This document shows, piece by piece, positions 1 through 64,000 of a DNA stretch of 64,000 nucleotides. The notes beneath the pieces were generated by a model, which had not been told where the DNA came from, did no database searches, and worked only from the letters and a program-made list of their open reading frames with translations. The number at the start of each line of letters is the position of its first letter. The first letter of the stretch is position 1. The DNA comes from Treponema ruminis (GTDB taxonomy: Bacteria; Spirochaetota; Spirochaetia; Treponematales; Treponemataceae). The DNA is taken from the NCBI GenBank assembly GCA_017161305.1, contig CP031518.1, forward strand, positions 1,426,001 to 1,490,000. The letters run 5' to 3'. Both the position numbers and the translations under genes were made by a program.

Positions 1-2
1 AA

Positions 3-968
3 GGCATAACAATAAAGAACGCAAATCTTATTCAATGGCCGGATCACGAAACATATTCTTCCTTTGAACAGATTGTTTATAATCCGTTTGATTATGCTTT
101 TGGCTATCTTGCTGGAATCAGTGCCCTTGGAAACTCTTCATTGCCTAAAGTTTACCAGGCTTATGGAACTTGTGCCCATGCTGTAATAGAAAGACTTTTC
201 AATAAAAAAGAAGGTATTGAAGGCAGCGGAACCGTTCCATACATCAAAGAAAACATCAAAAACAACTTTGATAAAGTCTTTACTGATATGGTAAATGGAT
301 GCGGAGCAGTACTTTTGCTCAAGGAAAATCTTCTGAATCTTCCAAATTATAAGGCAAAAGTCTTTGACTGTGTTAATGCACTGGTAAAAGTGCTGGAAGA
401 TAATAAGCTCCATGTTCTTGCCTGTGAACCAAAACTTATTAGAAGTGATATGAATTTTGGGAATGAAATACGAATTGAAGGTTATGCAGATATGATTCTT
501 GCTGATGAAAAGAATAATCCTGTTGTATTTGATTTTAAGTGGTATCTGGGAAAAGTTGATAAGTTTAAGAAGACGATTGAAGAGAATAAATCAATTCAGC
601 TTGAACTCTATAAATATCTTACGAAAAAACTTGCTGGAAGCGAGGCAAAAGCTGTTGCCTATGTTGTTATTCCGGAAGTAACTCTCGTTTCTGCACAATC
701 CTTTGCCGGAAACAATACGGTAAAAGTGACTATAAAAGATGCAGATGAACAGCTGCTTCCGAAACTGAAAAACTCTTATAAATACCGCCGTGCTCAGATA
801 GAAAAAGGATTCATTGAAGAAGCGACAGGTTTTGCACCTGACCAGATTACCTATCAGAATGATTGCGAAGATAAAAATCTTATCCCTCTTGAGTTTGATG
901 GAATAAGGGAACCTAAAAAACAGCCTAAGCCATATCCACAGTATGAGTTTTTTAAGGGAAGAAAGTAG
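3..968 (+). CDS. AddB-like PD-(D/E)XK nuclease, C-terminal part (5' end outside window)
   Basis: The reading frame is open from base 3, so this is the 3' part of a larger gene; the in-frame TTG at 141 is not a convincing start. The nuclease core is visible as GYADMILAD followed by VVFDFKW, the D...(D/E)xK signature of the RecB/AddB nuclease superfamily. The stop lies 12 nt before the next gene, a large UvrD-type helicase-nuclease, so the pair resembles AddB-AddA, which processes double-strand DNA ends for recombination. The helicase-like N-terminus expected of AddB cannot be seen here. A Cas4-like or other RecB-family nuclease is a weaker alternative. Confidence 0.7.
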   Translation, partial: GITIKNANLIQWPDHETYSSFEQIVYNPFDYAFGYLAGISALGNSSLPKVYQAYGTCAHAVIERLFNKKEGIEGSGTVPYIKENIKNNFDKVFTDMVNGCGAVLLLKENLLNLPNYKAKVFDCVNALVKVLEDNKLHVLACEPKLIRSDMNFGNEIRIEGYADMILADEKNNPVVFDFKWYLGKVDKFKKTIEENKSIQLELYKYLTKKLAGSEAKAVAYVVIPEVTLVSAQSFAGNNTVKVTIKDADEQLLPKLKNSYKYRRAQIEKGFIEEATGFAPDQITYQNDCEDKNLIPLEFDGIREPKKQPKPYPQYEFFKGRK

Positions 969-980
969 GAGAAGAGCAGA

Positions 981-3900
981 ATGAAAAATATTACATATAT
1001 CAGCGCCAGTGCCGGAAGCGGAAAAACATACGAATTAACAGAACGTCTCAAAGGTGCAATTCTGGAAGGAAAATGTAAACCTGAAGAAGTAATTCTTACC
1101 ACATTTACAAAGGCTGCTGCATCAGAATTCAAAGAGAAAGCAAAAGCAAAATTCTATGAAGCAGGAAAAACAAAAGAATCCAATCGTCTGGATCAGGCAC
1201 TAATTGGAACTGTAGATAGTGTTGCAAATGTATTTGTACAACGTTACTGGTATCTTTTGGGAATCAGTCCTAAGCTTAATATAATCAGTGAAGAAGATGA
1301 AAGCGTTTATGTTTCAGAAAGCCTTTCCAGCCTGCCAACTGAAGAGCAGAATAAGTTCTTTCATAAGTTCGCGGAAGTATTTAAGATTCGCGAATCAATG
1401 TCTTATTCTATAAATTATGATTTCTGGAAGAACGATTTAAAAGCGATTTTTAATGCCAGCAGAAGCTATTCAATAAAAGACTTTTCAGAAAGTCTGGAAG
1501 CAAGCAAAAAACTAATTCAAAGCCTTTCTTTAAGCTGCTCAAAACTCAATTTTGACAGAGAAGAGCTTTTAGGAAAACTTGAAGCTCTGGACATGATTTC
1601 AAAAGCAGATAAACCGTCTGGAGCACGTGATAATAGAATCGATGAAACTGAAAGATTCCGACGTATTATTCAGAATCCAAAAGCAACACAGTTAGAAATC
1701 GGATTTGGTCTTGCGGAAATGATTTCTAAGGGAAAGTTTACCACAAAAGCATATCAGGCAAGTGATGATTATCTTTCTTTAGAAGCTGAATCTGACAAAA
1801 TCTGGACCTGTGAAGAAGTTCGTGATTTACAGATTACTTATGTAGAACATCTTTTTGAAATTGCAGGACGCTGGCAGGAAAAATACATCGAATATAAGAA
1901 AGAGCAGCATATTCTTGATTACACAGATATGGAAGAATATCTGCTTGAACTGATTACTAAGGAAGAATATAAATCCGTTCAGGAAGATATAAAAGCAAGC
2001 TACAAATATCTTTTTGTAGATGAATTCCAGGACTGTTCTCCAACTCAGATCAAGATTTTTGACAAATTGTCTGACCTTGTAGAACAGACAATCTGGGTAG
2101 GTGACTATAAACAGGCAATTTACGGTTTCCGTGGATCAGATACGGCACTTGTAAAGGCTGTTACAGACAGAATTGAAAAAATCAATGGTCATTCTAACGA
2201 AACACTTGGTACCAGCCACCGTTCATGGCCTCCAATAGTCGATGTAACAAACGCAGTCTTTGTACCGGCTTTCAGTGATATTCTTAAAGAAGATGAAGTA
2301 AAACTTGATCCATGGGATAGACTTGAAAAAGAATACAACGCAAGCAAACGTACGGATTTACTAAAATGCTGGGTATTAACAGAGAAGGTAAAAGCAAAGA
2401 AAGCAGCCCAGATTGCCGGAAACATTGCAAAAATGATTCAGGCCGGCGAAAAGCCAAAGGATATTGCAGTTCTTGCCCGTACTAATTCAGAATTAACAGC
2501 AGTAGCTACAGCATTAAAAGATTACAATATTCCGGCTCTTGTAGGAGACAGCGAGTTCCAGACCAGCCGCGAAATCACACTTCTTAATGCGCTTTTGAGT
2601 CTTGTAGTTAATTCAAATGATACTATGGCTCGTGCAACTATTGCATATCTTACAGAAGATGGATATACAGCTGCTGCAATCCTTGATAAACGTTTTGAAG
2701 ACAAGTCAAATAAAGTGTCTGATGGTAAATACCTTGAAGATGTATCTCTCATAAAGATGCTTATGGCAAAACGGGAAGCATACAAATCAATGAGCGTATG
2801 TGCCCTTGTAGAAAGCCTGATTATCGAAATGGATTTATATAATGTAGTAAAAAGCTGGACTGATTCTGATAACAGCGTAAATACATTCCATACAGCAATC
2901 AGCATTGCACAGGCTTATGAAGACCACTGTATTCAGATGAGTCTTCCATGCACTATTTATGGATTCATTGACTATATAACCACAGTAAAAGCAAAAGCTG
3001 CCGGAATGAGTGACGGAGTTCAGTTGTTTACTTACCACGGTTCTAAAGGTTTGCAGTGGAAGACGGTAATTCTTATGAGCCTTGAAGATGATATTCTGGA
3101 TGAAAACAATCTGGTAGGACGCGGAATTTATGGAGTTCATACCTTCCATGAAGATGCACCAAATGCAGAAAATCCATATCCGCCTATGACTGTTACAGTT
3201 CTTCCGTGGATTTTTGGTTCAGCAAAAGGAGTTCCTCAAAGTATTAAGGACATTATTCTTGAAAGCGAACGATTTACACAGACCAGAAACGAAGTTATTC
3301 AGGAAGAAAAACGCCTGATGTATGTAGCAATGACACGTCCGGAACAGAGCCTGATTCTTGTTTCACTTCAGGATAACGGATTGTTGCGACTGAAGGAAAT
3401 GGGCGTAAATACAGTAGATTCGATTCCCGCTCTGGAAAAATCAGATATTCTTGGAACCGGACAGAGTTTTATCATTGAAAATCCAAGTGATATGGAAGGC
3501 TGGAAATTCAAGACACCGGAAAACAAAGTGCTGAAGCTATATTCACCAAAAGAAGAATTGCGAAAACGCGACCAGCAGCCAAGTTCCTGCAAATCGGATA
3601 AAAATGTAAAGGCAGAAACAGTCTTTGACAGTGGCAAACGAATTACGCTCAGAGCTTCCAACGAAGAAATGAATGAAGTCGGAACATGCATCCATAATAT
3701 CTTCTGTGTATTGGAGCAGAATCCGACTGTCGAGCAGGCAGAATCTATTATCCGTAATCATCAAATGGAAAAGGAAATTCCAAATGCGGCAGAAATAGTG
3801 GATGCCTGGGAGTTCTTTGAGGAATTCCTTACAGAGAAATATGGAGAAAAGACTGCAACATATCATGAACTTCCGTTTAAACAGTTCTACAATGGGCAGT

Positions 3901-4136
3901 TCTTTACAGGCAGCATAGACTTTATCTGGGAAACAAAAGACGGTGTTATACTGGTAGACTTTAAGTCTTACCCGGGAAGTAAAGATGATGTTGTTAATCC
4001 AAAACATAAACACTTTGTAGGTATCTATGCAGGTCAGTTTGAATGCTATGAACGGGCTTTGAAAGAAGCAGGAAAAAAAGTGCTGGTGAAGCTTGTGTAT
4101 TATCATGTGCTTGGAGTAGGGGTGGAGCTTAAATAA
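981..4136 (+). CDS. addA: AddA-like UvrD-family helicase/exonuclease
   Basis: This 1051-residue protein has superfamily 1 helicase motifs in order: Walker A SASAGSGKT near residues 8-16, Walker B LFVDEFQD, motif III VGDYKQAIYGFRGSD, motif V YHGSKGLQWKTV and motif VI RLMYVAMTRPE. A C-terminal nuclease follows, with GSIDFIWETKDGVILVDFK matching the RecB-type D...DxK site. Start 981 is preceded by GGAG (taGGAGaagagcagaATG). It is cotranscribed with the upstream nuclease. Its expected job is ATP-driven unwinding and degradation of DNA ends. It could be the housekeeping AddAB or an accessory copy within the defence island; the adjacent Wadjet locus makes both possible. Confidence 0.8.
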   Translation: MKNITYISASAGSGKTYELTERLKGAILEGKCKPEEVILTTFTKAAASEFKEKAKAKFYEAGKTKESNRLDQALIGTVDSVANVFVQRYWYLLGISPKLNIISEEDESVYVSESLSSLPTEEQNKFFHKFAEVFKIRESMSYSINYDFWKNDLKAIFNASRSYSIKDFSESLEASKKLIQSLSLSCSKLNFDREELLGKLEALDMISKADKPSGARDNRIDETERFRRIIQNPKATQLEIGFGLAEMISKGKFTTKAYQASDDYLSLEAESDKIWTCEEVRDLQITYVEHLFEIAGRWQEKYIEYKKEQHILDYTDMEEYLLELITKEEYKSVQEDIKASYKYLFVDEFQDCSPTQIKIFDKLSDLVEQTIWVGDYKQAIYGFRGSDTALVKAVTDRIEKINGHSNETLGTSHRSWPPIVDVTNAVFVPAFSDILKEDEVKLDPWDRLEKEYNASKRTDLLKCWVLTEKVKAKKAAQIAGNIAKMIQAGEKPKDIAVLARTNSELTAVATALKDYNIPALVGDSEFQTSREITLLNALLSLVVNSNDTMARATIAYLTEDGYTAAAILDKRFEDKSNKVSDGKYLEDVSLIKMLMAKREAYKSMSVCALVESLIIEMDLYNVVKSWTDSDNSVNTFHTAISIAQAYEDHCIQMSLPCTIYGFIDYITTVKAKAAGMSDGVQLFTYHGSKGLQWKTVILMSLEDDILDENNLVGRGIYGVHTFHEDAPNAENPYPPMTVTVLPWIFGSAKGVPQSIKDIILESERFTQTRNEVIQEEKRLMYVAMTRPEQSLILVSLQDNGLLRLKEMGVNTVDSIPALEKSDILGTGQSFIIENPSDMEGWKFKTPENKVLKLYSPKEELRKRDQQPSSCKSDKNVKAETVFDSGKRITLRASNEEMNEVGTCIHNIFCVLEQNPTVEQAESIIRNHQMEKEIPNAAEIVDAWEFFEEFLTEKYGEKTATYHELPFKQFYNGQFFTGSIDFIWETKDGVILVDFKSYPGSKDDVVNPKHKHFVGIYAGQFECYERALKEAGKKVLVKLVYYHVLGVGVELK

Positions 4137-4193
4137 ATACTTAAAAAAAATATTGATAATATAAAAGTGTCTCTCAGTGTTAATTTTCTGTGA

Positions 4194-4199
4194 TATAAT
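4194..4199 (+). promoter_or_regulatory. -10 element of the jetABCD promoter; likely leaderless mRNA
   Basis: TGATATAAT contains a perfect -10 hexamer (TATAAT) whose last base is only 8 nt before the A of the jetA ATG. No Shine-Dalgarno-like sequence lies between them (taatagaaATG). Transcription should therefore start at or within a base or two of the start codon, giving a leaderless message. A good -35 is not evident. Confidence 0.5.
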
Positions 4200-4207
4200 T
4201 AATAGAA

Positions 4208-5605
4208 ATGAAGAATTTATTCTCTGTTTTGCCTGATGATTTCTTTAAGCCTCTTAATAGTAAATATAAGGATCAGTATGCAGACTGTCTTTTGGCTATT
4301 TACAATTCATACAAAACAGAAATTTCATATGGTGTTGAACGAGAATCGGTTGTATCAACACTAACTGATTATTTTAATACAAGAACTGATGACATTAGTT
4401 TTGATGATGATAATAGTTTTGAAAAAGACTCCAGAAGCAAAGCTCAGAAAACAATTAATTATTTAAGGAATTGTGGATGGCTAGATTTTGAGGAAGAAAA
4501 AAATTATCAGCAAAATGTTGTACTAACAGAACAAGCGGTTCCATTCATTCGAACGATGAATGATGTCATCAAGAATGAAGAAACAGAATACCAGGGACTT
4601 ATTTCTCAGATTCATGCGGTTCTTCAAAATGAGGATTTATATTCAAAACCATATCAGTTTATTCTTAAAAACGTTGTAAATAGTACAGAGCAGTTAGTAT
4701 CAAGTCTTAAAAAATTAAATATTTCAATAAAAAAACATATTGATAAACAGACTAAGAATAAAGAATTATCAGAAATATTTTCATTATTTTCAGTATATAA
4801 TGAAGAAATTGTCTCAAAATCGCTTTATCGTCTAAAAACAAGTGAAAATATTGGAAAATTTCGTCAATCCATAAAAATTAATCTGGATAAAATGCTTTCT
4901 GAACCAAAAATTTTAAAAGATTTGGTCGAAGGTTATATGGAAATTGAACAGGAAACTGATTCAGAACTTGCGAAAGATAAAATCATAGAAATGATTATTG
5001 ATGTAAAATCGGCCTTCGAAAATCTTGATAAAATTATTGAAGACATTGATCGTAAAAATAATCATTACATGAAGAATGCTGCATCCAGAGCAAAATTTGA
5101 GCTTGCTTCCGGCACAAATCAAGAAGGTAAAATTAATGCAATATTACGGTATCTGACAGAATATTCTGATGAGGACGAAAGCATACCAGAGAATTTCTTC
5201 AATGTATATGTTCAAAAATTTGTTTCAGAAGAATCTATCAAGAAAATTCCAGAAAAGAAAACCTATGAAGAAGTTGCAACCATTAATGAAACTGAAATAT
5301 TAACTGCTGAAGAACGAGCTCTAAAAAAACAACTTCTCTTAGATAAACAAATGGCACGCATATACAGAAAAAAAATAGAAGATTTTGTATCGGAATGTTT
5401 AGGTGAGAAAGATTTAATATTAGCTTCTGATATTCCAATTAACAATCGTAAAGATTTTGAAACATTAATTTATATAAGACTTTTTGCTATTGAATCATAT
5501 GTATATAGGGTAAAGAAGACAGAACAAAGAATACGAACTAAAAACTGCGAATTTACTGATTTTGAAATTATAAAAAGGAAACAGGAGGAAAAAAAGCATG
5601 TTTGA
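4208..5605 (+). CDS. jetA: Wadjet protein JetA (MukF-like kleisin)
   Basis: This 465-residue, highly charged, mostly helical protein opens with FSVLPDDFFKPLNSKYK, typical of the Wadjet JetA family (DUF5716-like). Position is decisive: it is the first gene of a tightly overlapping four-gene set whose later members are clearly a MukE-like protein, an SMC ATPase and a toprim nuclease. In Wadjet, JetA is the kleisin that bridges the SMC dimer. The start has no ribosome-binding site and appears leaderless. Subtype (I, II or III) is not settled by reading alone; JetA of this length fits type II better than type I. Confidence 0.85.
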   Translation: MKNLFSVLPDDFFKPLNSKYKDQYADCLLAIYNSYKTEISYGVERESVVSTLTDYFNTRTDDISFDDDNSFEKDSRSKAQKTINYLRNCGWLDFEEEKNYQQNVVLTEQAVPFIRTMNDVIKNEETEYQGLISQIHAVLQNEDLYSKPYQFILKNVVNSTEQLVSSLKKLNISIKKHIDKQTKNKELSEIFSLFSVYNEEIVSKSLYRLKTSENIGKFRQSIKINLDKMLSEPKILKDLVEGYMEIEQETDSELAKDKIIEMIIDVKSAFENLDKIIEDIDRKNNHYMKNAASRAKFELASGTNQEGKINAILRYLTEYSDEDESIPENFFNVYVQKFVSEESIKKIPEKKTYEEVATINETEILTAEERALKKQLLLDKQMARIYRKKIEDFVSECLGEKDLILASDIPINNRKDFETLIYIRLFAIESYVYRVKKTEQRIRTKNCEFTDFEIIKRKQEEKKHV

Positions 5606-6233
5606 AAAACTTGAGTTAATTGGTAATTCCAGCTCACAAAAAGAAAAGTTTTCTAAAGCAGCAAATAATCTCTTAAACCACTGTTTTATTCTCAAGAAAA
5701 AAGAAGACACAAGGCTCGATTATATTTGTATAAAAGATAATAAAGAACAATTTTGCTTAGTTTTTGATTTACTTGGATATGATTTGAGAATAGATGAAGA
5801 TATTGGTCTTATCTCCATATCCAATAGAAATGGTACTGGTCGTCTTCAATTTACAAAGTTTGAAAGTATTATGTTTTTAATTCTCAGACTCTTGTATTTG
5901 GAAAAACGAAATGATCTTTCTACAAATGGTGACAATGTTACGGTAACTATTCAGGAGATTCGTGATAAATACAATGTATTGAAGGTAAAAAACAAACAAA
6001 AGCTAGACAAGAATTCTGAAAGACAGATTATTGCTTTATTTAAGCGTTATAACCTGATCCGTAATTTGACTTCAGATATTACACAGGGAGAGACCAGAAT
6101 AGAGATTTATCCTTCTATTATGATAGCCATTCCAAATGAAGGTATTACACATCTATATGAGAATGTAAAAGAAAGACTTACTGAATATGAAGAAGGAGAT
6201 GACGATGCAGATACAGACGAAGAAGCTGAATAG
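5598..6233 (+). CDS. jetB: Wadjet protein JetB (MukE-like)
   Basis: This 211-residue protein overlaps the end of jetA by 8 nt and has a strong ribosome-binding site (GGAGG about 10 nt upstream). It is a small, probably winged-helix protein with an acidic C-terminal tail (GDDDADTDEEAE). Size, order and overlap match JetB, the MukE-like accessory subunit that binds the kleisin. Identification leans on context more than on individual residues. Confidence 0.8.
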   Translation: MFEKLELIGNSSSQKEKFSKAANNLLNHCFILKKKEDTRLDYICIKDNKEQFCLVFDLLGYDLRIDEDIGLISISNRNGTGRLQFTKFESIMFLILRLLYLEKRNDLSTNGDNVTVTIQEIRDKYNVLKVKNKQKLDKNSERQIIALFKRYNLIRNLTSDITQGETRIEIYPSIMIAIPNEGITHLYENVKERLTEYEEGDDDADTDEEAE

Positions 6234-9200
6234 AGTAAGATTAGTAAACTGGATGTATTTTGGTTATGAAACATTTCCTTTTAACCAAGGTTCTGTTTTA
6301 ATTAGCGGTGAAAATGCAGCCGGAAAATCTACTGTATTAGATGCCATACAAATGGTTTTGACAGGAAATTCTACAAAATTTAATAAAGCTGCCAATGAAA
6401 ACTCAGATCGTGACCTTAAGAGCTATGTACGTTGCAAAATTGATACAACTGAAAAAACATATCTTAGAGAAGGAAATGTAATCAGTAATATTGCCTTAGA
6501 ATTCTATGAGGAGAAAGAAAACCGCTGGTTTGTAATAGGTGTTCACATAACTTCAGGAAATGAAAATGAATCTCCTACAAAGAGATGGTATATAGAAAAT
6601 GGAAAGTTAGAAGATTTCTCATTCATAACTCCAGAAAATAAACCCTCAATGTATGATGAATTTAGAAATAGGGAAGAAAAAGTTAGGTTCATCAAAAGTG
6701 TAAATGAATACAAGGAAAATCTCCGTCACCGACTTGGAAGTCTAGAAGAAAAGTTTTTTGAGGTATTGCTAAAGGCACTCGCATTTAGGCCTGTTGATAA
6801 TGTAAAAGATTTTATCAATAAGTATGTTTTGACTGAAAAACCAATTGATGTGCAATCCTTGAGACAAAGTATTGATGTTCTGAATGAATTTGAACAAACC
6901 TTAAAAAAAGCAAAACAAGAAAGGGATACACTTTCAGAAATATTAGAGCGCTATTCAGAAATTGAAGAAAATACACACAATCAGAATGTAAATGATATGC
7001 TGGTTAAAATTGTTGATAAAGATGTTATCGAGCAATCAAAAAATAGAGGACTTAGTGAGATTCGTATTAATAAACAGAAACTGACAAATATTTCTTCTGA
7101 ACGAACTAATATTGAAAATCAACTACGAAGCATTCAAATAAAACTAATGCAATTAAAACAAACATTTGAAAACTCTGATTACAGGCGTCTTACAGAAAAA
7201 CTTCAAGCCTCAATTGATAAATTGACTGATGAGATGAAAAAAGAAGAGACTCGTAATAAGCAATTATCAGATTATTTAAGATTTCTTAATAATTATCTGG
7301 GATTAATTGTAAAACTTAAAGATGTACCTGTAAGCCCTGACGATGTAAGAAATATAGGTTTAAATACAGATAAAAATACAAAAATCGAAACTGTTGAAAA
7401 ACTCGAATCCTTCTTAAGGAAAGAAATAGAAGAAATCCGTATGCAAAAGTTTGCGGCCGGCCAAGAAAAAGAGAAGATTTCGTTACAAATATCTCAATTG
7501 GAATCAGAAATTAATTCTTTGGAGACTCAGACAATCAAATACCCAGATGAAACAGTTCAACTTCGGGATTGTATACAAAAAGAATTTGAAAATGCTGGGA
7601 TAGATTCTCCTGTATATATATTTTCTGAGCTTCTTTCAATTACCGATAAGCAATGGACAAATGCAATTGAAGGATATCTGAATACTCAGAGATTTTATCT
7701 GATTGTAGAACCAGAATATTATATCCAGGCCTTGCAGATTTATAATGCGAACAAAAAAAGTTATAACCAAGGTATTATCAATTTCAGGAAATTACCGGCA
7801 GAAATTGAAATTGAGCCGAATTCTTTAGCGTCATATGTAGAAACTGAGAATCGTTTCGCAAGACGATACGCAAATTATATTTTAGGAAAAGTAATTTGTT
7901 GCGAAAAATTGGAAGACTTAGAGAATTATCCTTCTGCGATTACAAAAGAATGCATGGTGTACAAAAACTATGTTTCCAGAAAAATTGATCCCAAAATTTA
8001 TTCAAAACCATATATTGGAAAAGATGCTATAGAAGTTCAACTCAAGAACGCAAAACAGCAGCGAAAAACGTTATTAGAAAAGCTTCCAGCATTACGAAGC
8101 AAGATTGAAAATCTTACAGAAATGGATAATGCCTATATACATGTAAATTTTGATATGGTAAAAGCAAATCTGGATGCTCCTAATAATCTTGAGACTATAA
8201 ATGAACAACTTTCAAATGAAAAGAAAGAATTTGATAAAATCAGTAAAAATCAAGATATCATTGAGCTTCAGAATCAAATTTCAGATTATGAAAAAAGGGA
8301 GCATGAATTAACAAACAAAAACAATACATTGATAGGAGATGAACGATCTTTGTTCAATGATATTAAAGACAAAGAAAAACTGGTTACTGAACTTGAAGAA
8401 CAACTTGAGAATAAAATAACTGAATTGACAGGATATCAGGACTATAAAGCTGCCATTTATAATGAAGCATTCAATAAATATTTGGAAGCAATGAAACGAG
8501 AATCTCTAGAGGAAATTCAGATAAATTATAGCAGACAAAAAAGTGTCTATGATAATAAAGCTAATAAATTGCTTAATGGTGAGAAGAATTTCATTGGTCT
8601 CTATCAAATGCAGAGTAATTATAATTCAACCTTTACTAAAGATTTTTATCTTGGAATTGAAGGTTTTGAACAATATAAAGGACGTTTTGATAAATTAAAC
8701 AATGTCGAAATAGTAAGAACAGAAGAAACGATTCGCGTTTCAAGAGAAACATGTGAGGAAATTTTTAAGAATGAATTCTTGTCTAAAATGAAAGAATCCA
8801 TTGAAAGTGCAAAATATGAATTTGACAATTTGAAAAAAGCTCTGAAAGATATCAATTACGGAGAAGATACGTATAAATTTATTCTGTCGCCTAATAATCA
8901 GAAACGTAATTTATACAATATGATTATGGCAGATGATAATCTTGGAACATCAAATCTTTTTTCTGGTAATTTTGAAAGCCAGTATAAAGATGAAATTGAT
9001 GAACTATTTACAAAGATTAAAGCAGGAGATTCGAGTGATCAAGCTGTCCGTGAATATACTGATTACAGAACCTATCTTGATTATGATATTGAGATTACAA
9101 AGAAAAATGGAACTGTTCAAAAACTCTCTGCAAAAGCAAAAAGTAATAGTGGAGGAGAATCACAGGTTCCTTTTTACGTTATTATGGCTGCTTCATTAAA

Positions 9201-9441
9201 CAATATTTATCAGAATAAGAATTCAGTTCGTTTATTAATGCTAGATGAAGCCTTTAATAATATGGATGAGCAGCGAATTGCAAGTGTAATGAAGTTCTTT
9301 AATCAGCTCCAATTTCAGACTATTCTTGTCGCTCCTTCTCCAAAGATTCAGGATATAGAAGAAAATGTAGATTCTGTTTTAACTGTAATGCGAGAAGATA
9401 CAATCAGTTTTGTAGAGGACTTCAGATATTATGGTGAATAA
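6205..9441 (+). CDS. jetC: Wadjet protein JetC (SMC/MukB-like ATPase)
   Basis: An SMC-type ATPase of about 1078 residues. Walker A is GENAAGKST at about residues 35-43. A long central coiled-coil region is interrupted by a hinge-like segment. The ABC signature NSGGESQ lies near residue 982 and Walker B LLMLDEAFNNMD near residue 1010. I chose the ATG at 6205 over in-frame ATGs at 6187 and 6199 because AAGGAG at 6193-6198 is correctly spaced only for 6205. The gene overlaps jetB by 29 nt and jetD by 11 nt, implying coupled translation. Wadjet SMC complexes extrude DNA loops and sense small circular plasmids before cleavage by JetD. Confidence 0.93.
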   Translation: MQIQTKKLNRVRLVNWMYFGYETFPFNQGSVLISGENAAGKSTVLDAIQMVLTGNSTKFNKAANENSDRDLKSYVRCKIDTTEKTYLREGNVISNIALEFYEEKENRWFVIGVHITSGNENESPTKRWYIENGKLEDFSFITPENKPSMYDEFRNREEKVRFIKSVNEYKENLRHRLGSLEEKFFEVLLKALAFRPVDNVKDFINKYVLTEKPIDVQSLRQSIDVLNEFEQTLKKAKQERDTLSEILERYSEIEENTHNQNVNDMLVKIVDKDVIEQSKNRGLSEIRINKQKLTNISSERTNIENQLRSIQIKLMQLKQTFENSDYRRLTEKLQASIDKLTDEMKKEETRNKQLSDYLRFLNNYLGLIVKLKDVPVSPDDVRNIGLNTDKNTKIETVEKLESFLRKEIEEIRMQKFAAGQEKEKISLQISQLESEINSLETQTIKYPDETVQLRDCIQKEFENAGIDSPVYIFSELLSITDKQWTNAIEGYLNTQRFYLIVEPEYYIQALQIYNANKKSYNQGIINFRKLPAEIEIEPNSLASYVETENRFARRYANYILGKVICCEKLEDLENYPSAITKECMVYKNYVSRKIDPKIYSKPYIGKDAIEVQLKNAKQQRKTLLEKLPALRSKIENLTEMDNAYIHVNFDMVKANLDAPNNLETINEQLSNEKKEFDKISKNQDIIELQNQISDYEKREHELTNKNNTLIGDERSLFNDIKDKEKLVTELEEQLENKITELTGYQDYKAAIYNEAFNKYLEAMKRESLEEIQINYSRQKSVYDNKANKLLNGEKNFIGLYQMQSNYNSTFTKDFYLGIEGFEQYKGRFDKLNNVEIVRTEETIRVSRETCEEIFKNEFLSKMKESIESAKYEFDNLKKALKDINYGEDTYKFILSPNNQKRNLYNMIMADDNLGTSNLFSGNFESQYKDEIDELFTKIKAGDSSDQAVREYTDYRTYLDYDIEITKKNGTVQKLSAKAKSNSGGESQVPFYVIMAASLNNIYQNKNSVRLLMLDEAFNNMDEQRIASVMKFFNQLQFQTILVAPSPKIQDIEENVDSVLTVMREDTISFVEDFRYYGE

Positions 9442-10624
9442 AATTGAATCAAAAATCTTAAATGCTCTTTTGGACTCATATGAAAAAAGCAAAACTTTTA
9501 CAGGTGATAATGTACATGAACAAAGCTTCAGAATAACTACATCAAAACTTTTTTCAAAATATGATGACGATTCTGAATATACCCTATATAAGGAAATAAA
9601 CTCGACTTTATCTTTACTTAAGGCGAAAGGCTTTATTGATTATAAATCAGACCGAAGCGGACGAATAAAATCTTTTTCCCTTATAAAAACAGCAATGCCT
9701 GATATTTATACATTCTTAAATAGGCAGCCAAAAGCAGATATTAATAATCAGTTAATTGAAATATGGCAGGAGTATGAAAGTCTAAATGAATCAGATTATA
9801 AACCACTGCTAAACTATATTTTTGAACAGAAAATACATATAAAAGAAAACAAAAAGATTCAGTATTTTGAAGGTGATATACAAGAATACAAGAATGTGCT
9901 CTCTGCTTGTAAGGCAATCTTAATTAATCAAGACGAAATATTCATAAGAGAACTTTCAGTAAAAATATTTAACAATTCAAAAAGACTTGAGTCTCTTGAG
10001 TCTACCATCAGGGGGCTTCTATATAAATATGGTGAATATGATGAAAAGGACACTGTTTTTGAAGAACACAATATAATTAAAACGCCTACTTATGTAATGG
10101 TAAAGGGCAAAGGAATATTAAATTGTGGGCAGAAAATTGACCTGTCAAAAATCAATGGAGATATTGGGCTATCAACACAAACATTACGAGCTCTCATTTC
10201 TGTTGAGTTAAATGGAGCAACTGTTATTACGATTGAAAATTTAACTAATTTTCACAAATATCAATCCCAAAATGAACTTGTAATTTACCTTGGGGGATTT
10301 CATAATTCTATAAAGAGAGATTTTATTCAACTTGTTTCAAAATGCAATCCTAACTGTGTTTTCAAGCATTATGGGGATATTGATGCTGGTGGATTTTATA
10401 TTTTGGAGCACTTAAAGTCTAAAACAGGAATAAATTTCATACCATTTAATATGGATATTGAAACATTGAGATTAAATCGAAGTAATTGGATTCTATTGAC
10501 TGAAAATGATAGGCAAAGATTAAAGAAGCTGTCAGAGAAGAAAACGTATTATTCAGATGTAATAGATTTCATGTTGACCAATAATTGTAAGTTAGAGCAG
10601 GAAGCAGAAATAATCAACGAATAA
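9431..10624 (+). CDS. jetD: Wadjet nuclease JetD (toprim-type)
   Basis: This 397-residue protein ends in a topoisomerase VI-like/DUF2220 toprim domain. The metal-binding GDIDAGGF motif sits near residues 315-322, and an upstream ATVITIEN stretch supplies the acidic residue expected at the start of the toprim fold. The N-terminal half is a winged-helix, DUF3322-like region. It overlaps the jetC 3' end by 11 nt. JetD is the subunit that cuts the plasmid once the SMC motor stalls. No lesion is visible, so the Wadjet set looks complete and functional. Confidence 0.9.
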   Translation: MVNKIESKILNALLDSYEKSKTFTGDNVHEQSFRITTSKLFSKYDDDSEYTLYKEINSTLSLLKAKGFIDYKSDRSGRIKSFSLIKTAMPDIYTFLNRQPKADINNQLIEIWQEYESLNESDYKPLLNYIFEQKIHIKENKKIQYFEGDIQEYKNVLSACKAILINQDEIFIRELSVKIFNNSKRLESLESTIRGLLYKYGEYDEKDTVFEEHNIIKTPTYVMVKGKGILNCGQKIDLSKINGDIGLSTQTLRALISVELNGATVITIENLTNFHKYQSQNELVIYLGGFHNSIKRDFIQLVSKCNPNCVFKHYGDIDAGGFYILEHLKSKTGINFIPFNMDIETLRLNRSNWILLTENDRQRLKKLSEKKTYYSDVIDFMLTNNCKLEQEAEIINE

Positions 10625-10807
10625 CACATTGTGTTCTATTAGCATATTGGCAACTAGCACTAGATTAGATTGGACTGATTTGAGTACAAGTATTGTTTTA
10701 TGTTCTATCGAGGAAAATATACTTCGAAAGAGGGGTATCAAGATAAAGATTTACTTTTCCGATAATATATTCGAAAAATTGTTTTTAAATAAGATAGGGG
10801 TAGAAAT

Positions 10808-12934
10808 ATGATAGTTCCTAATAGTGGTCTTACACCTAATGGTTTACGAATTAGAATTGAGGATTTATTAAAAACTGACAAACGTTTAGTAACAGAATCT
10901 GGCGATATTAATTATACAAAAGTTCATAAACTAGTTGATGATTTAGATTCAAGTTTTATAGAATTGTTATTAAAAAATGAAGTAGCAAAAGATAATTTCT
11001 TTAAACCTATATTAAAAAGTTTTATTTTCGAACAAAAGAAATTTCTTGAGTTTTTAGATTATAGTAGTTCAAATAATTCATATTCAAAATATCTCGGTAA
11101 AGAAATTGGTCTGTATTTTGGGGATGAGTTACTAAAAGATAGAGGGGATGTTGTACTTAACTTTCCATATAAGGATTGCGTTCTTGAAGGTGGCCAATCA
11201 ACAGAAGAGGGCTTGAGTGTAGATTATACTTATGATGAAAAAACAAAAGAATATAAAGAAGGCCCAATAGATAAGAATAAAGTTAAGAAGGTAAAGAGGA
11301 GAGAAATTTTTTATAATGAAGTTTTAGCACGTGATGAAATAGATCAAGTCTTCTCTCCAAAGGCTTTTAAAAATGTAGTTCGTTATGTTAAGGATGGAAA
11401 AGAAGAAGTATTAAATTTCACAAGAGATAAAGATGGCGTGATTAGAGATAACTTGATTATAAAGGGAAATAATCTTATCGCTCTACATTGCTTACATAAA
11501 AATTTTGAGAATCAGGTAAAAGCTATATATATTGATCCGCCCTATAATACGGGAAGTGATGAATTTCAATATAATGATAATTTCAATCATTCTGCATGGC
11601 TTACATTTATGAAGAATCGTTTTGAAATTGCAAGAGAATTGCTTAAAGATGAAGGATGTATCTTTGTTCAGATTGATCATCATGAGTTAGGCTATATCAT
11701 GGTATTGATGGATCAGATATTTAAGCCAGAAAATAAAGTCCAGGTAATTTCTGTAAAAGCGGCCTCTGTTTCTGGCTTTAAGGCCGTTAATCCAGGCCCG
11801 ATTGATGTAACAGAATATATTCTTTTTTATACAAAGAATAAATCGAAGTTCGATTTTAAACGAAATTTTGTACCAACAGAATACAATAAAAATTACAATA
11901 AATATCTTGAAACTCATAATTCGGAAGATACATCAAAATGGGAGTTTATCCCAATTAAAGATAAAGTCTTAAAAGAAGCCGGAAAGACAGAAAAGGAAAT
12001 GAAGGCACAATTTGGTTCTTCAACAAAAGTTGTGTTGGAACATATGATAGCAGAATATGCTTTTGAGCATGCATCAAGCATTGTTAGTATTCGAGACTTA
12101 CATAAACCAACTGATAAGATGAAAGAATTGCAAGAGCAATCGCGTATTACACGAGATACCATTTTTACATATGAAAAAACAAATGGAGAAAAAACATATT
12201 TAATTAATGGTGGTGCATTGGCTTTTTATGATAGTAAGATTCATGAAATAGATGGTGAAAAATGTGTAACAGAATTGTTATCGGATTTCTGGGATCATAT
12301 CTCTTGGGCGGGTATAGCAAAGGAAGGTGCCGTTAAATTAAAGAATGCAAAAAAGCCTGAAAAACTCATAAAGCAAATTTTAGAGATGGCTACTAACAAA
12401 GGTGATATAGTTCTTGATTATCATTTAGGGTCTGGAACTACATGTGCAGTAGCTCATAAGATGGGAAGACAATATATCGGTATTGAGCAGTTAAACTATG
12501 GTGATAATGATAGCATCATAAGAATACAGAATGTAATTAATGGTGATCAATCTGGTATTTCAAAAGCTGTAAAATGGAAGTCGAAGAGTAAAGAAGAAGC
12601 TGGTTCTTGTATTTATATGGAATTGGCAAAATATAATGAAGAAGCTATTGAAGAAATTGGGGAATGTGAATCTTATGATGAACTGTGTACCCTCTTTAAG
12701 GATTTTTCATCGAAATATTTCTTGCATTATAATGTACATATAAACAAATTTATAAATGAAACTATTGTTGATGAAAAGTTTGTTGCATTGCCTTTGGAAA
12801 AACAAAAAGAAATGTTTATTCGAATGTTAGATTTGAACCAATTGTATATAAATAAATGTGATATGGAAGATTCTAAATTTGAATTAACTGAAAATGATAT
12901 TGCCGTAACGAAAGCATTCTATGAGGTCAAATAA
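10808..12934 (+). CDS. mod: Type III restriction-modification DNA methyltransferase (Mod)
   Basis: A 708-residue N6-adenine methyltransferase of the beta class. The catalytic DPPYNTG motif (residues 243-249) precedes the SAM-binding motif LDYHLGSGTT near residue 537, the order typical of type III Mod. The variable region between them should hold the target-recognition domain. AGGGG lies 7 nt before the ATG. The 183 bp upstream, after jetD, hold no convincing gene. Mod methylates one strand of an asymmetric site and gives the Mod-Res complex its specificity. Single-base runs that would suggest phase variation were not seen. Confidence 0.93.
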   Translation: MIVPNSGLTPNGLRIRIEDLLKTDKRLVTESGDINYTKVHKLVDDLDSSFIELLLKNEVAKDNFFKPILKSFIFEQKKFLEFLDYSSSNNSYSKYLGKEIGLYFGDELLKDRGDVVLNFPYKDCVLEGGQSTEEGLSVDYTYDEKTKEYKEGPIDKNKVKKVKRREIFYNEVLARDEIDQVFSPKAFKNVVRYVKDGKEEVLNFTRDKDGVIRDNLIIKGNNLIALHCLHKNFENQVKAIYIDPPYNTGSDEFQYNDNFNHSAWLTFMKNRFEIARELLKDEGCIFVQIDHHELGYIMVLMDQIFKPENKVQVISVKAASVSGFKAVNPGPIDVTEYILFYTKNKSKFDFKRNFVPTEYNKNYNKYLETHNSEDTSKWEFIPIKDKVLKEAGKTEKEMKAQFGSSTKVVLEHMIAEYAFEHASSIVSIRDLHKPTDKMKELQEQSRITRDTIFTYEKTNGEKTYLINGGALAFYDSKIHEIDGEKCVTELLSDFWDHISWAGIAKEGAVKLKNAKKPEKLIKQILEMATNKGDIVLDYHLGSGTTCAVAHKMGRQYIGIEQLNYGDNDSIIRIQNVINGDQSGISKAVKWKSKSKEEAGSCIYMELAKYNEEAIEEIGECESYDELCTLFKDFSSKYFLHYNVHINKFINETIVDEKFVALPLEKQKEMFIRMLDLNQLYINKCDMEDSKFELTENDIAVTKAFYEVK

Positions 12935-15703
12935 ATGGAACTAGAAGAACAAAAGTCTCTTTATGAACAGTATGAGAATGTAAAGAAATCTGGTCTTATA
13001 CCGATTCCTGATGTTCCTGACTATATAAAGAATAATCTTAAATATGAGTTCTTTGAATGGCAGAAAGAAGCCTTTGAGAACTTTATTTTAAATGAAAAAG
13101 CTAGAGAAGCAAAAAAAATTAACACTCCAAATCATTTGATGTTTAATATGGCTACGGGAACGGGAAAAACATTATTAATGGCCGCTCTTATTCTGTATTA
13201 TTATCATGAGAAGGGTATAAACAAATTTATTTTTTTTGTTAATCAAAATGCAATTGTCGGTAAGACACAAAGTAATTTTTTGGAAGTAAACCATAATAAA
13301 TATTTGTTTGCTGAAAATATAGAAATTGATGGTATTCCTATAAAAATAAAAGAGGTTGAGCAGTTTTCTAATTTTTCTGATGATATTCAAATTAAATTTA
13401 CAACAATTCATAAGCTTCATAATTCAGTCTACAACGAGAAAGAAAATGAAGTCTTATTAAGTGACTTAATGAAAAAAGATATTGTATTGATTGCTGATGA
13501 AGCGCATCATTTAAACTCATCTACTTCAAAAGGAAATGATTTCGAAGATTTATCATTTATTGGAGAATTAAAAGATGGTGCAAAAGATGAGGATGTTGAA
13601 AAATCATGGGAAAAAACTGTTATTTATCATCTTCTGGATAAAGAATACAAAGTTGAAAATAATCAAAACGTTTTATTAGAATTTACTGCCACAATTCCTA
13701 AAGAAGAAGCTATACAAGCAAAATATAAACCATTAACGATTTATAAATTTGATCTTCCTGACTTTGTACGTGCTGGCTACACAAAAGAGATAGGTTTGAT
13801 TCCTTCGGATGGAAATAAAAAGCAAAGAATATTACAAGCGCTTTTATTTAATTGGTATAGAAGTCAAATTGCATTGGATTATAATATTCCAAATTTTAAA
13901 CCCGTAATACTTTTCCGAAGTAAACTTATTGATGCTTCTAAAAAGGACTTTGAGGAGTTTAATCAATTAATAAAGAATTTAAAACCAGAAGATTTTTCTT
14001 TCTTAAATAATCTAAAAGTTGATGAATCTCAGAGTCAAAGTTATCAAAATAAATTGATTCATATCACTAAGATAAATAAATATATTCATGATAAAAGCAT
14101 TTCATTCATTGATATAATTGCTTTCTTACAAAGAGAATTTGATGAAAGAAATTGCTTGATTACTAACTCAAAAACAAATACTACTCAGAAAGAAAAAACA
14201 GATTCGGAAACAGATAGGTTATTAAATAGCTTGGAAGATCCTAGAAATCATATAAGGGCAATATTTACTGTCCAAAGATTGACAGAGGGATGGGATGTTC
14301 TAAACCTATATGATATTGTTCGTCTATATGAAGGTCGTGATGAAGGACATGATAAGAAATCCGGAAAAAGAATTTCCGGTTCTTCAACAACTTCAGAGGT
14401 TCAGTTAATAGGTCGAGGTATTCGTTATTATCCTTTTGATTATAATAATTTACAAAAAAATAAGAGAAAGTTTGATAATAATACAGAGCATGAATTGCAC
14501 TGTCTTGAAGAATTTAATTTCCATAGTGATGCAGATGAACGTTACATTGATGAATTAAAGCGTGAATTAAGAAATAAAGGTCTGGTAAATGATAAGAGAA
14601 TCGAAAAAAAATTCTCATTCAAGAAAGAGTTTGAGCAATATGTCAATGGAATGATGTTATTTGCTAATGAACAAATAGAAAATCCAGAAAGAAAACTTAC
14701 AACATTGGATGATATATTAAACTCTTCAAAAGCTTTTGTATATGAAGTAAAAGATTCGGGTTTATATAGCAAGTTAATTCAACTTCATTTTGAGAAAAAT
14801 GTTGATGATGAAGTTCTTAGTGTTGCTGAGACACCAGAAAAACATACTTTATATAAAAAGTTTGCTGATTTCCTAGAAGAAAAGCATATTGTTTTTAAAG
14901 CTCTACATATTTTGAATTTAAGAACCAATTCATATTTCAGATTTGAGACTCTTAAAGAAAAACAAGACGTAAAATCAATTGATGAATTCTTACAAAAAAT
15001 AAAAGAAAAAGAAATTCAAATAGTATGCGATTCGCGGGTGACCTTTGAGAGTGGTTTATCCAATGAAGAGAAACTGAATTGTTTGGTTGGCTTCTTTGAG
15101 TGGTTGGGTGCAGAACTAGAAACATATGATGTTCCATATAAAGGTTCAGAATTTACTCTAAAGCCTTTAATAGAATGTTTTCCAGAAGAAAAAAGAAATC
15201 AATCTCGAATGATAAATATGGATAATGAGGATGATAAAAATAAAAATCTTGCACTTGAAGAAAAATTACAAAAATTGGATTGGTATGCAAATGAAGGTTT
15301 CTGGGGAACATCTGAGGAACGAGCTTTAATTTCATACATAGAAAACAATTTAGGAAATTTAAATCAAAATTATTCAGAAATTAAGCTTCTGAGAAATGAG
15401 GAAATATTTAAAATCTATGACTTTGATCATGGACAAGGATTTGAGCCAGATTTTATATTGTTCCTAAAATCAAAAGAGACTGCTCATTTCTTACAAGTAT
15501 TTATTGAACCTAAGGGTGAACAATTATTTGAAAAGGATGCATGGAAAAATACATTCTTAAATCAGATTGCAGAGAAATATGGTGTTGAAAAAATTGTAAT
15601 CTCTGAATTTGAACAATATAGGCTTGTTGCATTACCATTTTTTAATTCAAATCATATTGCAACGAAAAACCAATTTGAAGCAAAATTTCAGAAATTGTTG
15701 TAA
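12935..15703 (+). CDS. res: Type III restriction endonuclease subunit (Res)
   Basis: A 922-residue superfamily 2 translocase-nuclease. Walker A ATGTGKT is near residues 72-78, the DEAH box (IADEAHHLN) near 188-191, and motif V/VI-like RLTEGWDVLNLYDIVRL and QLIGRGIRYYP follow. The C-terminal endonuclease has FEPDFILF and, about 20 residues later, FIEPKG, the PD...(D/E)xK site of Res. Its ATG abuts the mod stop (TAAATG), so translation is coupled. With Mod it cleaves unmethylated DNA at paired sites. All catalytic motifs are intact. Confidence 0.93.
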   Translation: MELEEQKSLYEQYENVKKSGLIPIPDVPDYIKNNLKYEFFEWQKEAFENFILNEKAREAKKINTPNHLMFNMATGTGKTLLMAALILYYYHEKGINKFIFFVNQNAIVGKTQSNFLEVNHNKYLFAENIEIDGIPIKIKEVEQFSNFSDDIQIKFTTIHKLHNSVYNEKENEVLLSDLMKKDIVLIADEAHHLNSSTSKGNDFEDLSFIGELKDGAKDEDVEKSWEKTVIYHLLDKEYKVENNQNVLLEFTATIPKEEAIQAKYKPLTIYKFDLPDFVRAGYTKEIGLIPSDGNKKQRILQALLFNWYRSQIALDYNIPNFKPVILFRSKLIDASKKDFEEFNQLIKNLKPEDFSFLNNLKVDESQSQSYQNKLIHITKINKYIHDKSISFIDIIAFLQREFDERNCLITNSKTNTTQKEKTDSETDRLLNSLEDPRNHIRAIFTVQRLTEGWDVLNLYDIVRLYEGRDEGHDKKSGKRISGSSTTSEVQLIGRGIRYYPFDYNNLQKNKRKFDNNTEHELHCLEEFNFHSDADERYIDELKRELRNKGLVNDKRIEKKFSFKKEFEQYVNGMMLFANEQIENPERKLTTLDDILNSSKAFVYEVKDSGLYSKLIQLHFEKNVDDEVLSVAETPEKHTLYKKFADFLEEKHIVFKALHILNLRTNSYFRFETLKEKQDVKSIDEFLQKIKEKEIQIVCDSRVTFESGLSNEEKLNCLVGFFEWLGAELETYDVPYKGSEFTLKPLIECFPEEKRNQSRMINMDNEDDKNKNLALEEKLQKLDWYANEGFWGTSEERALISYIENNLGNLNQNYSEIKLLRNEEIFKIYDFDHGQGFEPDFILFLKSKETAHFLQVFIEPKGEQLFEKDAWKNTFLNQIAEKYGVEKIVISEFEQYRLVALPFFNSNHIATKNQFEAKFQKLL

Positions 15704-15710
15704 TTCTTTG

Positions 15711-15747
15711 AAGCCTATAAACGTCTTTCTGTTTATAGGCTTTATTT
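15711..15747 (+). terminator. Rho-independent terminator after mod-res
   Basis: AAGCCTATAAAC and GTTTATAGGCTT form a 12-bp perfect stem around an 8-nt loop, followed by TATTTT. It starts 8 nt after the res stop codon. Confidence 0.85.
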
Positions 15748-15966
15748 TCGATAGGTAGAAGTCCAGAAGGCTGGCCGTCTGGCAGATAATCCAAAAAAAC
15801 AGCCTCTTGTTGGTGGCTATAGAGTGGAGAAAAAATCGGACAATTTCAATTGACACAACCTTTAGTTTCTGGTCGTAGATTCTTTCTTTATACGCTTCAT
15901 TACTTTAAATTATATAATAAAGTAAAGGCTCTCATTAATTCTAAATATTCAGCATAAGATTTACTT

Positions 15967-16141
15967 ATGTATGGAACCGGAAACAGTTATGTAAGGAAAC
16001 TTTTTATAAATGTAGTTTTATTTTTCATGGAATGAAAACTTTTCTGCAGCAAAACAACAAATAGCTGAATATGGAAAAATTCCTCGCTTAATTAACGGTA
16101 AAACAAATACTATATATACAAAGTCAAAATGCTCATCTTAA
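15967..16141 (+). pseudogene. Broken ORF fragment in the 15.7-16.2 kb gap
   Basis: The roughly 490 bp between res and the next gene hold no intact gene. Two adjoining frames read like one protein broken by a frameshift near 16027: MYGTGNSYVRKLF... in one frame, then WNENFSAAKQQIAEYGKIPR and TIYTKSK to a stop at 16139-16141 in another. The second stop touches the promoter dyad of the next gene. I do not recognise the family, and the call is tentative. Confidence 0.3.
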
Positions 16142-16173
16142 TCTCACTAAATGATATTCTCCCATGTTACACT
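16142..16173 (+). promoter_or_regulatory. Island promoter 1 (shared dyad at -35, -10 TACACT)
   Basis: The dyad TCTCACTAAATGATA covers 16142-16156. TCACTA at 16144-16149 occupies the -35 position and TACACT at 16168-16173 the -10, with 18 bp between. TGT just before the -10 makes an extended -10. It drives the FlhB-C-like gene at 16198 and the gene after it. Confidence 0.75.
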
Positions 16174-16197
16174 GTATCACGGTTAAAGGGGAATAAA

Positions 16198-16563
16198 ATG
16201 CTTCAGAGAAATTTCAATACATTTTATTGGCCAAAAACAATCTCATTCTGTCAGACAAAAGACGAAATAATTAGCCGCATGAAAGATTCTGATTTTTTCG
16301 TTATTGATAAGAAAGGAAACCGGCGAATGATTGGGATGAAATATGAGGGTAAAACAATGGATTCCCCGAAAGTCACTTTTGTCGCGATGCGTCAGGAATT
16401 GCCTTTCGCGAAACAAATAGCATTTTCTTTAGGTAAAGAGGTCATTTACGATGATTGCGCATGCCGGGCACTTTTCGACTATTTCAGAGGCGAGTATATT
16501 GCAGGAAGAGATTTTCGTATTTGTGCTGAATTGTACTCTAAGGTCTGGTATTGGAGAGATTGA
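16198..16563 (+). CDS. FlhB C-terminal-domain-like small protein
   Basis: A 121-residue protein; start 16198 is chosen because AAAGGGG at 16185-16191 precedes it. Residues about 43-120 follow the FlhB cytoplasmic domain pattern: RRMIGMKYE like the AVALxY strand, SPKVTFVAM like PxVVAKG, FAKQIAFSLGKEVIYDD like the helix plus VPIxxD, RALFDYFRGEYI like LARxLYxxxxxGxxI, and FRICAELYSKVW like the final AVAEIxA helix. The NPTH autocleavage site of true FlhB is absent and there are no membrane segments. It resembles stand-alone FlhB-C proteins such as FlhX/YlqH. Found under an island promoter, not in a flagellar operon, so an export role is doubtful. Homology is judged by eye. Confidence 0.55.
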   Translation: MLQRNFNTFYWPKTISFCQTKDEIISRMKDSDFFVIDKKGNRRMIGMKYEGKTMDSPKVTFVAMRQELPFAKQIAFSLGKEVIYDDCACRALFDYFRGEYIAGRDFRICAELYSKVWYWRD

Positions 16564-16583
16564 TAAATAGGGGAGAAATGCTT

Positions 16584-17060
16584 ATGGGATCATATTTTGG
16601 AACAACCGGAATGTGGTACAAAAATGGTACATTCTATGAATTAAAAACCACACATGTTGAATTCTTTCTGCAAAATCCTGAGAAATTGGGATTCACGCAG
16701 GAAGAAAAAGAAAGACTATGCATTGAGCACGGTTTTCCGGCTGATGCCAAAACATGTTCCGAACAGTCTCCGCAGAGGACTGATTTTCTTCTTGAAGTAA
16801 TGAAACGCGGAGCTGTCAGGATTCGTTTTTACGGCGAAAAGACTTCGGTTCAATGCTATGACAAGGATAATTCCCACTGTTTCGAAGAACTTAAAAACTG
16901 TGTCATAGACGGTCTCGGAAAATGCTTCGGAGAATCAATTACCGTCATGGACACTAGAGGCTGGGGCGACAATATCAACAGTTATGGCTTTGGAACACAG
17001 ATTAAAGATTTTATAGCTTTCTCTAATCACAAAGCGAATTGGAATTATATTCCTGAATAA
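16584..17060 (+). CDS. Uncharacterised protein, second gene of island unit 1
   Basis: A protein of about 158 residues that I do not recognise. Start 16584 (MGSYFGTTG) is preferred because GGGGAG lies about 10 nt upstream; 16578 is possible. It follows the FlhB-C-like gene by 20 nt, in the same transcription unit. The C-terminal half is compact and aromatic (RIRFYGEKTSVQCYD, then ITVMDTRGWGDNIN), and several cysteines are spread through it. No signal peptide or membrane segment is seen. Confidence 0.65.
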   Translation: MGSYFGTTGMWYKNGTFYELKTTHVEFFLQNPEKLGFTQEEKERLCIEHGFPADAKTCSEQSPQRTDFLLEVMKRGAVRIRFYGEKTSVQCYDKDNSHCFEELKNCVIDGLGKCFGESITVMDTRGWGDNINSYGFGTQIKDFIAFSNHKANWNYIPE

Positions 17061-17077
17061 TCAGTTTTGGAAGAAAC

Positions 17078-18145
17078 CTAAAGATATTCCGCCATGTGTC
17101 GGACTTTTTCTTTCCATGATTGTACGAAATCTTCCGGTTCAAGAGGAATTATGTCTGCACCGTAAGAAAAGAAATCCCGCATGATTGCATGGGGCTGATT
17201 GCTTGAAAAGGAAACGAGAATGGCTCCTTCTTTGTGAGGAAGTTCACCGGTGTAGGCTTCAATTTTCTGGTCTTCTGAGAATGGCGCGTGTGAAAAATAC
17301 AATGCCGAGCCCTGGAAAATGAATTTATAAGTTTCCGGCTCTTTTAATGTATCTACCAGAGCGCCAAAACGGCCTACAGTGTATTTGCTCAGCTGCCATT
17401 CTTTTTCTGAGGGAAGCGTAAAATGATTTTTGGTAAGGCGGATGTTTTTCATCTTCGGAATGACTATTGTGCGCCTTTCTTTTTTGTCCGGATTGTCCTT
17501 TGTCGTCATGTTTCCGGTTAGATACCACTGCTCGCGGTCAAAAATCAGCTGCCAGGGTTCGATGATTCTTCCGAAAGATTTTTTGTTTGTGGAAACGGTC
17601 TCATAGTCGAATTCAAGTGCAAGATTTTCTTTGAGAGCCTTTAAGATTATGTCCCAGTCCTGTTCATCAACAAAGTCAACGTCCCTTCGTGCCATGATGA
17701 TTCGAGTTTCAAACCACGGCTTTTCCTCAAGATGTGAATTTTTGAAATTCATCTGGTTCACATCAACGACTTCAGATTTTACAGGAGATTCAAAAGTCTC
17801 GCAGATATTCAAGAGCGGACGGTAAAGCGGAGTGTTTTGGAACATCTCGAAAAGTTTCTGCACCATTGAATAGGCGGGCATTTCCTCTTCGGGGACGAAA
17901 ACGGAAGCCAGTTTGTAAAGGCGGCTTGTGTAGTGATAGCCCCCGTTTTCCCGTGAAAACTCAAGGGGCGCACGGTAACTGTCACGAAGATGGCGTAAAT
18001 CCCTGTTCAGAGTGGCGGAAGAAACTTCAAGCCGCTTGCAAAGTTCTTCTATATTATAATACTTTTCTTCCTGAAAAAGCGCGTCCAGCTGAAAGAGCCG
18101 GAAAATCTCTTTCCCTGACTGACGGGTGTCGTCCTGATTCTTCAT
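17078..18145 (-). CDS. WYL-domain transcriptional regulator
   Basis: A 355-residue regulator with an N-terminal helix-turn-helix (YYNIEELCKRLEVSSATLNR, about residues 29-48). The C-terminal WYL domain carries the QWYL tetrad at about 206-209, inside PWQLIFDREQWYLTGN. WYL regulators often control bacterial defence loci (BrxR, CapW) or DNA-damage genes (PafBC), and the WYL fold can sense nucleic acid ligands. It is the only clear DNA-binding protein inside the run of seven shared-dyad promoters, and its own unit begins with one of them (18289-18320), so autoregulation and control of the regulon are likely. No good ribosome-binding site precedes the ATG. TATACT 7 nt upstream could be a -10 giving a leaderless start. 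Confidence 0.88.
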   Translation of the reverse strand: MKNQDDTRQSGKEIFRLFQLDALFQEEKYYNIEELCKRLEVSSATLNRDLRHLRDSYRAPLEFSRENGGYHYTSRLYKLASVFVPEEEMPAYSMVQKLFEMFQNTPLYRPLLNICETFESPVKSEVVDVNQMNFKNSHLEEKPWFETRIIMARRDVDFVDEQDWDIILKALKENLALEFDYETVSTNKKSFGRIIEPWQLIFDREQWYLTGNMTTKDNPDKKERRTIVIPKMKNIRLTKNHFTLPSEKEWQLSKYTVGRFGALVDTLKEPETYKFIFQGSALYFSHAPFSEDQKIEAYTGELPHKEGAILVSFSSNQPHAIMRDFFSYGADIIPLEPEDFVQSWKEKVRHMAEYL

Positions 18146-18177
18146 GAGGAAAGTATAACATGAGAATTTGGAATTTG

Positions 18178-18261
18178 CTATTGTTTTGATAGAGTATCTT
18201 CAGCATCTTCAAAGACAACAATCTCCCCGCTCGCTTCCAGTCTGCGTACGGTCTTTTCCAT
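18178..18261 (-). CDS. 27-codon ORF resembling the C-terminal helix of FliG
   Basis: ATG at 18261 follows an AAAGGGGG ribosome-binding site, arranged like that of the gene at 16198. The product contains TVRRLEASGEIVVFEDAED, which matches the classical end of FliG (the IVRRLEEEGEIVI-type last helix and strand). All upstream FliG-C sequence is missing. It is either a deletion remnant that kept promoter, leader and tail, or a real micro-protein. It is the first ORF behind island promoter 2, 32 nt before the WYL regulator. Confidence 0.5.
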   Translation of the reverse strand: MEKTVRRLEASGEIVVFEDAEDTLSKQ

Positions 18262-18288
18262 AAGTTTGCCCCCTTTAATCTTGAGGTA

Positions 18289-18320
18289 AGTGTAGCAGGG
18301 GAGAATATCATTTAGTGAGA
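18289..18320 (-). promoter_or_regulatory. Island promoter 2 (drives mini-FliG ORF and WYL regulator)
   Basis: Read on the minus strand: TCTCACTAAATGATA (18320-18306), TCACTA at 18318-18313, 18 bp, then TACACT at 18294-18289 with TGC before it. The dyad overlaps the last codons of the ATPase gene at 18308, so that gene's stop codon (TGA, 18310-18308) lies inside the operator. Confidence 0.75.
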
Positions 18321-19282
18321 ATGGAAGAAATTTCTTTCATAGCTGGCGAATTTAATATTTTTGTCTTTACTGTATCTGACAAATAATTTGAATTCAGTTT
18401 TTTCTTTGCGTATTTTAAATGCGTTGCTGAAGATTTTTCAATCAGAACAGAGGTGAAAAACTGTTCCCAGCTGAAAAAATTCTTGCTTTCGATAAAATCA
18501 GACGGATTTCCTAAGATTTTTGCAATTTCAGAATCCTTAAAAAGTTCTGCCTGTAAAATAAGGTATTCAAAAGATTCTGGCAAAAACAAAATGCAGTTTT
18601 TCTTCCGTTGAACAAGCTGCATGACCATATTTATTTGGGAGCCAAAAGCCGCTCCATCTGCAATCACCAGAACCGTATCTGATGTTTCATTTAGTTTTTG
18701 GAAAATATTTGATTTTCCGCCTGCTGACTCACACTCAATTTTTCCTCGTGATACTTCCGAAAAGAATTCAAAACCCGCGTTCGAGTCTTCTGTTAAAATC
18801 TTTTGAACATTTTTTGCAGAATAATCATTCGGAACTGAGTAAATATGATAAAACTCGTGATAAACCTGCTTTAGTCCTGCGTATTTCCCCGAGGTATGAA
18901 TTCCGTAGATTTCTTCCACGCTATACGGAAGATTTTCAAGTCCCTCGCGGGTTACGAGTACATAATAATTGTTTGAACCTTTTATCTGCCTTGCGAAATC
19001 AGTAGAAGCGATAAAGCGGTTCCCCTCATCAACAAAGACAATACATTCATCATACAGGGAAAGGGTTTTTTCCCAGTCATTACCTTCAAGAACGACACAT
19101 TTTTTTTCGCAGGAAAGATTTATACCGCTATCGGCTCCGTTCTGCTGAAATTCACGGATTAAATCAATTAGCGTTGTTTTTCCAGTCGCGCTGTTTCCCT
19201 GAATAATCGTGATGTTTCGGCGAATCGTGAATTCATATTTTACACGGTTATTTTGGACTGAAAGTGTGAATGAACCTTTCAT
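18308..19282 (-). CDS. P-loop ATPase, partner of DUF4869
   Basis: A 324-residue protein with Walker A GNSATGKTTL near residues 29-38 and a Walker B-like CIVFVDEGNRF near 84-94. The opening FTIRRNITIIQGNSATGKTT is typical of an uncharacterised ATPase often found in gut bacteria and sometimes mislabelled as an initiation factor. Its ATG overlaps the end of the DUF4869 gene by 4 nt, and that pairing is conserved to my knowledge. Function unknown; a two-gene defence or stress unit is a guess. It is not behind a shared-dyad promoter but reads from the promoter at 20217-20246. Confidence 0.75.
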   Translation of the reverse strand: MKGSFTLSVQNNRVKYEFTIRRNITIIQGNSATGKTTLIDLIREFQQNGADSGINLSCEKKCVVLEGNDWEKTLSLYDECIVFVDEGNRFIASTDFARQIKGSNNYYVLVTREGLENLPYSVEEIYGIHTSGKYAGLKQVYHEFYHIYSVPNDYSAKNVQKILTEDSNAGFEFFSEVSRGKIECESAGGKSNIFQKLNETSDTVLVIADGAAFGSQINMVMQLVQRKKNCILFLPESFEYLILQAELFKDSEIAKILGNPSDFIESKNFFSWEQFFTSVLIEKSSATHLKYAKKKLNSNYLSDTVKTKILNSPAMKEISSILTK

Positions 19283-19716
19283 AAACAGCCCCCGACTTCG
19301 GAAAGCAGTTCCGTCATTGAATGCACGATTTTGTCTTTGTTCAGGATTTTAATTTCAAATTCACCGTCACCAAAGTCCATTACATGCCTGAGATTCACAG
19401 TTACATCTTTTTTTGCCGCAATCTTCAAGAGCCACGAAGCACAATTATCGCCGCAATTTGATGCATTGAAGATTTTGTCGCTGATATGGTCAATCAGAAT
19501 CAAAGTCTTCACACCGCCGGAAAGCGATGTCGGAGGAATTATACCGAGAACAGGACTCTCAATTGCTCCCTCAGAAATGACTTTGGAATTGTCGATGTCA
19601 AGAATCATTTGCTTTGTCTGCTCTTCCAAAAGCCATTCACCTTCATAGACATTCTTGAAAAAGACTGAGGTATTGTAAATTGTGTTTTCGTATTCACCGA
19701 AGATTATGTTTAGCAT
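19279..19716 (-). CDS. DUF4869 domain protein
   Basis: A 145-residue protein that fits DUF4869 from end to end: MLNIIFGE at the start, ESPVLGIIPPTSLSGGVKTL in the middle, then NASNCGDNCASWLL and LRHVMDFG. Role unknown. It is translated with the downstream P-loop ATPase through a 4-nt overlap and follows the truncated DUF262 gene by 21 nt in the same operon. Confidence 0.8.
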   Translation of the reverse strand: MLNIIFGEYENTIYNTSVFFKNVYEGEWLLEEQTKQMILDIDNSKVISEGAIESPVLGIIPPTSLSGGVKTLILIDHISDKIFNASNCGDNCASWLLKIAAKKDVTVNLRHVMDFGDGEFEIKILNKDKIVHSMTELLSEVGGCL

Positions 19717-19737
19717 GAAGAAACCTCTAAGTGTGGC

Positions 19738-20187
19738 TTATAGCTTTTCTTTTATTGCATTTCGTATCAAATCTTTACGTTTTTCAATAAACTCTTTAAA
19801 ATTAGTGATTGCTAGTCCGCAATCAGGAATATAATTCCTCTGCATGTACAATTTTCTGTCAGATTCATTTGGATAAGTCTCCATTATCCATTCATCAAGA
19901 ATAGCCGTTATTGATTTTTCCCCAATAAGATTTGCCTTTTCATTATGGCGATTATTTTTTTCATGAAAGTTCCGAATGAATTCGTAAAACTGAAATTTAG
20001 GAATATTGTTTTCATTTACTTCCCAAAAGAGGAAAGAACTTATTGGATAACCACGCATTATTGAATCAAACAATAACTCTATCTTCTCTGTTGTCCAGAC
20101 AAATTCTCGCTGGATGGCTGGTAAAAAATAGTCTTTATTTATTTTCTCTACAGCAGTCCTTATTGAAATCGGTTGTGCAAAACCCAT
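19738..20187 (-). pseudogene. DUF262 (GmrSD-type) protein with large internal deletion
   Basis: The first ~98 residues are a clean DUF262 N-terminus (YFLPAIQREFVWTTEKIELL, YPISSFLFWEV), ending at SITAILD exactly where intact members continue with the GQQRLTSL active-site motif. The sequence then jumps in frame to a C-terminal tail (NESDRKLYMQRNYIPD, FKEFIEKRKDLI) of the kind that ends full-length ~550-600-residue DUF262/DUF1524 proteins. The catalytic DGQQR motif and the whole nuclease part are gone. The start (GGAGG 8 nt upstream) and reading frame are preserved, so a 149-residue product may still be made. Confidence 0.75.
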
Positions 20188-20216
20188 AGTTGGCCTCCTA
20201 AATTCTACCTGATGCT

Positions 20217-20246
20217 ATTATAAAATTCATTTTACAATTATGACAA
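20217..20246 (-). promoter_or_regulatory. Promoter of the DUF262-DUF4869-ATPase operon
   Basis: On the minus strand TTGTCA (20246-20241), 18 bp, TATAAT (20222-20217). It differs from the shared island promoters and lacks the dyad. Confidence 0.65.
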
Positions 20247-20291
20247 GATAGATTTTTTTTATTCTCGCAATTCGTTTTATGCCCTTTTTCC

Positions 20292-22457
20292 TTACGCACA
20301 GAATCCCATATGGCGCTCTTCGACTTTTTCCAGTCGTTCAGTTTCGCATAGTTCGACAAGTTCTTCGTATGACGGCATTTTTCCCTTTATGATTTCGTTC
20401 ATCTCACATTTTCGCACTATGTTGTCGATTTCACCGCCTGAAAAATCATATTTCCCGGCAAGTTTTTCTGCGTCTTCTTCGGATAAAGCCTTCATTTTGC
20501 TTTTCCAGATCTTCGTTCTGGCTTCAAGGCTCGGCTTCTCGTACTTCACTTTGAAAAGAAAGCGGCGCTCGAAAGCCTTGTCCATGTTCTCACACAGGTT
20601 TGTCGTTGCAATCATGATTCCCTCAAGCTTTTCCATTTCTTCAAGGAGGATGTTCTGCATGGCATTTTCAGTCTGGGCGACACTCCCGCTTGAGACATCA
20701 CGGCGTTTTGAAATGAGGGCATCGGCCTCGTTAAAGAGCAGAATCGGAGTATTCTCGCGATGTCTCCTGCAGCTTTTGCAGAGCATTCTGTAATCCGTGA
20801 AAATCTTCTTGATTTTCTTTTCGCTTTCGCCGAACCACATTGATTTTGAGTCGGCAATATCAACATGTAAGATTTTTCGCTTGGTCTGGCGGGCAAGCTG
20901 GTATGCGGTTTCTGTCTTTCCTGTTCCCGGCGCACCGTACAAGATTACGGCTATTCCTTTTGGAAGTCCTTTTTCTTCAAGACGGCTTTGCATTGCTTCA
21001 AGATTTTTCTGAACCAGACTTTCAGAGAGCATGTCTATCTGCTTTTGAACCGGCTCAGAATAGAAGAGATGCTTTTCATTGATTTTTCTGCTGTCAATCA
21101 CATTCTTTGCGCTGCCTGTTTTCATGTAGATATCAGCATTCTTGCCGTAAAGGAGTTCGACTGTCTTATCGGAAACCGTGACTCGTGAGTTTTCAATGAC
21201 TTCATTCTTTTCGATTTCAATGAAATTCTTTTTAACAAGAGGGTGTGTTTCATCAAGCAGCGAGCGCATTTCTGTGAAATATTGTTCACTGTGGCCATAC
21301 AAATCATTGAGAGTTGAAGCAATTGAAGATTTTCCGCCCAAAAGAAAATCTTTCGTACAGTCATAAAGGAAAAACCGGTTGTCTTCATCATGAACGGCTT
21401 TCGTTATCCTTTTGAAAAACGGAAGATTCTGATGCTTCTGCTCAATTTTTCTGAGATTACTTCTTTTTTTATATTTAGAAATATCCTCATCCTCATACAC
21501 ATAGCCGAATTCATGAAGAGCATTCAATGTTTTATCTGTCTCATTTAGAAGCATGTCTTCCTTAATGTAAAGTTCCGCCTCGCTTCCGAAAATCTGTCTT
21601 ATTCCGTCGGCAGTAAGTTTAAGCGTGATTTTTAGTCTAGGTTTTCCTCTGAAATATTCATCACTTGTCTCATAAATCAGCTCTGACAGTTTGTTTTTAA
21701 TTAAAATATCTGAATCTTCAAACAGACTTGCACGACGCACATATTTTTTTTGAGGATTGATTATTCGAAGAATTGCGTAGTCGAGCCGATTTCTCCTGTC
21801 GTCATCATTATCTGGATCATTTTCGCTGATCACGGTGTCAAAACAAAGACTGTAAAGAATCGAACGGCTGTCAAAATCATCTGGAAAAAGCTTATTGATA
21901 TTTTTTAAGAATTCTTTTTCAGCGTATTTCCGCTCAAGATTGCAAATCTGTCGCTTAAATTCAGTAAAACTCATTTTTCGTTCACAAAAACCTTGCTGAA
22001 CATCATGCAGTTCACTCAAAACGCTTTCAGTTGTCTCCTCGTTTTCCTCAAAAAAGACAATCGGCTCGCCGTCAATAACATTGTTCATAACCGTTCCGGT
22101 GATTTTGTACCCGTTATTTTCAGGATGATGACTGATATTGCGGAGGTCGTCCATGTAAATCAGATTTTTCTTTTCAAGCACATCGATTTCTTTTCGAAAT
22201 TCAAGGATATGCAGAAACGAATAATCCAAAAATCCCGCGATGGCATGTAAATTCACCGAGGTCTGCCGCTGATTCTGCAGAACAAAAATAACAACAAAAA
22301 AGATTGCGGCAAGTTCATCACAATCAAGATATGAAGCGATATCCTGAATCTCCGGGCGGACTTCATCCATCACGGACTTATCAAGTTTTGAGGCTTCAAG
22401 TTTTTCTGAAACCGCGATAATCGTAGATAAAATAGATGAATTTTCGTGTAAAGTCAT
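20292..22457 (-). CDS. AAA+ ATPase under island promoter
   Basis: A protein of about 721 residues; start 22457 is chosen over 22469 because the codons from 22469 themselves form the GGAG site. The C-terminal third is an AAA+ module: Walker A YGAPGTGKTETA near residue 507, Walker B ILLFNEADAL near 575 (Asn-Glu in place of Asp-Glu, then Asp), a sensor-like IATTNL, and an arginine finger region FERRFLFKV. The N-terminal 450 residues look like helical and winged-helix repeats without a family I can name. Such ATPases usually remodel a protein partner. It is the only gene behind island promoter 3. Confidence 0.85.
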   Translation of the reverse strand: MTLHENSSILSTIIAVSEKLEASKLDKSVMDEVRPEIQDIASYLDCDELAAIFFVVIFVLQNQRQTSVNLHAIAGFLDYSFLHILEFRKEIDVLEKKNLIYMDDLRNISHHPENNGYKITGTVMNNVIDGEPIVFFEENEETTESVLSELHDVQQGFCERKMSFTEFKRQICNLERKYAEKEFLKNINKLFPDDFDSRSILYSLCFDTVISENDPDNDDDRRNRLDYAILRIINPQKKYVRRASLFEDSDILIKNKLSELIYETSDEYFRGKPRLKITLKLTADGIRQIFGSEAELYIKEDMLLNETDKTLNALHEFGYVYEDEDISKYKKRSNLRKIEQKHQNLPFFKRITKAVHDEDNRFFLYDCTKDFLLGGKSSIASTLNDLYGHSEQYFTEMRSLLDETHPLVKKNFIEIEKNEVIENSRVTVSDKTVELLYGKNADIYMKTGSAKNVIDSRKINEKHLFYSEPVQKQIDMLSESLVQKNLEAMQSRLEEKGLPKGIAVILYGAPGTGKTETAYQLARQTKRKILHVDIADSKSMWFGESEKKIKKIFTDYRMLCKSCRRHRENTPILLFNEADALISKRRDVSSGSVAQTENAMQNILLEEMEKLEGIMIATTNLCENMDKAFERRFLFKVKYEKPSLEARTKIWKSKMKALSEEDAEKLAGKYDFSGGEIDNIVRKCEMNEIIKGKMPSYEELVELCETERLEKVEERHMGFCA

Positions 22458-22481
22458 AATTTTCTCCATGTTTATAAGCTA

Positions 22482-22513
22482 AGTGTACAATGGGAAGATA
22501 TCATTTAGTGATA
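22482..22513 (-). promoter_or_regulatory. Island promoter 3 (AAA+ ATPase)
   Basis: A perfect dyad, TATCACTAAATGATA, spans 22513-22499. TCACTA is at 22511-22506 and TACACT at 22487-22482, with 18 bp between. About 25 nt separate the -10 from the start codon. Confidence 0.75.
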
Positions 22514-22527
22514 GTTAAGTAAGAAAC

Positions 22528-23463
22528 TCACAGTTCCTTTTTCCAGTTCTCATAGTACTTATTTCTGAAGCCATCTTCCACTTCCCAGGGTTGTGGGTGA
22601 TGATACATTCGGGCCCTGTAAAGCCAGCGTTCCCGGCCGGTGTGATTTGTGCCATTTCTTGTGTAGACTTTTATTTCGGACATTTTCATTTCCGGGTGTC
22701 TGTACGGATATCTTTTGAAGAAATTTTCAGAAAGCTTAGCGATTGAAAGCGGAAACTCGTTTTTGAGATTCTTTGACATCAGAAAATCATCAAGTTCTTT
22801 CTGGCGTTCTTCGTCGGAAAGTTTTTCCTGATAAGCCCGATAGCTGTAGACATTATGAAAATGTCCGGCCATTTCTTCTGAATCTTCTTTTGTGATATTC
22901 GGAAGAAAATAGATGCACTTTGTATGGTCGCTCTTTCCTGGAATCTTCTCAAAATCAAAATGACCGTGGCGGAGTTCATCTTCAAATTTTTCCTGCTCTT
23001 TGGTGTAAAAATCATCACTGTCGGGAACATAAATCTTCCAGGCGTAAAGAACTGGGGTGTCGCAATTTTCCCATAAGCTCTCAAGGTATTCTATAATAAT
23101 CGTTCTTGCATCTTCATTTATAACAGTTATATCATCTGCGATTGATTTGCAAATATGATAATACTCCAAAGTTTCTTTCTTTGTGATTGCAAACTTTGCT
23201 TTTGCTGCCTCAAAGAAAACTGACTGATTGGAAATGATTTCTCCGGCTTCCTTAAAACTTGCGTACAGCCCTTTTTTCTCAAAATCATTTCTCAACCATT
23301 CTTCACTGTATTTCTTCGGACACATTGCCATAATGTGCAGACCGTAGCGCAAGGTAATATTGCCCACCTTGTATTTTGCCGTAAAATCATGCGACCACCA
23401 GGTTACTTCAAGTTTTACTCCATCTTTTTCTGTTGTGAATGTTTTCCATGGGATATTGCTCAT
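22528..23463 (-). CDS. Uncharacterised protein under island promoter
   Basis: A 311-residue soluble protein that I do not recognise. The start has a strong AGGAGG site 6 nt upstream. It is rich in aromatic residues and histidine (VTWWSHDF near the N-terminus, RMYHHPQPWEVEDGF near the C-terminus). The middle is helical and charged. No membrane segments or nucleotide-binding motifs are seen. It lies between island promoter 3 and island promoter 4, which drives it, so it belongs to the same putative regulon as the AAA+ gene downstream. Confidence 0.7.
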   Translation of the reverse strand: MSNIPWKTFTTEKDGVKLEVTWWSHDFTAKYKVGNITLRYGLHIMAMCPKKYSEEWLRNDFEKKGLYASFKEAGEIISNQSVFFEAAKAKFAITKKETLEYYHICKSIADDITVINEDARTIIIEYLESLWENCDTPVLYAWKIYVPDSDDFYTKEQEKFEDELRHGHFDFEKIPGKSDHTKCIYFLPNITKEDSEEMAGHFHNVYSYRAYQEKLSDEERQKELDDFLMSKNLKNEFPLSIAKLSENFFKRYPYRHPEMKMSEIKVYTRNGTNHTGRERWLYRARMYHHPQPWEVEDGFRNKYYENWKKEL

Positions 23464-23497
23464 AACTGGCCTCCTGTTTCGTCGGTAGATTTATTTT

Positions 23498-23529
23498 ATT
23501 TTACGTTCTGAGTGTGTCATTTAGTGATA
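23498..23529 (-). promoter_or_regulatory. Island promoter 4
   Basis: On the minus strand TATCACTAAATGACA (23529-23515), one mismatch in the dyad; TCACTA at 23527-23522, 18 bp, then TAAAAT at 23503-23498. The -10 differs in sequence from the others but keeps the spacing. Confidence 0.65.
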
Positions 23530-23530
23530 G

Positions 23531-23767
23531 TGGGGAGATTTTTCAGGAAAGTATTTTGATAAATCCGTTGCACTCGAAATCAGCAACAAATACGGTTACA
23601 GCATTATGGAAGCCCTTAGAAAATTTCTATTTTCAAAAACTTACCAGATGCTTTGCAATCCTGAACTTGAAATGTGGGAATTCAGCCCTCTGGGGATTTT
23701 TGATATGTGGGAATCCGAGCAAATCACAGGAAATCCACGGAATTCCCTCTATATAAGGAGAGATTAA
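23531..23767 (+). pseudogene. N-terminally truncated partner gene of DUF3791
   Basis: The frame opens right after a stop at 23528-23530 and runs to TAA at 23765-23767, immediately before the DUF3791 ATG. It reads YFDKSVALEISNKYGYSIME, then CNPELEMWEFSPLGIFDMWE and a final NSLYIRRD, a small conserved protein normally translated just upstream of DUF3791. The usual first residues and start codon are missing; the first ATG is at 23606, deep in the conserved part. The break falls at the promoter 4 dyad, suggesting this end was cut when the neighbouring cassette arrived. Confidence 0.6.
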
Positions 23768-23968
23768 ATGTCAAAAGAAATTGAATTTTTCACCTTTCTC
23801 CTTGAACAGTACGCTGCCTACAAAAATACTACCGCCGATAAAATCTTAAAGCAACTCGATGACTTAAAACTTACGGATTATGTCATAAGCATGTATGAGA
23901 TGTACCATTCGGAAGCCATCGAAAATGCTTTTGCAGATTTAGACAGACTGATTGCGGAAAAAGAATAA
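23768..23968 (+). CDS. DUF3791 family small protein
   Basis: A 66-residue acidic helical protein (IEFFTFLLEQYAAYKNTTAD, then YVISMYEMYHSEAIENAF) matching DUF3791. It starts directly after the stop of its truncated partner (TAAATG) with AAGGAG upstream. These proteins occur in gut bacteria next to small toxin-like genes, and a toxin-antitoxin role has been suspected but not shown as far as I know. With its partner headless, this may be an orphan. Confidence 0.7.
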   Translation: MSKEIEFFTFLLEQYAAYKNTTADKILKQLDDLKLTDYVISMYEMYHSEAIENAFADLDRLIAEKE

Positions 23969-23979
23969 AAAAATTCCGA

Positions 23980-24912
23980 TTATTGAGGTCTTGCTATCTC
24001 AAGGCTTGTCAGCTCATAAGAAGTATCATGAAAATTGTTTTCGACAGATTCATCTCCTGCTTGAAGATTCGCGTTCAATTCATCCATAGTTTCTTTATGA
24101 AGTTTTACTGCTTCTTCAAAACTCATGTTGTTCATATCAACAAATAACTTCCCAGACGGAATCTTTTCTGAGTCCTGATAAATATTGCAGGTATAAGCGA
24201 TGCGGTATGTCGACTTTTGTTGTTCAGAACTGTTCTTAAAGTTCAAGGCAGCAAACAAATCTCCCGAATCAAGAACGATATAGTCCAGGCTGTGAAGAAT
24301 CAGGATTTCTTTGTTTTTTATGACAAAGATTTTCAGAACATCAAGCTGCTCGTCGGTGAGATTGCATTTTTCGCGTTTTTCCAAGAGGCGCGGCTTGTCA
24401 CTGATTGTTAAGCAAATGTATTTCCCGTCGCCTGGATTTTTAAAACGAATCACATTTTCATAAGCTACTTTGCCGTCTTCTGTAAGATATGGTTCTCTCG
24501 ACCAGAAAGTTGCGCAGCCGCAGGAAACAGAGCAGGGAAGGGGAAATCCGGGCAGGCTTTTGGGAAGTATAGTCGTGGAAAAGAAACCAAAATATTCATA
24601 ATGATACAGGTCTTCCATGACTTCATACATCTGCTCCAAAAGCGTTTTGAACTCAACGGCAAGTTTTGAGGTTTTGTCAGCAAAGCTCTCCCACTTCATC
24701 AGACTGATTTTGATTTCAAAGTAACAGTCGATAATAAGGATGCTGGTAAATTTGTTGATGATTGCAAAGGAATCAAACAGTTTCTTAAGCGATTTTACCT
24801 CTTCCATCAGCGATTCGTCTGGTTTATGGCTCAAAATGTCGTCCGCTAGAGAAGAAAGTCTTTTGATGAAGATATTCGCTTTTTTGTCGTATTCGTCATC
24901 TTTGTATTTCAT
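23980..24912 (-). CDS. Uncharacterised protein under island promoter
   Basis: A 310-residue protein of unknown family. Start 24912 (MKYKDDEYD) is preferred over 24942 because GGAG lies 8 nt upstream. The first ~110 residues are helical and charged. A cysteine-rich segment PLPCSVSCGCATFW sits near the middle, followed by a beta-rich half (LHSLDYIVLDSGDLFAALNF). It is expressed from island promoter 5, divergent from the gene at 25033. The Cys cluster could bind metal; nothing else suggests a function. Confidence 0.7.
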   Translation of the reverse strand: MKYKDDEYDKKANIFIKRLSSLADDILSHKPDESLMEEVKSLKKLFDSFAIINKFTSILIIDCYFEIKISLMKWESFADKTSKLAVEFKTLLEQMYEVMEDLYHYEYFGFFSTTILPKSLPGFPLPCSVSCGCATFWSREPYLTEDGKVAYENVIRFKNPGDGKYICLTISDKPRLLEKREKCNLTDEQLDVLKIFVIKNKEILILHSLDYIVLDSGDLFAALNFKNSSEQQKSTYRIAYTCNIYQDSEKIPSGKLFVDMNNMSFEEAVKLHKETMDELNANLQAGDESVENNFHDTSYELTSLEIARPQ

Positions 24913-24944
24913 GTTCCTGTCTCCGTAACTTTCAAGATACACAG

Positions 24945-24976
24945 ATGATAGCAGACAGAAATATCATTTAGTGATA
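24945..24976 (-). promoter_or_regulatory. Island promoter 5
   Basis: A perfect dyad TATCACTAAATGATA at 24976-24962; TCACTA 24974-24969, 18 bp, -10 TATCAT 24950-24945. It is back to back with island promoter 6. Confidence 0.7.
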
Positions 24977-24994
24977 ACAAAATTTTTTTTTCAA

Positions 24995-25026
24995 TCTCAC
25001 TAAATGATATTTTCCCCAGGTAAACT
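24995..25026 (+). promoter_or_regulatory. Island promoter 6 (likely leaderless transcript)
   Basis: TCTCACTAAATGATA at 24995-25009, TCACTA 24997-25002, 18 bp, -10 TAAACT 25021-25026. The next ATG is at 25033, where transcription should begin, and no ribosome-binding site is present. Its dyad is 33 bp centre to centre from that of promoter 5, about three helical turns. Confidence 0.7.
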
Positions 25027-25032
25027 TCTTTC

Positions 25033-25320
25033 ATGGAAATTGAACCAATATCTTCTGTCGGAAGTGATTTCTATGTTTCCCAGATATATCTGCAAAAATC
25101 ACTTCGTAGAAAAAAAAGAAAAGATTCTTCTATTATAGTACGTCCGTTTCCTGAATTGCTTGCAGAGGCAATCGAGAAGTGCAGGGCTGAGGAAGAATTT
25201 GAAGCATACATACATTCTGCTCCAAAAATAGAATCAATGGAAAACTTCATTTCAGAGCAGATAGAACTGTGCCGAACTCAATTTTTGCGGTTGAACTGTC
25301 TGCTTTGTAAGAGAGATTAA
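25033..25320 (+). CDS. Uncharacterised 95-residue protein under island promoter
   Basis: Not recognised. The N-terminus has a basic patch (LQKSLRRKKRKDSS), the rest is acidic and helical (LLAEAIEKCRAEEEFEAYIH), and three cysteines lie in the last 20 residues. The ATG is 6 nt after the -10 TAAACT with no Shine-Dalgarno, so translation is probably leaderless. Its promoter is diagnostic of the island regulon, which supports it being a real gene despite its size. Confidence 0.55.
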   Translation: MEIEPISSVGSDFYVSQIYLQKSLRRKKRKDSSIIVRPFPELLAEAIEKCRAEEEFEAYIHSAPKIESMENFISEQIELCRTQFLRLNCLLCKRD

Positions 25321-25322
25321 AA

Positions 25323-25883
25323 TTATAATAAAATTTCTTTTATAGGAAGTCTATTTAATAATTCATTCAGAATATCTTTGTTTTTCTTTTTTAATTGATT
25401 GTATTCTTCTTTAGTTATTTTTATTAGAGAAATGTTTGCCATATTATAGATTTTTATTAAATCATGTGGCTCAAAGTTTTCCGGTTTTTGATGTGTTTTT
25501 GCCTGCTTGTTTTCTTCCGACGTTACGAAGCATAATTTACAGAATTTCTCTTTATATAATGAGAACACTTTATTTCCATTGATTTCTTTTTCTTTTAATA
25601 ATTCTCTAGCTGATATTTTTCGTGGAAATAAGTGTTCTTCACTTATTTTAGGTTTCCCGTCTTTAAAAGTCTTTAAGCAATTTATAGATATATATCCGGT
25701 GAAAGAATTTTCTAATTCTGGTAGATACCATAAAGCTGCACCAATAGTCGTTTCAATAAATGCTTTTTGATTATCTGTAGCATTTTTATATTTATCTTTT
25801 ACACCTAAGACTAATTCTGCCAAAGCTTCACAGCGCTCTAAAGCCTTTTGCTCCTGATTTTCTTTTTTTGATTGATTATTCAT
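25323..25883 (-). CDS. Uncharacterised protein with EEHLFPR motif (possible HNH-like nuclease)
   Basis: A 186-residue protein, more AT-rich than its neighbours. The central SEEHLFPRKIS resembles the first half of HNH/DUF1524-type nuclease motifs (EHxxPR), and TYPE-like cysteines CKLC follow, but I cannot place a complete active site. The ATG is inside the decayed toxin remnant (25876-25941), and it probably took over that unit's translation (GGAG and GGG upstream). It converges with the gene ending at 25320. Function unknown. Confidence 0.6.
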   Translation of the reverse strand: MNNQSKKENQEQKALERCEALAELVLGVKDKYKNATDNQKAFIETTIGAALWYLPELENSFTGYISINCLKTFKDGKPKISEEHLFPRKISARELLKEKEINGNKVFSLYKEKFCKLCFVTSEENKQAKTHQKPENFEPHDLIKIYNMANISLIKITKEEYNQLKKKNKDILNELLNRLPIKEILL

Positions 25884-25941
25884 ATTTTTCCCTTAATCTC
25901 CTGCTGCCAAAATCAAGCATATAAACATCACCACGTGTCAT
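25876..25941 (-). pseudogene. MazF/PemK-like toxin stub
   Basis: ATG at 25941 opens MTRGDVYMLDFG, the standard start of MazF/PemK ribonuclease toxins, then runs into unrelated sequence and stops after 21 codons. It overlaps the end of the frameshifted antitoxin, the usual toxin-antitoxin arrangement. Everything after the first strand, including the catalytic residues, is missing. Confidence 0.65.
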
Positions 25942-26135
25942 TCTTTACACTCTCCCATACAGTTGCAAGGCTTGATTCTCTAAGTTTTTGTAAAGATTCT
26001 TCTTCAGAATACTCATTACTTAAAATAGAAGTTTTTTTTATTAATATTATTTGCTACAAAATTGAGCAAATGAATTTGTTCTGCTAAAGAGAATGTTCTA
26101 ACCTGTTCTTCTACATATGCAAGGGCATCAGACAT
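25928..26135 (-). pseudogene. Frameshifted antitoxin of a MazF/PemK-type module
   Basis: ATG at 26135 starts MSDALAYVEEQVRTFSLAEQ, then the frame breaks at a run of eight A (minus strand) near 26032-26039. With seven A the frame continues through KKTSILSNEYSEEESLQKLR to LATVWESVKNDTW and a TGA at 25930-25928 that overlaps the toxin ATG. The layout, about 68 residues followed by an overlapping toxin start, is that of a type II antitoxin. One base is inserted relative to the inferred ancestor. Confidence 0.65.
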
Positions 26136-26211
26136 ATCAAACCTTCAAATCAATTATATCATACTTAATCAGATTTTAACATAAATTTAGACTCCATTTT
26201 TTTCTCTGCAA

Positions 26212-26243
26212 TCTCACTAAATGATATTCTCCCATGCTACACT
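26212..26243 (+). promoter_or_regulatory. Island promoter 7 (FliG/MotA-like fusion gene)
   Basis: TCTCACTAAATGATA at 26212-26226, TCACTA 26214-26219, 18 bp, -10 TACACT 26238-26243 preceded by TGC. The stretch from 26211 to 26243 is nearly identical to promoter 1, ten kilobases away. Confidence 0.75.
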
Positions 26244-26279
26244 TTCCATAATATACTGAAACAGAAAGGAGGCAGATTT

Positions 26280-27434
26280 ATGGATTTTGATATTTTTTTG
26301 AGTCTTAGTGCACGGTCGGTTCAGAAAGTTCTGCGCAATATTGACAGTGAAACGGTTGAGCTTGCGCTGCAGAATACAGACGGAATAATGAAAGGAAAGT
26401 TTTTCGGAGTTATGTCCAGCCGCGCCGCCCAGTTAATGCAGGATCAGATGAGTAAGCTGGAAGCAGTTGATGAAAAAGCGATTGAATCTGCCCGTCAGAA
26501 GATGCTTCAGGAACTACACGCTTTAATTGAAAACGGTGAGATTACCGAAATGGACACCAACGATTATGAAGACAATATCAACAGTAATGGCGATATAAAA
26601 CAGTTTAGCGATTCTTCGGAGAAAACAATGCTTACATTTGAAAACATTCCCTCATTCAGATTTTTGACCCGCGCCCAGAAACACCGTATTTTCAGGATTC
26701 CGCCGCTTTTGTGTATTCTTGCAAGAAAATCCCGCAGGGAAGGAATTCTTGCGCTTGAAGAAGGTATTGATGATTTGGTCGGTGAAGTTGATAAGCGTGA
26801 CGAATGGTTTTTGATGAATTTTATGCGGATGGTTTTGGATTTCACAGAGGAGGATAAGGCTGACTTGTCTGTGACTTTTAAAAACCTTGTAACAGCAAGT
26901 GGCGGTTCAAAACTTTCCATCCTCTGCCACCAGATGATTGCAGCAGGTTGTACTGGCATTTTGGAAGGCTGTCACGAAAAGACGATTTTATATCACCTTG
27001 CAAGTTTTCTCGGAAATAAATGGCAGGATGAATTTTTTACAAGTCCTGAAATGCATTACATTCTCACACAAATAAACTGCCCGCACAGCATTATCATAAA
27101 CGATGGAAATGATTTTCTTTATCCAGAAGCTGATGCAGATTGCAGCAGTCATCCGCTTGCTTTGATTTTTGAATATTCAGACAGTGCCATTCAAAAAATT
27201 TTGCGCGAAGTCAGTACGGAAGATCTTTGTCTTGCCTTTAAAGATGCACGCGCAAAAATAAGGAATGCATTTCTCAAGAATATGTCTGAACGAGCTAGAT
27301 ATTTTTTAAAAATGAAATTAGATGATGAGACTGAACCGTATAACAGACAGAAAATTCTGGAAGCGCAGCAAAGGCTGGGACATGTAATCAAAAGGCTTGA
27401 AGATGCCGGGGAGATTAAAAGGAAGCATGAATAA
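26280..27434 (+). CDS. FliG-C / MotA-loop / FliG-C fusion-like protein
   Basis: A 384-residue soluble protein with AAAGGAGG before its ATG. Residues 1-90 follow the FliG C-terminal domain: SARSVQKVLRNIDSETVELA, KFFGVMSSRAA, a helix, and LHALIENGEI. Residues 293-384 repeat it: DSAIQKILREVSTEDLCLAF, FLKNMSERAR, KILEAQQRL, VIKRLEDAGEI. Between them (about 140-245) is a segment like the MotA cytoplasmic loop and tail: ILARKSRREGILALEEGIDD, FLMNFMRMVLDFTEED, then MIAAGCTGILEG and LASFLG, without MotA's membrane helices. In the motor, FliG-C and the MotA loop bind each other, so the fusion joins both sides of one interface. It stands alone behind island promoter 7, outside any flagellar operon. Assignments are by eye. 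Confidence 0.65.
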   Translation: MDFDIFLSLSARSVQKVLRNIDSETVELALQNTDGIMKGKFFGVMSSRAAQLMQDQMSKLEAVDEKAIESARQKMLQELHALIENGEITEMDTNDYEDNINSNGDIKQFSDSSEKTMLTFENIPSFRFLTRAQKHRIFRIPPLLCILARKSRREGILALEEGIDDLVGEVDKRDEWFLMNFMRMVLDFTEEDKADLSVTFKNLVTASGGSKLSILCHQMIAAGCTGILEGCHEKTILYHLASFLGNKWQDEFFTSPEMHYILTQINCPHSIIINDGNDFLYPEADADCSSHPLALIFEYSDSAIQKILREVSTEDLCLAFKDARAKIRNAFLKNMSERARYFLKMKLDDETEPYNRQKILEAQQRLGHVIKRLEDAGEIKRKHE

Positions 27435-27468
27435 AACAATCAATGCACAGTGATAGAATGTTTGGGAA

Positions 27469-27675
27469 ATGAAAAATCAGCCCGATACATCACTGACGAT
27501 GCAAAGGAACCTGAATACATTGAAAGCCCTCGCACGTGAACTGAAGCTGCCGGTTGTTATGGTAACGGACTTCTCGAGAAATCCCGACGGAATATCAGAT
27601 ACTGAACTAAAGGCCGAAATAGGATCCATACCGGATATTATTTTATATGGTGGCGCCAGCAAAAATTCCAGATAG
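27469..27675 (+). CDS. Small DnaB-like C-terminal fragment
   Basis: A 68-residue ORF whose centre, LNTLKALARELKLPVVMVTD, then DFSRNPDGISDTELKAEIGS and PDIILYGG, follows the replicative helicase DnaB around its LKxLAxELxxPVxxLSQLSR and SDLRxSGxIEQDADxV region. There is no Walker A part. It sits 34 nt after the FliG/MotA-like gene with a weak ribosome-binding site. It is either a remnant or another small housekeeping-derived domain in the island unit. Confidence 0.45.
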   Translation: MKNQPDTSLTMQRNLNTLKALARELKLPVVMVTDFSRNPDGISDTELKAEIGSIPDIILYGGASKNSR

Positions 27676-27696
27676 AAACAACATGGAAAAATCATT

Positions 27697-28059
27697 ATGA
27701 CAAAGAAAACGGAAAAACAGAAACATCTTCGCCTTATGAAATATGAGACAGGCTTACCTGTGAATATTGTGAATGTTCAGTATTATGTTACGGCTGAATT
27801 CGGGCTGATGCAGTACATAGAAGTCCAGTGTAATACGAATGATGAATTGAATGAAGAACAGCCCGAATGGATTTTTTTCAGCGAAGAAGCAGAAGTTTTA
27901 TCGGTCGATATTTTTGGAGGGACGTCAGATCTTCCAGATGATGTTTTGAATGTTATGAAAGAATATGTGAAAAAATCATACAAAGATAAAAATTCTTTGT
28001 TATATAAATATTTTGAACAACGCAGGCGGGAAGGGGAAAAAGTTCAGCCCCTCAATTAA
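27697..28059 (+). CDS. Uncharacterised 120-residue protein
   Basis: Not recognised. It has a basic N-terminus, a beta-rich centre (IVNVQYYVTAEFGLMQYIEV) and an acidic, helical C-terminus ending in a charged run (YFEQRRREGEKVQP). It begins 21 nt after the DnaB-like fragment and may be the last gene of the island promoter 7 unit. It converges with the XRE gene, overlapping it by 8 nt. Confidence 0.55.
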   Translation: MTKKTEKQKHLRLMKYETGLPVNIVNVQYYVTAEFGLMQYIEVQCNTNDELNEEQPEWIFFSEEAEVLSVDIFGGTSDLPDDVLNVMKEYVKKSYKDKNSLLYKYFEQRRREGEKVQPLN

Positions 28060-28297
28060 AGAATTCCCGCCAGTTTTTGCCTAACGCTTCTGCCAAAGCA
28101 CAGATTCCCCGTATTGATAGATGTTCGCCTGCTTTGAGCCGGTTAATTGTGGCAATCGAAAGATTTGTACGGTAACAAAGTTCCTGTGCTGTTAATCCTG
28201 ATTCGGCAACACATCGTTTTACATTTGCAGAAACTACATCTTGTAAATCAAATTCCATGAACTCTGAATAAGTGTTTCTAACCGCTTTCATTTCCAT
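28052..28297 (-). CDS. XRE-family helix-turn-helix protein
   Basis: An 81-residue regulator. Start 28297 is fixed by AAGGAGG 6 nt upstream; longer readings upstream are not supported. The helix-turn-helix is GLTAQELCYRTNLSIATINR followed by LKAGEHLSIRGICALAEALG. It lies 127 nt downstream of the methylase-HsdS gene on the same strand. A GC-rich region with stem-forming potential (28310-28375) precedes it. It may regulate the methylase gene or be an antitoxin; there is no direct sign of its operator. Confidence 0.75.
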   Translation of the reverse strand: MEMKAVRNTYSEFMEFDLQDVVSANVKRCVAESGLTAQELCYRTNLSIATINRLKAGEHLSIRGICALAEALGKNWREFFN

Positions 28298-28424
28298 AAC
28301 ATCCTCCTTAAACTGCCGGGGTAGGGCAGTATTTTTCTGAAGAGACGACGACTCTCCCAGCCCTGCCGTATGCCAGTGCAAAAAACATTGAGAGAAAAAT
28401 CGACGTTTTTTTGATTTTTACAGA

Positions 28425-30074
28425 TTAAAAGAGAGAAGCTAAAACTTCACCTTTTTCCCTTGCCAGAGCTGCGAGCCGTTGTCTTAAAATCTCGCTCTCA
28501 TCCTCTATTTTCTGATACCTTTGAACCAGCTCTTTCTGAAGTTCAAGAGGGGGTAGTGGAATCTGAAGTTTGTTCAGAAAATCTACACTGATTGCCCTGA
28601 GTGGTCCGCCTCCACCAAACGCATTGAAAAGTTGTGTGGCCTGAGATGTTTCCAAAAGCATTTTGAAATACAGAGGCAGGATTTTCTCTTTGTTCAGACG
28701 GATTATGTAGATATTGCTCGCAGGAATAATTTTTCGTCCTTCGAGTTTATCAACACAAGCAGCTTTGAGCGTTTCGGTCATAGCCATTACAAGAAGGATA
28801 TCGTTGTTTTTTAGTGTGATTGCCTCAAGTTTTGCCTCAAGTTTTTTAAGAGGTTTTAATCCGCTGACCAGACGATTATCTTTTATATCTTTTGCAAATG
28901 CGTAATAAATTCCCGTGTCCTCGTCACTCCCGAGTTCTTCAAGTTCAGAAGCCTTTATCTGAGCTCCGCGCATGATTTTTGTCTCTACAAGATCTGAAAG
29001 TTTTTCATATTGCTCAACACCGCTCAAGATGATTTTTTCTTCGAGAAAATATGTTCGCGAGGCAAGATTATAGTCTTTCTCTTTGATTGCCTCATTTTTG
29101 ATGACGCGTGATTTTTTACTCTCTTCGGTCAGCATTTTATAAATTGACTTTGCAGATTCAACAGTCAGCGTACTTGTTCCTCGTCTTGTGTTTTCATAAA
29201 AGTCAGATGCATCGACAATTCTAGATTTATCATTACCCTTTGACAAAACTAGCAGAACAGTATTTATACTGGTGTATGGCTGCAAAACTCCGGAAGGAAG
29301 TTCTATAACAGATTCAACAAATCCACCTTCAATAAGATTCTTTCTTTCTTCTTTAAAACCAAGCCCCTCATTGACCAAAAAACCCTGTGTCAGAAAAACA
29401 ACTGCGCGACCATTGTCCGAAAGAAGCTTCAAAATCTTTTCGACAAAAGAAATTGTCATATTAGAAGCAAGTTCCGGGAAAGCAAGAATCTTGTCATATT
29501 TTTTTGTTTCATCGAGGGTAAGGACATCTCCAAGTTTAATCTCCGGTGCCACACTTTCAAGATATGAGAGCATATTTCCGTAAAGCCAGGTTTTTCTGCT
29601 GATTTCAATTCCCACAAGATTTTTGCATGGATAATTTTTTGCGACATGAATAAGGAAAGAAGCGAATCCTGCCCCAAGATCAATCACTGAATCATCTTTT
29701 TTAATATCAAGAATGTTTGCACACAAATCGTTGAGGGAAGAAGGAATTGTGAGAACAAAATCCTTATGTCCGAATTTGTTATTTTCAGTTTCGATTGTAT
29801 CAATTATGTAAGACTTTATGTCTTCTGCAGAGACTTTTTCGAATGTTGAAAGGCTGCTGTTTTTCCATTTGGCTCCTTCATTTTTGATGAATTCCTTTAT
29901 TGCGGCAGGAATGCCGTTCCCTAAAAGAGCTTCTGTAACGGTAACTGAAGAGGCAAGTTTGTTTTTCTTGGCCGCAAAAGCTGCAAAAGAAATGATGAGG
30001 TTTGCAATTGTTCCTTCTGTTAAAGAAAAATTTTGTAAAGCACGTTCAACATAAAAATGCTTTGTATATGACAT
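28425..30074 (-). CDS. N6-methylase-like domain fused to HsdS-like specificity domain
   Basis: A 549-residue protein. The middle has an HsdM-type SAM site (VIDLGAGFASFLIHVAKN near residue 138) and the downstream strand pattern of N-6 DNA methylases (GRAVVFLTQGFL, VIELPSGVLQPYTSINTVLL). Where HsdM carries the catalytic (N/D)PP(F/Y), this has KILAFPELASN, so the adenine-flipping motif is missing. The last ~190 residues look like one HsdS half: a target-recognition region, then VDFLNKLQIPLPPLELQKEL and a conserved coiled coil. GGAGG precedes the start. No restriction subunit is nearby. It could be an inactive or retooled methylase, or a DNA-binding regulator. Confidence 0.75.
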   Translation of the reverse strand: MSYTKHFYVERALQNFSLTEGTIANLIISFAAFAAKKNKLASSVTVTEALLGNGIPAAIKEFIKNEGAKWKNSSLSTFEKVSAEDIKSYIIDTIETENNKFGHKDFVLTIPSSLNDLCANILDIKKDDSVIDLGAGFASFLIHVAKNYPCKNLVGIEISRKTWLYGNMLSYLESVAPEIKLGDVLTLDETKKYDKILAFPELASNMTISFVEKILKLLSDNGRAVVFLTQGFLVNEGLGFKEERKNLIEGGFVESVIELPSGVLQPYTSINTVLLVLSKGNDKSRIVDASDFYENTRRGTSTLTVESAKSIYKMLTEESKKSRVIKNEAIKEKDYNLASRTYFLEEKIILSGVEQYEKLSDLVETKIMRGAQIKASELEELGSDEDTGIYYAFAKDIKDNRLVSGLKPLKKLEAKLEAITLKNNDILLVMAMTETLKAACVDKLEGRKIIPASNIYIIRLNKEKILPLYFKMLLETSQATQLFNAFGGGGPLRAISVDFLNKLQIPLPPLELQKELVQRYQKIEDESEILRQRLAALAREKGEVLASLF

Positions 30075-30151
30075 ATAATTCCTCCGTAAAGGTAAGTGCC
30101 TGAATTGTCAAAATTGGATATATTACGTTATTCAAGCACTTCTTGAATTAT

Positions 30152-30180
30152 AATATACAAGCAAGCGATGTAGTTGTCAA
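30152..30180 (-). promoter_or_regulatory. Promoter of the methylase-HsdS gene with inverted repeat
   Basis: On the minus strand TTGACA (30180-30175), 17 bp, TATATT (30157-30152). Just downstream TTCAAG-N5-CTTGAA (30131-30147) is a perfect inverted repeat positioned like an operator. A second pair, TTGTAT...ATACAA, lies upstream near 30190-30212. Confidence 0.6.
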
Positions 30181-30266
30181 GTAAATTTTGTATGAATTGA
30201 GTTATACAAGAAAAAAAATAAGTTTTGCCAATTACATAACTTCAATTGACAGCGATAGATTGAAAA

Positions 30267-31261
30267 TTATTTTTGTGGGAGGGCAGCCTTAGCCGCCATC
30301 ACTATGTCCGGCGTGTAGCTGGTCATCCTTGTCAGCTCAATATAATTGCTCCGTTGGAATACTGTTCGTCAGGATTTTCTGCGTAGTAATTGCAGGTAGA
30401 AATATAAATGGAAACAGCCCCGCATTCACTTTTCTGTGAACGAAGTCGTTCTACAGCAAGTTCCGTGTACTGAACCAGAGCACATTCCAGCGTCTTCATG
30501 TCATAAACCTTTTTGGAGAACTGGCGGCTGGATGTTATCACATCCTTCTTCTCACGGATAACTTTATCAATGCAGGAAATCCCGTTCAGCTCCTGGACCG
30601 TCGCAAATCCTTGAATCGTGAGAAGTTTTTTGGCATCGAATAAGGGCATATCCTTTAACTGCAATGCGTTTTTGATACCATGTGAAAGAAGCGTACGGGC
30701 TCGGGCAGGGCCGATTCCCCAGATTGTGCCGCAGTCAGTTTGAGCCAAAAATTCATCTACCTTCGATGGCTCATAGACGAAAACTCCGCCGTGTTCCTTG
30801 GCCTTTTTGTTATAGAGTTTTGCAAGAGTTTTTGTTGGAGTTGCTCCCACACAGATGGGCATTCCGATTTCTTTATAAATCCGTTGCTTCAAGTCATGTC
30901 CTATTTCATACCAATCCTGAACAGAGAAATTGCATCGGTTGAAAAAAAGAAAAGATTCATCAATAGAATACTCTTCAATATCCGGAGCATATTCCATATA
31001 TATAGAAGTAATTCGCCTTGAAATATCCGCGTATAGCGTGTAGTTACTGGAAAAGACAGTGATATTATTTGATTCACAGATATGCCTTACTTTGAAAAAG
31101 GGATCTCCGCGCTTAATACCTAAAGCCTTAGCTTCCTTGGTAAGGGCAATAATGATTCCGTCATTGTTCGATAAAACTGCAACAGGCTTTTCGCGTAAAT
31201 CAGGTCGAAAAATCTGTTCACAGGAAGCATAAAAGCTATTGCTGTCACAATGAAGAATCAT
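30267..31261 (-). pseudogene. umuC: umuC (DNA polymerase V-like), frameshifted and 3' truncated
   Basis: The first 309 codons form a good Y-family polymerase: LHCDSNSFYASCEQIFRPDL, SNNDGIIIALTKEAKALGI, YSIDESFL with catalytic Asp-Glu, and a helix-hairpin-helix WGIGPARARTLLSHGI. The frame then ends at 30332. Removing an extra AT at about 30338-30345 restores IELTRMTSYTPDIVMAAKAA, the expected continuation, but that too ends at 30267, some 85 residues early. So the gene has a 2-nt frameshift and has lost its C-terminus, including the beta-clamp-binding part. It follows the umuD remnant with a 4-nt overlap. Confidence 0.8.
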
Positions 31262-31408
31262 ATTTCCTTTACCGTGTGAATGACATTTATTATTGCTCCC
31301 GTCACATGTACCTCTTTTTTAATGCCATTCAGCCGTCCGATAACGAATTCTCCGTTCAAATCTGTTGTCTTCATAGCCCTGGGCAGGACTTGGGAATCCT
31401 GTTATCAT
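31258..31408 (-). pseudogene. umuD: umuD remnant with internal deletion
   Basis: ATG at 31408 starts MITGFPSPAQGYEDN, the canonical UmuD beginning including the Ala-Gly region. After about 14 residues the UmuD pattern jumps to another frame, TTDLNGEFVIGRLNGIKKEV, then INVIHTV and a TGA overlapping the umuC ATG, which is the UmuD C-terminal end. The central S24 protease part with the catalytic Ser-Lys pair is deleted. Confidence 0.75.
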
Positions 31409-31415
31409 AATTTAG

Positions 31416-31465
31416 ATATTACATTCGGAATAGTTTAAAGTCAATAAAAATAATCTTTCGGAATA
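31416..31465 (-). promoter_or_regulatory. umuDC promoter and paired TATTCCGAA operators
   Basis: On the minus strand TTGACT (31444-31439), 17 bp, TAATAT (31421-31416) upstream of umuD. The 9-mer TATTCCGAA occurs twice in the same orientation, at 31432-31424 in the umuDC spacer and 31465-31457 towards the divergent regulator gene. One site covers each promoter, as expected of an SOS-type repressor. The LexA-like protein encoded next door is the candidate ligand. Confidence 0.6.
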
Positions 31466-31514
31466 CTCTTTATATAATCTTTTTTGTGTGGTATACTTTT
31501 GGAAGAGGGTAGAA

Positions 31515-32147
31515 ATGGAAGCTACGGACTTTTGGAACAGCATTAAAGCAAAACTGGCAGAGAAGGGGAAGACCCAGGAATGGCTCTGTAAGGAAACCGG
31601 CATGGATTTACAGTCTATGCGAAACAGAATCTATAAATCCCGTTTTCCGTCCATCGAAGAAGCCCTCAGAATCCTTTCTGTTTTTAGTACCACAGCTGAA
31701 GAATTCTTCGGTATTTCAAATGAAGGTCTTAAAACTACTATATCAGAAGATGTAATGCTGATTCCTGTTGTAGAGCAGGCCTTTTCTGCAGGTCACGGCC
31801 AGTTCGTGCCGGATTCAGATACCGTTACAGATTACATAGCAGTTCCTAAAGAATTAAGAAAATACGGTGATAAATTCGCAGCATCAAGAGTGAAGGGGGA
31901 CTCCATGGAGCCAACCCTGTTCAGCGGAGATATTATCATCTGTGATATGAACGGCTATGATGGTGAAGACGGTATATATACGATTATCTACAAAGGAAAA
32001 GGATTCGTAAAACGACTGCAGCGCACAAGTGAAGGCGTAAAAATCATTTCTGACAACAAGCACTATGATCCAATGTACGAATCATCCGAAACAGAAGATT
32101 TCCGTGTAATCGGCAAAGTACGTTCTGTAATTCATAATATTGAATAG
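31515..32147 (+). CDS. LexA/CI-like S24 repressor with HTH domain
   Basis: A 210-residue repressor. Start 31515 follows GAGGG; an upstream in-frame start is inside the promoter (TATACT at 31492-31497). Residues 1-65 are an XRE-type helix-turn-helix (KTQEWLCKETGMDLQSMRNR). The C-terminus is an S24 peptidase: VKGDSMEPTLFSGD with the nucleophile Ser, and GFVKRLQ with the general-base Lys. SAGHGQ about 30-40 residues before the Ser offers an Ala-Gly autocleavage site. It is divergent from the decayed umuDC and probably repressed it under SOS control. The protein itself looks intact. Confidence 0.85.
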   Translation: MEATDFWNSIKAKLAEKGKTQEWLCKETGMDLQSMRNRIYKSRFPSIEEALRILSVFSTTAEEFFGISNEGLKTTISEDVMLIPVVEQAFSAGHGQFVPDSDTVTDYIAVPKELRKYGDKFAASRVKGDSMEPTLFSGDIIICDMNGYDGEDGIYTIIYKGKGFVKRLQRTSEGVKIISDNKHYDPMYESSETEDFRVIGKVRSVIHNIE

Positions 32148-32161
32148 TTGGTTCACAGAAT

Positions 32162-32836
32162 ATGGAATCGATTGAAACCGAAGGCAAAAACATATCAATT
32201 TTTGGCTCTGAAAATATAGGTTCTCCACTTGTAATACTGAATACTTACGGCAATGAAGGTGAATCCGTATGGAATGAATGCCGAAATCTTAACTGTACGC
32301 CATTTACACTTGCTGCAATCGGTAATCTGGACTGGAATAACGATATGTCTCCATGGGAAAATCCTGCTCTATACAAGAATGACAATGCATTTTCCGGTGG
32401 CGCTGATGTTTATCTTTCACTTCTTTCATACAATATTATTCCTGCTATATGCAGTTCTATAGGCACAAAACCTTCGTATATTGCACTTTCCGGCTATTCT
32501 CTTGCAGGTCTCTTTGCCCTATATTCAGCTTATAAAACTGATATTTTTGCTAAAATTGCCAGCGCTTCCGGTTCCCTATGGTTTCCAGGCTTTGCAGAAT
32601 ACGCTGAATCCCACGATTTTATTCAAAAACCGGACTGCATTTACCTTTCTCTTGGAGATACTGAAGCAAAAGCCAAAAATAAGGTATTATGTACCGTACA
32701 GGACAATACAGAACACCTCTTTGAACTTTATAAAGCGAAGAATATCCCGGTTACTTTTGAATTAAACAAAGGAAACCACTTTACAGATGCCACAGGTCGT
32801 ATGGCACGTGGAATTAAATGGATTTTGGAGCATTAA
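32162..32836 (+). CDS. Alpha/beta hydrolase, putative esterase
   Basis: A 224-residue cytoplasmic hydrolase. The nucleophile elbow is GYSLAG near residue 114, the acid is probably in LSLGDTE and the base is in KGNHFTD near the C-terminus, completing a Ser-Asp-His triad in the order of the esterase D/Fes-like fold. No signal peptide. It starts 14 nt after the repressor gene and ends 1 nt before the DUF1653 gene. Substrate unknown. Confidence 0.75.
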   Translation: MESIETEGKNISIFGSENIGSPLVILNTYGNEGESVWNECRNLNCTPFTLAAIGNLDWNNDMSPWENPALYKNDNAFSGGADVYLSLLSYNIIPAICSSIGTKPSYIALSGYSLAGLFALYSAYKTDIFAKIASASGSLWFPGFAEYAESHDFIQKPDCIYLSLGDTEAKAKNKVLCTVQDNTEHLFELYKAKNIPVTFELNKGNHFTDATGRMARGIKWILEH

Positions 32837-32837
32837 A

Positions 32838-33089
32838 ATGGATGAAGAAAAACGCGAAGTAAAGATTCATGGAATCTACCGCCACTTTAAGAATAAATAC
32901 TACATCGTAGAAGATGTTGCATATCACTCTGAAACTAAAGAAGAATACGTTGTATATCGCCGTCTCTATGATGATAATTCACTCTGGATTCGTGAGAAAT
33001 CTATGTTTTTGAGCCCTGTAGATAAAAATAAGTACCCATCTGTACTTCAGAAATGGCGTTTTGAATTGGTAGATGAAGTCGGAAAGTAA
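32838..33089 (+). CDS. DUF1653 domain protein
   Basis: An 83-residue protein with the DUF1653 pattern: IYRHFKNKYYIVEDVAYHSE, YVVYRRLYDDNSLWIRE, and a final region ending FELVDEVGK. Start 32838 lies 1 nt after the hydrolase stop. DUF1653 is a small SH3-like fold of unknown function, common in bacteria and phages. Confidence 0.8.
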   Translation: MDEEKREVKIHGIYRHFKNKYYIVEDVAYHSETKEEYVVYRRLYDDNSLWIREKSMFLSPVDKNKYPSVLQKWRFELVDEVGK

Positions 33090-33196
33090 AAAAGGGTGTT
33101 CTACTGAGCGAATTTTGAAGAATTCACGGATCTACAGGTAGACAGAATCCTTATTATAATTAGTAATATGTATACCTTGTATTTAGTATTTTGGTC

Positions 33197-33336
33197 TGAC
33201 CCCCATTTACGTTACGCTTTTTAAGGGATGAACCCCATATAAGGTTACACCTTATAAAGTACTGAACCCAATTATAGGTTACAAATTTCGTGTTTTGGGA
33301 CCAACATGAAATGACTGAACCCATTTATAGGTGACG
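33197..33336 (+). repeat. Four degenerate copies of the IS-end sequence
   Basis: TGA(A/C)CCC-type 20-21-mers occur at 33197, 33229, 33263 and 33316, each reading roughly TGAACCCATATATAGGTTAC with substitutions. All have the same orientation. The last is the left inverted repeat of the insertion sequence. The region 33090-33315 otherwise holds nothing I can identify. Confidence 0.6.
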
Positions 33337-33356
33337 TTTTTTTGCAAGGAGTTTTT

Positions 33357-33827
33357 ATGAATGTAAGCCCTGCAACAAAAGCGGCTGCAATTTCTGATTA
33401 TATGGCTGGTAAAGGCGGATATTTTCAGATTGCTAGAGAGTATGGAATTTCTCCATGTACCTTAAAGAAATGGGTTGAATCACCGGAAAAAGCCTTAAAT
33501 CAAGCTTCTCAAAAAGGTATAATCGAATTACAAAGTTCTAAAAGCGATTATACGGGACTTATTGAGAGGAATGAATTGAAAAGCGAAGAACCTGAATTTA
33601 GGACAAAAGATGCCGAAATTCGATATCTAAGAGATAAGGTAGCCTACCTTGAAACGCTTACTGAATTGATGGGATATAATCCCAAAGAGATTCCTAAAAA
33701 AAAAGATTCGAATGCATTCTCCATCTTCTCAGATCAGGACGATGTACAAACATCACCCGACTCTGCTCTGTCGCAGGAGTCACCAGAAAATGTTTCTACG
33801 AATACGTCCAAAACCGAGAAAAAGTAA
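33357..33827 (+). CDS. IS3-family OrfA (HTH protein)
   Basis: A 156-residue protein; start 33357 follows AAGGAG. The N-terminus is a transposase-type helix-turn-helix (IAREYGISPCTLKKWVESP). A leucine-rich, coiled-coil-like stretch, KDAEIRYLRDKVAYLETLTE, follows, as expected for OrfA dimerisation. A run of nine A and a G at 33696-33705 is a standard -1 slippage site linking it to orfB. Normal termination adds about 40 residues after that site. Confidence 0.8.
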   Translation: MNVSPATKAAAISDYMAGKGGYFQIAREYGISPCTLKKWVESPEKALNQASQKGIIELQSSKSDYTGLIERNELKSEEPEFRTKDAEIRYLRDKVAYLETLTELMGYNPKEIPKKKDSNAFSIFSDQDDVQTSPDSALSQESPENVSTNTSKTEKK

Positions 33828-34603
33828 ATCCTGACGCAGAATTGATAAAGCTTATTGGATCGATTCAGACGCAGCTAGATTATACTCTTGGCTATAGAGC
33901 TATGACCAGAAAGCTTATTTCTATGGGGTATTTGATAAATCATAAGAAAGTAGCTCGAATAATGCGTGAAAACTGCCTTAATTCGGTCGTAAGACGTAAA
34001 AAATATAGTCCGGAAGTATATGCGAGACGTAAACAGCTAAAAGAAACTGTACCGGCAAATGTGTTGAACAGAAACTTTTTTAGCCCGTATCCGAGATCAA
34101 TATTTGTAACGGATATTACATATCTTTATACAAGTGATGGTGTTTATTATCTGAACATCATAGAAGACCTGTATAACCGCGAAGTCGTTGCCTGGAAAAT
34201 TGGTTCAAGTCCTGATTCATATCTGTGTATTGAAACTGTAAGATTGCTGTCTGAATCAATTGATTTAACGGATACCATAATTCATTCAGATCAAGGCAGT
34301 TCTTATACAAGTTATGATTACAGAGATTTTCTTGTATCACTTGGAATTACACAGAGCTGTTCTGACGTTGGCGAATGCTGGGATAATGCAGCAATGGAAT
34401 CCTTTAATTCAATTTTGAAAACAGAAGGATTCTATGCGAAATGGACTAAGAAAGCATTTAAGGAATGCAGGATTCCTTCTCAGGATGTATTTGAACAAGT
34501 AAGGAATTTTATTCTGTATTACAACAATTTCAGGCTTAAGAAACAATTAGGAGATCTCTCCCCTGCTATGTTTCTTGAAAAATATCCACTAGGAAAAGAA
34601 TAA
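33704..34603 (+). CDS. IS3-family OrfB transposase (read as OrfAB by -1 frameshift)
   Basis: The -1 frame is open from the slip site to 34603 and contains OrfB from its usual beginning (RLCSVAGVTRKCFYEYV). The integrase core has all three catalytic residues: FVTDITYLY, IIHSDQGSSYTS and MESFNSILKTE. The end, NFILYYNNFRLKKQLGDLSP, is typical. There is no good independent start (only TTG at 33842), so production as an OrfAB fusion is likely. No stops interrupt it, so the element may be active. Confidence 0.8.
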   Translation, partial: RFECILHLLRSGRCTNITRLCSVAGVTRKCFYEYVQNREKVNPDAELIKLIGSIQTQLDYTLGYRAMTRKLISMGYLINHKKVARIMRENCLNSVVRRKKYSPEVYARRKQLKETVPANVLNRNFFSPYPRSIFVTDITYLYTSDGVYYLNIIEDLYNREVVAWKIGSSPDSYLCIETVRLLSESIDLTDTIIHSDQGSSYTSYDYRDFLVSLGITQSCSDVGECWDNAAMESFNSILKTEGFYAKWTKKAFKECRIPSQDVFEQVRNFILYYNNFRLKKQLGDLSPAMFLEKYPLGKE

Positions 34604-34715
34604 GGGTTGACCTAAACAACTATTTTTAGGATTATTGAAATCAGCAAAAAAACGTCACCTATTAGGGGTTCATGTCACTATAAATGCCATTTTGGTGAAA
34701 TTTCCATCCGCCTGC

Positions 34716-37451
34716 TTACTTTTTGCTTTTCTCAGTTTTTTTTGCCATGAGGCTGTCACGCTGTTCGATGAGCTGACGGTTAATCAATGCGATTTTATCA
34801 TACAGTTCAAAATAAGAAATCGCGTTGTCACTTGCGGAATTCATGTTTTCTTCCGGACTCAAAATCTTTTCCTTGAAGCGGGCGTTGATTGCAATCATCT
34901 CGGAATGCTTTTTCATCGCCTCAAGAGAAGACTGATATGCGGCATTTATCTCGCTGGTCCAGCCTGTAATGTCAGGTTTTGCAAGCGTTTTGATTTTATG
35001 AATCGTAACGATTTCCCAGATTTTTTTGCCGAAGTATTCCTCAAGCGCATTGCGGAAAGGACGGTCTTTCTGGAACAAAAGTTTTGCGATAAGTTTACGT
35101 CCGTCATTCTCATCAAGTTTAAAGTCACAGAGAGAATCTTCTTCCAGGAATGGCTTGGCAAGATTCGAAGCCAGAAAGCCCTTCACTTCTTCTGGGGCGC
35201 ACTTAAAACTGTATTCATAGATATTTCCCCACAGGCCAGTGCTCAGTGACTCACGCCGCCTCTGGTTTGTAACCGGGAAAATAAAGGCTTTTTGAATCTG
35301 AATTGACTGAGGAAGATGGCGGTTCAAGGCCTCGATGAAATCTTTTTCGCTTGTATCCTCGTAAAGTACAGTTGAGGCGATTTCAGCATCAGAAGAAATG
35401 CCAAGAGACAAGGTTGAGGCGAATTCAAGGCGTGGAAGCGGATTAAAACCTGTCGTATAGATGACCGGAAGATTGCATTTAATGAAGGCCCGGTTGAAAA
35501 ATTCCACCTGAGACAGATGGGAAATATATTCTCCGCCGTTTTTCTTGGTAAATTCGAAAATCACGCGGTACATTACAGGAATATTCCATTCCGGGTAGAC
35601 AGAATTACCAACAATCTGTTCACTTTTCTGTACATTCTGAGGTTTATTATCAATATTTACGCAGGTTTTATTGTTGCAGACACCGCATCTGTGGTCGCAG
35701 TTTGGCGCGCATTTTGGAGTCAGCTCTTCCCGCTCGTTTTTATCCCATTCTTTTTTGTAAAAATTCTTTGCGACACCAAGGGAAACTGAATCCCAGGGCA
35801 AAGGCTCATCCTTGCTTCTCTCCCGCAGAATCGATTCCTTTACATCATAATCAGCTTCTGCAAAGGCAGATTCCCAATGCTTTAGGTTTTCCTTCAGGTG
35901 ATTTTCCCAGGCATCAAGCCTTGCGCCCTTTTTGTAAGCCGAAAGAATGACCTGCCCTGCCCGCTTGTCTCCCCGCGAAAGGAGTCCTTCAAGATAACTC
36001 GTGTTAATATCGTGAGTTCCGACATGAAATTTGCCCCTTGGAAGATGCTCTCGGATATAGGAAAGCTTTCGGTCACTCTCTTCAGGAGAAATCTGCCTTA
36101 CCCACTGGTAGGCTGTGTGAGGCTTTGGAATAAAGGTTCCAACATTGACATTGCACTGGATTCTCGTTCGGTTCTGCAAATCAATCAGAAAATCAACGAT
36201 GGCTTTTTCTTCGGTGAGTTCGTCTGTCTCCGGGAAAGGAAGACCGACCATAAAATAGAACTTGGCCTTGTTCCAACCGCGTTTTTTTGCATCAAGAATT
36301 ACGTCAACCAGATGCTGGGCGTAAACTTCCTTGTTCAAGCGCAGCTGCCAGGCTTCTTCCGGGGTTTCAACGGCAAAAGTAAGGCCAGATTTACGAACTT
36401 CCGATAGTTTTTCGAGCAAAGGAAGGGAAAAACTGTTTACTTTAAGCGATGGAAGCTGGAAAGAGACATTCTGACTCTTGTATTTTGCGTTCAAATCATC
36501 AAGAAGGTTCTCAATGTCAGGATAATCCGCGCTCGAAAGCGAAGTAAGTGAAATTTCACGATAGCCTGCGATATTAACCAGCTTGTCTACATCATCAAAA
36601 ATCAGCTGCTTTTCCTTGGCACGCTGGGGACGGTAATAAACACCCGCATGACAGAAACGGCAGCCGTTCGGACAGCCCCGCATAATCTCGACAACACCGT
36701 GATCCTGAACAGGCTTAACGTTTGGAAGCGGCATGAAGGACTCAACCGATGGAACCTTGCCGAAATCAGACCAGACAGCCCTTCGCGCAATGCTGTGGCC
36801 GCATTTTTCCTCGCTCATGTCCTCCGTCCAGACACTGGGGTGACCGGCAAAATGAGCAAGGATTTCTGAACGTAAAGCTCCCTCTTTTTTCATTTGTGCA
36901 CATTCTTCGATAAGGTCGAACATTCCGCCCTCGGCCTCACCGATGAAAACCGCGTCAAAAAAGTCCGAGAAAGGAGCCGGATTTGTGGAACCGCAGCCGC
37001 CAGCAATAACAATCGGGTCGTCCTCTCCCCTGTCCTTCTTTAAAAGCGGAATCCGTCCCAGGTCAAGGATTGAAAGGGCGCCGGTGATTCCAAGCTCGTA
37101 GCCGATTGAAAAACCGATCATGTCAAGCTCATTCAAGGGCATTCCGGTTTCAAGGGTATACAAAGGAGCATTATATTTTTTAAGCAGGTCCTCAAAGTCA
37201 GTCTCAACCGCAAAAACACGCTCACAGCGAACGTCTTTCATTTTGTTGAGGCCGTTGTAAATGATTTTTATCGCCTGATTTGCCATTCCGATTGTGTAGA
37301 CATCAGGAAAAGCCACACAGAAATTGAAGAGAGAGTCAGAATCAGCATGTTTTTTTACAATCTGACCGAATTCACCGCCAGTATAGCTTGACGGATTCTG
37401 CACAGAACAGAGTTCATTTCCAAAAAGTTCAATAGGTTTGATAAGATTCAT
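34716..37451 (-). CDS. B12-binding-type radical SAM protein fused to DUF2344 (TIGR03960 family)
   Basis: A protein of about 911 residues. The start at 37451 follows AAAGGA. The radical SAM cluster CPNGCRFC (CxxxCxxC) is near residue 265. The N-terminal region resembles the B12-binding-like domain of the TIGR03960 family. A cysteine patch CAPNCDHRCGVCNN links to a C-terminal DUF2344 domain (EYISHLSQVEFFNRAF, TTGFNPLPRLEFASTLSLGI). Members are often encoded beside rodA or ribonuclease G and are thought to modify RNA or ribosomal components, but I know of no proven reaction. It is the last gene of the mre-mrd-rodA run. Confidence 0.88.
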   Translation of the reverse strand: MNLIKPIELFGNELCSVQNPSSYTGGEFGQIVKKHADSDSLFNFCVAFPDVYTIGMANQAIKIIYNGLNKMKDVRCERVFAVETDFEDLLKKYNAPLYTLETGMPLNELDMIGFSIGYELGITGALSILDLGRIPLLKKDRGEDDPIVIAGGCGSTNPAPFSDFFDAVFIGEAEGGMFDLIEECAQMKKEGALRSEILAHFAGHPSVWTEDMSEEKCGHSIARRAVWSDFGKVPSVESFMPLPNVKPVQDHGVVEIMRGCPNGCRFCHAGVYYRPQRAKEKQLIFDDVDKLVNIAGYREISLTSLSSADYPDIENLLDDLNAKYKSQNVSFQLPSLKVNSFSLPLLEKLSEVRKSGLTFAVETPEEAWQLRLNKEVYAQHLVDVILDAKKRGWNKAKFYFMVGLPFPETDELTEEKAIVDFLIDLQNRTRIQCNVNVGTFIPKPHTAYQWVRQISPEESDRKLSYIREHLPRGKFHVGTHDINTSYLEGLLSRGDKRAGQVILSAYKKGARLDAWENHLKENLKHWESAFAEADYDVKESILRERSKDEPLPWDSVSLGVAKNFYKKEWDKNEREELTPKCAPNCDHRCGVCNNKTCVNIDNKPQNVQKSEQIVGNSVYPEWNIPVMYRVIFEFTKKNGGEYISHLSQVEFFNRAFIKCNLPVIYTTGFNPLPRLEFASTLSLGISSDAEIASTVLYEDTSEKDFIEALNRHLPQSIQIQKAFIFPVTNQRRRESLSTGLWGNIYEYSFKCAPEEVKGFLASNLAKPFLEEDSLCDFKLDENDGRKLIAKLLFQKDRPFRNALEEYFGKKIWEIVTIHKIKTLAKPDITGWTSEINAAYQSSLEAMKKHSEMIAINARFKEKILSPEENMNSASDNAISYFELYDKIALINRQLIEQRDSLMAKKTEKSKK

Positions 37452-37484
37452 AATATTCCTTTGTTTAGACAAGAATAAGGCAAA

Positions 37485-38804
37485 TTAAAAACCGAATTTT
37501 CTAGACGATACGCTCATCAAAAGGCCGACGCAAATCATGGCCGTCCACAAAGATGAGCCGCCGTAGCTCAAAAACAGGAGGGGGATTCCCGTAATAGGCA
37601 TGATTCCCATTACCATTCCGACATTTACAAGGAAATGGAAGACGAACATTCCCAAAACGCCAGAGGCAATCATAAGTCCGAATGTATTGGAAGCGTTCTT
37701 GATGATGAAAATCGTACGCATAAAAATCAAAAAGTAAAGGGCAAAAACCGCCATGCAGCCGACAAAGCCAAGTTCCTCAGAAAGGATGCTGAAGATAAAG
37801 TCCGTGCTCTGCTCAGGCAAAAAGCGGTAGTGACTCTGAGTTCCCTGCAAATATCCGCGGCCCAAAAGGTTTCCTGAACCGATAGCGGTTTTTGACTGAA
37901 TAATGTTCCAGCCCGCTCCACGAGGGTCAGCGTAAGGGTCAATGAATACGATAAGGCGCATAACCTGGTATTCCTTGAGGACTTTTCCGGCAAAATAAGA
38001 AAAAATCAAGGCACCGCAGAAAATTGCCGCAAAATAGGAAATCCAATAGAAATACTTGTTGTGGCGGTAGAAGAACATTCCCAGCATGGAAAGAACGCCG
38101 ATTGAACCTGTCGCAAAAATAAGGATAAGGCGCAAAGTCGTGTTTGTAAGCACGCGGATGAAAATCACCGAATGATGGGCAATCTGGCTTTCCCAAATCG
38201 GAAGGACAGTAAATGTAATCGTCATCATTCCGCCAAGGAAGATAAAAAGAATGTAACGCACAGGAATTCCCGCGATAAAAGTCATCGCAAGGAAAATCGG
38301 GAAATATACGAGGGAAGTTCCAAGGTCAGGCTGAGCGAGAATAAGTCCCATAGGGATGAACATGATAAAAAGGGAGATTATAAAACGCTTTCTCTGATCC
38401 TGGGTTTTCTTCGTTTTATCCAGATACCAGGCAAGGAAAAGGATGAAAACGACTTTCGTAAATTCTGACGGCTGAATGCCAAAAGGACCGATGCCGAGCC
38501 AGCTTCGCGCACCATTGACATAGCGGCCGAAAAACTTCGTAAAAATAAGGACTGCACAGGCTGCGGCAAAAATTTGAGGAATATAACGGTTGAAGCGCCT
38601 GTAATCAAGCAGAGAGACACCCAGCATCATAAGCATGCCTGAACCGCCCCAGATAATCTGCTTTACATACTCAGAAGAAACATTCTCGCCGTCTGAGTTT
38701 ATACCGGAAGAATAAATAAAAAGGATTCCGAAAGTGACCAGGGCCGCAACACAGAAAAAGAGAATAAAATCAAAAAATTGCAGGAATTTCAAATTCAATT
38801 TCAT
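37485..38804 (-). CDS. rodA: Peptidoglycan polymerase RodA (SEDS family)
   Basis: A 439-residue integral membrane protein with about ten hydrophobic helices. SEDS signatures are visible: GPFGIQPSEFTKVVFILFLA, the EQSTDFIFSILSEELGF loop and the C-terminal GIPLLFLSYGGSSLW. RodA polymerises glycan strands during lateral growth with PBP2. It lies 10 nt downstream of mrdA in the cell-elongation operon mreB-mreC-mreD-mrdA-rodA. Confidence 0.95.
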   Translation of the reverse strand: MKLNLKFLQFFDFILFFCVAALVTFGILFIYSSGINSDGENVSSEYVKQIIWGGSGMLMMLGVSLLDYRRFNRYIPQIFAAACAVLIFTKFFGRYVNGARSWLGIGPFGIQPSEFTKVVFILFLAWYLDKTKKTQDQRKRFIISLFIMFIPMGLILAQPDLGTSLVYFPIFLAMTFIAGIPVRYILFIFLGGMMTITFTVLPIWESQIAHHSVIFIRVLTNTTLRLILIFATGSIGVLSMLGMFFYRHNKYFYWISYFAAIFCGALIFSYFAGKVLKEYQVMRLIVFIDPYADPRGAGWNIIQSKTAIGSGNLLGRGYLQGTQSHYRFLPEQSTDFIFSILSEELGFVGCMAVFALYFLIFMRTIFIIKNASNTFGLMIASGVLGMFVFHFLVNVGMVMGIMPITGIPLLFLSYGGSSLWTAMICVGLLMSVSSRKFGF

Positions 38805-38814
38805 ATTATCCTCC

Positions 38815-40722
38815 TTACTCCTGACGGACGCTTGAATGCTTTCTGGAACGAATTACATCACGGACATTTGCAGGAAGAGCCTGGACAGCCTCATCATAAG
38901 TCTGATTTGCAAAGATTCCCTGGAAAATTATGTTCGTGGCATATGGAGCCCACCATTCCCATTCATTTGCAGCCTCAACAAGAACAACGACAACAACCTG
39001 TTCCTCGACCGGAGCATTGAAAGGAGCATAGCAAGCCATCCATGAATGCCAGTGGTCAAGGGAGCCGACCTCAGCAGTACCGGTTTTTCCGGCAATCTGA
39101 ACGACCTTATTGTTAAGAGGAAAGGCCGGGGTTCCGTCTGTGATTGTATAGCGCATGGCATTCTGAACTTCCCGCCATACGGCTTCATCGATATTTGACT
39201 CATGAAGAATCTGGGGTTTTACTTCCTCAATTACATCGTTTGTGGCCGGATCACGGACTTCCTTCAAAAGATGAGGACGATAGATTTTACCCTCATTTGC
39301 AACCATGGCAACCATATTAGCAATGTGAAGTGGCGTAACCAGGGTATATCCCTGACCGATTGACATGTTCATTGTATCACCGCCCAGCCATTTCTGGTGG
39401 AAACGGCGCTCCTTCCATGGAGCTGTAGGAACGAAGCCAGACTGCTGGGCTGGCAGGTCAATATCAAGGCTTTCACCGAAGCCGAATTCCTTTGCATAGG
39501 AAGAAATCTTGTCTACGCCCAGAAAATCGCGGCCGACAATCCAATAGTAAACGTCGCAGGACTGGGCAAGGGCTTCCTTCATGTTGAGCTTGCCATGACC
39601 CCACTTCTGGTGACAGTGGAAGATTCGGTTACCGTAATCAACACGTCCGGAACAATCTATATCCTTTGCAGAAGAAAAAGCTTTTTCCGCAAGCATAGCC
39701 GTAGACATAATGATTTTGAATGTCGAAGCCGGAGGATAGGCCGCATTTACAGCCCGGTTCAAAAGAGGCTTGTTGGGACTGGTAGCAAGTTTGTTATACT
39801 GGGTCGAAGCATTGTCGTCATTAAAAAGATTCTGGTCATAAAAAGGATATGAAACCATGGCCAGAACCTCACCGTTACTGGGCCGCAGGACTACTGCAGC
39901 CCCTACCCGCTCACCAAGAGCCTTTTCTGCAAGCTCCTGAATCCGCATGTCAATTGTAAGCACAAGATTTTTGCCCATCTGAGGCGGCTCTACAATCGGA
40001 GTGTCAGAAAGAATGTGGCCTCGGACGTCGACGGTACGGCTTTCTCGCCCCTGGCGTCCCTGAAGAAGCAGATCATACTGTTTTTCAACGCCGGTTTTTC
40101 CGATGATGGATTTATTTGTATAGACACGGCGCTTATCCTTGTCCGTTATGTTATACATAACTTTAACTTCTTCTTTAGTGATGTCACCTACATAGCCGAC
40201 GACATGAGAAATAGAGCCGGTCTCAACATAATTTCGGACAGGCTTGCTTCGCCATGAAACCCCAGGCAAATCCGTAATGTTTTCTGCGATATTTGAGATT
40301 GTGCTGAAAGTGACGTTGGAACGGACTTCAACAGCCGTATATGAGCGGCGGAGAGCTGGCTCAATCTTGCGGTCAATTTCGTTTTTAGAGATTCCCAGAA
40401 AAACTGCCAGTCTTGAAGTAACAGAATCGTAATGACCAGCAGGAATTTCAGCAGGAGTCAAATCCACAGCGAAAGAATCCGTATTGATGACCATAGGCAT
40501 GGAAGCGTTACGGTCAAAGATTTCACCGCGCTGGGCATCAATTGTCTTAACCTGGCTTGAGATTGTCTGCGACTGCTTTCGATACTGGGCGCCTTCAATA
40601 ACCTGCAGGGAAAAAAGTTTGAGCACATATAATGCAAAAATCGCCATGATGATAAAAGCGAAGATTACAACTTTTGCATTCTGTTCAACCGAACCATTCT
40701 CTGTGTTAAAATAATCCTGCAT
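38815..40722 (-). CDS. mrdA: Penicillin-binding protein 2 (transpeptidase)
   Basis: A 635-residue class B PBP with one N-terminal membrane helix, a dimerisation domain, and the transpeptidase motifs: PPASTFKI (SxxK), AQSCDVYYW (SxN-like, SCD) and AGKTGTAEV (KTG). It cross-links side-wall peptidoglycan with RodA. Start and stop are tightly packed against mreD (start 1 nt after the mreD stop) and rodA, indicating one operon. Confidence 0.95.
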   Translation of the reverse strand: MQDYFNTENGSVEQNAKVVIFAFIIMAIFALYVLKLFSLQVIEGAQYRKQSQTISSQVKTIDAQRGEIFDRNASMPMVINTDSFAVDLTPAEIPAGHYDSVTSRLAVFLGISKNEIDRKIEPALRRSYTAVEVRSNVTFSTISNIAENITDLPGVSWRSKPVRNYVETGSISHVVGYVGDITKEEVKVMYNITDKDKRRVYTNKSIIGKTGVEKQYDLLLQGRQGRESRTVDVRGHILSDTPIVEPPQMGKNLVLTIDMRIQELAEKALGERVGAAVVLRPSNGEVLAMVSYPFYDQNLFNDDNASTQYNKLATSPNKPLLNRAVNAAYPPASTFKIIMSTAMLAEKAFSSAKDIDCSGRVDYGNRIFHCHQKWGHGKLNMKEALAQSCDVYYWIVGRDFLGVDKISSYAKEFGFGESLDIDLPAQQSGFVPTAPWKERRFHQKWLGGDTMNMSIGQGYTLVTPLHIANMVAMVANEGKIYRPHLLKEVRDPATNDVIEEVKPQILHESNIDEAVWREVQNAMRYTITDGTPAFPLNNKVVQIAGKTGTAEVGSLDHWHSWMACYAPFNAPVEEQVVVVVLVEAANEWEWWAPYATNIIFQGIFANQTYDEAVQALPANVRDVIRSRKHSSVRQE

Positions 40723-41232
40723 TTACGAAACCTTCTCAGGATCAAGTAAAATCAAATCACTGAAAACATTCAGGAACTTGAAGACAATCGGCGTCAGTAT
40801 TGAATTTGCGGCAAGCTCAAACAAAAATGCCTTTGAAAAGAGGGAATACGGCACTACGGAATCAGCAAAGAAAACTGAAATTACGAAAATAAGGACTGCT
40901 TTCATCAAAGTTGCAAAGAAACCAATCATTACAGGCAGGAAAATACCGGCCATATTAAGGGTTTTATTGAAAATTCCCGCAACATAACCGATTACAGTCC
41001 TCAAAAGACTGTGAAGGCCAAAAGGAGAAGCACTGAGAAAATCAAGAAAAAGACCGGAAACAAAGCCGGAAGAAACACCAAAAAACCTTCCATTATTGAC
41101 AGAAAGATAAAGGGTTATGATAAGAAGAAAATCCGGAACGGCCGGAAGGAAAAGCATATTTGAAAGGATTGCAGTCTCAAATATTACAAAACAGAGAAGA
41201 ATCAAAGCTGAAACTGAAAAAGATTTTAACAT
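40723..41232 (-). CDS. mreD: Rod-shape protein MreD
   Basis: A 169-residue protein with five or six hydrophobic helices. The SVNNGRFFGVSSGFVSGLFL segment and the following short loop are typical of MreD, the small membrane partner of MreC. It lies between mreC and mrdA with 11 nt and 0 nt spacing. Confidence 0.88.
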   Translation of the reverse strand: MLKSFSVSALILLCFVIFETAILSNMLFLPAVPDFLLIITLYLSVNNGRFFGVSSGFVSGLFLDFLSASPFGLHSLLRTVIGYVAGIFNKTLNMAGIFLPVMIGFFATLMKAVLIFVISVFFADSVVPYSLFSKAFLFELAANSILTPIVFKFLNVFSDLILLDPEKVS

Positions 41233-41243
41233 TTTCTCTCCTC

Positions 41244-42098
41244 TTATTTGACATTCATCTCATGCAAATCAGAGACAATGACCATTTCAATACGCGAAAA
41301 ATCAATAACCGGCATAACCTTTATTGACAAAGAAGAATCATAATCAAGGACCTTAATGTCCGAAATTGAACCGATCGGGATATCGCCCATAAAATTGCCG
41401 CTTTCACCGCTGGTAACAATCAAGTCACCAACCTGGAGTTCATCGAGAACTCGTTTTTTGATATAGGTCATGTTGAGCGGAGAATCCACGCTTCCATCGC
41501 CTGTGACAAGACCTATATCACGGGTATTTTGAATTCGGGCCGAAACAGAACATTTTGAGTCATAAATCGGCATTACAAGACTTGTAAGGGCACCGACTGT
41601 AACTACCTTGCCGACCAAGCCGACAATTCCACCCTGAATGGCAAGAACAGGCATGTTCTTGCGGATTCCGTGGCGGCTACCTTTATTGATTGTAAAGGCT
41701 GAGTAAAGACTGTCAGGATTTCGGGAAATAATCTGAGCCGGATAATTCTTTTCTTGAAGGGAGAGTGAAAAGCCCAGCTGCTCCTTAAGCCTTTCGTTTT
41801 CTTTTTTGATGTCGGTATTGCTGCGCTGAAGAATCTCGTAATTTTTGAGTCGTTCAGTGAGTTCCTTGTTTTCTTCGCGCAGGCGGGCAAGTTCCTTTAC
41901 GGCATTGAATGTGTCCCCTATTCCAGAAGCGACTGCACTCACGCCCTTCTGCATTGAAGAAAGAGCCGTGAATCCAACCTGCTGAAAGTTGACGACAAAT
42001 CCGCCTGAGTGAAAAGCCAGCATGATGCCGGAAAAGACCACGAATCCGATGAGAAGAAATTCTGATAAGCCGAATTTGAACGAATGTTTCGAAGCCAT
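41244..42098 (-). CDS. mreC: Rod-shape-determining protein MreC
   Basis: A 284-residue protein: one N-terminal membrane helix, a coiled coil (LREENKELTERLKNYEILQ), then the periplasmic beta domain (ARIQNTRDIGLVTGDG, LQVGDLIVTSGESGNF). It links MreB filaments to the wall enzymes. It follows mreB by 14 nt. Confidence 0.93.
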   Translation of the reverse strand: MASKHSFKFGLSEFLLIGFVVFSGIMLAFHSGGFVVNFQQVGFTALSSMQKGVSAVASGIGDTFNAVKELARLREENKELTERLKNYEILQRSNTDIKKENERLKEQLGFSLSLQEKNYPAQIISRNPDSLYSAFTINKGSRHGIRKNMPVLAIQGGIVGLVGKVVTVGALTSLVMPIYDSKCSVSARIQNTRDIGLVTGDGSVDSPLNMTYIKKRVLDELQVGDLIVTSGESGNFMGDIPIGSISDIKVLDYDSSLSIKVMPVIDFSRIEMVIVSDLHEMNVK

Positions 42099-42112
42099 TC
42101 TGAATCTAAAAA

Positions 42113-43156
42113 CTAGTCGTTAAGGTTGTCGTAGATAGCCCTGTCAGAAGACATATCCTTGAAGAGGTCAAATGCCTGACCGGCACCAAGGGCAACACAT
42201 TCGAGTGGTTTTTCGACCAAAATAACAGGAACGCCAGTTTCCTTTGAAATGAGCTTTGGCAAGCCTTTAAGCATACTTCCGCCACCGCTCATTACGATAC
42301 CGCGCTCAACGATATCTGCGGCAAGCTCAGAAGGAGTTTCACCCAATGTGACTTTGATGAGCTCGACGATTTCATTGACTGTTGATTTAAGGGCCTCGCG
42401 AACCTCAACACTGTCGATTTCAAGACGGCGAGGAAGACCTGTGATTGCATCGTTACCGCGGACTTCCATCTTTTCGATGGCCTTGTCCTTGTCCTGCAAA
42501 GCGTTTCCAATCTGAATCTTGAGGCGCTCTGCAGTCTGCTGACCAATGCGGAGGTTGTGAACGTTGAGGACATACTTCATGATTGCCTCATCGAATTTAT
42601 CACCACCAACGCGGATAGCCTTTGTAACGACCATGCCGCCCAAAGAAATTACTGAAACTTCTGTTGTACCGCCGCCGATATCACAGATCATGTGACCGGC
42701 CGGCTCGTTGATTGGAATCTGAGCACCGATTGCAGCAGCAAGTGACTCTTCGATAACGTCAACTTCCTTTGCGCCAGCCTTAAGTGCTGTTTCGATTACA
42801 GCACGGCGCTCTACCTGAGTAATGCATGAAGGAATGCCGATTTTCATTCGTGTAGATTTGAAAAGCTGATGGCGCGAAATTACCTTTGAAATGAAATATT
42901 TAATCATTTTTTCGCAGCTGTCGATATCAGCGATGACACCGTCTGCCAGAGGACGGATTGCGTCAATGTTGCCCGGAGTTTTCCAGAGCATGCGCTTAGC
43001 CTCAGCGCCTACAGCCCAAACGTGCTTTGTGCCCTTCTCTACGGCAACAACGGAAGGCTCATCAACGACGATGCCCTTACCCCGCACGTAAATCAATGTA
43101 TTACATGTACCTAAATCAATACCAATATCAGTTGAAAACCGGTCAAAGAAACCCAT
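42113..43156 (-). CDS. mreB: Bacterial actin homologue MreB
   Basis: A 347-residue actin-fold protein. Phosphate 1 motif [14 protein letters not shown] near the N-terminus, phosphate 2 [18 protein letters not shown], the adenosine motif [17 protein letters not shown], and KxxxGGD hinge-region residues are all present. It organises side-wall synthesis. First gene of the elongation operon. Confidence 0.97.
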
Positions 43157-43192
43157 GAAAAAGTCCTCCCAAACTTTTTATATTAATATATT

Positions 43193-44152
43193 TTACTTTA
43201 TTTCCGACATTTTTTTCAATGCGAGCGGATGATTATTCTGGATTCTCAAGGCTTTTCTCCATTCAGAGCGGGCCTTGACCATATCACCCTGCTTCTCATA
43301 TATTACACCCAATCCGTATAAAGCGTCAGCAGAATTTTCATTTTTTTCCAAAATAAAATTAAATTCTTTTTCCGCATCCTCAAAGTTCTCCCTTTGAAGG
43401 GCTATATTTCCCATTAAAAGGTGACTTTTCAGAATAATCTGCTCATCCTTGCAGTTCTGAGAGATTCGGAAGAGGTACTGCTCAGCCGCATTATCCTGAC
43501 CGACATTGTGATACTGCTCGGCAATTGAAAGAAGAAGAATATCCGACTCCCGGACCAGAAGGGCCTCGGTAAAGGCTGAAATGCTTTCCATGGTCATACC
43601 CAGGGCCGCATAGCTCAAGCCCAGCAGCTCAGGAATATCATCAGCCTTATAGCCGTCTTTTTTGGCTTTAAGAAGATAGTAAACTGCCAGATCAGCGTAG
43701 TAATAGTAAGAAGAATGAAAATCCTTGTAAAAATAAGCCTTTCCCAGCATGTACTCAATCTGCGATACAGCCCCGAATTTTGCCCCCTGCAAGGCAATTC
43801 TGAGTGAATTTATAGCTTCATCGAGATAAGAAAGAGACTGAACGACATCCGAGCTGGAAACTGCAAGAAAGAAAGCCGCATAACCGTTATAAGTGCGGGC
43901 TGTTATATTAAAAGGTGATTTATAAAGAATTGCAGAACTTATGTCGTAAACCTGCTGATAATCATAAACCTTCCATTTTGACTTTAAGTTTATGATTGAA
44001 TTTCCCTTGTTGATTTTTGAATCAATTGCCCGGTAGGCAAAAAAGACTCCAACGGTGACAGAGACGGCAAAAAAAATACAAATCAGGAGTTTTTTTAAGA
44101 AATGGCTCTTTTTTTTGAAGATTTCTCTTGTCTGTAAAGCCTTTAATTTCAT
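43193..44152 (-). CDS. Membrane-anchored TPR protein
   Basis: A protein of about 319 residues. The start at 44152 (MKLKALQTREIFKK) is taken because GGGG is just upstream; the longer reading begins inside the rnpB terminator region. One N-terminal hydrophobic helix (LLICIFFAVSVTVGVFFAY) is followed by tetratricopeptide repeats, clearest at ADALYGLGVIYEKQGDMVKA and SEWRKALRIQNNHPLALKKM. It lies upstream of mreB on the same strand and may be part of the cell-envelope operon. Function unknown. Confidence 0.75.
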   Translation of the reverse strand: MKLKALQTREIFKKKSHFLKKLLICIFFAVSVTVGVFFAYRAIDSKINKGNSIINLKSKWKVYDYQQVYDISSAILYKSPFNITARTYNGYAAFFLAVSSSDVVQSLSYLDEAINSLRIALQGAKFGAVSQIEYMLGKAYFYKDFHSSYYYYADLAVYYLLKAKKDGYKADDIPELLGLSYAALGMTMESISAFTEALLVRESDILLLSIAEQYHNVGQDNAAEQYLFRISQNCKDEQIILKSHLLMGNIALQRENFEDAEKEFNFILEKNENSADALYGLGVIYEKQGDMVKARSEWRKALRIQNNHPLALKKMSEIK

Positions 44153-44187
44153 TATCCCCGTCCACCCAAAAATAAAAAAACAGAAAA

Positions 44188-44568
44188 GACAATAAGCCGG
44201 GTTCTGTCCTGAACTTTTCAAAAAAAGAAAAGCCCGCATAACCATCTATCCGAAACTTTTGTTGCCAAAAGCCTTTAGCAGCCTACCCGCAGCCAATAGT
44301 CCGGAAAACCTGACTGCTACTTGGCCTTGCTCCAAACGAGGTTTACCATGCCAGCCCTGTTGCCAGAACTGCGGTGAGCTCTTACCTCACCTTTTCACCC
44401 TTACCCGAAGGCGGTATATTCTCTGTGGCACTGTCTGTCAGAAAAAAGGCTTATGCAGGGCGAGCCATGCAAGTTCCTCTTTCTGCCCGGTAATTACCCG
44501 GCGTTTTTTCCGGTGGAGCCCGGACTTTCCTCACCCAAGCCCGCTGTCATAAGCGGGTCAGGCACGGT
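44188..44568 (-). ncRNA. rnpB: RNase P RNA (bacterial class A)
   Basis: The minus strand carries the conserved elements in order: GAGGAAAGTCCGGGCTCC (CR-I) near the 5' end, a CACAGAGAATATACCGCC-like segment and AGGTAAGAGCTCACCG in the centre, GATAGATGGTTATGCGGG, then ACAGAACCCGGCTTAT (CR-V) at the 3' end. CTGACCCGC...GCGGG forms the first stem. T-runs follow at 44165-44187 as a likely terminator. Ends are accurate to about 5 nt. It is the catalytic RNA that matures tRNA 5' ends. Confidence 0.95.
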
Positions 44569-44605
44569 TATATCTTTTCTGAAATTTTCGCTTTAATATT
44601 AAAGA

Positions 44606-45472
44606 CTAGTCATCAAAAGCCATTGACTTTTCGTCATCGAGATTGTTCTCGTTATCGCCTTCCTCAACTTCGTCTTCATCGCGCTCATCAGCGAATTCAT
44701 CTTCGAAATCAGCGAGGCTGCCAGTCTCTTCAAGTGTTGAATAATCCTCAACCTCTCCCTCTTCAACTTCCTGGTAGAAGAGAATTCGAGAGCAGTAAGG
44801 ACAGAAGAGAATCTTCTCACCGTCACGAACTTCATTTGCAAACTGGCCAGGAAGAATCATCTGACAGCCAGTGCAGACACCGTTGCGAACGGCAACGATA
44901 CCCTGAGAGTTGCGCTGAATGATACGCTGGAATTTATAAACGATTTCCTGATTGAGACCAGGTGTGAGCTCCTGCTCCTGTTTATTCAAATCTTCGAGCT
45001 GATTCTTGTAATCCTGAATCTGCTGTGAAAGAGCGTCTTTGCTAGAATTAAGGTCATCTTCCTGAGCCTTAATCATTGCCTCGTCAGCCTTGAGAGACTC
45101 GTTAAGCTCAGCAAGCTTTTTCTCCTCGCGGAGCAGGTCTTTGCGGACAGCAGCTTCTTTTTCTGTAGCCTCAGAAATCTGCTTGTCGAGAGCTTCGTAT
45201 TCACGATGAGATGTGATTGAATCCATGCTCTTCTCACCAGATTCGCGTGAAGCCTCAGCCTCTGAAAGCTCGCGTTTAAGGTGCTCTACAACAGCACGAA
45301 CTTCTTCGTAGCTCTTATTTTTTTCGATATATTCTTTTTTGAGACGTGCAAGGAGCTCGTCCTGAGAGTCAAGCTGTTTTGGGGAAGCATCAATCTTTTT
45401 TTCAAGATCGTATTTTTCTACCAAAACATCCTGAAGAGATTTAAGTTTGTCGAAAACTTCTGTCATTTCCAT
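44606..45472 (-). CDS. Coiled-coil C4 zinc-ribbon protein (DUF164/CdsZ-like)
   Basis: A protein of about 288 residues. The start 45472 or 45466 follows GAGG. The first ~180 residues are a long coiled coil, then a zinc ribbon with VCTGCQM and FCPYCSR (two CxxC pairs). The C-terminus is extremely acidic (EDEFADERDEDEVEEGDNEN). Family members bind nucleic acid or other protein partners, but the function is unsettled. It lies between rpoD and rnpB on the same strand. Confidence 0.8.
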   Translation of the reverse strand: MEMTEVFDKLKSLQDVLVEKYDLEKKIDASPKQLDSQDELLARLKKEYIEKNKSYEEVRAVVEHLKRELSEAEASRESGEKSMDSITSHREYEALDKQISEATEKEAAVRKDLLREEKKLAELNESLKADEAMIKAQEDDLNSSKDALSQQIQDYKNQLEDLNKQEQELTPGLNQEIVYKFQRIIQRNSQGIVAVRNGVCTGCQMILPGQFANEVRDGEKILFCPYCSRILFYQEVEEGEVEDYSTLEETGSLADFEDEFADERDEDEVEEGDNENNLDDEKSMAFDD

Positions 45473-45540
45473 GTTAAAAGACCTCAAAACTCAGAATTCT
45501 AAAAATTAGAAATTTCTGTTAATTTATCACAAAAGTATAT

Positions 45541-45575
45541 AAAAAATAGCCGTTTATGTCTATCACAAACGGCTG
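45541..45575 (-). terminator. Terminator after rpoD
   Basis: On the minus strand AGCCGTTT and AAACGGCT form an 8-bp stem with an 11-nt loop, followed by ATTTTTTA. Confidence 0.8.
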
Positions 45576-45611
45576 TTTATACTTAATTTATAACAAGATT
45601 TACACAATCTG

Positions 45612-47393
45612 TCACATCTCGATATAGTCCCTAAGACCACTTGCCCGGCGCGGATGTCGGAGCCGGCGCAAAGCCTTAGCCTCAATCTGTCGGATTCGTT
45701 CTCGGGTTACATTGAAATACAAGCCGACTTCTTCCAAAGTAAGGCTGTATCCGTCATCAAGACCAAAGCGCATCTTGAGGACTTCCTGCTCCCTCGACGG
45801 CAAGGTATTGAGAACCGACCTGAGCTGCTCCTGCAAAAGCGTGTAAGCAGTCTGGTTTGCTGGATTTTCAACATCCTTATCCTCGATGAAATCTCCCAAC
45901 TGCGAATCCTCTTCCTCACCGATCGGAGTTTCCAAAGAAATAGGCTCACGGGCAACGTTTTTAACCTGCTTGACCCTTGTAACAGGCCAGCCAAGCTGCT
46001 GTGCGATCTCTTCGTCGGTTGGTTCACGGCCAAGCTTCTGCATGAGCTGACGGCCTTCGCGTACAACCTTGTTGATCTGCTCAATCATGTGAACAGGAAC
46101 TCGGATTGTCCGGGCCTGGTCAGAAATTGAGCGGGTGATTGCCTGACGGATCCACCATGTAGCATATGTTGAGAATTTGTAGCCCTTGCGGTACTCAAAC
46201 TTCTCGACAGCCTTGATAAGACCGATGTTTCCTTCCTGAACCAAATCAAAGAACTGAAGTCCGCGGTTTGTATATTTCTTTGCAATAGAAACAACAAGAC
46301 GGAGGTTGGCGTTAATCAGCTTGTTCTTTGCCTTTTCAAGCATCTTGCGGCCGCGCTCGATTTCATCAGCCATTGTGAGGATTTCCTCAACATTGTTCTC
46401 AAAATCGTACTCCATGCGACGGAGCTTGCGGTCAATCTTCTGAATCTGAGTATAAATATCGCGGATTTCGTCACTTTTAAGGCCAAGCTCATTCTCAAGC
46501 TTGAGGGCTTCAGAATGGATTGCAAGGCGGCGGCCAAGACTTCGGAGCTCTGCAGGATTTGAAATGCGCAGCTCCTTCATTTTGTGTTCCTGCTTGTGGC
46601 GGAATTCACTGATTTTCTGGGTTGCCTCAACAAATTTGGCACTGAATTTATCAATTTCCTCTGACTGAATGTCGATTTTCTGCAATTCAGGCAGGATTTT
46701 TGTACGCAACTCAAGAATCTGCTCGTTGTCAAAGATTTCACGAGACTGGTTTGCCTCAAAAAGCTGTTTTTTGAGGTTCATGTAAATCTTCATGTTCTCT
46801 TTGCAGGCCTTGAGGTTTTCACCGTAATAGCTCTTAAGACGTCGTTTTTCAGCCTGAGCCTCATTGATTTCCTTACGGGCCTTTCCAGGTTCATGAGGAT
46901 CAATTTTGGCAAATGCCTTCTGACAGATTGCGAAGAACTCTGGAATCATCATGCCGGATCTTTTGATTACATCCTTAATGATGTTCTCACCTTCTTCCAT
47001 CTGCTTGGAATATGTAACTTCCTGCTCTGCAGTAAGAAGCTTTTCTTTACCGATTTCACGCAGATAAAGGCGGATTGGGTCGTCAACGTTAGAATCCTTG
47101 TCACCGTTTACAAGCCTGGCCGCAGCCAGCTCGTCATCGGTAGCACCAACCTCGTCCGCATCCTCATCGTCGAGCAAATCATCGTCATCTGCATCGGCTT
47201 CTTCGTCCAGGTCGGTAACTTCTTCCATGACCTGAATGTTGTTCTGGGTTAAAAGTTGAAGCACATCTTCCATTTTGGGTGAATTAACAAAATCCTGACC
47301 AAGAATCTCATTAATCTCGTCCCAAGAAACGATCTGCTTATCCTTAGCATACTCTAAAAGTTTTTCAACTTTAGGATCCAGTTCCTGATCCAT
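45612..47393 (-). CDS. rpoD: RNA polymerase primary sigma factor RpoD (sigma-70)
   Basis: A sigma factor of about 593 residues. Start 47393 ([13 protein letters not shown]) is preceded by AAAGGA with 9-10 nt spacing. Region 1.1, an acidic 1.2 ([13 protein letters not shown]), region 2 ([38 protein letters not shown]), region 3 and region 4 helix-turn-helix ([20 protein letters not shown]) are all seen. The start lies 23 nt inside the dnaG 3' end, so the two are translated as an operon, the usual macromolecular synthesis arrangement. Confidence 0.96.
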
Positions 47394-49197
47394 ATTCCAG
47401 TCCTTTATTATTAATTTTTTCGTCAATAAGCTTTTTCTGCTCGAAGAGCCTTGTCATCAATTCTTGATTGGCAGGAATGCTGAGCTGCCCCTGCAGGGAG
47501 TTCATTTGCTGAAGGATTTCTTTTCGCTTTCGCTTGAGGCTGTTAATCTGCAGCCGTTCCACGCTTTCCGCAACAGACTGGGCCGTACACTGAGAAAATT
47601 CCCCCCTGGAAACAGACTCAGTAATTTTCTGTTTAATGCCGTCATGATTGCAATGATTTAGCACGGAAACAAAAGACAAATCCCCCGACTCGTAACACTC
47701 CTTAAGAACGGAAAACAAAGTTCTCGCGGAAGGGTTTTCAAAATCATCTTCGGTTAAACGACTCTGCATCAGTTCAAACTGATTTGTATCGGACAAGACG
47801 GCCAGAAGAGCCCTGAACTCCGAATTGACGACGACGCCATTCGAAACCGGCTTTTGACCTTCCGTATTTACGCTTAGAGTTCGTTTTTTTACATCTTCAC
47901 GATTATTAAAATCCCTTTTTACCGCCTCAAGGGAGATGTTTAGAGTCCGCCCCAAGAGCTCCAGACTTGATTCCTTCTGTATATCGGTCTGTAACGCATC
48001 AATGTAAGGGAAAAATTCAAGCGCGAACTTAGCCTTTCCCTCCGGAGTATCTTTCTGGTACTTTTGCGACAGAAAACTCAACAGATAATCACTATCTAAT
48101 ATAGCGGAATTTACTTCATTCGTCAAGGTATCCGCACCAAAATTCAGCATAATTTCCGCAGGATCTTTTGCGTTGTGGAGGCGGATTATCTTAACCGTAA
48201 GCCCCTGCCGCCGGCACATCAAGATTGCACGCCAGGTTGCCTTCTGACCGGCTCCGTCTGAGTCAAAGGAAAGGAGGATTGTATCAGCAAAACCGCGCAC
48301 GATTTTTATCTGGTCATCAGTGAGGGCAGTTCCCAAGGGAGCGACCGCATAAGTGATTCCGCACTGGTGGTAGGCAATGCAGTCCATGTAGCCCTCGCAG
48401 AAAATCACTTTTTTATTTTCGCGGATTGAATTCTTGGCAAAGTTAAAGGCGTAAAGGGTCTCACCCTTCTGATACTGAATCAAATCGCCGGAATTGAGAT
48501 ATTTCGGCGATTTTTCCGGATCTCCGCGCAAAAAGCGGCCGCCAAAGGCAAGAGTCTGCCCCCGCCTGTCAAAAATCGGAAACATGAGGCGGTCTGAGAA
48601 AAAAGCTACGTCGGGGTATTTCTTGCTGAAAAGACCCGATTTTGCAAGGAATTCGTCGCTGAAATTTTTGGATTTAAGGAAACGCTTGAGCCAGCTTCTG
48701 TCAGCCGGGGAATAGCCCAGCTTAAATTTTTCAATCGTCTCCATCGTAATTCCGCGCTTGGTAATGTATTCAAGGGCAAATTTTCCCGCATCAGTCTTTA
48801 AAAGACCGTAATGAAACATATCCGCTACGCGGCTGTAAAGGTCTATGTAAAGCTCCTTTGAATTATCCGTCTTTTGAGCAGAAGGAGCAAAAGTGCTGGA
48901 ATATTTGATTTCAATGTTAAATTTCTTGGCCAAGATTTTTACCGCTTCAGGAAAGTTAACCTTCTCCATTTCCTTTACAAAGGTTATCGCATTTCCGCCG
49001 GCATGACAGCCAAAGCAGTAATACATTTTCTTTTCCGGGGTAACGCAGAAGGACGGCGTTTTTTCGTGATGAAAGGGACAACAGCCCCACCACTGATTTC
49101 CACGATTTTCGAGCTGAACATAATCACCAACAACTGCAACTATGTCCGATTGAGAATTTACGGCGTCTATTGTCTCCTGAGAAATAATTCCTTCCAT
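47371..49197 (-). CDS. dnaG: DNA primase DnaG
   Basis: A 608-residue primase. Zinc finger: C40, H43, C61, C64 in [15 protein letters not shown] and [12 protein letters not shown]. The catalytic toprim follows: [17 protein letters not shown] and [13 protein letters not shown]. The C-terminal DnaB-binding region is present. It synthesises replication primers. Located between mltG and rpoD. Confidence 0.96.
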
Positions 49198-49200
49198 CAG

Positions 49201-50274
49201 TTAATTGCTTCCAGTTTTTTTGGTCTTGAACTGAGTTCCCGCCTTGACATGAGCATTAAAAGATTTTGAGAAAGTATGTTTTCCGGCGGAAGAATCCGTA
49301 AGCGTGAAATAGAAATAATCAGTTTTTGCAGGCTCAGCCGCCGCACGCAAGGCAATAAGGCCAGGATTTGAGATTGGCGTTGGGGGAAGAGCAGCCCACT
49401 TGTAGGTGTTGTAAGGGCTGTCAATCTTAAGGTCATCATAAGTAATCACGTCAGGATGAGGCTTACCCTGGATCTCAGTGATTATGTATTCGATTGTGGC
49501 GCAGGAATAAAGGCCAACCCCTGCATCAATCCTGTTTTTAAAAACGCTGGCAATAAGCGGAGCCTCGCTGGCAATCCGGTATTCCCTCTCAACGATGGAA
49601 GCCAGAACCAGAGTCTCATAGAAAGCGGACGGAGATTTTTCTGAGTAACAAGGAATTTCTGAAACCTTATTGAAAAAAGCCTGGACCATGATTTCAAGAA
49701 CATCCCTGGCCTTCATGTCGGGAGCAAAGAAATATGTGTCAGGAAAGAGGAAGCCCTCAAAAGTTTCAGCAGGAATAAAATATTTTTTAAGAAGGTCTGG
49801 ATCACAGGCCGCCTCAACAAAAGCATCAGCAGAGCAGATTCCGTTATTTTCAAGGATTGAAGCGATTTTCCGCAAGGTCAGTCCCTCAGGAACGATAACC
49901 CTGGTGTAATCCTGAACGCCGGACTCAAGCACAGTCATAATCAAAAGGGCACCCATGGACGAATCAAGATTATAATATCCTGACTTCATCACCGGCACGG
50001 TTTTTCGGAATGAAAGGAAGGGAAATCGGGCTGCAAGATAAAAGGCCCTGTCAGAGCGGATCAAACCGTTATCAACGAGAATCTCAGAAATTCTTGAAAT
50101 GCTGGCGCCAGAAGGAATTTCAACCCTAACCTCCTTTGCGTTCGCCTTTGAATCAGGAGCCGTAAGCGACAGCCTGAAAGCCAGGGAACAGGCCAAAAAA
50201 GCAAGAATCACGCAGGCAAAACAAGAAATTACAAAAGAGAAAAATTTATTTTTTTTAGATTTATTTTTTTTCAT
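49201..50274 (-). CDS. mltG: Endolytic transglycosylase MltG
   Basis: A 357-residue protein with one N-terminal membrane helix and a YceG domain. LASIVEREYRIASEAPLIAS carries the catalytic Glu, and VFKNRIDAGVGLYSCATIEY and ALPPTPISNPGLIAL are family signatures. It cuts nascent glycan strands. It overlaps the small gene upstream by 4 nt and precedes dnaG by 3 nt. Confidence 0.93.
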   Translation of the reverse strand: MKKNKSKKNKFFSFVISCFACVILAFLACSLAFRLSLTAPDSKANAKEVRVEIPSGASISRISEILVDNGLIRSDRAFYLAARFPFLSFRKTVPVMKSGYYNLDSSMGALLIMTVLESGVQDYTRVIVPEGLTLRKIASILENNGICSADAFVEAACDPDLLKKYFIPAETFEGFLFPDTYFFAPDMKARDVLEIMVQAFFNKVSEIPCYSEKSPSAFYETLVLASIVEREYRIASEAPLIASVFKNRIDAGVGLYSCATIEYIITEIQGKPHPDVITYDDLKIDSPYNTYKWAALPPTPISNPGLIALRAAAEPAKTDYFYFTLTDSSAGKHTFSKSFNAHVKAGTQFKTKKTGSN

Positions 50275-50471
50275 GAATAGAAAGCCTCTGCCTCATCAAT
50301 GGACATGGAATTATACATAACCCTCTCGATTTTGGCAGAAAAATCAAGCAGTTCGTCCGGAATCTGCTCCTGATTCTTCCTGAGAAAACGCGCAAGGACA
50401 CGAACCTCACGCTCCGTAAAATGATAGTCAAAAAAGGCCGGGCTTTCGTTGAGAAGTGAATCGTCTGTCAT
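50271..50471 (-). CDS. Small uncharacterised protein between MBL hydrolase and mltG
   Basis: A 66-residue protein (ESPAFFDYHFTEREVRVLAR, then KIERVMYNSMSIDEAEAFY), helical and acidic, not recognised. Four-nt overlaps with genes on both sides show that it is translated within the operon. Confidence 0.7.
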   Translation of the reverse strand: MTDDSLLNESPAFFDYHFTEREVRVLARFLRKNQEQIPDELLDFSAKIERVMYNSMSIDEAEAFYS

Positions 50472-51418
50472 ATATCCAGCACTGTTCCTTCGCGGGCAAT
50501 ATCAATCTCAAGGGAATCACCAGAGACGTAATTTGCATACCATTTTGCAGATTCAAGAATAGTATTGAGCTTACGGTCATCATAAGTTGGCTCATGATGG
50601 AACATAAACATTTTTTTAACCTTCCAGGCGGCGGCAAAATCGATGGCATAGCAGAAAGCCGAGTGCCCCCAGTTTACCTTGCGCAGAGCCTCTTCGACAG
50701 TGTACTGAGAATCAATGAGCATGACGTCAGCATTCTCGAAAATTTTTGCACGATCCTCTGTGTGGGCAAAGTCTTTTGAACCGAGCTCGATATCGGTAGC
50801 ATAGACGAACTTCTGACCGTCCTCAACAACCGAATAAGAATAAGAATCTCCAGGATGAGACATTTTTACGCAGGTAACTTCGGCATTACCGATGTTTAAA
50901 ACCTGACCAGGCTCAATCACATGGAAATGAAAATGCTTTTCGATTAAAGAAAAATCTACAGGATAAAATGGAGCAACCATCTGTTTTGCAAGATATTCCT
51001 TCATGTCCGCAAAAGGTGAATAAACATCAAAAACTATAGTGGGATTGTAGGAACTGTCAAAAAAAGGAAGGCCCTGAATATGATCCCAGTGGAAATGAGA
51101 CATGAAAAGATGATAATGCTTGTCGGCAGGAGGCTCAGAAAATTTGCCCATAACGCGCATGCCAGAACCTGCATCAAAAATAAGCTTTTTGCCGTCTTTT
51201 AAAGTGGCTTCTACACAAGGCGTGTTGCCTCCAACAGTGCCGGAAATCCACCAGGGCAAATCATCAATGAATTTTTCTTTTGCCTCATCAGACGCAATGT
51301 CCTCAGGCTTTATGCGCTGCAAAGCCGCAATAAGTTTCGTTCTGACCTGCTGAGTTGATAATGGAGTCGGTATCGACCCTCTCACTCCCCAAAATTGTAT
51401 ATTCACCGATGACTCCAT
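50468..51418 (-). CDS. Metallo-beta-lactamase-fold hydrolase
   Basis: A 316-residue hydrolase. The metal motif is SHFHWDHIQG (HxHxDH) with the second-shell DIELGS and a later HHEP. The opening IQFWGVRGSIPTP is shared with the cAMP phosphodiesterase/RNase Z-related branch often encoded in spirochaetes and deltaproteobacteria. Substrate unknown; nucleotide or signalling phosphodiester hydrolysis is the usual guess. Confidence 0.85.
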   Translation of the reverse strand: MESSVNIQFWGVRGSIPTPLSTQQVRTKLIAALQRIKPEDIASDEAKEKFIDDLPWWISGTVGGNTPCVEATLKDGKKLIFDAGSGMRVMGKFSEPPADKHYHLFMSHFHWDHIQGLPFFDSSYNPTIVFDVYSPFADMKEYLAKQMVAPFYPVDFSLIEKHFHFHVIEPGQVLNIGNAEVTCVKMSHPGDSYSYSVVEDGQKFVYATDIELGSKDFAHTEDRAKIFENADVMLIDSQYTVEEALRKVNWGHSAFCYAIDFAAAWKVKKMFMFHHEPTYDDRKLNTILESAKWYANYVSGDSLEIDIAREGTVLDI

Positions 51419-51551
51419 ACGTTCTTACAAAGAAGAACAATACTATAGAATTATAATCCGATAAGCCACCTTTGTCAAAGACTAATACAAACTTAAAAAA
51501 AGTAAAAATAACTGAAACCTGCAAAATTGGAGAAAAAAGAGATTTTAAACG

Positions 51552-51587
51552 AAAAAAAAACGGTCTTGAAGTTAATCAAGACCGTTT
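51552..51587 (-). terminator. Terminator of the tRNA-Thr/Tyr operon
   Basis: On the minus strand ACGGTCTTGA and TCAAGACCGT make a 10-bp stem around TTAACT, followed by a run of nine T. Confidence 0.85.
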
Positions 51588-51589
51588 AG

Positions 51590-51671
51590 TGGGGAGTGAG
51601 GGACTCGGACCCCCGAACCCGAAAGGGAGCGGATTTACAGTCCGCCGCAATTGCCGCTATGCGAACTCCCC
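51590..51671 (-). tRNA. tRNA-Tyr (GTA)
   Basis: The acceptor arms GGGGAGT/ACTCCCC, the D-arm, anticodon loop CTGTAAA (GTA), a long variable arm and the T-arm GGGGGTCCGAGTCCCTC are present. About 82 nt, a class II tRNA. CCA is not encoded. It ends directly before the terminator. Confidence 0.95.
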
Positions 51672-51690
51672 ATTTTTGCCTTTCGGCTAA

Positions 51691-51762
51691 GCTGCTTGTA
51701 GGACTTGGACCCACGACCCCGAGATTACAAATCACGTGCTCTACCAACTGAGCTAAAGCAGC
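51691..51762 (-). tRNA. tRNA-Thr (TGT)
   Basis: The acceptor GCTGCTT pairs with AAGCAGC; D-arm GCTCAGTTGGTAGAGC; anticodon loop TTTGTAA (TGT). The anticodon stem CGTGA/TCTCG has one T-T mismatch. CCA is not encoded. It is cotranscribed with tRNA-Tyr 19 nt downstream. Confidence 0.9.
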
Positions 51763-51805
51763 ATCTTTTTTTTAGTACCGAACCTTGTCGTTTCGGAATG
51801 AGTTT

Positions 51806-51834
51806 ATATTATATAACTGCAGAAAAAGTGTCAA
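51806..51834 (-). promoter_or_regulatory. Promoter of the tRNA-Thr/Tyr operon
   Basis: On the minus strand TTGACA (51834-51829), 17 bp, TAATAT (51811-51806), about 43 nt before the tRNA-Thr 5' end. Confidence 0.8.
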
Positions 51835-51881
51835 TAGGGAAAACACAATTTTCTGCAATTTTTTTTCACTTTTTTTCTGCC

Positions 51882-52259
51882 CTATTTTCTGGCAAAATCC
51901 GGACGGAGTTTTTCGCCGCCGTTGATATAAACCGGAAGAGGCTTTGCATTCTCGTCCATATAGGCCGTAACAAGCACCCGGACCATCTTTTCCGGAGAAC
52001 CTATGATTTTAGGTTCCTGAGAGCTGAAGAGCGGAATCTGAGACACGTCAAATTCATTCTGACCTTTTCGAAGGGCCATGGCCGGATTCATGACGTCCAG
52101 GTCATCAGTAATAGTAAACTGAATCGAAACGAAGTCCTTCTGGGCAAGCTTGTTGTCGGCAAAAAGTTTGAGGCACATTTCGCAAACATTTTTAGTGATT
52201 GATTCGGCATTATTCTCTGCGCCAGTAGCACCGCGAATCGCAAAAAGTCTCTGTGACAT
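51882..52259 (-). CDS. aroH: Chorismate mutase, AroH type
   Basis: A 125-residue protein; start 52259 is fixed by GGGAG 7 nt upstream. FAIRGATGAENNAESI carries the active-site Arg, IQFTITDDLDVMNPAMALRK the middle strand and helix, and VRVLVTAYMDENAKPLPVYI the C-terminal strands of the Bacillus AroH fold. It converts chorismate to prephenate for Phe and Tyr synthesis. Confidence 0.88.
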   Translation of the reverse strand: MSQRLFAIRGATGAENNAESITKNVCEMCLKLFADNKLAQKDFVSIQFTITDDLDVMNPAMALRKGQNEFDVSQIPLFSSQEPKIIGSPEKMVRVLVTAYMDENAKPLPVYINGGEKLRPDFARK

Positions 52260-52359
52260 ATTTTCTCCCTTCATAAAGCGGCAATGCCTTTTTTATGAAT
52301 GATTTTTTTGGTAAAATATCCGAGATTATATCTTTTTACGGAAGGCGATTCAAGAAAAC

Positions 52360-52779
52360 ATGAAGGAAGAGGTAAAAACCGAAGAAATTGAAGAACTGGA
52401 AGCCCTGCCGGAGCCAAGCCTGGAAAAGCCAGCAAAAAAAACTCGAAGGCTTCCCCCGCTCCTCAGGCTCTGCCGCAGAACCACGGTCTTTCTTTCTCTC
52501 ACCCTTATCGCAACAATCATCTTTTTCCTCACCGGTAACCAGCAGGCCTTCCTCGACTCAAACCTCAAGCTGATTCTCCAGATCATCACATTCAACGCGA
52601 TTGCCCTCAGTTTTTTCTCAGGAATCTCAAGCCTTGAATGCATCTTCTATCTGGTAAAAAACAAAAGCCTGCGAATGCTCCTTCACTTCATCGTCTACAT
52701 ACTCGTACTGACAGCCGCAATCACAATTTCAGTATTCTCACTCACGATAAATCTTCTTTCAGAAGGCATTTCTTTCTGA
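52360..52779 (+). CDS. Small membrane protein, uncharacterised
   Basis: A 139-residue protein with an acidic, proline- and lysine-rich N-terminal 45 residues, then three hydrophobic helices (TVFLSLTLIATIIFFLTG, ILQIITFNAIALSFFSGISS, LLHFIVYILVLTAAITISVF). Not recognised. It lies 13 nt before the CCA-adding enzyme and may be cotranscribed. The ribosome-binding site is weak. Confidence 0.65.
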   Translation: MKEEVKTEEIEELEALPEPSLEKPAKKTRRLPPLLRLCRRTTVFLSLTLIATIIFFLTGNQQAFLDSNLKLILQIITFNAIALSFFSGISSLECIFYLVKNKSLRMLLHFIVYILVLTAAITISVFSLTINLLSEGISF

Positions 52780-52792
52780 TATAATATTTTTC

Positions 52793-54202
52793 ATGAAATC
52801 CATAAAAATTCCGGAAACACTCAGAAAACTCAACGAAATATTCGCAAAAAACGGATTTGAGGCCTATCTTGTCGGCGGAGCCGTCCGGGACGTGCTTTTG
52901 GGCAAAAAAGCCAGCGACTGGGACATAACGACAAACGCAAGGCCCGAGCAGATGATGAAAATCTTTCACCGCGTAATTCCAACCGGGATTGCCCACGGAA
53001 CGGTCACCATTCATTTTATGGGCAGCGAAATTGAAGCCACCACATTCCGAAGCGAATCAGGCTACTCAGACGGAAGACACCCGGATCAGGTAACTTTTGA
53101 CGCCACTCTCGAAGACGACCTTTCCCGCCGCGACTTTACGATGAACGCAATCGCAGCATCTCTGGCCGACGGCTCAATAATCGACCCCTTCGAAGGCCAA
53201 AAAGATATAAAATCAAAAATCATACGAACGGTCGGAAATGCCAGGGACCGATTTCTCGAAGACGGACTGAGACCAATCAGGGCAATCCGCTTCTCCGGCC
53301 AGCTTAATTTTGAAATCGAAAAAGAAACTTACGAGACAATCAAACTAACGGAAGTTCAGGAAAAGATAAAATCGATTTCCATGGAGCGCTTCCGTGACGA
53401 ATTTGAAAAAATTTTACGCTCAGAAGAACCATCCTCAGCTCTGCACCGAATGGAAGACTGCGGAATCTTAAAAGCCTTCATACCTGAGCTCGCTGACTGC
53501 CGGAACTGCCAGCAGGCCGACATGAGGGGCTTTCACGAATTCGACGTACTCGACCACAACCTCTATGCCTGCGACGGAGCTCCGCGCGAAAATCAAATCG
53601 TAAGGCTCTCGGCCCTCTTCCACGACATAGGCAAAAAAGACGCAAAAGTCATAGAAAAAATCGAATATCCCAAAGGCTCAGGTTCTTTCGTCGAGCAGAT
53701 TCACTTTCACGGTCACGAGCACTATTCCTCAGAAAAAACAAAAGAAATCCTCACCCGCTTAAAATTTCCAAATGCGGTAATAAGCCAGGTCACCCACCTG
53801 ATCGAGCAGCACATGTTCTTCTTTGAGGAAAACTGGAGCGACGCCGCCGTAAGAAGATTCCTGGTAAGGGTCAAGCCTGAATGCGTCGAGGACCTCTTCG
53901 CCCTCCGCATAGCCGACATCTACGGAATGCACAGATGCAAAGTCGACCCCATGAACGACGGAGTCCAGAAGATTTTTATCCTCCGCGAGCGAATCAAGAA
54001 AATCCAGTCCAAGCAGACCGCCCTCTCCCTCAAAGACCTTGCGGTAAACGGAAACGACCTGATTAAGGCTGGAATTCCGGCCGGAAAAAAATTAGGCTTC
54101 ATCCTCAACGAACTTTTTCAGTGCGTTCTCGACGATCCTGAAATGAACGAAAAGGAAAAACTCCTTACAGTAGCAGGAAATATCGCGGCCAAAAATACCT
54201 GA
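52793..54202 (+). CDS. cca: CCA tRNA nucleotidyltransferase (with HD domain)
   Basis: A 469-residue enzyme. The head GGAVRDVLLGKKASDWDITT contains the catalytic DxD, EATTFRSESGYSDGRHPDQV and RRDFTMNAIA follow, then the RFIEDGLRP-like RDRFLEDGLRPIRAIRFSGQ. An HD motif (LFHDIGKKDA, then HFHGHEHYS) is inserted. It adds or repairs the CCA end, required here since none of the four tRNA genes in the window encodes CCA. Confidence 0.93.
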   Translation: MKSIKIPETLRKLNEIFAKNGFEAYLVGGAVRDVLLGKKASDWDITTNARPEQMMKIFHRVIPTGIAHGTVTIHFMGSEIEATTFRSESGYSDGRHPDQVTFDATLEDDLSRRDFTMNAIAASLADGSIIDPFEGQKDIKSKIIRTVGNARDRFLEDGLRPIRAIRFSGQLNFEIEKETYETIKLTEVQEKIKSISMERFRDEFEKILRSEEPSSALHRMEDCGILKAFIPELADCRNCQQADMRGFHEFDVLDHNLYACDGAPRENQIVRLSALFHDIGKKDAKVIEKIEYPKGSGSFVEQIHFHGHEHYSSEKTKEILTRLKFPNAVISQVTHLIEQHMFFFEENWSDAAVRRFLVRVKPECVEDLFALRIADIYGMHRCKVDPMNDGVQKIFILRERIKKIQSKQTALSLKDLAVNGNDLIKAGIPAGKKLGFILNELFQCVLDDPEMNEKEKLLTVAGNIAAKNT

Positions 54203-54244
54203 TAAAAAAAATTAAAAAATTTTGCAATTTTTTTTGTAAAGCTG

Positions 54245-54273
54245 TTGACATTTTTTTTGCTAAGGTATATATT
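54245..54273 (+). promoter_or_regulatory. Promoter of the tRNA-Phe/Gly operon
   Basis: TTGACA at 54245-54250, 17 bp, TATATT at 54268-54273, 22 nt before tRNA-Phe. Confidence 0.85.
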
Positions 54274-54295
54274 AGTCAACGTCGCGAGACAACAA

Positions 54296-54368
54296 GCCGG
54301 TGTAGCTCAGTTGGTAGAGCAGCAGACTGAAAATCTGCCTGTCGTTGGTCCGATTCCAATCGCTGGCA
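54296..54368 (+). tRNA. tRNA-Phe (GAA)
   Basis: GCCGGTG acceptor, D-arm AGCTCAGTTGGTAGAGCA, anticodon stem GCAGA/TCTGC with loop CTGAAAA (GAA), T-arm GTTGGTCCGATTCCAATC. 73 nt without CCA. Confidence 0.95.
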
Positions 54369-54374
54369 CTCAAT

Positions 54375-54447
54375 GCGGCAGTCATATAACGGCTCATTAT
54401 CTCAGCCTTCCAAGCTGATGACGAGGGTTCGACTCCCTTCTGCCGCT
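54375..54447 (+). tRNA. tRNA-Gly (TCC)
   Basis: GCGGCAG acceptor, anticodon stem CAGCC/GCTG with loop CTTCCAA (TCC), T-arm GAGGGTTCGACTCCCTT, closing CTGCCGC plus T. It lies 6 nt after tRNA-Phe. Confidence 0.95.
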
Positions 54448-54451
54448 TAAA

Positions 54452-54481
54452 ACTCCCAGTAAACGCTGGGAGTTTTTTTTT
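54452..54481 (+). terminator. Terminator of the tRNA-Phe/Gly operon
   Basis: ACTCCCAG and CTGGGAGT form an 8-bp stem with a TAAACG loop, followed by nine T. Confidence 0.9.
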
Positions 54482-54565
54482 ATTCCCGTAAAAAAAATTC
54501 TTTTCTTGTTAAATTAATCTTTATATCTTATAATTTTCTAATAAAAGTTAGTCGAAACTATAGAT

Positions 54566-54925
54566 ATGGAACTTGACTCTCTCGAAAACGACATTGAATT
54601 TGCAATGTACTCAGCCCTGGAAGCCACGATCAGTGCAAACGTGGATCAGGAAATCGTCTCAAAAGGCGCCCAGCTTCCTTTTCCCAAAGAAGTTCTCGTC
54701 AATAAAATCATTCAAAAAAACATAGACGAACTGGAGTCAAACCTTTACATAACGAGGGGAAAAGACGGAAAAATATACCTTGCAGGCGGCTGGCTCATGA
54801 GGCCCCTTCTGCACGAAGGAAAAATGATTCCGACCATGGATTACATCAAAAAAGCCGTAGACTGCACAAATGTAGTATTCGTGCCAAACAAGACGGGAAA
54901 AGAGCTCAGGAAAGAGCTCTGGTAA
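54566..54925 (+). CDS. Uncharacterised 119-residue protein
   Basis: A soluble, acidic protein (LDSLENDIEFAMYSALEATI at the start; GGWLMRPLLHEGKMIPTMDY near the end). Not recognised. The upstream TATAAT-like sequence at 54529-54534 is a possible -10. Ordinary core-genome composition; probably a conserved hypothetical of the genus. Confidence 0.65.
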   Translation: MELDSLENDIEFAMYSALEATISANVDQEIVSKGAQLPFPKEVLVNKIIQKNIDELESNLYITRGKDGKIYLAGGWLMRPLLHEGKMIPTMDYIKKAVDCTNVVFVPNKTGKELRKELW

Positions 54926-54928
54926 AAA

Positions 54929-54970
54929 AAATCCCCTCATAAAGCCATAAAACAGGCTTCACAAGGGGAA
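54929..54970 (-). terminator. Terminator of the cytidylate kinase-like gene
   Basis: On the minus strand TCCCCT...AGGGGA enclose an inner GCC/GGC pairing, followed by eight T (from the A run at 54926-54933). It separates two convergent genes. Confidence 0.7.
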
Positions 54971-54989
54971 TTAAAAGAGAAAAGACAGA

Positions 54990-55553
54990 CTAGTCTTTTT
55001 CGATAAAGCCTTTCTTCTCAAGATAATCAAGAATCATCTCAACAATCATTTCTGGAGTACGGGTAGCAGTATCAATCTTAAGGTCTGCAAACTCATACTC
55101 GCCGTTGTCAATCTGATAAAGCTTCATATAGCGGGCAGAATCCTCACGGTCACGCATGGCCGTAAAGTCCTTAATCTGCTGCAAGTCCCCGCCCTCACGG
55201 TTGAGGATGCGTTTTGCACGGGTGTCGTCGCTGGCGATGAGGTAAACTTTAACGTCAGCCTCTTTGAGCATCCAGATTGCGAGACGGCTTCCCAAAACGC
55301 AGGACTCAGCCCTGGCAAGCTCAACCTGATGAGTATCAACATAGACATCATAGCTGTCATCGTTTTTTGCATTCTCGATAACCTGGGCAAGGGTAAGCCC
55401 CTTTTCAGCCGCAAGCTGGCGGAAAGTGTAGTTAATCAGCTTAATTCCAAGTTTTTCGGCAAGCATAGTCGAGACAGTCGTGTTACCGCAGCCCGATTTG
55501 CCCGAAATAGCGATCCGAAGTTTTCTCCCATTCGTCAGTTTATACTCAGACAT
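54990..55553 (-). CDS. Cytidylate kinase-like P-loop kinase
   Basis: A 187-residue kinase. The P-loop SGKSGCGNTTVS is close to the CMP kinase pattern, the RDREDSARY segment matches the LID/sugar-binding region of the archaeal-type CmkB family, and YEFADLKIDTATRTPEMIVE is the usual end. Likely phosphorylates CMP or dCMP. It lies 24 nt downstream of the YicC gene. Confidence 0.8.
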   Translation of the reverse strand: MSEYKLTNGRKLRIAISGKSGCGNTTVSTMLAEKLGIKLINYTFRQLAAEKGLTLAQVIENAKNDDSYDVYVDTHQVELARAESCVLGSRLAIWMLKEADVKVYLIASDDTRAKRILNREGGDLQQIKDFTAMRDREDSARYMKLYQIDNGEYEFADLKIDTATRTPEMIVEMILDYLEKKGFIEKD

Positions 55554-55577
55554 AAAATCTCCTCAATTTCTAATTCT

Positions 55578-56447
55578 TTACTCAACGTTCTTAGACTGTT
55601 CGCGGATATTTTCAAGGGCATCCTTGGCATTTACGACCATGGCCCCCACTTCCGTAAACTGATTTTTGCTTCCGATCGTGTTGATTTCACGGTTTGCTTC
55701 CTGACAGATGAAGTCAATTCGCTTGCCAGGAACAGGATTTTCCGAGAATTCCTTGCGCAGGGCAGCCAGATGGCTGTGCAGGCGGATGATTTCCTCGTTA
55801 ATCGTGTAGCGGACCATCATCGCGGCGACCTCAGTCATGATGCGGTTTTCGTCAACATTGTCACCGAGAAGCTCGTTGAAGCGGCTTGTAATCTGTTCCT
55901 TGAACTTCTGCTCCATCTTGGGCTGCCATTCCTTGAAGAAGGCCGCGCAGGAATCAAGCACGTCAAGTTTTGCAAGCAGGTCTTTCTTAAGGTTTTCACC
56001 TTCCCGCTTGCGGTCAGAGACAAACTGCTCAAAAACCTCATTGAAAACGCCCTCAATCTTTTCCCAGTAAGAATCTGCATCGTATTCATGAGTGATGTTA
56101 AGCACACCTTCCTGATTTACGATGAGGCTGAGCGGAAGGTCAGAAGCACTTTTTCCAAGCGCAAGCGCAATCTGGCCGATAGCCTCGGCGTACATTTTTG
56201 CCGCCTGAGGGTCAGCCGTAACCTTTGCCGTGGAAGACATGTCCTTGACGCGGATTGTTACGTCAACCTTGCCGCGGACGATTTTCTCCGAGACAAGCTT
56301 GCGCACCTTCTGCTCAAGCGGATTGAGAAAATACGGAAGATTTACATTAAGGTCAAGAAAACGGTTGTTGACGGACTTGATTTCAACACTGATCTGAGTG
56401 TCGCCAACGACGGATTCCTTAAACCCGTAACCTGTCATGCTGTTCAT
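55578..56447 (-). CDS. yicC: YicC family endoribonuclease-like protein
   Basis: A 289-residue protein opening with MNSMTGYG, followed by EIKSVNNRFLDLNVNLP and closing with GKRIDFICQEANREINTIGS, all hallmark YicC segments. YicC has been described as an RNase acting on small RNAs. It lies immediately after trpS (1 nt). Confidence 0.92.
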   Translation of the reverse strand: MNSMTGYGFKESVVGDTQISVEIKSVNNRFLDLNVNLPYFLNPLEQKVRKLVSEKIVRGKVDVTIRVKDMSSTAKVTADPQAAKMYAEAIGQIALALGKSASDLPLSLIVNQEGVLNITHEYDADSYWEKIEGVFNEVFEQFVSDRKREGENLKKDLLAKLDVLDSCAAFFKEWQPKMEQKFKEQITSRFNELLGDNVDENRIMTEVAAMMVRYTINEEIIRLHSHLAALRKEFSENPVPGKRIDFICQEANREINTIGSKNQFTEVGAMVVNAKDALENIREQSKNVE

Positions 56448-56448
56448 A

Positions 56449-57534
56449 CTAAATCTCCATGTTCATTACATGGCGCACTTCAAGCAAAGTCTTGCTTGCA
56501 ATTTCACGCGCTTTTTCAACACCCTCGTTCAAGACCTTCTTGATAAGCTCAGGCTGCTGCTCAAGCTCAGCCCGCTTTGTGCGGAGAGGACGAAGATGCT
56601 CGTTCAAAGCCTCTGTGAGCGTATTTTTGAGCATTCCGCCGCCACCGTCACCGATTCTCTCGGCAATAGCTTCCGGAGTTTCGTCGGTACAGAGGGAAAT
56701 GATTCGAAGGAGGTTTGCGACTTCAGGACGGTTTACAGGATCGTAAGTGATGTGCCTGTCCTGGTCAGTCTTTGCCTTTTTGATAGCCTTTGCAGTCTCG
56801 TCGTCGCTTGCAGAAAGCATGATTGTGTTTCCCAGCGATTTTGACATTTTTGCGCTTCCGTCCAGGCCCATGATCATCGGAGTCTTTGAAAGAAGGGCGT
56901 GCGGCTCAGGGAAAATCGGATCGATGCCCTTGCAGAATTTGTTGTTGAACCTTCGGGCAATCTGACGCGCAATTTCAAGGTGCGGAAGCTGGTCCTTTCC
57001 GACAGGAACTACATTCCCCTTGCAGAAAAGGATGTCAACGGCCTGATGAACAGGATAAGTGTACATGCCCGCATTGAGAGGGATTGAAGACTTTGCCATT
57101 TCGTCCTTAACGGTCGGGTTTCGGTCAAGGTCACTCTTTGTTACAAGCGTGAGGAAAGGAACCATGAGCTGGTTTGCCTCAGGAACATGGCTGTGAGGAT
57201 AGATGCAGACATTCTCGCCCGGTTCAATTCCGGCTGCAAGATAGTCGATTACGAGCTCTTTTGTGTTCTCGCTGATTTTATCGAAAGCGTCATGGTCTGT
57301 GAGGACCTGATAGTCGGCAATCAAAATCATAGTCGGTACGCCGAGCTTTGAAAGGCGGACGCGGTTTTTGAGCGAGCCGAAATAGTGACCGATATGAAGG
57401 CGGCCAGTCGGGCGGTCACCGGTCAAAACACGGTATTTTTTAGGATTCTGGGCAATATCAGCCTCAATTTTTTCGCTCATTCTCATGGCTTCAGCCAGGA
57501 TTTTATCTGCATTTGTTTCTAATTCTTCTGACAT
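56449..57534 (-). CDS. trpS: Tryptophanyl-tRNA synthetase
   Basis: A 361-residue class I synthetase. Start 57534 follows GGAG 8 nt upstream. The HIGH-type signature is PTGRLHIGHYFGSLKNR and the KMSKS loop is DGSAKMSKSLGNTI. It charges tRNA-Trp. First gene of trpS-yicC-cytidylate kinase. Confidence 0.95.
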   Translation of the reverse strand: MSEELETNADKILAEAMRMSEKIEADIAQNPKKYRVLTGDRPTGRLHIGHYFGSLKNRVRLSKLGVPTMILIADYQVLTDHDAFDKISENTKELVIDYLAAGIEPGENVCIYPHSHVPEANQLMVPFLTLVTKSDLDRNPTVKDEMAKSSIPLNAGMYTYPVHQAVDILFCKGNVVPVGKDQLPHLEIARQIARRFNNKFCKGIDPIFPEPHALLSKTPMIMGLDGSAKMSKSLGNTIMLSASDDETAKAIKKAKTDQDRHITYDPVNRPEVANLLRIISLCTDETPEAIAERIGDGGGGMLKNTLTEALNEHLRPLRTKRAELEQQPELIKKVLNEGVEKAREIASKTLLEVRHVMNMEI

Positions 57535-57645
57535 AAATTCTCCACTTTCGGAATCTTTTTTAGAATGCTGATATTTTATCAAAAATACGGAGATTTATCT
57601 ATAAAAAAACATGAATTACTTTCGCCAATATGCTAGAATGAAAGC

Positions 57646-58092
57646 ATGGACTACATGGACGAAGCGCTGAAAGAAGCATACGAAGGCATTGAAAAAAAAC
57701 ACGGAGGACCTTTCGCTTCCGTAATCGTAAAGGACGGCAAAATCATCGGAAGGGGCCACAACAAGGTCCTTTTAAATCATGACCCGACCTGCCACGGCGA
57801 AATCGAGGCAATCCGCGACGCATGCAAAAAGACCGGCAGCCACGACCTGAGCGGAGCCGAACTCTACACCACGGCCGAGCCCTGCCCCATGTGCCTGGGC
57901 GCAATTCTCTGGGCAAACATCAGCAAAGTTTACTACGGCTGCACCATAGAAGACACGGACAAAATAGGCTTCCGGGACAACAAATTCTACAAAATTTTCT
58001 CAAACAGGCAGTCCATAGCCCAGGAATTTGAGCGCGAAAAATGCCTCAAGCTATTTGAAGATTACGAAAAGACAAATCCAGACAGATATTAA
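57646..58092 (+). CDS. Guanine deaminase-like nucleoside/base deaminase
   Basis: A 148-residue deaminase. The zinc site is CHGEIEA plus EPCPMCLGAI. The N-terminal GGPFASVIVKDGKIIGRGHN and the loop TIEDTDKIGFRDNKFYKIF follow GuaD-type guanine deaminases more than TadA. Gly replaces the usual Ala of HAE. It lies 26 nt before folC. Confidence 0.82.
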   Translation: MDYMDEALKEAYEGIEKKHGGPFASVIVKDGKIIGRGHNKVLLNHDPTCHGEIEAIRDACKKTGSHDLSGAELYTTAEPCPMCLGAILWANISKVYYGCTIEDTDKIGFRDNKFYKIFSNRQSIAQEFEREKCLKLFEDYEKTNPDRY

Positions 58093-58118
58093 AAATAAAT
58101 CATTAAAAAGAGACTCTC

Positions 58119-59636
58119 ATGAAAAAACTCGACTCAATCGCCAGCCTTGAATCATGGATTGATTCATATTTAAATTTTGAAAAGACACCGAAAAAGAACA
58201 TCTTCTGGCTCGACACGATGAAATTCTTCTGCGAAAAATTCGGTCAGCCCCAGGATTTTGCCCCCTGTTTTCACGTCGCGGGAAGCAAGGGAAAGGGTTC
58301 TGTATCAATGTTCATCGCCTCAATTTTAGACGAGGCGGGCTACAAGACAGGCCTTTACACCTCCCCCCACATTCTTGATTTTATCGAACGGGTCTCAAGC
58401 CCAAGCGGAGTTTTTGAAGAAGAAGCCTATGACAAGGCCGTCGAAGAAATCATGAGCGGAGTAAAGTCAATTCCGACCGAAGAACTTCCGGGGCAAAGAC
58501 CGATCACCTGGTTTGAGCTTGTCACGCTCTTTTCATTTCTCGTTTTCAGGCAGGCAAAAGTCGACTACTCAGTTTTCGAAGTCGGCTTAGGCGGCCGCCT
58601 GGACTCAACGAATGTCGTAAACCCAAAGGTTTCGGTTATCACGCCGATTGAACTGGAGCATACGGAATTTTTAGGCGACACTCTGGAGAAAATAGCCTTC
58701 GAAAAAGGCGGAATCATTAAGGAAAATACGCCCGTGGTGATTGCAAGGCAAGGACCGGAAGTTCGTAAAGTTTTTGAAAAAATTGCAGAGGAAAAGCATG
58801 CTCAGGCGATTTTCGTGGAAGATGTAATTCAGGATTTGAAATTTAAGATAAAAAATATACCAGACTGTATAAAAAATAATACAAATAAAGATGTAAAAAG
58901 CGCAATTTCCAGAGCAGATAGTATAAAAAATAATACACCTTCACAAGAAAATTATAATATTTCCCTAATGAATGTTAGTTTTTCTTCAAAAATCTTCAAA
59001 AGACCTATACAAACAGATGCACTATTGGTCGGTAGGTATCAGGCTGAGAATGCGGCTCTTGCTGCCCTTGCCGTAAAAACTGTCCTACCGAACATTAGTG
59101 AGGAAGTGATTGAAAGGGGCATTGCCAAAGCAAAACTCCCAGCCCGCTTTGAAATCATTCAGAAGCCAAAAGGCTTTGAAAATATTCCATATCTCGTGAT
59201 GGACGGAGCTCACACGGTAAACAGCGCCCGCTTTACAATGGAGACAATGACTCAAGTTTTTGGAGAAAAGACAAACGAAGGTTCGGAAGCAGAAGGAAAA
59301 CGGATTCTTCTTTTTGCATGTGCGGCCGACAAGGATGCAAAGGACATTGCCCCGCTTTTCAAAAATCACTTTGATTCGGTTTTCCTGACCAAGCCCGGAA
59401 ACGTAAAGCAGTCGGATCTGGAAACGCTTGCAAAGGCTTTCAGCGATGCAGAAATTCCTTACGAGCTCAACGAAGATTTTGAAGCGCAGATAAAAAAAGC
59501 GTTCGACAAAGCGAACGCCAGTAAGTCAATTCTTTTAGTGACAGGTTCCTTCTACCTGATTGCGGAAGTTAAGAAATTCCTGATTACACGGATGCAATGT
59601 ACACTCGAGGAACCCTTTTTGAAATTCCGCAGGTAA
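58119..59636 (+). CDS. folC: Folylpolyglutamate synthase/dihydrofolate synthase
   Basis: A 505-residue Mur-ligase-like enzyme. P-loop VAGSKGKGSVSMFIASIL, EVGLGGRLDSTNVVNPKV, the ELEHTEFLGDTLEKIAFEKG segment and MDGAHTVNSARFTMETM are conserved. An unusual low-complexity, AT-rich insert lies around 58840-58985 and contains two 17-bp direct repeats 54 bp apart. It overlaps the convergent alr gene by 53 nt at the 3' end. Confidence 0.93.
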   Translation: MKKLDSIASLESWIDSYLNFEKTPKKNIFWLDTMKFFCEKFGQPQDFAPCFHVAGSKGKGSVSMFIASILDEAGYKTGLYTSPHILDFIERVSSPSGVFEEEAYDKAVEEIMSGVKSIPTEELPGQRPITWFELVTLFSFLVFRQAKVDYSVFEVGLGGRLDSTNVVNPKVSVITPIELEHTEFLGDTLEKIAFEKGGIIKENTPVVIARQGPEVRKVFEKIAEEKHAQAIFVEDVIQDLKFKIKNIPDCIKNNTNKDVKSAISRADSIKNNTPSQENYNISLMNVSFSSKIFKRPIQTDALLVGRYQAENAALAALAVKTVLPNISEEVIERGIAKAKLPARFEIIQKPKGFENIPYLVMDGAHTVNSARFTMETMTQVFGEKTNEGSEAEGKRILLFACAADKDAKDIAPLFKNHFDSVFLTKPGNVKQSDLETLAKAFSDAEIPYELNEDFEAQIKKAFDKANASKSILLVTGSFYLIAEVKKFLITRMQCTLEEPFLKFRR

Positions 59637-60762
59637 TCTCGTAGGAAATCGTGTTGGTAGCGCGGGCAATTTCTTCGGCACTCTGGAGGGCACCGCTTTC
59701 TTCAGGACCGAAAATCACGGCCTCGTCCCAGCGCTTTACATCGCTTTCCTTTCCCAGGTCAATCATGCACTGGTCCATGCAGATCCTGCCGCGGACTGGA
59801 TAGGGCTTTCCGCCAATCGCAACTTTGAGTCCGCCTCCTTCCCTGCCCTCATTGGTCTGGTTGAAGCGCCGGAAAAGACCGTCGTCATATCCGATGGGAA
59901 GGACACCGATGTCAGTCTCACGGGAACTTGTCCAGGTGCGGCCGTAGGAAATTGAATGACCCACGCCGAATTTTCTGATTGCGACGACTTTTGAGACAAG
60001 GGCCATCACGGGCTTAAGCTCAATGCTTTCTCCCTTCTTTTCAAAATAATCTTTGGTCAAATCCCCTGGGTAATAGCCGTAGCAGATGATTCCAGGCCTG
60101 CACATGTCCAGGTGCATTTCAGGGTTGTTGAGGGTGAGGGCTGAGTTGGCACAATGACGGATTCCCGGATCAATTCCAAGCTTTTTCACCTGCTCGCAGG
60201 CAAAATTAAAGCGCTCGAACTGTTTTTTTGTATATTCGATGTCATCGGCATCCAGAGAATCGCCCACAGAAAAATGAGTGCACATGCCGCCAAGCTTAAG
60301 GACTTTGGTGTCCTCGATCATCTTTGCAAAAAAAGGAGCTTCTTCTGGAAGGCAGCCGATCCGCCCCATTCCGGTGTCAACGGCAAGATGAACCGGAAAA
60401 TCTTTTTTACCCATACGCAGGCATGAGACTGCGATTCCGGTGATGTATTCCTCGTCAAAGGCAAGCGGAGTCAAATCGTTCTGAACGAGGTCGTCCATTT
60501 CGTCAGGCGAGCAAAGACTGAGGACCAGAATCGGGCAAGTAATTCCTGCCTCTCGAAGCTGAATTCCCTCGCTGATGGCGGCAACGGCAAAATAGTCAGT
60601 GCCGCATTCAATGGCAGCCTTGGCGCACTCAACGGCTCCGTGACCGTAAGCATCAGCCTTGATGGCCACGCACATTTTTGAAGAAGGATTTATTTTTGAG
60701 CGAATAACTTTTAAATTATGCCGCAGATTTTCCATGTAGATTTTAGCAATTGTAGGTCTCAT
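59584..60762 (-). CDS. alr: Alanine racemase
   Basis: A 392-residue PLP enzyme. The Schiff-base lysine is in CVAIKADAYGHGAV, SYGRTW and the catalytic Tyr region GHSISYGRTW lie in the C-terminal domain, and GRICMDQCMIDLG is the family motif. It makes D-alanine for peptidoglycan. Confidence 0.95.
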   Translation of the reverse strand: MRPTIAKIYMENLRHNLKVIRSKINPSSKMCVAIKADAYGHGAVECAKAAIECGTDYFAVAAISEGIQLREAGITCPILVLSLCSPDEMDDLVQNDLTPLAFDEEYITGIAVSCLRMGKKDFPVHLAVDTGMGRIGCLPEEAPFFAKMIEDTKVLKLGGMCTHFSVGDSLDADDIEYTKKQFERFNFACEQVKKLGIDPGIRHCANSALTLNNPEMHLDMCRPGIICYGYYPGDLTKDYFEKKGESIELKPVMALVSKVVAIRKFGVGHSISYGRTWTSSRETDIGVLPIGYDDGLFRRFNQTNEGREGGGLKVAIGGKPYPVRGRICMDQCMIDLGKESDVKRWDEAVIFGPEESGALQSAEEIARATNTISYEITCGISKRVPRVYIASV

Positions 60763-60811
60763 AAATATATTCTATAGAAGCAAGATTTTTTGTGCAACTA
60801 AGATTTTTATC

Positions 60812-60840
60812 TTGTTAAATATTTATCTTTTCTATATAAT
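60812..60840 (+). promoter_or_regulatory. Promoter of the lipoprotein-thrC operon
   Basis: TTGTTA at 60812-60817, 17 bp, TATAAT at 60835-60840. About 80 nt of AT-rich leader precede the gene. Confidence 0.7.
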
Positions 60841-60922
60841 AATTTGTCATAAAAAATACTTTATAGAGAAACAAAAAAGTTATGGATCAAAATCAATTTA
60901 AGGTCCAAATAGGAGAAGTTTT

Positions 60923-61885
60923 ATGAAATCAATTGTTCACAAGGGAATTTTTCTTACTCTTGCGACAACGCTTGCTTTCTCTTGCGCATCAACCCCTAAA
61001 TCATCAGAAAATAACACATCCATTATAAAAGAAGAAAAGTCCAATTCCCCGGAAGCCATTGCTCTTCCAAGTCCTGCAGAACTTTACTCAAAAAAAATCG
61101 AAGGCTTTCACTTCACTCTTCTTTCAGCCCCAAAACAGACAACAAAAGGCAAAATCTTCACAGAGCCATATTTAATCGAAGTCAAAAATTCAGATGGCGA
61201 ACCGGTCGAATCTTTTGAACTTTCAGTCCTTTATCCTTCTGCACGCAAAAACGGCCAGATCGAATTCTCAGAAACAGCAATTACTTCTGATTCAGAGGGA
61301 AAAGCCTCATTCCTGCCGGACGCACCGGAGTTTTCTTTCAATTCAGAAATTTCTTTCTTCCCAAAAGGTGATATGAGCGATGCGGAAATTGCAAAAATCG
61401 CCGCAGAACACACAATCAAAGCGCCTTATAAAGTTCAGACAAACCTTAAATCAGCAGGCGGCACTCTCGCCATCGTTGATTTCAATCAGAACGGCAAGGC
61501 AATCATTTCAAATCCAGTATCTTCTTCAAACCTTCTCATGACATTGATGAAGCTCGGCTTTACAAGAATCGGAAATGCCCCTCAGGATGTTTCTGACGCC
61601 GTGATTCAGGAGAATGAAGAAAAAGTTTTCGCACGTGCAAAAGCAATTGCTCCAAGCTTTATAGTTTTCGGCACTGTTAAAATTGATTCATGTGAAAAAA
61701 ACGATGACGGAACAACATACAGTCTCACAGGTTCAGTCAAAGCAATGGACTCAAAGACCGGTGAAATCACTTTCGCCATCGAAAAAACAATTTCAGTCAC
61801 TGATAAAAATGACTGGACTGCACTTGCAAACGCACGTAAGCAACTTGCAGATGAAATCGCAAACGAAATTAAATACGGATTATAG
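60923..61885 (+). CDS. Putative lipoprotein
   Basis: A 320-residue exported protein. The signal peptide MKSIVHKGIFLTLATTLAFS ends in a lipobox with Cys21. The mature part has two segments: an Ig-like or carboxypeptidase-regulatory-like beta domain (PYLIEVKNSDGEPVESFELS) and a C-terminal domain with KVFARAKAIAPSFIVFGTVK typical of LPP20/curli-assembly-like lipoproteins. It sits 10 nt before thrC. Function unknown. Confidence 0.8.
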   Translation: MKSIVHKGIFLTLATTLAFSCASTPKSSENNTSIIKEEKSNSPEAIALPSPAELYSKKIEGFHFTLLSAPKQTTKGKIFTEPYLIEVKNSDGEPVESFELSVLYPSARKNGQIEFSETAITSDSEGKASFLPDAPEFSFNSEISFFPKGDMSDAEIAKIAAEHTIKAPYKVQTNLKSAGGTLAIVDFNQNGKAIISNPVSSSNLLMTLMKLGFTRIGNAPQDVSDAVIQENEEKVFARAKAIAPSFIVFGTVKIDSCEKNDDGTTYSLTGSVKAMDSKTGEITFAIEKTISVTDKNDWTALANARKQLADEIANEIKYGL

Positions 61886-61894
61886 AGGAAGAAA

Positions 61895-63307
61895 ATGATT
61901 TACACAGACACACGCGACAAATCAGTAAAAACTGACTTGAAAACAGCAGTAATGAGCGGCATGAACGAAAAAACAGGCGGATTGTATATCCCTGTCGAGT
62001 TCCCAAAATTGCCTTCAAGCTTCATCAACAAAACACCGGAGCCATCTTTCCGCGACATCGCATTCGAAATGGCAAAGCCTTATGTTGCAGGAGAAATTCC
62101 GGACAAGGACTTGCAGGCTATCATTCAGGACGCTTATCCTTTTACAGCACCTGTTGTTCCAGTAGACAAAGTTTCTTATGTTCTTGAGCTTTTCCACGGT
62201 CCGACCTGTGCTTTCAAAGATTTCGGTGCACGTTTCATGGCTCGCGTAATGTCTTATTTCAACCGAAACGAATCTACTCCGCTTCATATCCTCGTTGCAA
62301 CATCCGGTGACACAGGCTCAGCAGTTGGTTCAGCTTTCCACAATGTTCCAGGCCTTGACGTCACAATCCTGTATCCGGAGGGAAAAATCTCTCCTTTGCA
62401 GGAAAAACAGCTCTCAACTTTCGATGGAAACGTCCGCGCCCTCAAGGTAAAGGGAACTTTCGATGACTGCCAGAAGCTCGTGAAAACAGCTTTCACAGAC
62501 AACGAATTGCGCGCAAAACTCCGCCTTTCTTCTGCAAACTCAATCAACATTTCACGTCTTTTGCCGCAGAGTTTCTACTATATGTACTCAAGCCTTGCCG
62601 TTCGCGCACGCAGCTGGGGTGACAACAAAATCGAAAATCCTGCAATCATCTGTGTCGTTCCAAGCGGAAACTTCGGAAACCTCACATCTGGCTTGATTGC
62701 CCGCGAAATGGGTGCACCAATCACAGGTTTCGTTGCAGCAACAAACTCAAACCGCACAATTCCAGACTGGATTGCAACCGGCGACTACAATGCCCGCCCT
62801 TCAGTTGAGACATACGCAAACGCAATGGACGTAGGTGCTCCTTCAAACTACGAGCGCATTCAGGCAATGTATTCTTTGGAGCAGGTTCGCTCACTCTTCG
62901 CATCATACTGGCTTGATAACGACGGCATCATCGATTCAATCAAAAACTGCTACGAAAAGACTGGCTATACAATCGATCCTCATGGCGCTGTCGGCTGGAA
63001 GGCTTGGAGTGACATCCGCAAGGGTGGCATGGAAGCCCTCAAAAACGGCACAAAAAATGACTTCACAAAACCAGGCCTTACACCAAATCTTCCTTCTTGG
63101 GCAGACAAGGTCATCAACAAGGAAGCAGTCGGCATCATTCTGGAGACAGCACATCCTGCAAAATTCGGTGCTACAGTACAGAAGGCAACAGGCTCATCTC
63201 CAATCATCCCGGACCGCCTCGAAAAGGTAATGAAGCTCGAAGACAAAGCCATTCCAATGGAAAACAACTACGAGCAGTTCAAAGCATGGCTTTTGGCAAA
63301 TTTGTAA
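61895..63307 (+). CDS. thrC: Threonine synthase
   Basis: A 470-residue PLP enzyme. The lysine is in HGPTCAFKDFGARFMARVM, the phosphate-binding part in ATSGDTGSAVGSAFH and VPSGNFGNLTSGLIA. It converts O-phosphohomoserine to threonine. GAGGAAG lies 5 nt before the ATG. Confidence 0.95.
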   Translation: MIYTDTRDKSVKTDLKTAVMSGMNEKTGGLYIPVEFPKLPSSFINKTPEPSFRDIAFEMAKPYVAGEIPDKDLQAIIQDAYPFTAPVVPVDKVSYVLELFHGPTCAFKDFGARFMARVMSYFNRNESTPLHILVATSGDTGSAVGSAFHNVPGLDVTILYPEGKISPLQEKQLSTFDGNVRALKVKGTFDDCQKLVKTAFTDNELRAKLRLSSANSINISRLLPQSFYYMYSSLAVRARSWGDNKIENPAIICVVPSGNFGNLTSGLIAREMGAPITGFVAATNSNRTIPDWIATGDYNARPSVETYANAMDVGAPSNYERIQAMYSLEQVRSLFASYWLDNDGIIDSIKNCYEKTGYTIDPHGAVGWKAWSDIRKGGMEALKNGTKNDFTKPGLTPNLPSWADKVINKEAVGIILETAHPAKFGATVQKATGSSPIIPDRLEKVMKLEDKAIPMENNYEQFKAWLLANL

Positions 63308-63502
63308 AATCAAACGGCATGTTTAAGCTAATTGGCTAAAGCAAAAAATGCTCCCGGTGAGAACATGCCACTAGAATCCACGGTTGTGCGTATTTTGAAA
63401 TTGGACTCGCTACGCTCGCCCGCACAAAGTGGATTCGTGTCATAACCTCACCTACGCATTTTTTGAATTATCCGGCTATAAAAACATCCCCTTTTCTTTT
63501 TC

Positions 63503-64000
63503 CTACATCTCAGCGTATTTTTGAACATCATCTTCCAGGTGTTCGATTTTAATTCCTACTTCCCTGAACATTTCCAGGCTGTCGGCTTCGTCGTGATAGT
63601 GCTTTTCGCAGACTACCCGCTTGATTCCGCAGTTGATTATGAGCATGGCACAGGTGCGGCAGGGAGTCATCTTGCAGTAAACAGTGGCTCCGTCGATTGA
63701 AATTCCGCGTTTTGCGGCCTGACAGATTGCGTTCTGCTCGGCATGGACTGTTCGCACGCAATGCTGGCTGATTGTGCCGTCTGAGTGGAGCATTTTCTTC
63801 ATCAAATGGCCAACTTCGTCACAATGTGGCAGACCGGCAGGGCTTCCGACATAGCCGGTAACGAGAATCTGGTTGTCGCGGGCAATTACGCAGCCGCTTC
63901 TTCCACGGTCACAAGTCGCACGCTTTGCAACTGTGCGGGCAACTTCCATAAAATATTCGTCCCAGGTCGGACGGATGTATTTTTCTTCTTTATTTTCAGA
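63503..64000 (-). CDS. dCMP deaminase (5' end outside window)
   Basis: The frame is open to the window edge, and the residues before the internal ATG at 63949 (KYIRPTWDEYFMEVA) are the usual start of dCMP deaminases, so that ATG is not the start. Zinc ligands are in CVRTVHAEQNAI and TPCRTCAMLI; an additional structural zinc region (GCVIARDNQILVTGY, LPHCDEVGH) is typical of ComEB. It supplies dUMP for dTTP synthesis. Confidence 0.9.
   Translation of the reverse strand, partial: SENKEEKYIRPTWDEYFMEVARTVAKRATCDRGRSGCVIARDNQILVTGYVGSPAGLPHCDEVGHLMKKMLHSDGTISQHCVRTVHAEQNAICQAAKRGISIDGATVYCKMTPCRTCAMLIINCGIKRVVCEKHYHDEADSLEMFREVGIKIEHLEDDVQKYAEM

What the first reader, a model, noticed from the sequence alone, without database searches (positions are those of the whole stretch)
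16142..26243. Seven identical-architecture promoters define a regulon inside the island
Seen: the dyad TATCA-N5-TGATA (or TCTCACTAAATGATA) occurs at 16142, 18306, 22499, 23515, 24962, 24995 and 26212. In every case TCACTA is followed, after exactly 18 bp, by a -10 hexamer (TACACT four times, TAAACT, TAAAAT, TATCAT) pointing into a gene. TCACTA is a poor -35, and the dyad covers it, so binding of a regulator there should decide transcription. The seven units lie on both strands and their products are unrelated in sequence. Such a fixed cassette of promoter plus variable gene suggests coordinated expression and perhaps shuffling of genes behind a common control element.
Basis: seen in the sequence. 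Interest (0 to 1): 0.88.

Follow-up and report, generated by a model that had tools for sequence, protein, structure and literature searches.

The report
One switch controlling a bacterial gene island
Seven matching on-switches in a Treponema chromosome belong to a wider set of switches that one regulator protein probably uses to turn on a variable set of genes beside virus-defence genes, and the same arrangement recurs in related species.

Summary
All seven sites exist, each with a -10 hexamer exactly 18 bp after TCACTA. TCACTAAATGA occurs 8 times in the 2.9-Mb genome: 7 here, 1 before a related operon 206 kb away. The element recurs in other Treponema. In 21 stretches fetched without a -10 criterion, 41 of 49 perfect dyads have TANNNT at that exact offset; no other offset exceeds 6. 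In 146 genomes of the order, 6 of 28 of this genus match and 0 of 118 from 59 other genera. The sites track one WYL regulator encoded in the island: 11 of 14 genomes with a close homologue have an exact site, against 8 of 182 without. Downstream genes form a shared pool, partly reordered: AAA ATPases, FliG and FliM homologues, DnaB-like proteins, MoxR and many unknowns. The window's island adjoins Wadjet and type III restriction genes. Best reading: a DriD-like WYL activator binds over a poor -35 at a fixed distance from the -10 and switches the pool on, perhaps on sensing single-stranded DNA. Binding, activation and signal are inferred; repression remains possible. New variant of a known kind.

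The parts
16142..16173 (+). dyad TCTCACTAAATGATA plus -10 TACACT (16168-16173)
16198..16563 (+). first gene after the 16142 site, 121 aa; no Pfam match (searched from 16189)
16578..17060 (+). second gene, 160 aa; family found in 5 of the stretches compared
17078..18145 (-). WYL regulator, proposed regulator of all sites; predicted own leaderless promoter just upstream of its ATG
18289..18320 (-). dyad TCTCACTAAATGATA plus -10 TACACT, pointing at the WYL gene 175 bp from its start
20292..22469 (-). AAA+ ATPase, 721-725 aa (C-terminal AAA; partial match to PADLOC IetA); same family behind the same promoter in six islands including this one
22482..22513 (-). dyad TATCACTAAATGATA plus -10 TACACT, before the AAA gene
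22528..23463 (-). 311-aa protein of unknown function
23498..23529 (-). dyad TATCACTAAATGACA plus -10 TAAAAT
23980..24912 (-). 310-aa protein of unknown function; homologues in four other stretches, three of them behind the same promoter
24945..24976 (-). dyad TATCACTAAATGATA plus -10 TATCAT
24995..25026 (+). dyad TCTCACTAAATGATA plus -10 TAAACT (divergent from the 24962 site)
25033..25320 (+). 95-aa ORF, unknown
26212..26243 (+). dyad TCTCACTAAATGATA plus -10 TACACT
26280..27434 (+). protein with two FliG C-terminal domains (flagellar motor switch homologue)
27697..28059 (+). 120-aa family present in six of the stretches compared, no dyad of its own
28052..28297 (-). small protein that reads by eye as an HTH protein; family in five stretches, next to the methylase
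28425..30074 (-). N6 DNA methylase fused to a type I specificity domain; family in five stretches

Best explanation
The 32-bp element is an activator-dependent promoter. A homodimer of the WYL protein encoded at 17078-18145 binds the dyad TMTCAYTAAATGATA. The dyad is centred at about -31, over a non-consensus -35, exactly 11 bp upstream of a TANNNT -10 that often carries the extended -10 TG. Bound there it recruits the housekeeping RNA polymerase, as DriD does in Caulobacter. By analogy with DriD and PafBC the signal would be single-stranded DNA from DNA damage or phage replication. The result would be joint expression of a variable gene pool beside defence genes. Shown: sites, spacing, orientation, recurrence, co-occurrence with the WYL gene, dyads upstream of some WYL genes, shared gene pool, WYL fold of the regulator. 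Inferred: binding, dimerisation, activation rather than repression, the signal, and a defence role.
For: Fixed spacing: 41 of 49 perfect dyads in 21 stretches fetched without a -10 criterion, at most 6 at any of 28 other offsets; among 85 weaker or variant dyads (up to 2 mismatches, without TCACTAAATGA) 35 at that offset and at most 6 elsewhere (for the first 17 stretches). Two close relatives, G105 and G112, give 22 of the 49. Orientation: reading 77 dyads forward gives a -10 in 64 and an ORF start with a ribosome site in 54; backward 9 and 6; random positions 201 of 3300. Extended -10 TG in 23 of 59, mean 1.75 at eight other offsets. TCACTA matches TTGACA at 2 of 6. Regulator: a full exact site in 11 of 14 genomes with a close WYL homologue, 8 of 182 without; four or more sites in 9 of 14 against 2 of 182. 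A dyad with 0-1 mismatch within 300 bp upstream of 6 of 12 close WYL genes examined. A second, distant WYL group has the dyad plus TATAAT or TATGAT directly upstream and a related recognition helix. Best fold matches DriD and PafBC, then BrxR and CapW. [quoted passage not shown]).
Against: No expression or binding data. The WYL model is only moderate (mean pLDDT 66.8, pTM 0.39) and TM-scores to DriD are about 0.4, so the fold ranking is weak evidence for activator over repressor. Pfam WCX and HTH_11 are below their curated cut-offs. Six of 12 close WYL genes lack a dyad within 300 bp; of 18 more distant WYL genes chosen by protein match alone none has one with 0-1 mismatch within 260 bp. Eight genomes have an exact site but no close WYL homologue: G005, G097, G098, G136, G174, G176, G179, G190; three of them (G136, G174, G179) are over 90% complete. 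A recognition helix of the same type also occurs in WYL proteins whose upstream dyad is weaker (L146, L147, L152), so the helix does not prove specificity. In two species the dyad abuts the -10 of the WYL gene itself, a repressor-like position.
Confidence: 0.62

Rival explanations
1. The WYL protein is a repressor of the BrxR or CapW type: it covers the -35 region and blocks otherwise active extended -10 promoters until a ligand releases it.
For: The neighbourhood holds defence systems (Wadjet, type III restriction), where BrxR and CapW are repressors (PMC9122601, PMC9122588; passages read). The dyad overlaps the core promoter. Extended -10 TG is enriched. In G034 and G019 the dyad abuts the WYL gene's own -10.
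Against: Repression does not need a fixed phase, yet the spacing is fixed to the base. CapW sites overlap the -10 and the BrxR site lies just downstream of it; these dyads overlap the -35 as DriD sites do. The -35 is poor. BrxR and CapW rank behind DriD and PafBC in the fold search, on a moderate model.
Confidence: 0.25
2. Another regulator, such as the small HTH-like protein beside the methylase or a different WYL paralogue, binds the dyad, and the island WYL protein is a passenger.
For: The HTH-like family is in 5 stretches. A second WYL group has the same kind of dyad upstream of its own genes, and eight genomes with an exact site lack the close WYL homologue, so paralogues may share the dyad.
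Against: In the gene sets compared, the HTH-like family is absent from G004, G019 and G166, which do have sites (short contigs). The close WYL homologue tracks the sites.
Confidence: 0.1
3. The repeats are remnants of a mobile element or of recent duplications, without regulatory meaning.
For: Three window sites share nearly identical spacers (9-10 of 11). Gene order differs between some species.
Against: Outside the 32-bp core the window sites resemble each other little (13-31 of 60 upstream, 17-30 of 78 downstream; the 31 is the divergent pair 24962/24995). The core mostly faces a gene start, and in one orientation (54 of 77 against 6 of 77 backward).
Confidence: 0.03

Closest known systems
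DriD (Caulobacter crescentus), WYL activator of an SOS-independent DNA damage response
   Same: WYL fold; [quoted passage not shown] G-14; site in a bidirectional promoter beside the regulator gene (PMC12340889, a preprint, passages read).
   Different: Different dyad (ATACGAC-N7-GTCGTAT against TATCAYTAAATGATA); the targets named in the passages read are five promoters (didA, bapE, recJ, dnaG, CCNA_03891/01149), not 14 dyads in one stretch as in G105 and G112; single-stranded DNA activation not tested here.
PafBC (mycobacteria), WYL heterodimer acting by sigma adaptation
   Same: WYL activator that lets the housekeeping polymerase use promoters by going between DNA and sigma domain 4 (PMC11804915, passages read).
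   Different: Heterodimer; one HTH reads a -26 motif and the other contacts sigma; no defence-island clustering in the passages read.
BrxR and CapW, WYL repressors of BREX and CBASS
   Same: WYL protein beside defence genes, binding a palindrome in a local promoter (PMC9122601, PMC9122588, passages read).
   Different: Sites overlap the -10 (CapW) or lie just downstream of it (BrxR), one or two per locus; these proteins rank lower in the fold search; the Treponema protein is longer (355 aa).
SiwR (Mycobacterium smegmatis)
   Same: Homodimeric WYL activator with an imperfect palindrome between the -10 and -35 regions and adjacent targets (PMC10693628, passages read).
   Different: One target operon in the passages read.

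Membership tests
DriD/PafBC-type WYL transcription activator | N-terminal winged HTH followed by a WYL domain | tested here: met
   Pfam WYL 29.9 bits (cut-off 21.8), HTH_DeoR and Mga just above cut-off, HTH_11 just below; fold matches
DriD/PafBC-type WYL transcription activator | C-terminal WCX domain | tested here: inconclusive
   WCX 19 bits, below the cut-off of 23.9
DriD/PafBC-type WYL transcription activator | binding site at a constant distance from the -10, overlapping a poor -35 | tested here: met
   41 of 49 perfect dyads at one offset; TCACTA matches TTGACA at 2 of 6; binding itself not shown
DriD/PafBC-type WYL transcription activator | activation of transcription in contact with RNA polymerase | not testable with these tools
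   needs in vitro transcription or reporters
DriD/PafBC-type WYL transcription activator | activation by single-stranded DNA bound in the WYL domain | not testable with these tools
   inferred from the family only
BrxR/CapW-type WYL repressor | operator at or just downstream of the target promoter -10 | tested here: not met
   target dyads span about -38 to -24; the feature is met only at the WYL gene's own promoter in G034 and G019
Defence-island regulator | next to recognised anti-phage systems | tested here: met
   JetA 4208, JetC 6187, JetD 9431, type III Mod 10808 and Res 12935; homologues of that Res gene beside the WYL gene in G159, G151, G069
Integron-like cassette array | all cassettes in one orientation behind one promoter | tested here: not met
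   sites on both strands, most units with their own promoter
Integron-like cassette array | attC sites and an integron integrase | not tested
   no search made

The most novel reading that the evidence does not exclude
A Treponema-specific infection or DNA-damage programme. A DriD-like WYL activator turns on, at once, up to 14 promoters gathered in one island, most with a single gene behind them, including FliG middle/C-domain and FliM homologues and DnaB helicase-domain proteins. These may interfere with the cell's own flagellar motor and replisome. The 32-bp promoter acts as a portable plug, so that any gene arriving behind it joins the regulon.
Probability: 0.2. Interest if true: 0.82.

Novelty: new variant of a known kind. 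Interest (0 to 1): 0.62.

Why it matters
How whole defence islands are expressed together is poorly known; the WYL regulators of defence loci in the papers I looked into (BrxR, CapW) have one or two sites. Here one regulator appears to control up to 14 promoters in one island, with base-exact geometry that matches a described activation complex, so the model can be tested directly. It also puts flagellar switch and DnaB-like genes of unknown purpose under the same apparent control, beside defence genes, and gives a search key (dyad, 11 bp, TANNNT) that finds further members.

Tried and rejected
Phage origin: 20 viral contigs carry the full pattern, one match each (not examined one by one), and a separate scan found no viral contig with a close WYL relative. 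Of ten island proteins only the AAA and DnaB-like ones hit PHROGs. Rejected as the source.

Recent duplication of longer cassettes: rejected for the window, identity ends at the 32-bp core.

Chance: rejected. Three single TCACTAAATGATAT sites in genomes without a close WYL homologue (G165, G136, G193) have no -10; G136 has a full exact site elsewhere.

A function for the 310-aa family by fold: no PDB match at E 0.001 or better. Led nowhere.

A conserved leader peptide before the WYL gene: the 27-aa ORF has only weak, probably chance matches elsewhere. Dropped.

Biases to know. One search left out four stretches already fetched (L075, L076, L077, L081); with them the count is 41 of 49 instead of 41 of 48, and I give that figure. 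Stretches L133-L152 were picked from a list that required the -10, so the -10 counts are raised by them. They also raise the 13 of 43 WYL genes with a dyad (0.08 expected from shuffled letters): in the 30 chosen by protein match alone (L082-L111) it is 5, all among the 12 close homologues; in the other 13 it is 8. The site list was cut at its end (no sites of G066 and G128 seen), so 8 of 182 could be up to 10 of 182. The match list was also cut, below E of about 3e-25, so further fragments of close homologues may be missed. Four of the 14 close homologues are partial (G151, G069) or fragments (G152, G175). The gene caller is a simple script.

Literature: full-text searches for WYL with Treponema, for WYL with spirochaetes, transcriptional activator and operator, and for FliG with FliM and defense island showed nothing on this regulon (listings only); only the open PMC set was searched.
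Full report
CHECK OF THE OBSERVATION. The seven sites are real and exactly placed. Each has TCACTA, 18 bp, then a TANNNT hexamer. At the window's TANNNT frequency of 0.017, seven of seven by chance is about 4e-13. In the 2.9-Mb genome TCACTAAATGA occurs 8 times against 0 for the reversed control. The eighth site, 206 kb away, has a -10-like TTATAT and precedes a row of two unknowns, MoxR, DUF2201, another unknown and a second WYL protein; a weaker dyad next to it precedes an RtcB-like fragment (the name RtcB is recalled, no family search was made for it). In two larger islands (G105, G112) homologues of these genes sit in the main island. The window genome reads as Treponema: two named relatives of its WYL protein are Treponema metagenome assemblies.

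IS IT MORE THAN THIS GENOME? Yes. TCACTAAATGATAT occurs in 10 of 196 genomes of the genus: 6 times in G105, 6 in G112, 3 in G004, 7 in this genome (six of them in the window), and once in each of the other six. With a degenerate pattern that includes the -10 and allows one mismatch, 46 of 196 genomes match against 4 of 196 for the reversed control. In a draw of 146 genomes from the order, without mismatches, 6 of 28 genomes of this genus match and 0 of 118 from 59 other genera. In 21 stretches fetched by the dyad core, by its near match or by the WYL protein, without any -10 criterion, 41 of 49 perfect dyads have TANNNT at the one offset, against at most 6 at each of 28 other offsets; for dyads with up to two mismatches that lack TCACTAAATGA it is 35 of 85 against at most 6. 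G105 and G112 are close relatives and give 22 of the 49. Several of the exceptions carry a one-base variant such as CATTAT at the same place.

DIRECTION AND GENE STARTS. The dyad is nearly symmetric, so reading it backward is a natural control. Of 77 perfect sites, forward reading gives a -10 in 64 and an ORF start with a ribosome site 40-90 nt away in 54; backward reading gives 9 and 6; random positions 201 of 3300. Part of the sample was chosen with the -10 in the pattern, so the -10 figure is inflated; start codons were not selected for. The extended -10 dinucleotide TG is present in 23 of 59 collapsed sites, against a mean of 1.75 at eight neighbouring offsets.

WHO BINDS IT. A close homologue of the window's WYL protein (53% identity or more) was seen in 14 of 196 genomes, four of these as partial matches or fragments. 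A full exact site (dyad and -10) is in 11 of these 14 and in 8 of the other 182; four or more sites (up to one mismatch) in 9 of 14 and 2 of 182. The eight are G005, G097, G098, G136, G174, G176, G179 and G190; three of them are over 90% complete, so loss from the assembly does not explain all, and a paralogue may serve there. In 6 of 12 close WYL genes examined a dyad lies within 300 bp upstream of the start; the other six have none. In G034 and G019 it abuts the WYL gene's own -10, which suggests autorepression. In 9 of 12 the WYL gene has a -10 exactly six bases before its ATG, read by eye, which predicts a leaderless transcript. A more distant WYL group (about 26-30% identity) has the dyad plus TATAAT or TATGAT directly upstream in G133, G096, G068, G021, G150 (one mismatch) and G136, and its recognition helix resembles that of the first group (ATINRDI or ATIYRDI against, for example, ATLNRDI). 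These stretches were chosen for having the motif. A helix of the same type also occurs in WYL proteins with weaker dyads (L146, L147, L152), and none of 18 distant WYL genes chosen by protein match alone has a dyad with 0-1 mismatch. The window copy differs in one respect: its dyad is 175 bp upstream, with a short ORF between.

HOW IT PROBABLY WORKS. With the -10 at -12 to -7, the dyad spans about -38 to -24 and is centred at -31, on the -35. TCACTA matches TTGACA at 2 of 6. A repressor would not need base-exact phase; an activator that touches polymerase would. In passages read from the DriD cryo-EM preprint (PMC12340889; [quoted passage not shown] the driD promoter itself is bidirectional, with the activated operon facing away. 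G004, G015 and G152 show a comparable divergent layout. The predicted WYL structure is moderate (mean pLDDT 66.8, pTM 0.39), and its best PDB matches are DriD and PafBC, ahead of BrxR and CapW, with TM-scores of about 0.4 or less for the full-length chains when scaled to the query. I take DriD-like activation as most likely (0.62), a BrxR/CapW-like repressor as second (0.25). Single-stranded DNA as the signal is inference from the family.

WHAT IS CONTROLLED. Comparison of 17 stretches gives 44 protein families with two or more members, some of them ordinary flanking genes. Those with the promoter in at least one place include the 720-aa AAA ATPase (six islands), a 390-417-aa family without Pfam match, FliG homologues, some aligning with the FliG middle and C domains (domain names of the PDB match recalled), a FliM homologue with two FliN-type stretches, DnaB C-domain proteins, a YspA-like SLOG protein and MoxR. 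Several shared genes lack a dyad of their own, among them the N6 methylase fused to a specificity domain and its small HTH-like neighbour. Fourteen distinct dyads with a -10 lie in each of the G105 and G112 stretches, against 7 in the window and 3-5 in G015 (main cluster), G019, G004 and G166. Gene order is kept between the two close islands (G105 and G112: 24 of 29 adjacencies). Among other pairs with at least eight shared families it is 3 of 7 (window against G105, window against G112, G105 against G015) and 2 of 8 (G112 against G015). Pairs that share few families range from 4 of 4 (G105 against G004) and 3 of 3 (G004 against G166) to 1 of 4.

CONTEXT. To the left of the sites the window holds Wadjet genes JetA, JetC and JetD and a type III restriction-modification pair; homologues of that Res gene also sit beside the WYL gene in G159, G151 and G069. 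A defence role is therefore plausible. The controlled proteins themselves have few defence-model matches: the AAA protein matches IetA in part, and of the FliM, MoxR and DUF2201 proteins none matches. No function is shown for most of them. A DNA damage role is an alternative: in G034 a 920-aa protein with a PD-(D/E)XK nuclease domain follows a site, in G163 an SNF2-type helicase does, and in G179 a 207-aa protein with an SMC_N match below Pfam's cut-off does.

STANDING. What is new is the scale and the gene content: one WYL regulator, one exact promoter geometry, up to 14 promoters in one island, in one genus so far. The kind of regulator is known. I therefore call it a new variant of a known kind.

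Noticed in passing
window 4208-10624: Wadjet type I genes: JetA 4208-5605, JetC 6187-9441, JetD 9431-10624.
   Followed up: partly
window 10808-15703: Type III restriction-modification pair, Mod 10808-12934 and Res 12935-15703.
   Followed up: partly
window 18308-19716: A small ATPase gene overlapping a DUF4869 gene, both without the dyad, lying between the WYL and AAA genes that are neighbours in G004 and G019; looks like an inserted module.
   Followed up: no
window 19738-20187: A 149-aa ORF that matches only the N-terminal part of GmrSD/HEC-05 models; apparently a remnant.
   Followed up: no
window 18145-18170: The WYL gene and 8 of 11 other close WYL genes examined have a -10 six bases before the ATG, which predicts leaderless mRNA (read by eye).
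   Followed up: partly
L080 (G000 1,230,000-1,242,000): Off-island row of genes behind the same kind of dyad: two unknowns, MoxR, DUF2201, an unknown and a WYL protein, beside an RtcB-like piece of 122 aa where G105 has a 409-aa gene (RtcB named from memory).
   Followed up: partly
G105 C6 62175-63224: The WYL homologue of one of the two richest islands contains an in-frame TGA near its end; none is reported in the close relative G112.
   Followed up: no
L112, L140, L148: Larger proteins of 772-776 aa with two AAA domains stand behind such dyads in other species; in L148 the hexamer at the -10 place is TATTAA.
   Followed up: no
window 30332-34603: A Y-family polymerase-like gene, an HTH plus S24-peptidase-like gene and an IS3-type transposase pair follow the island (read by eye; a PADLOC scan of the first gene had no hit).
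   Followed up: no
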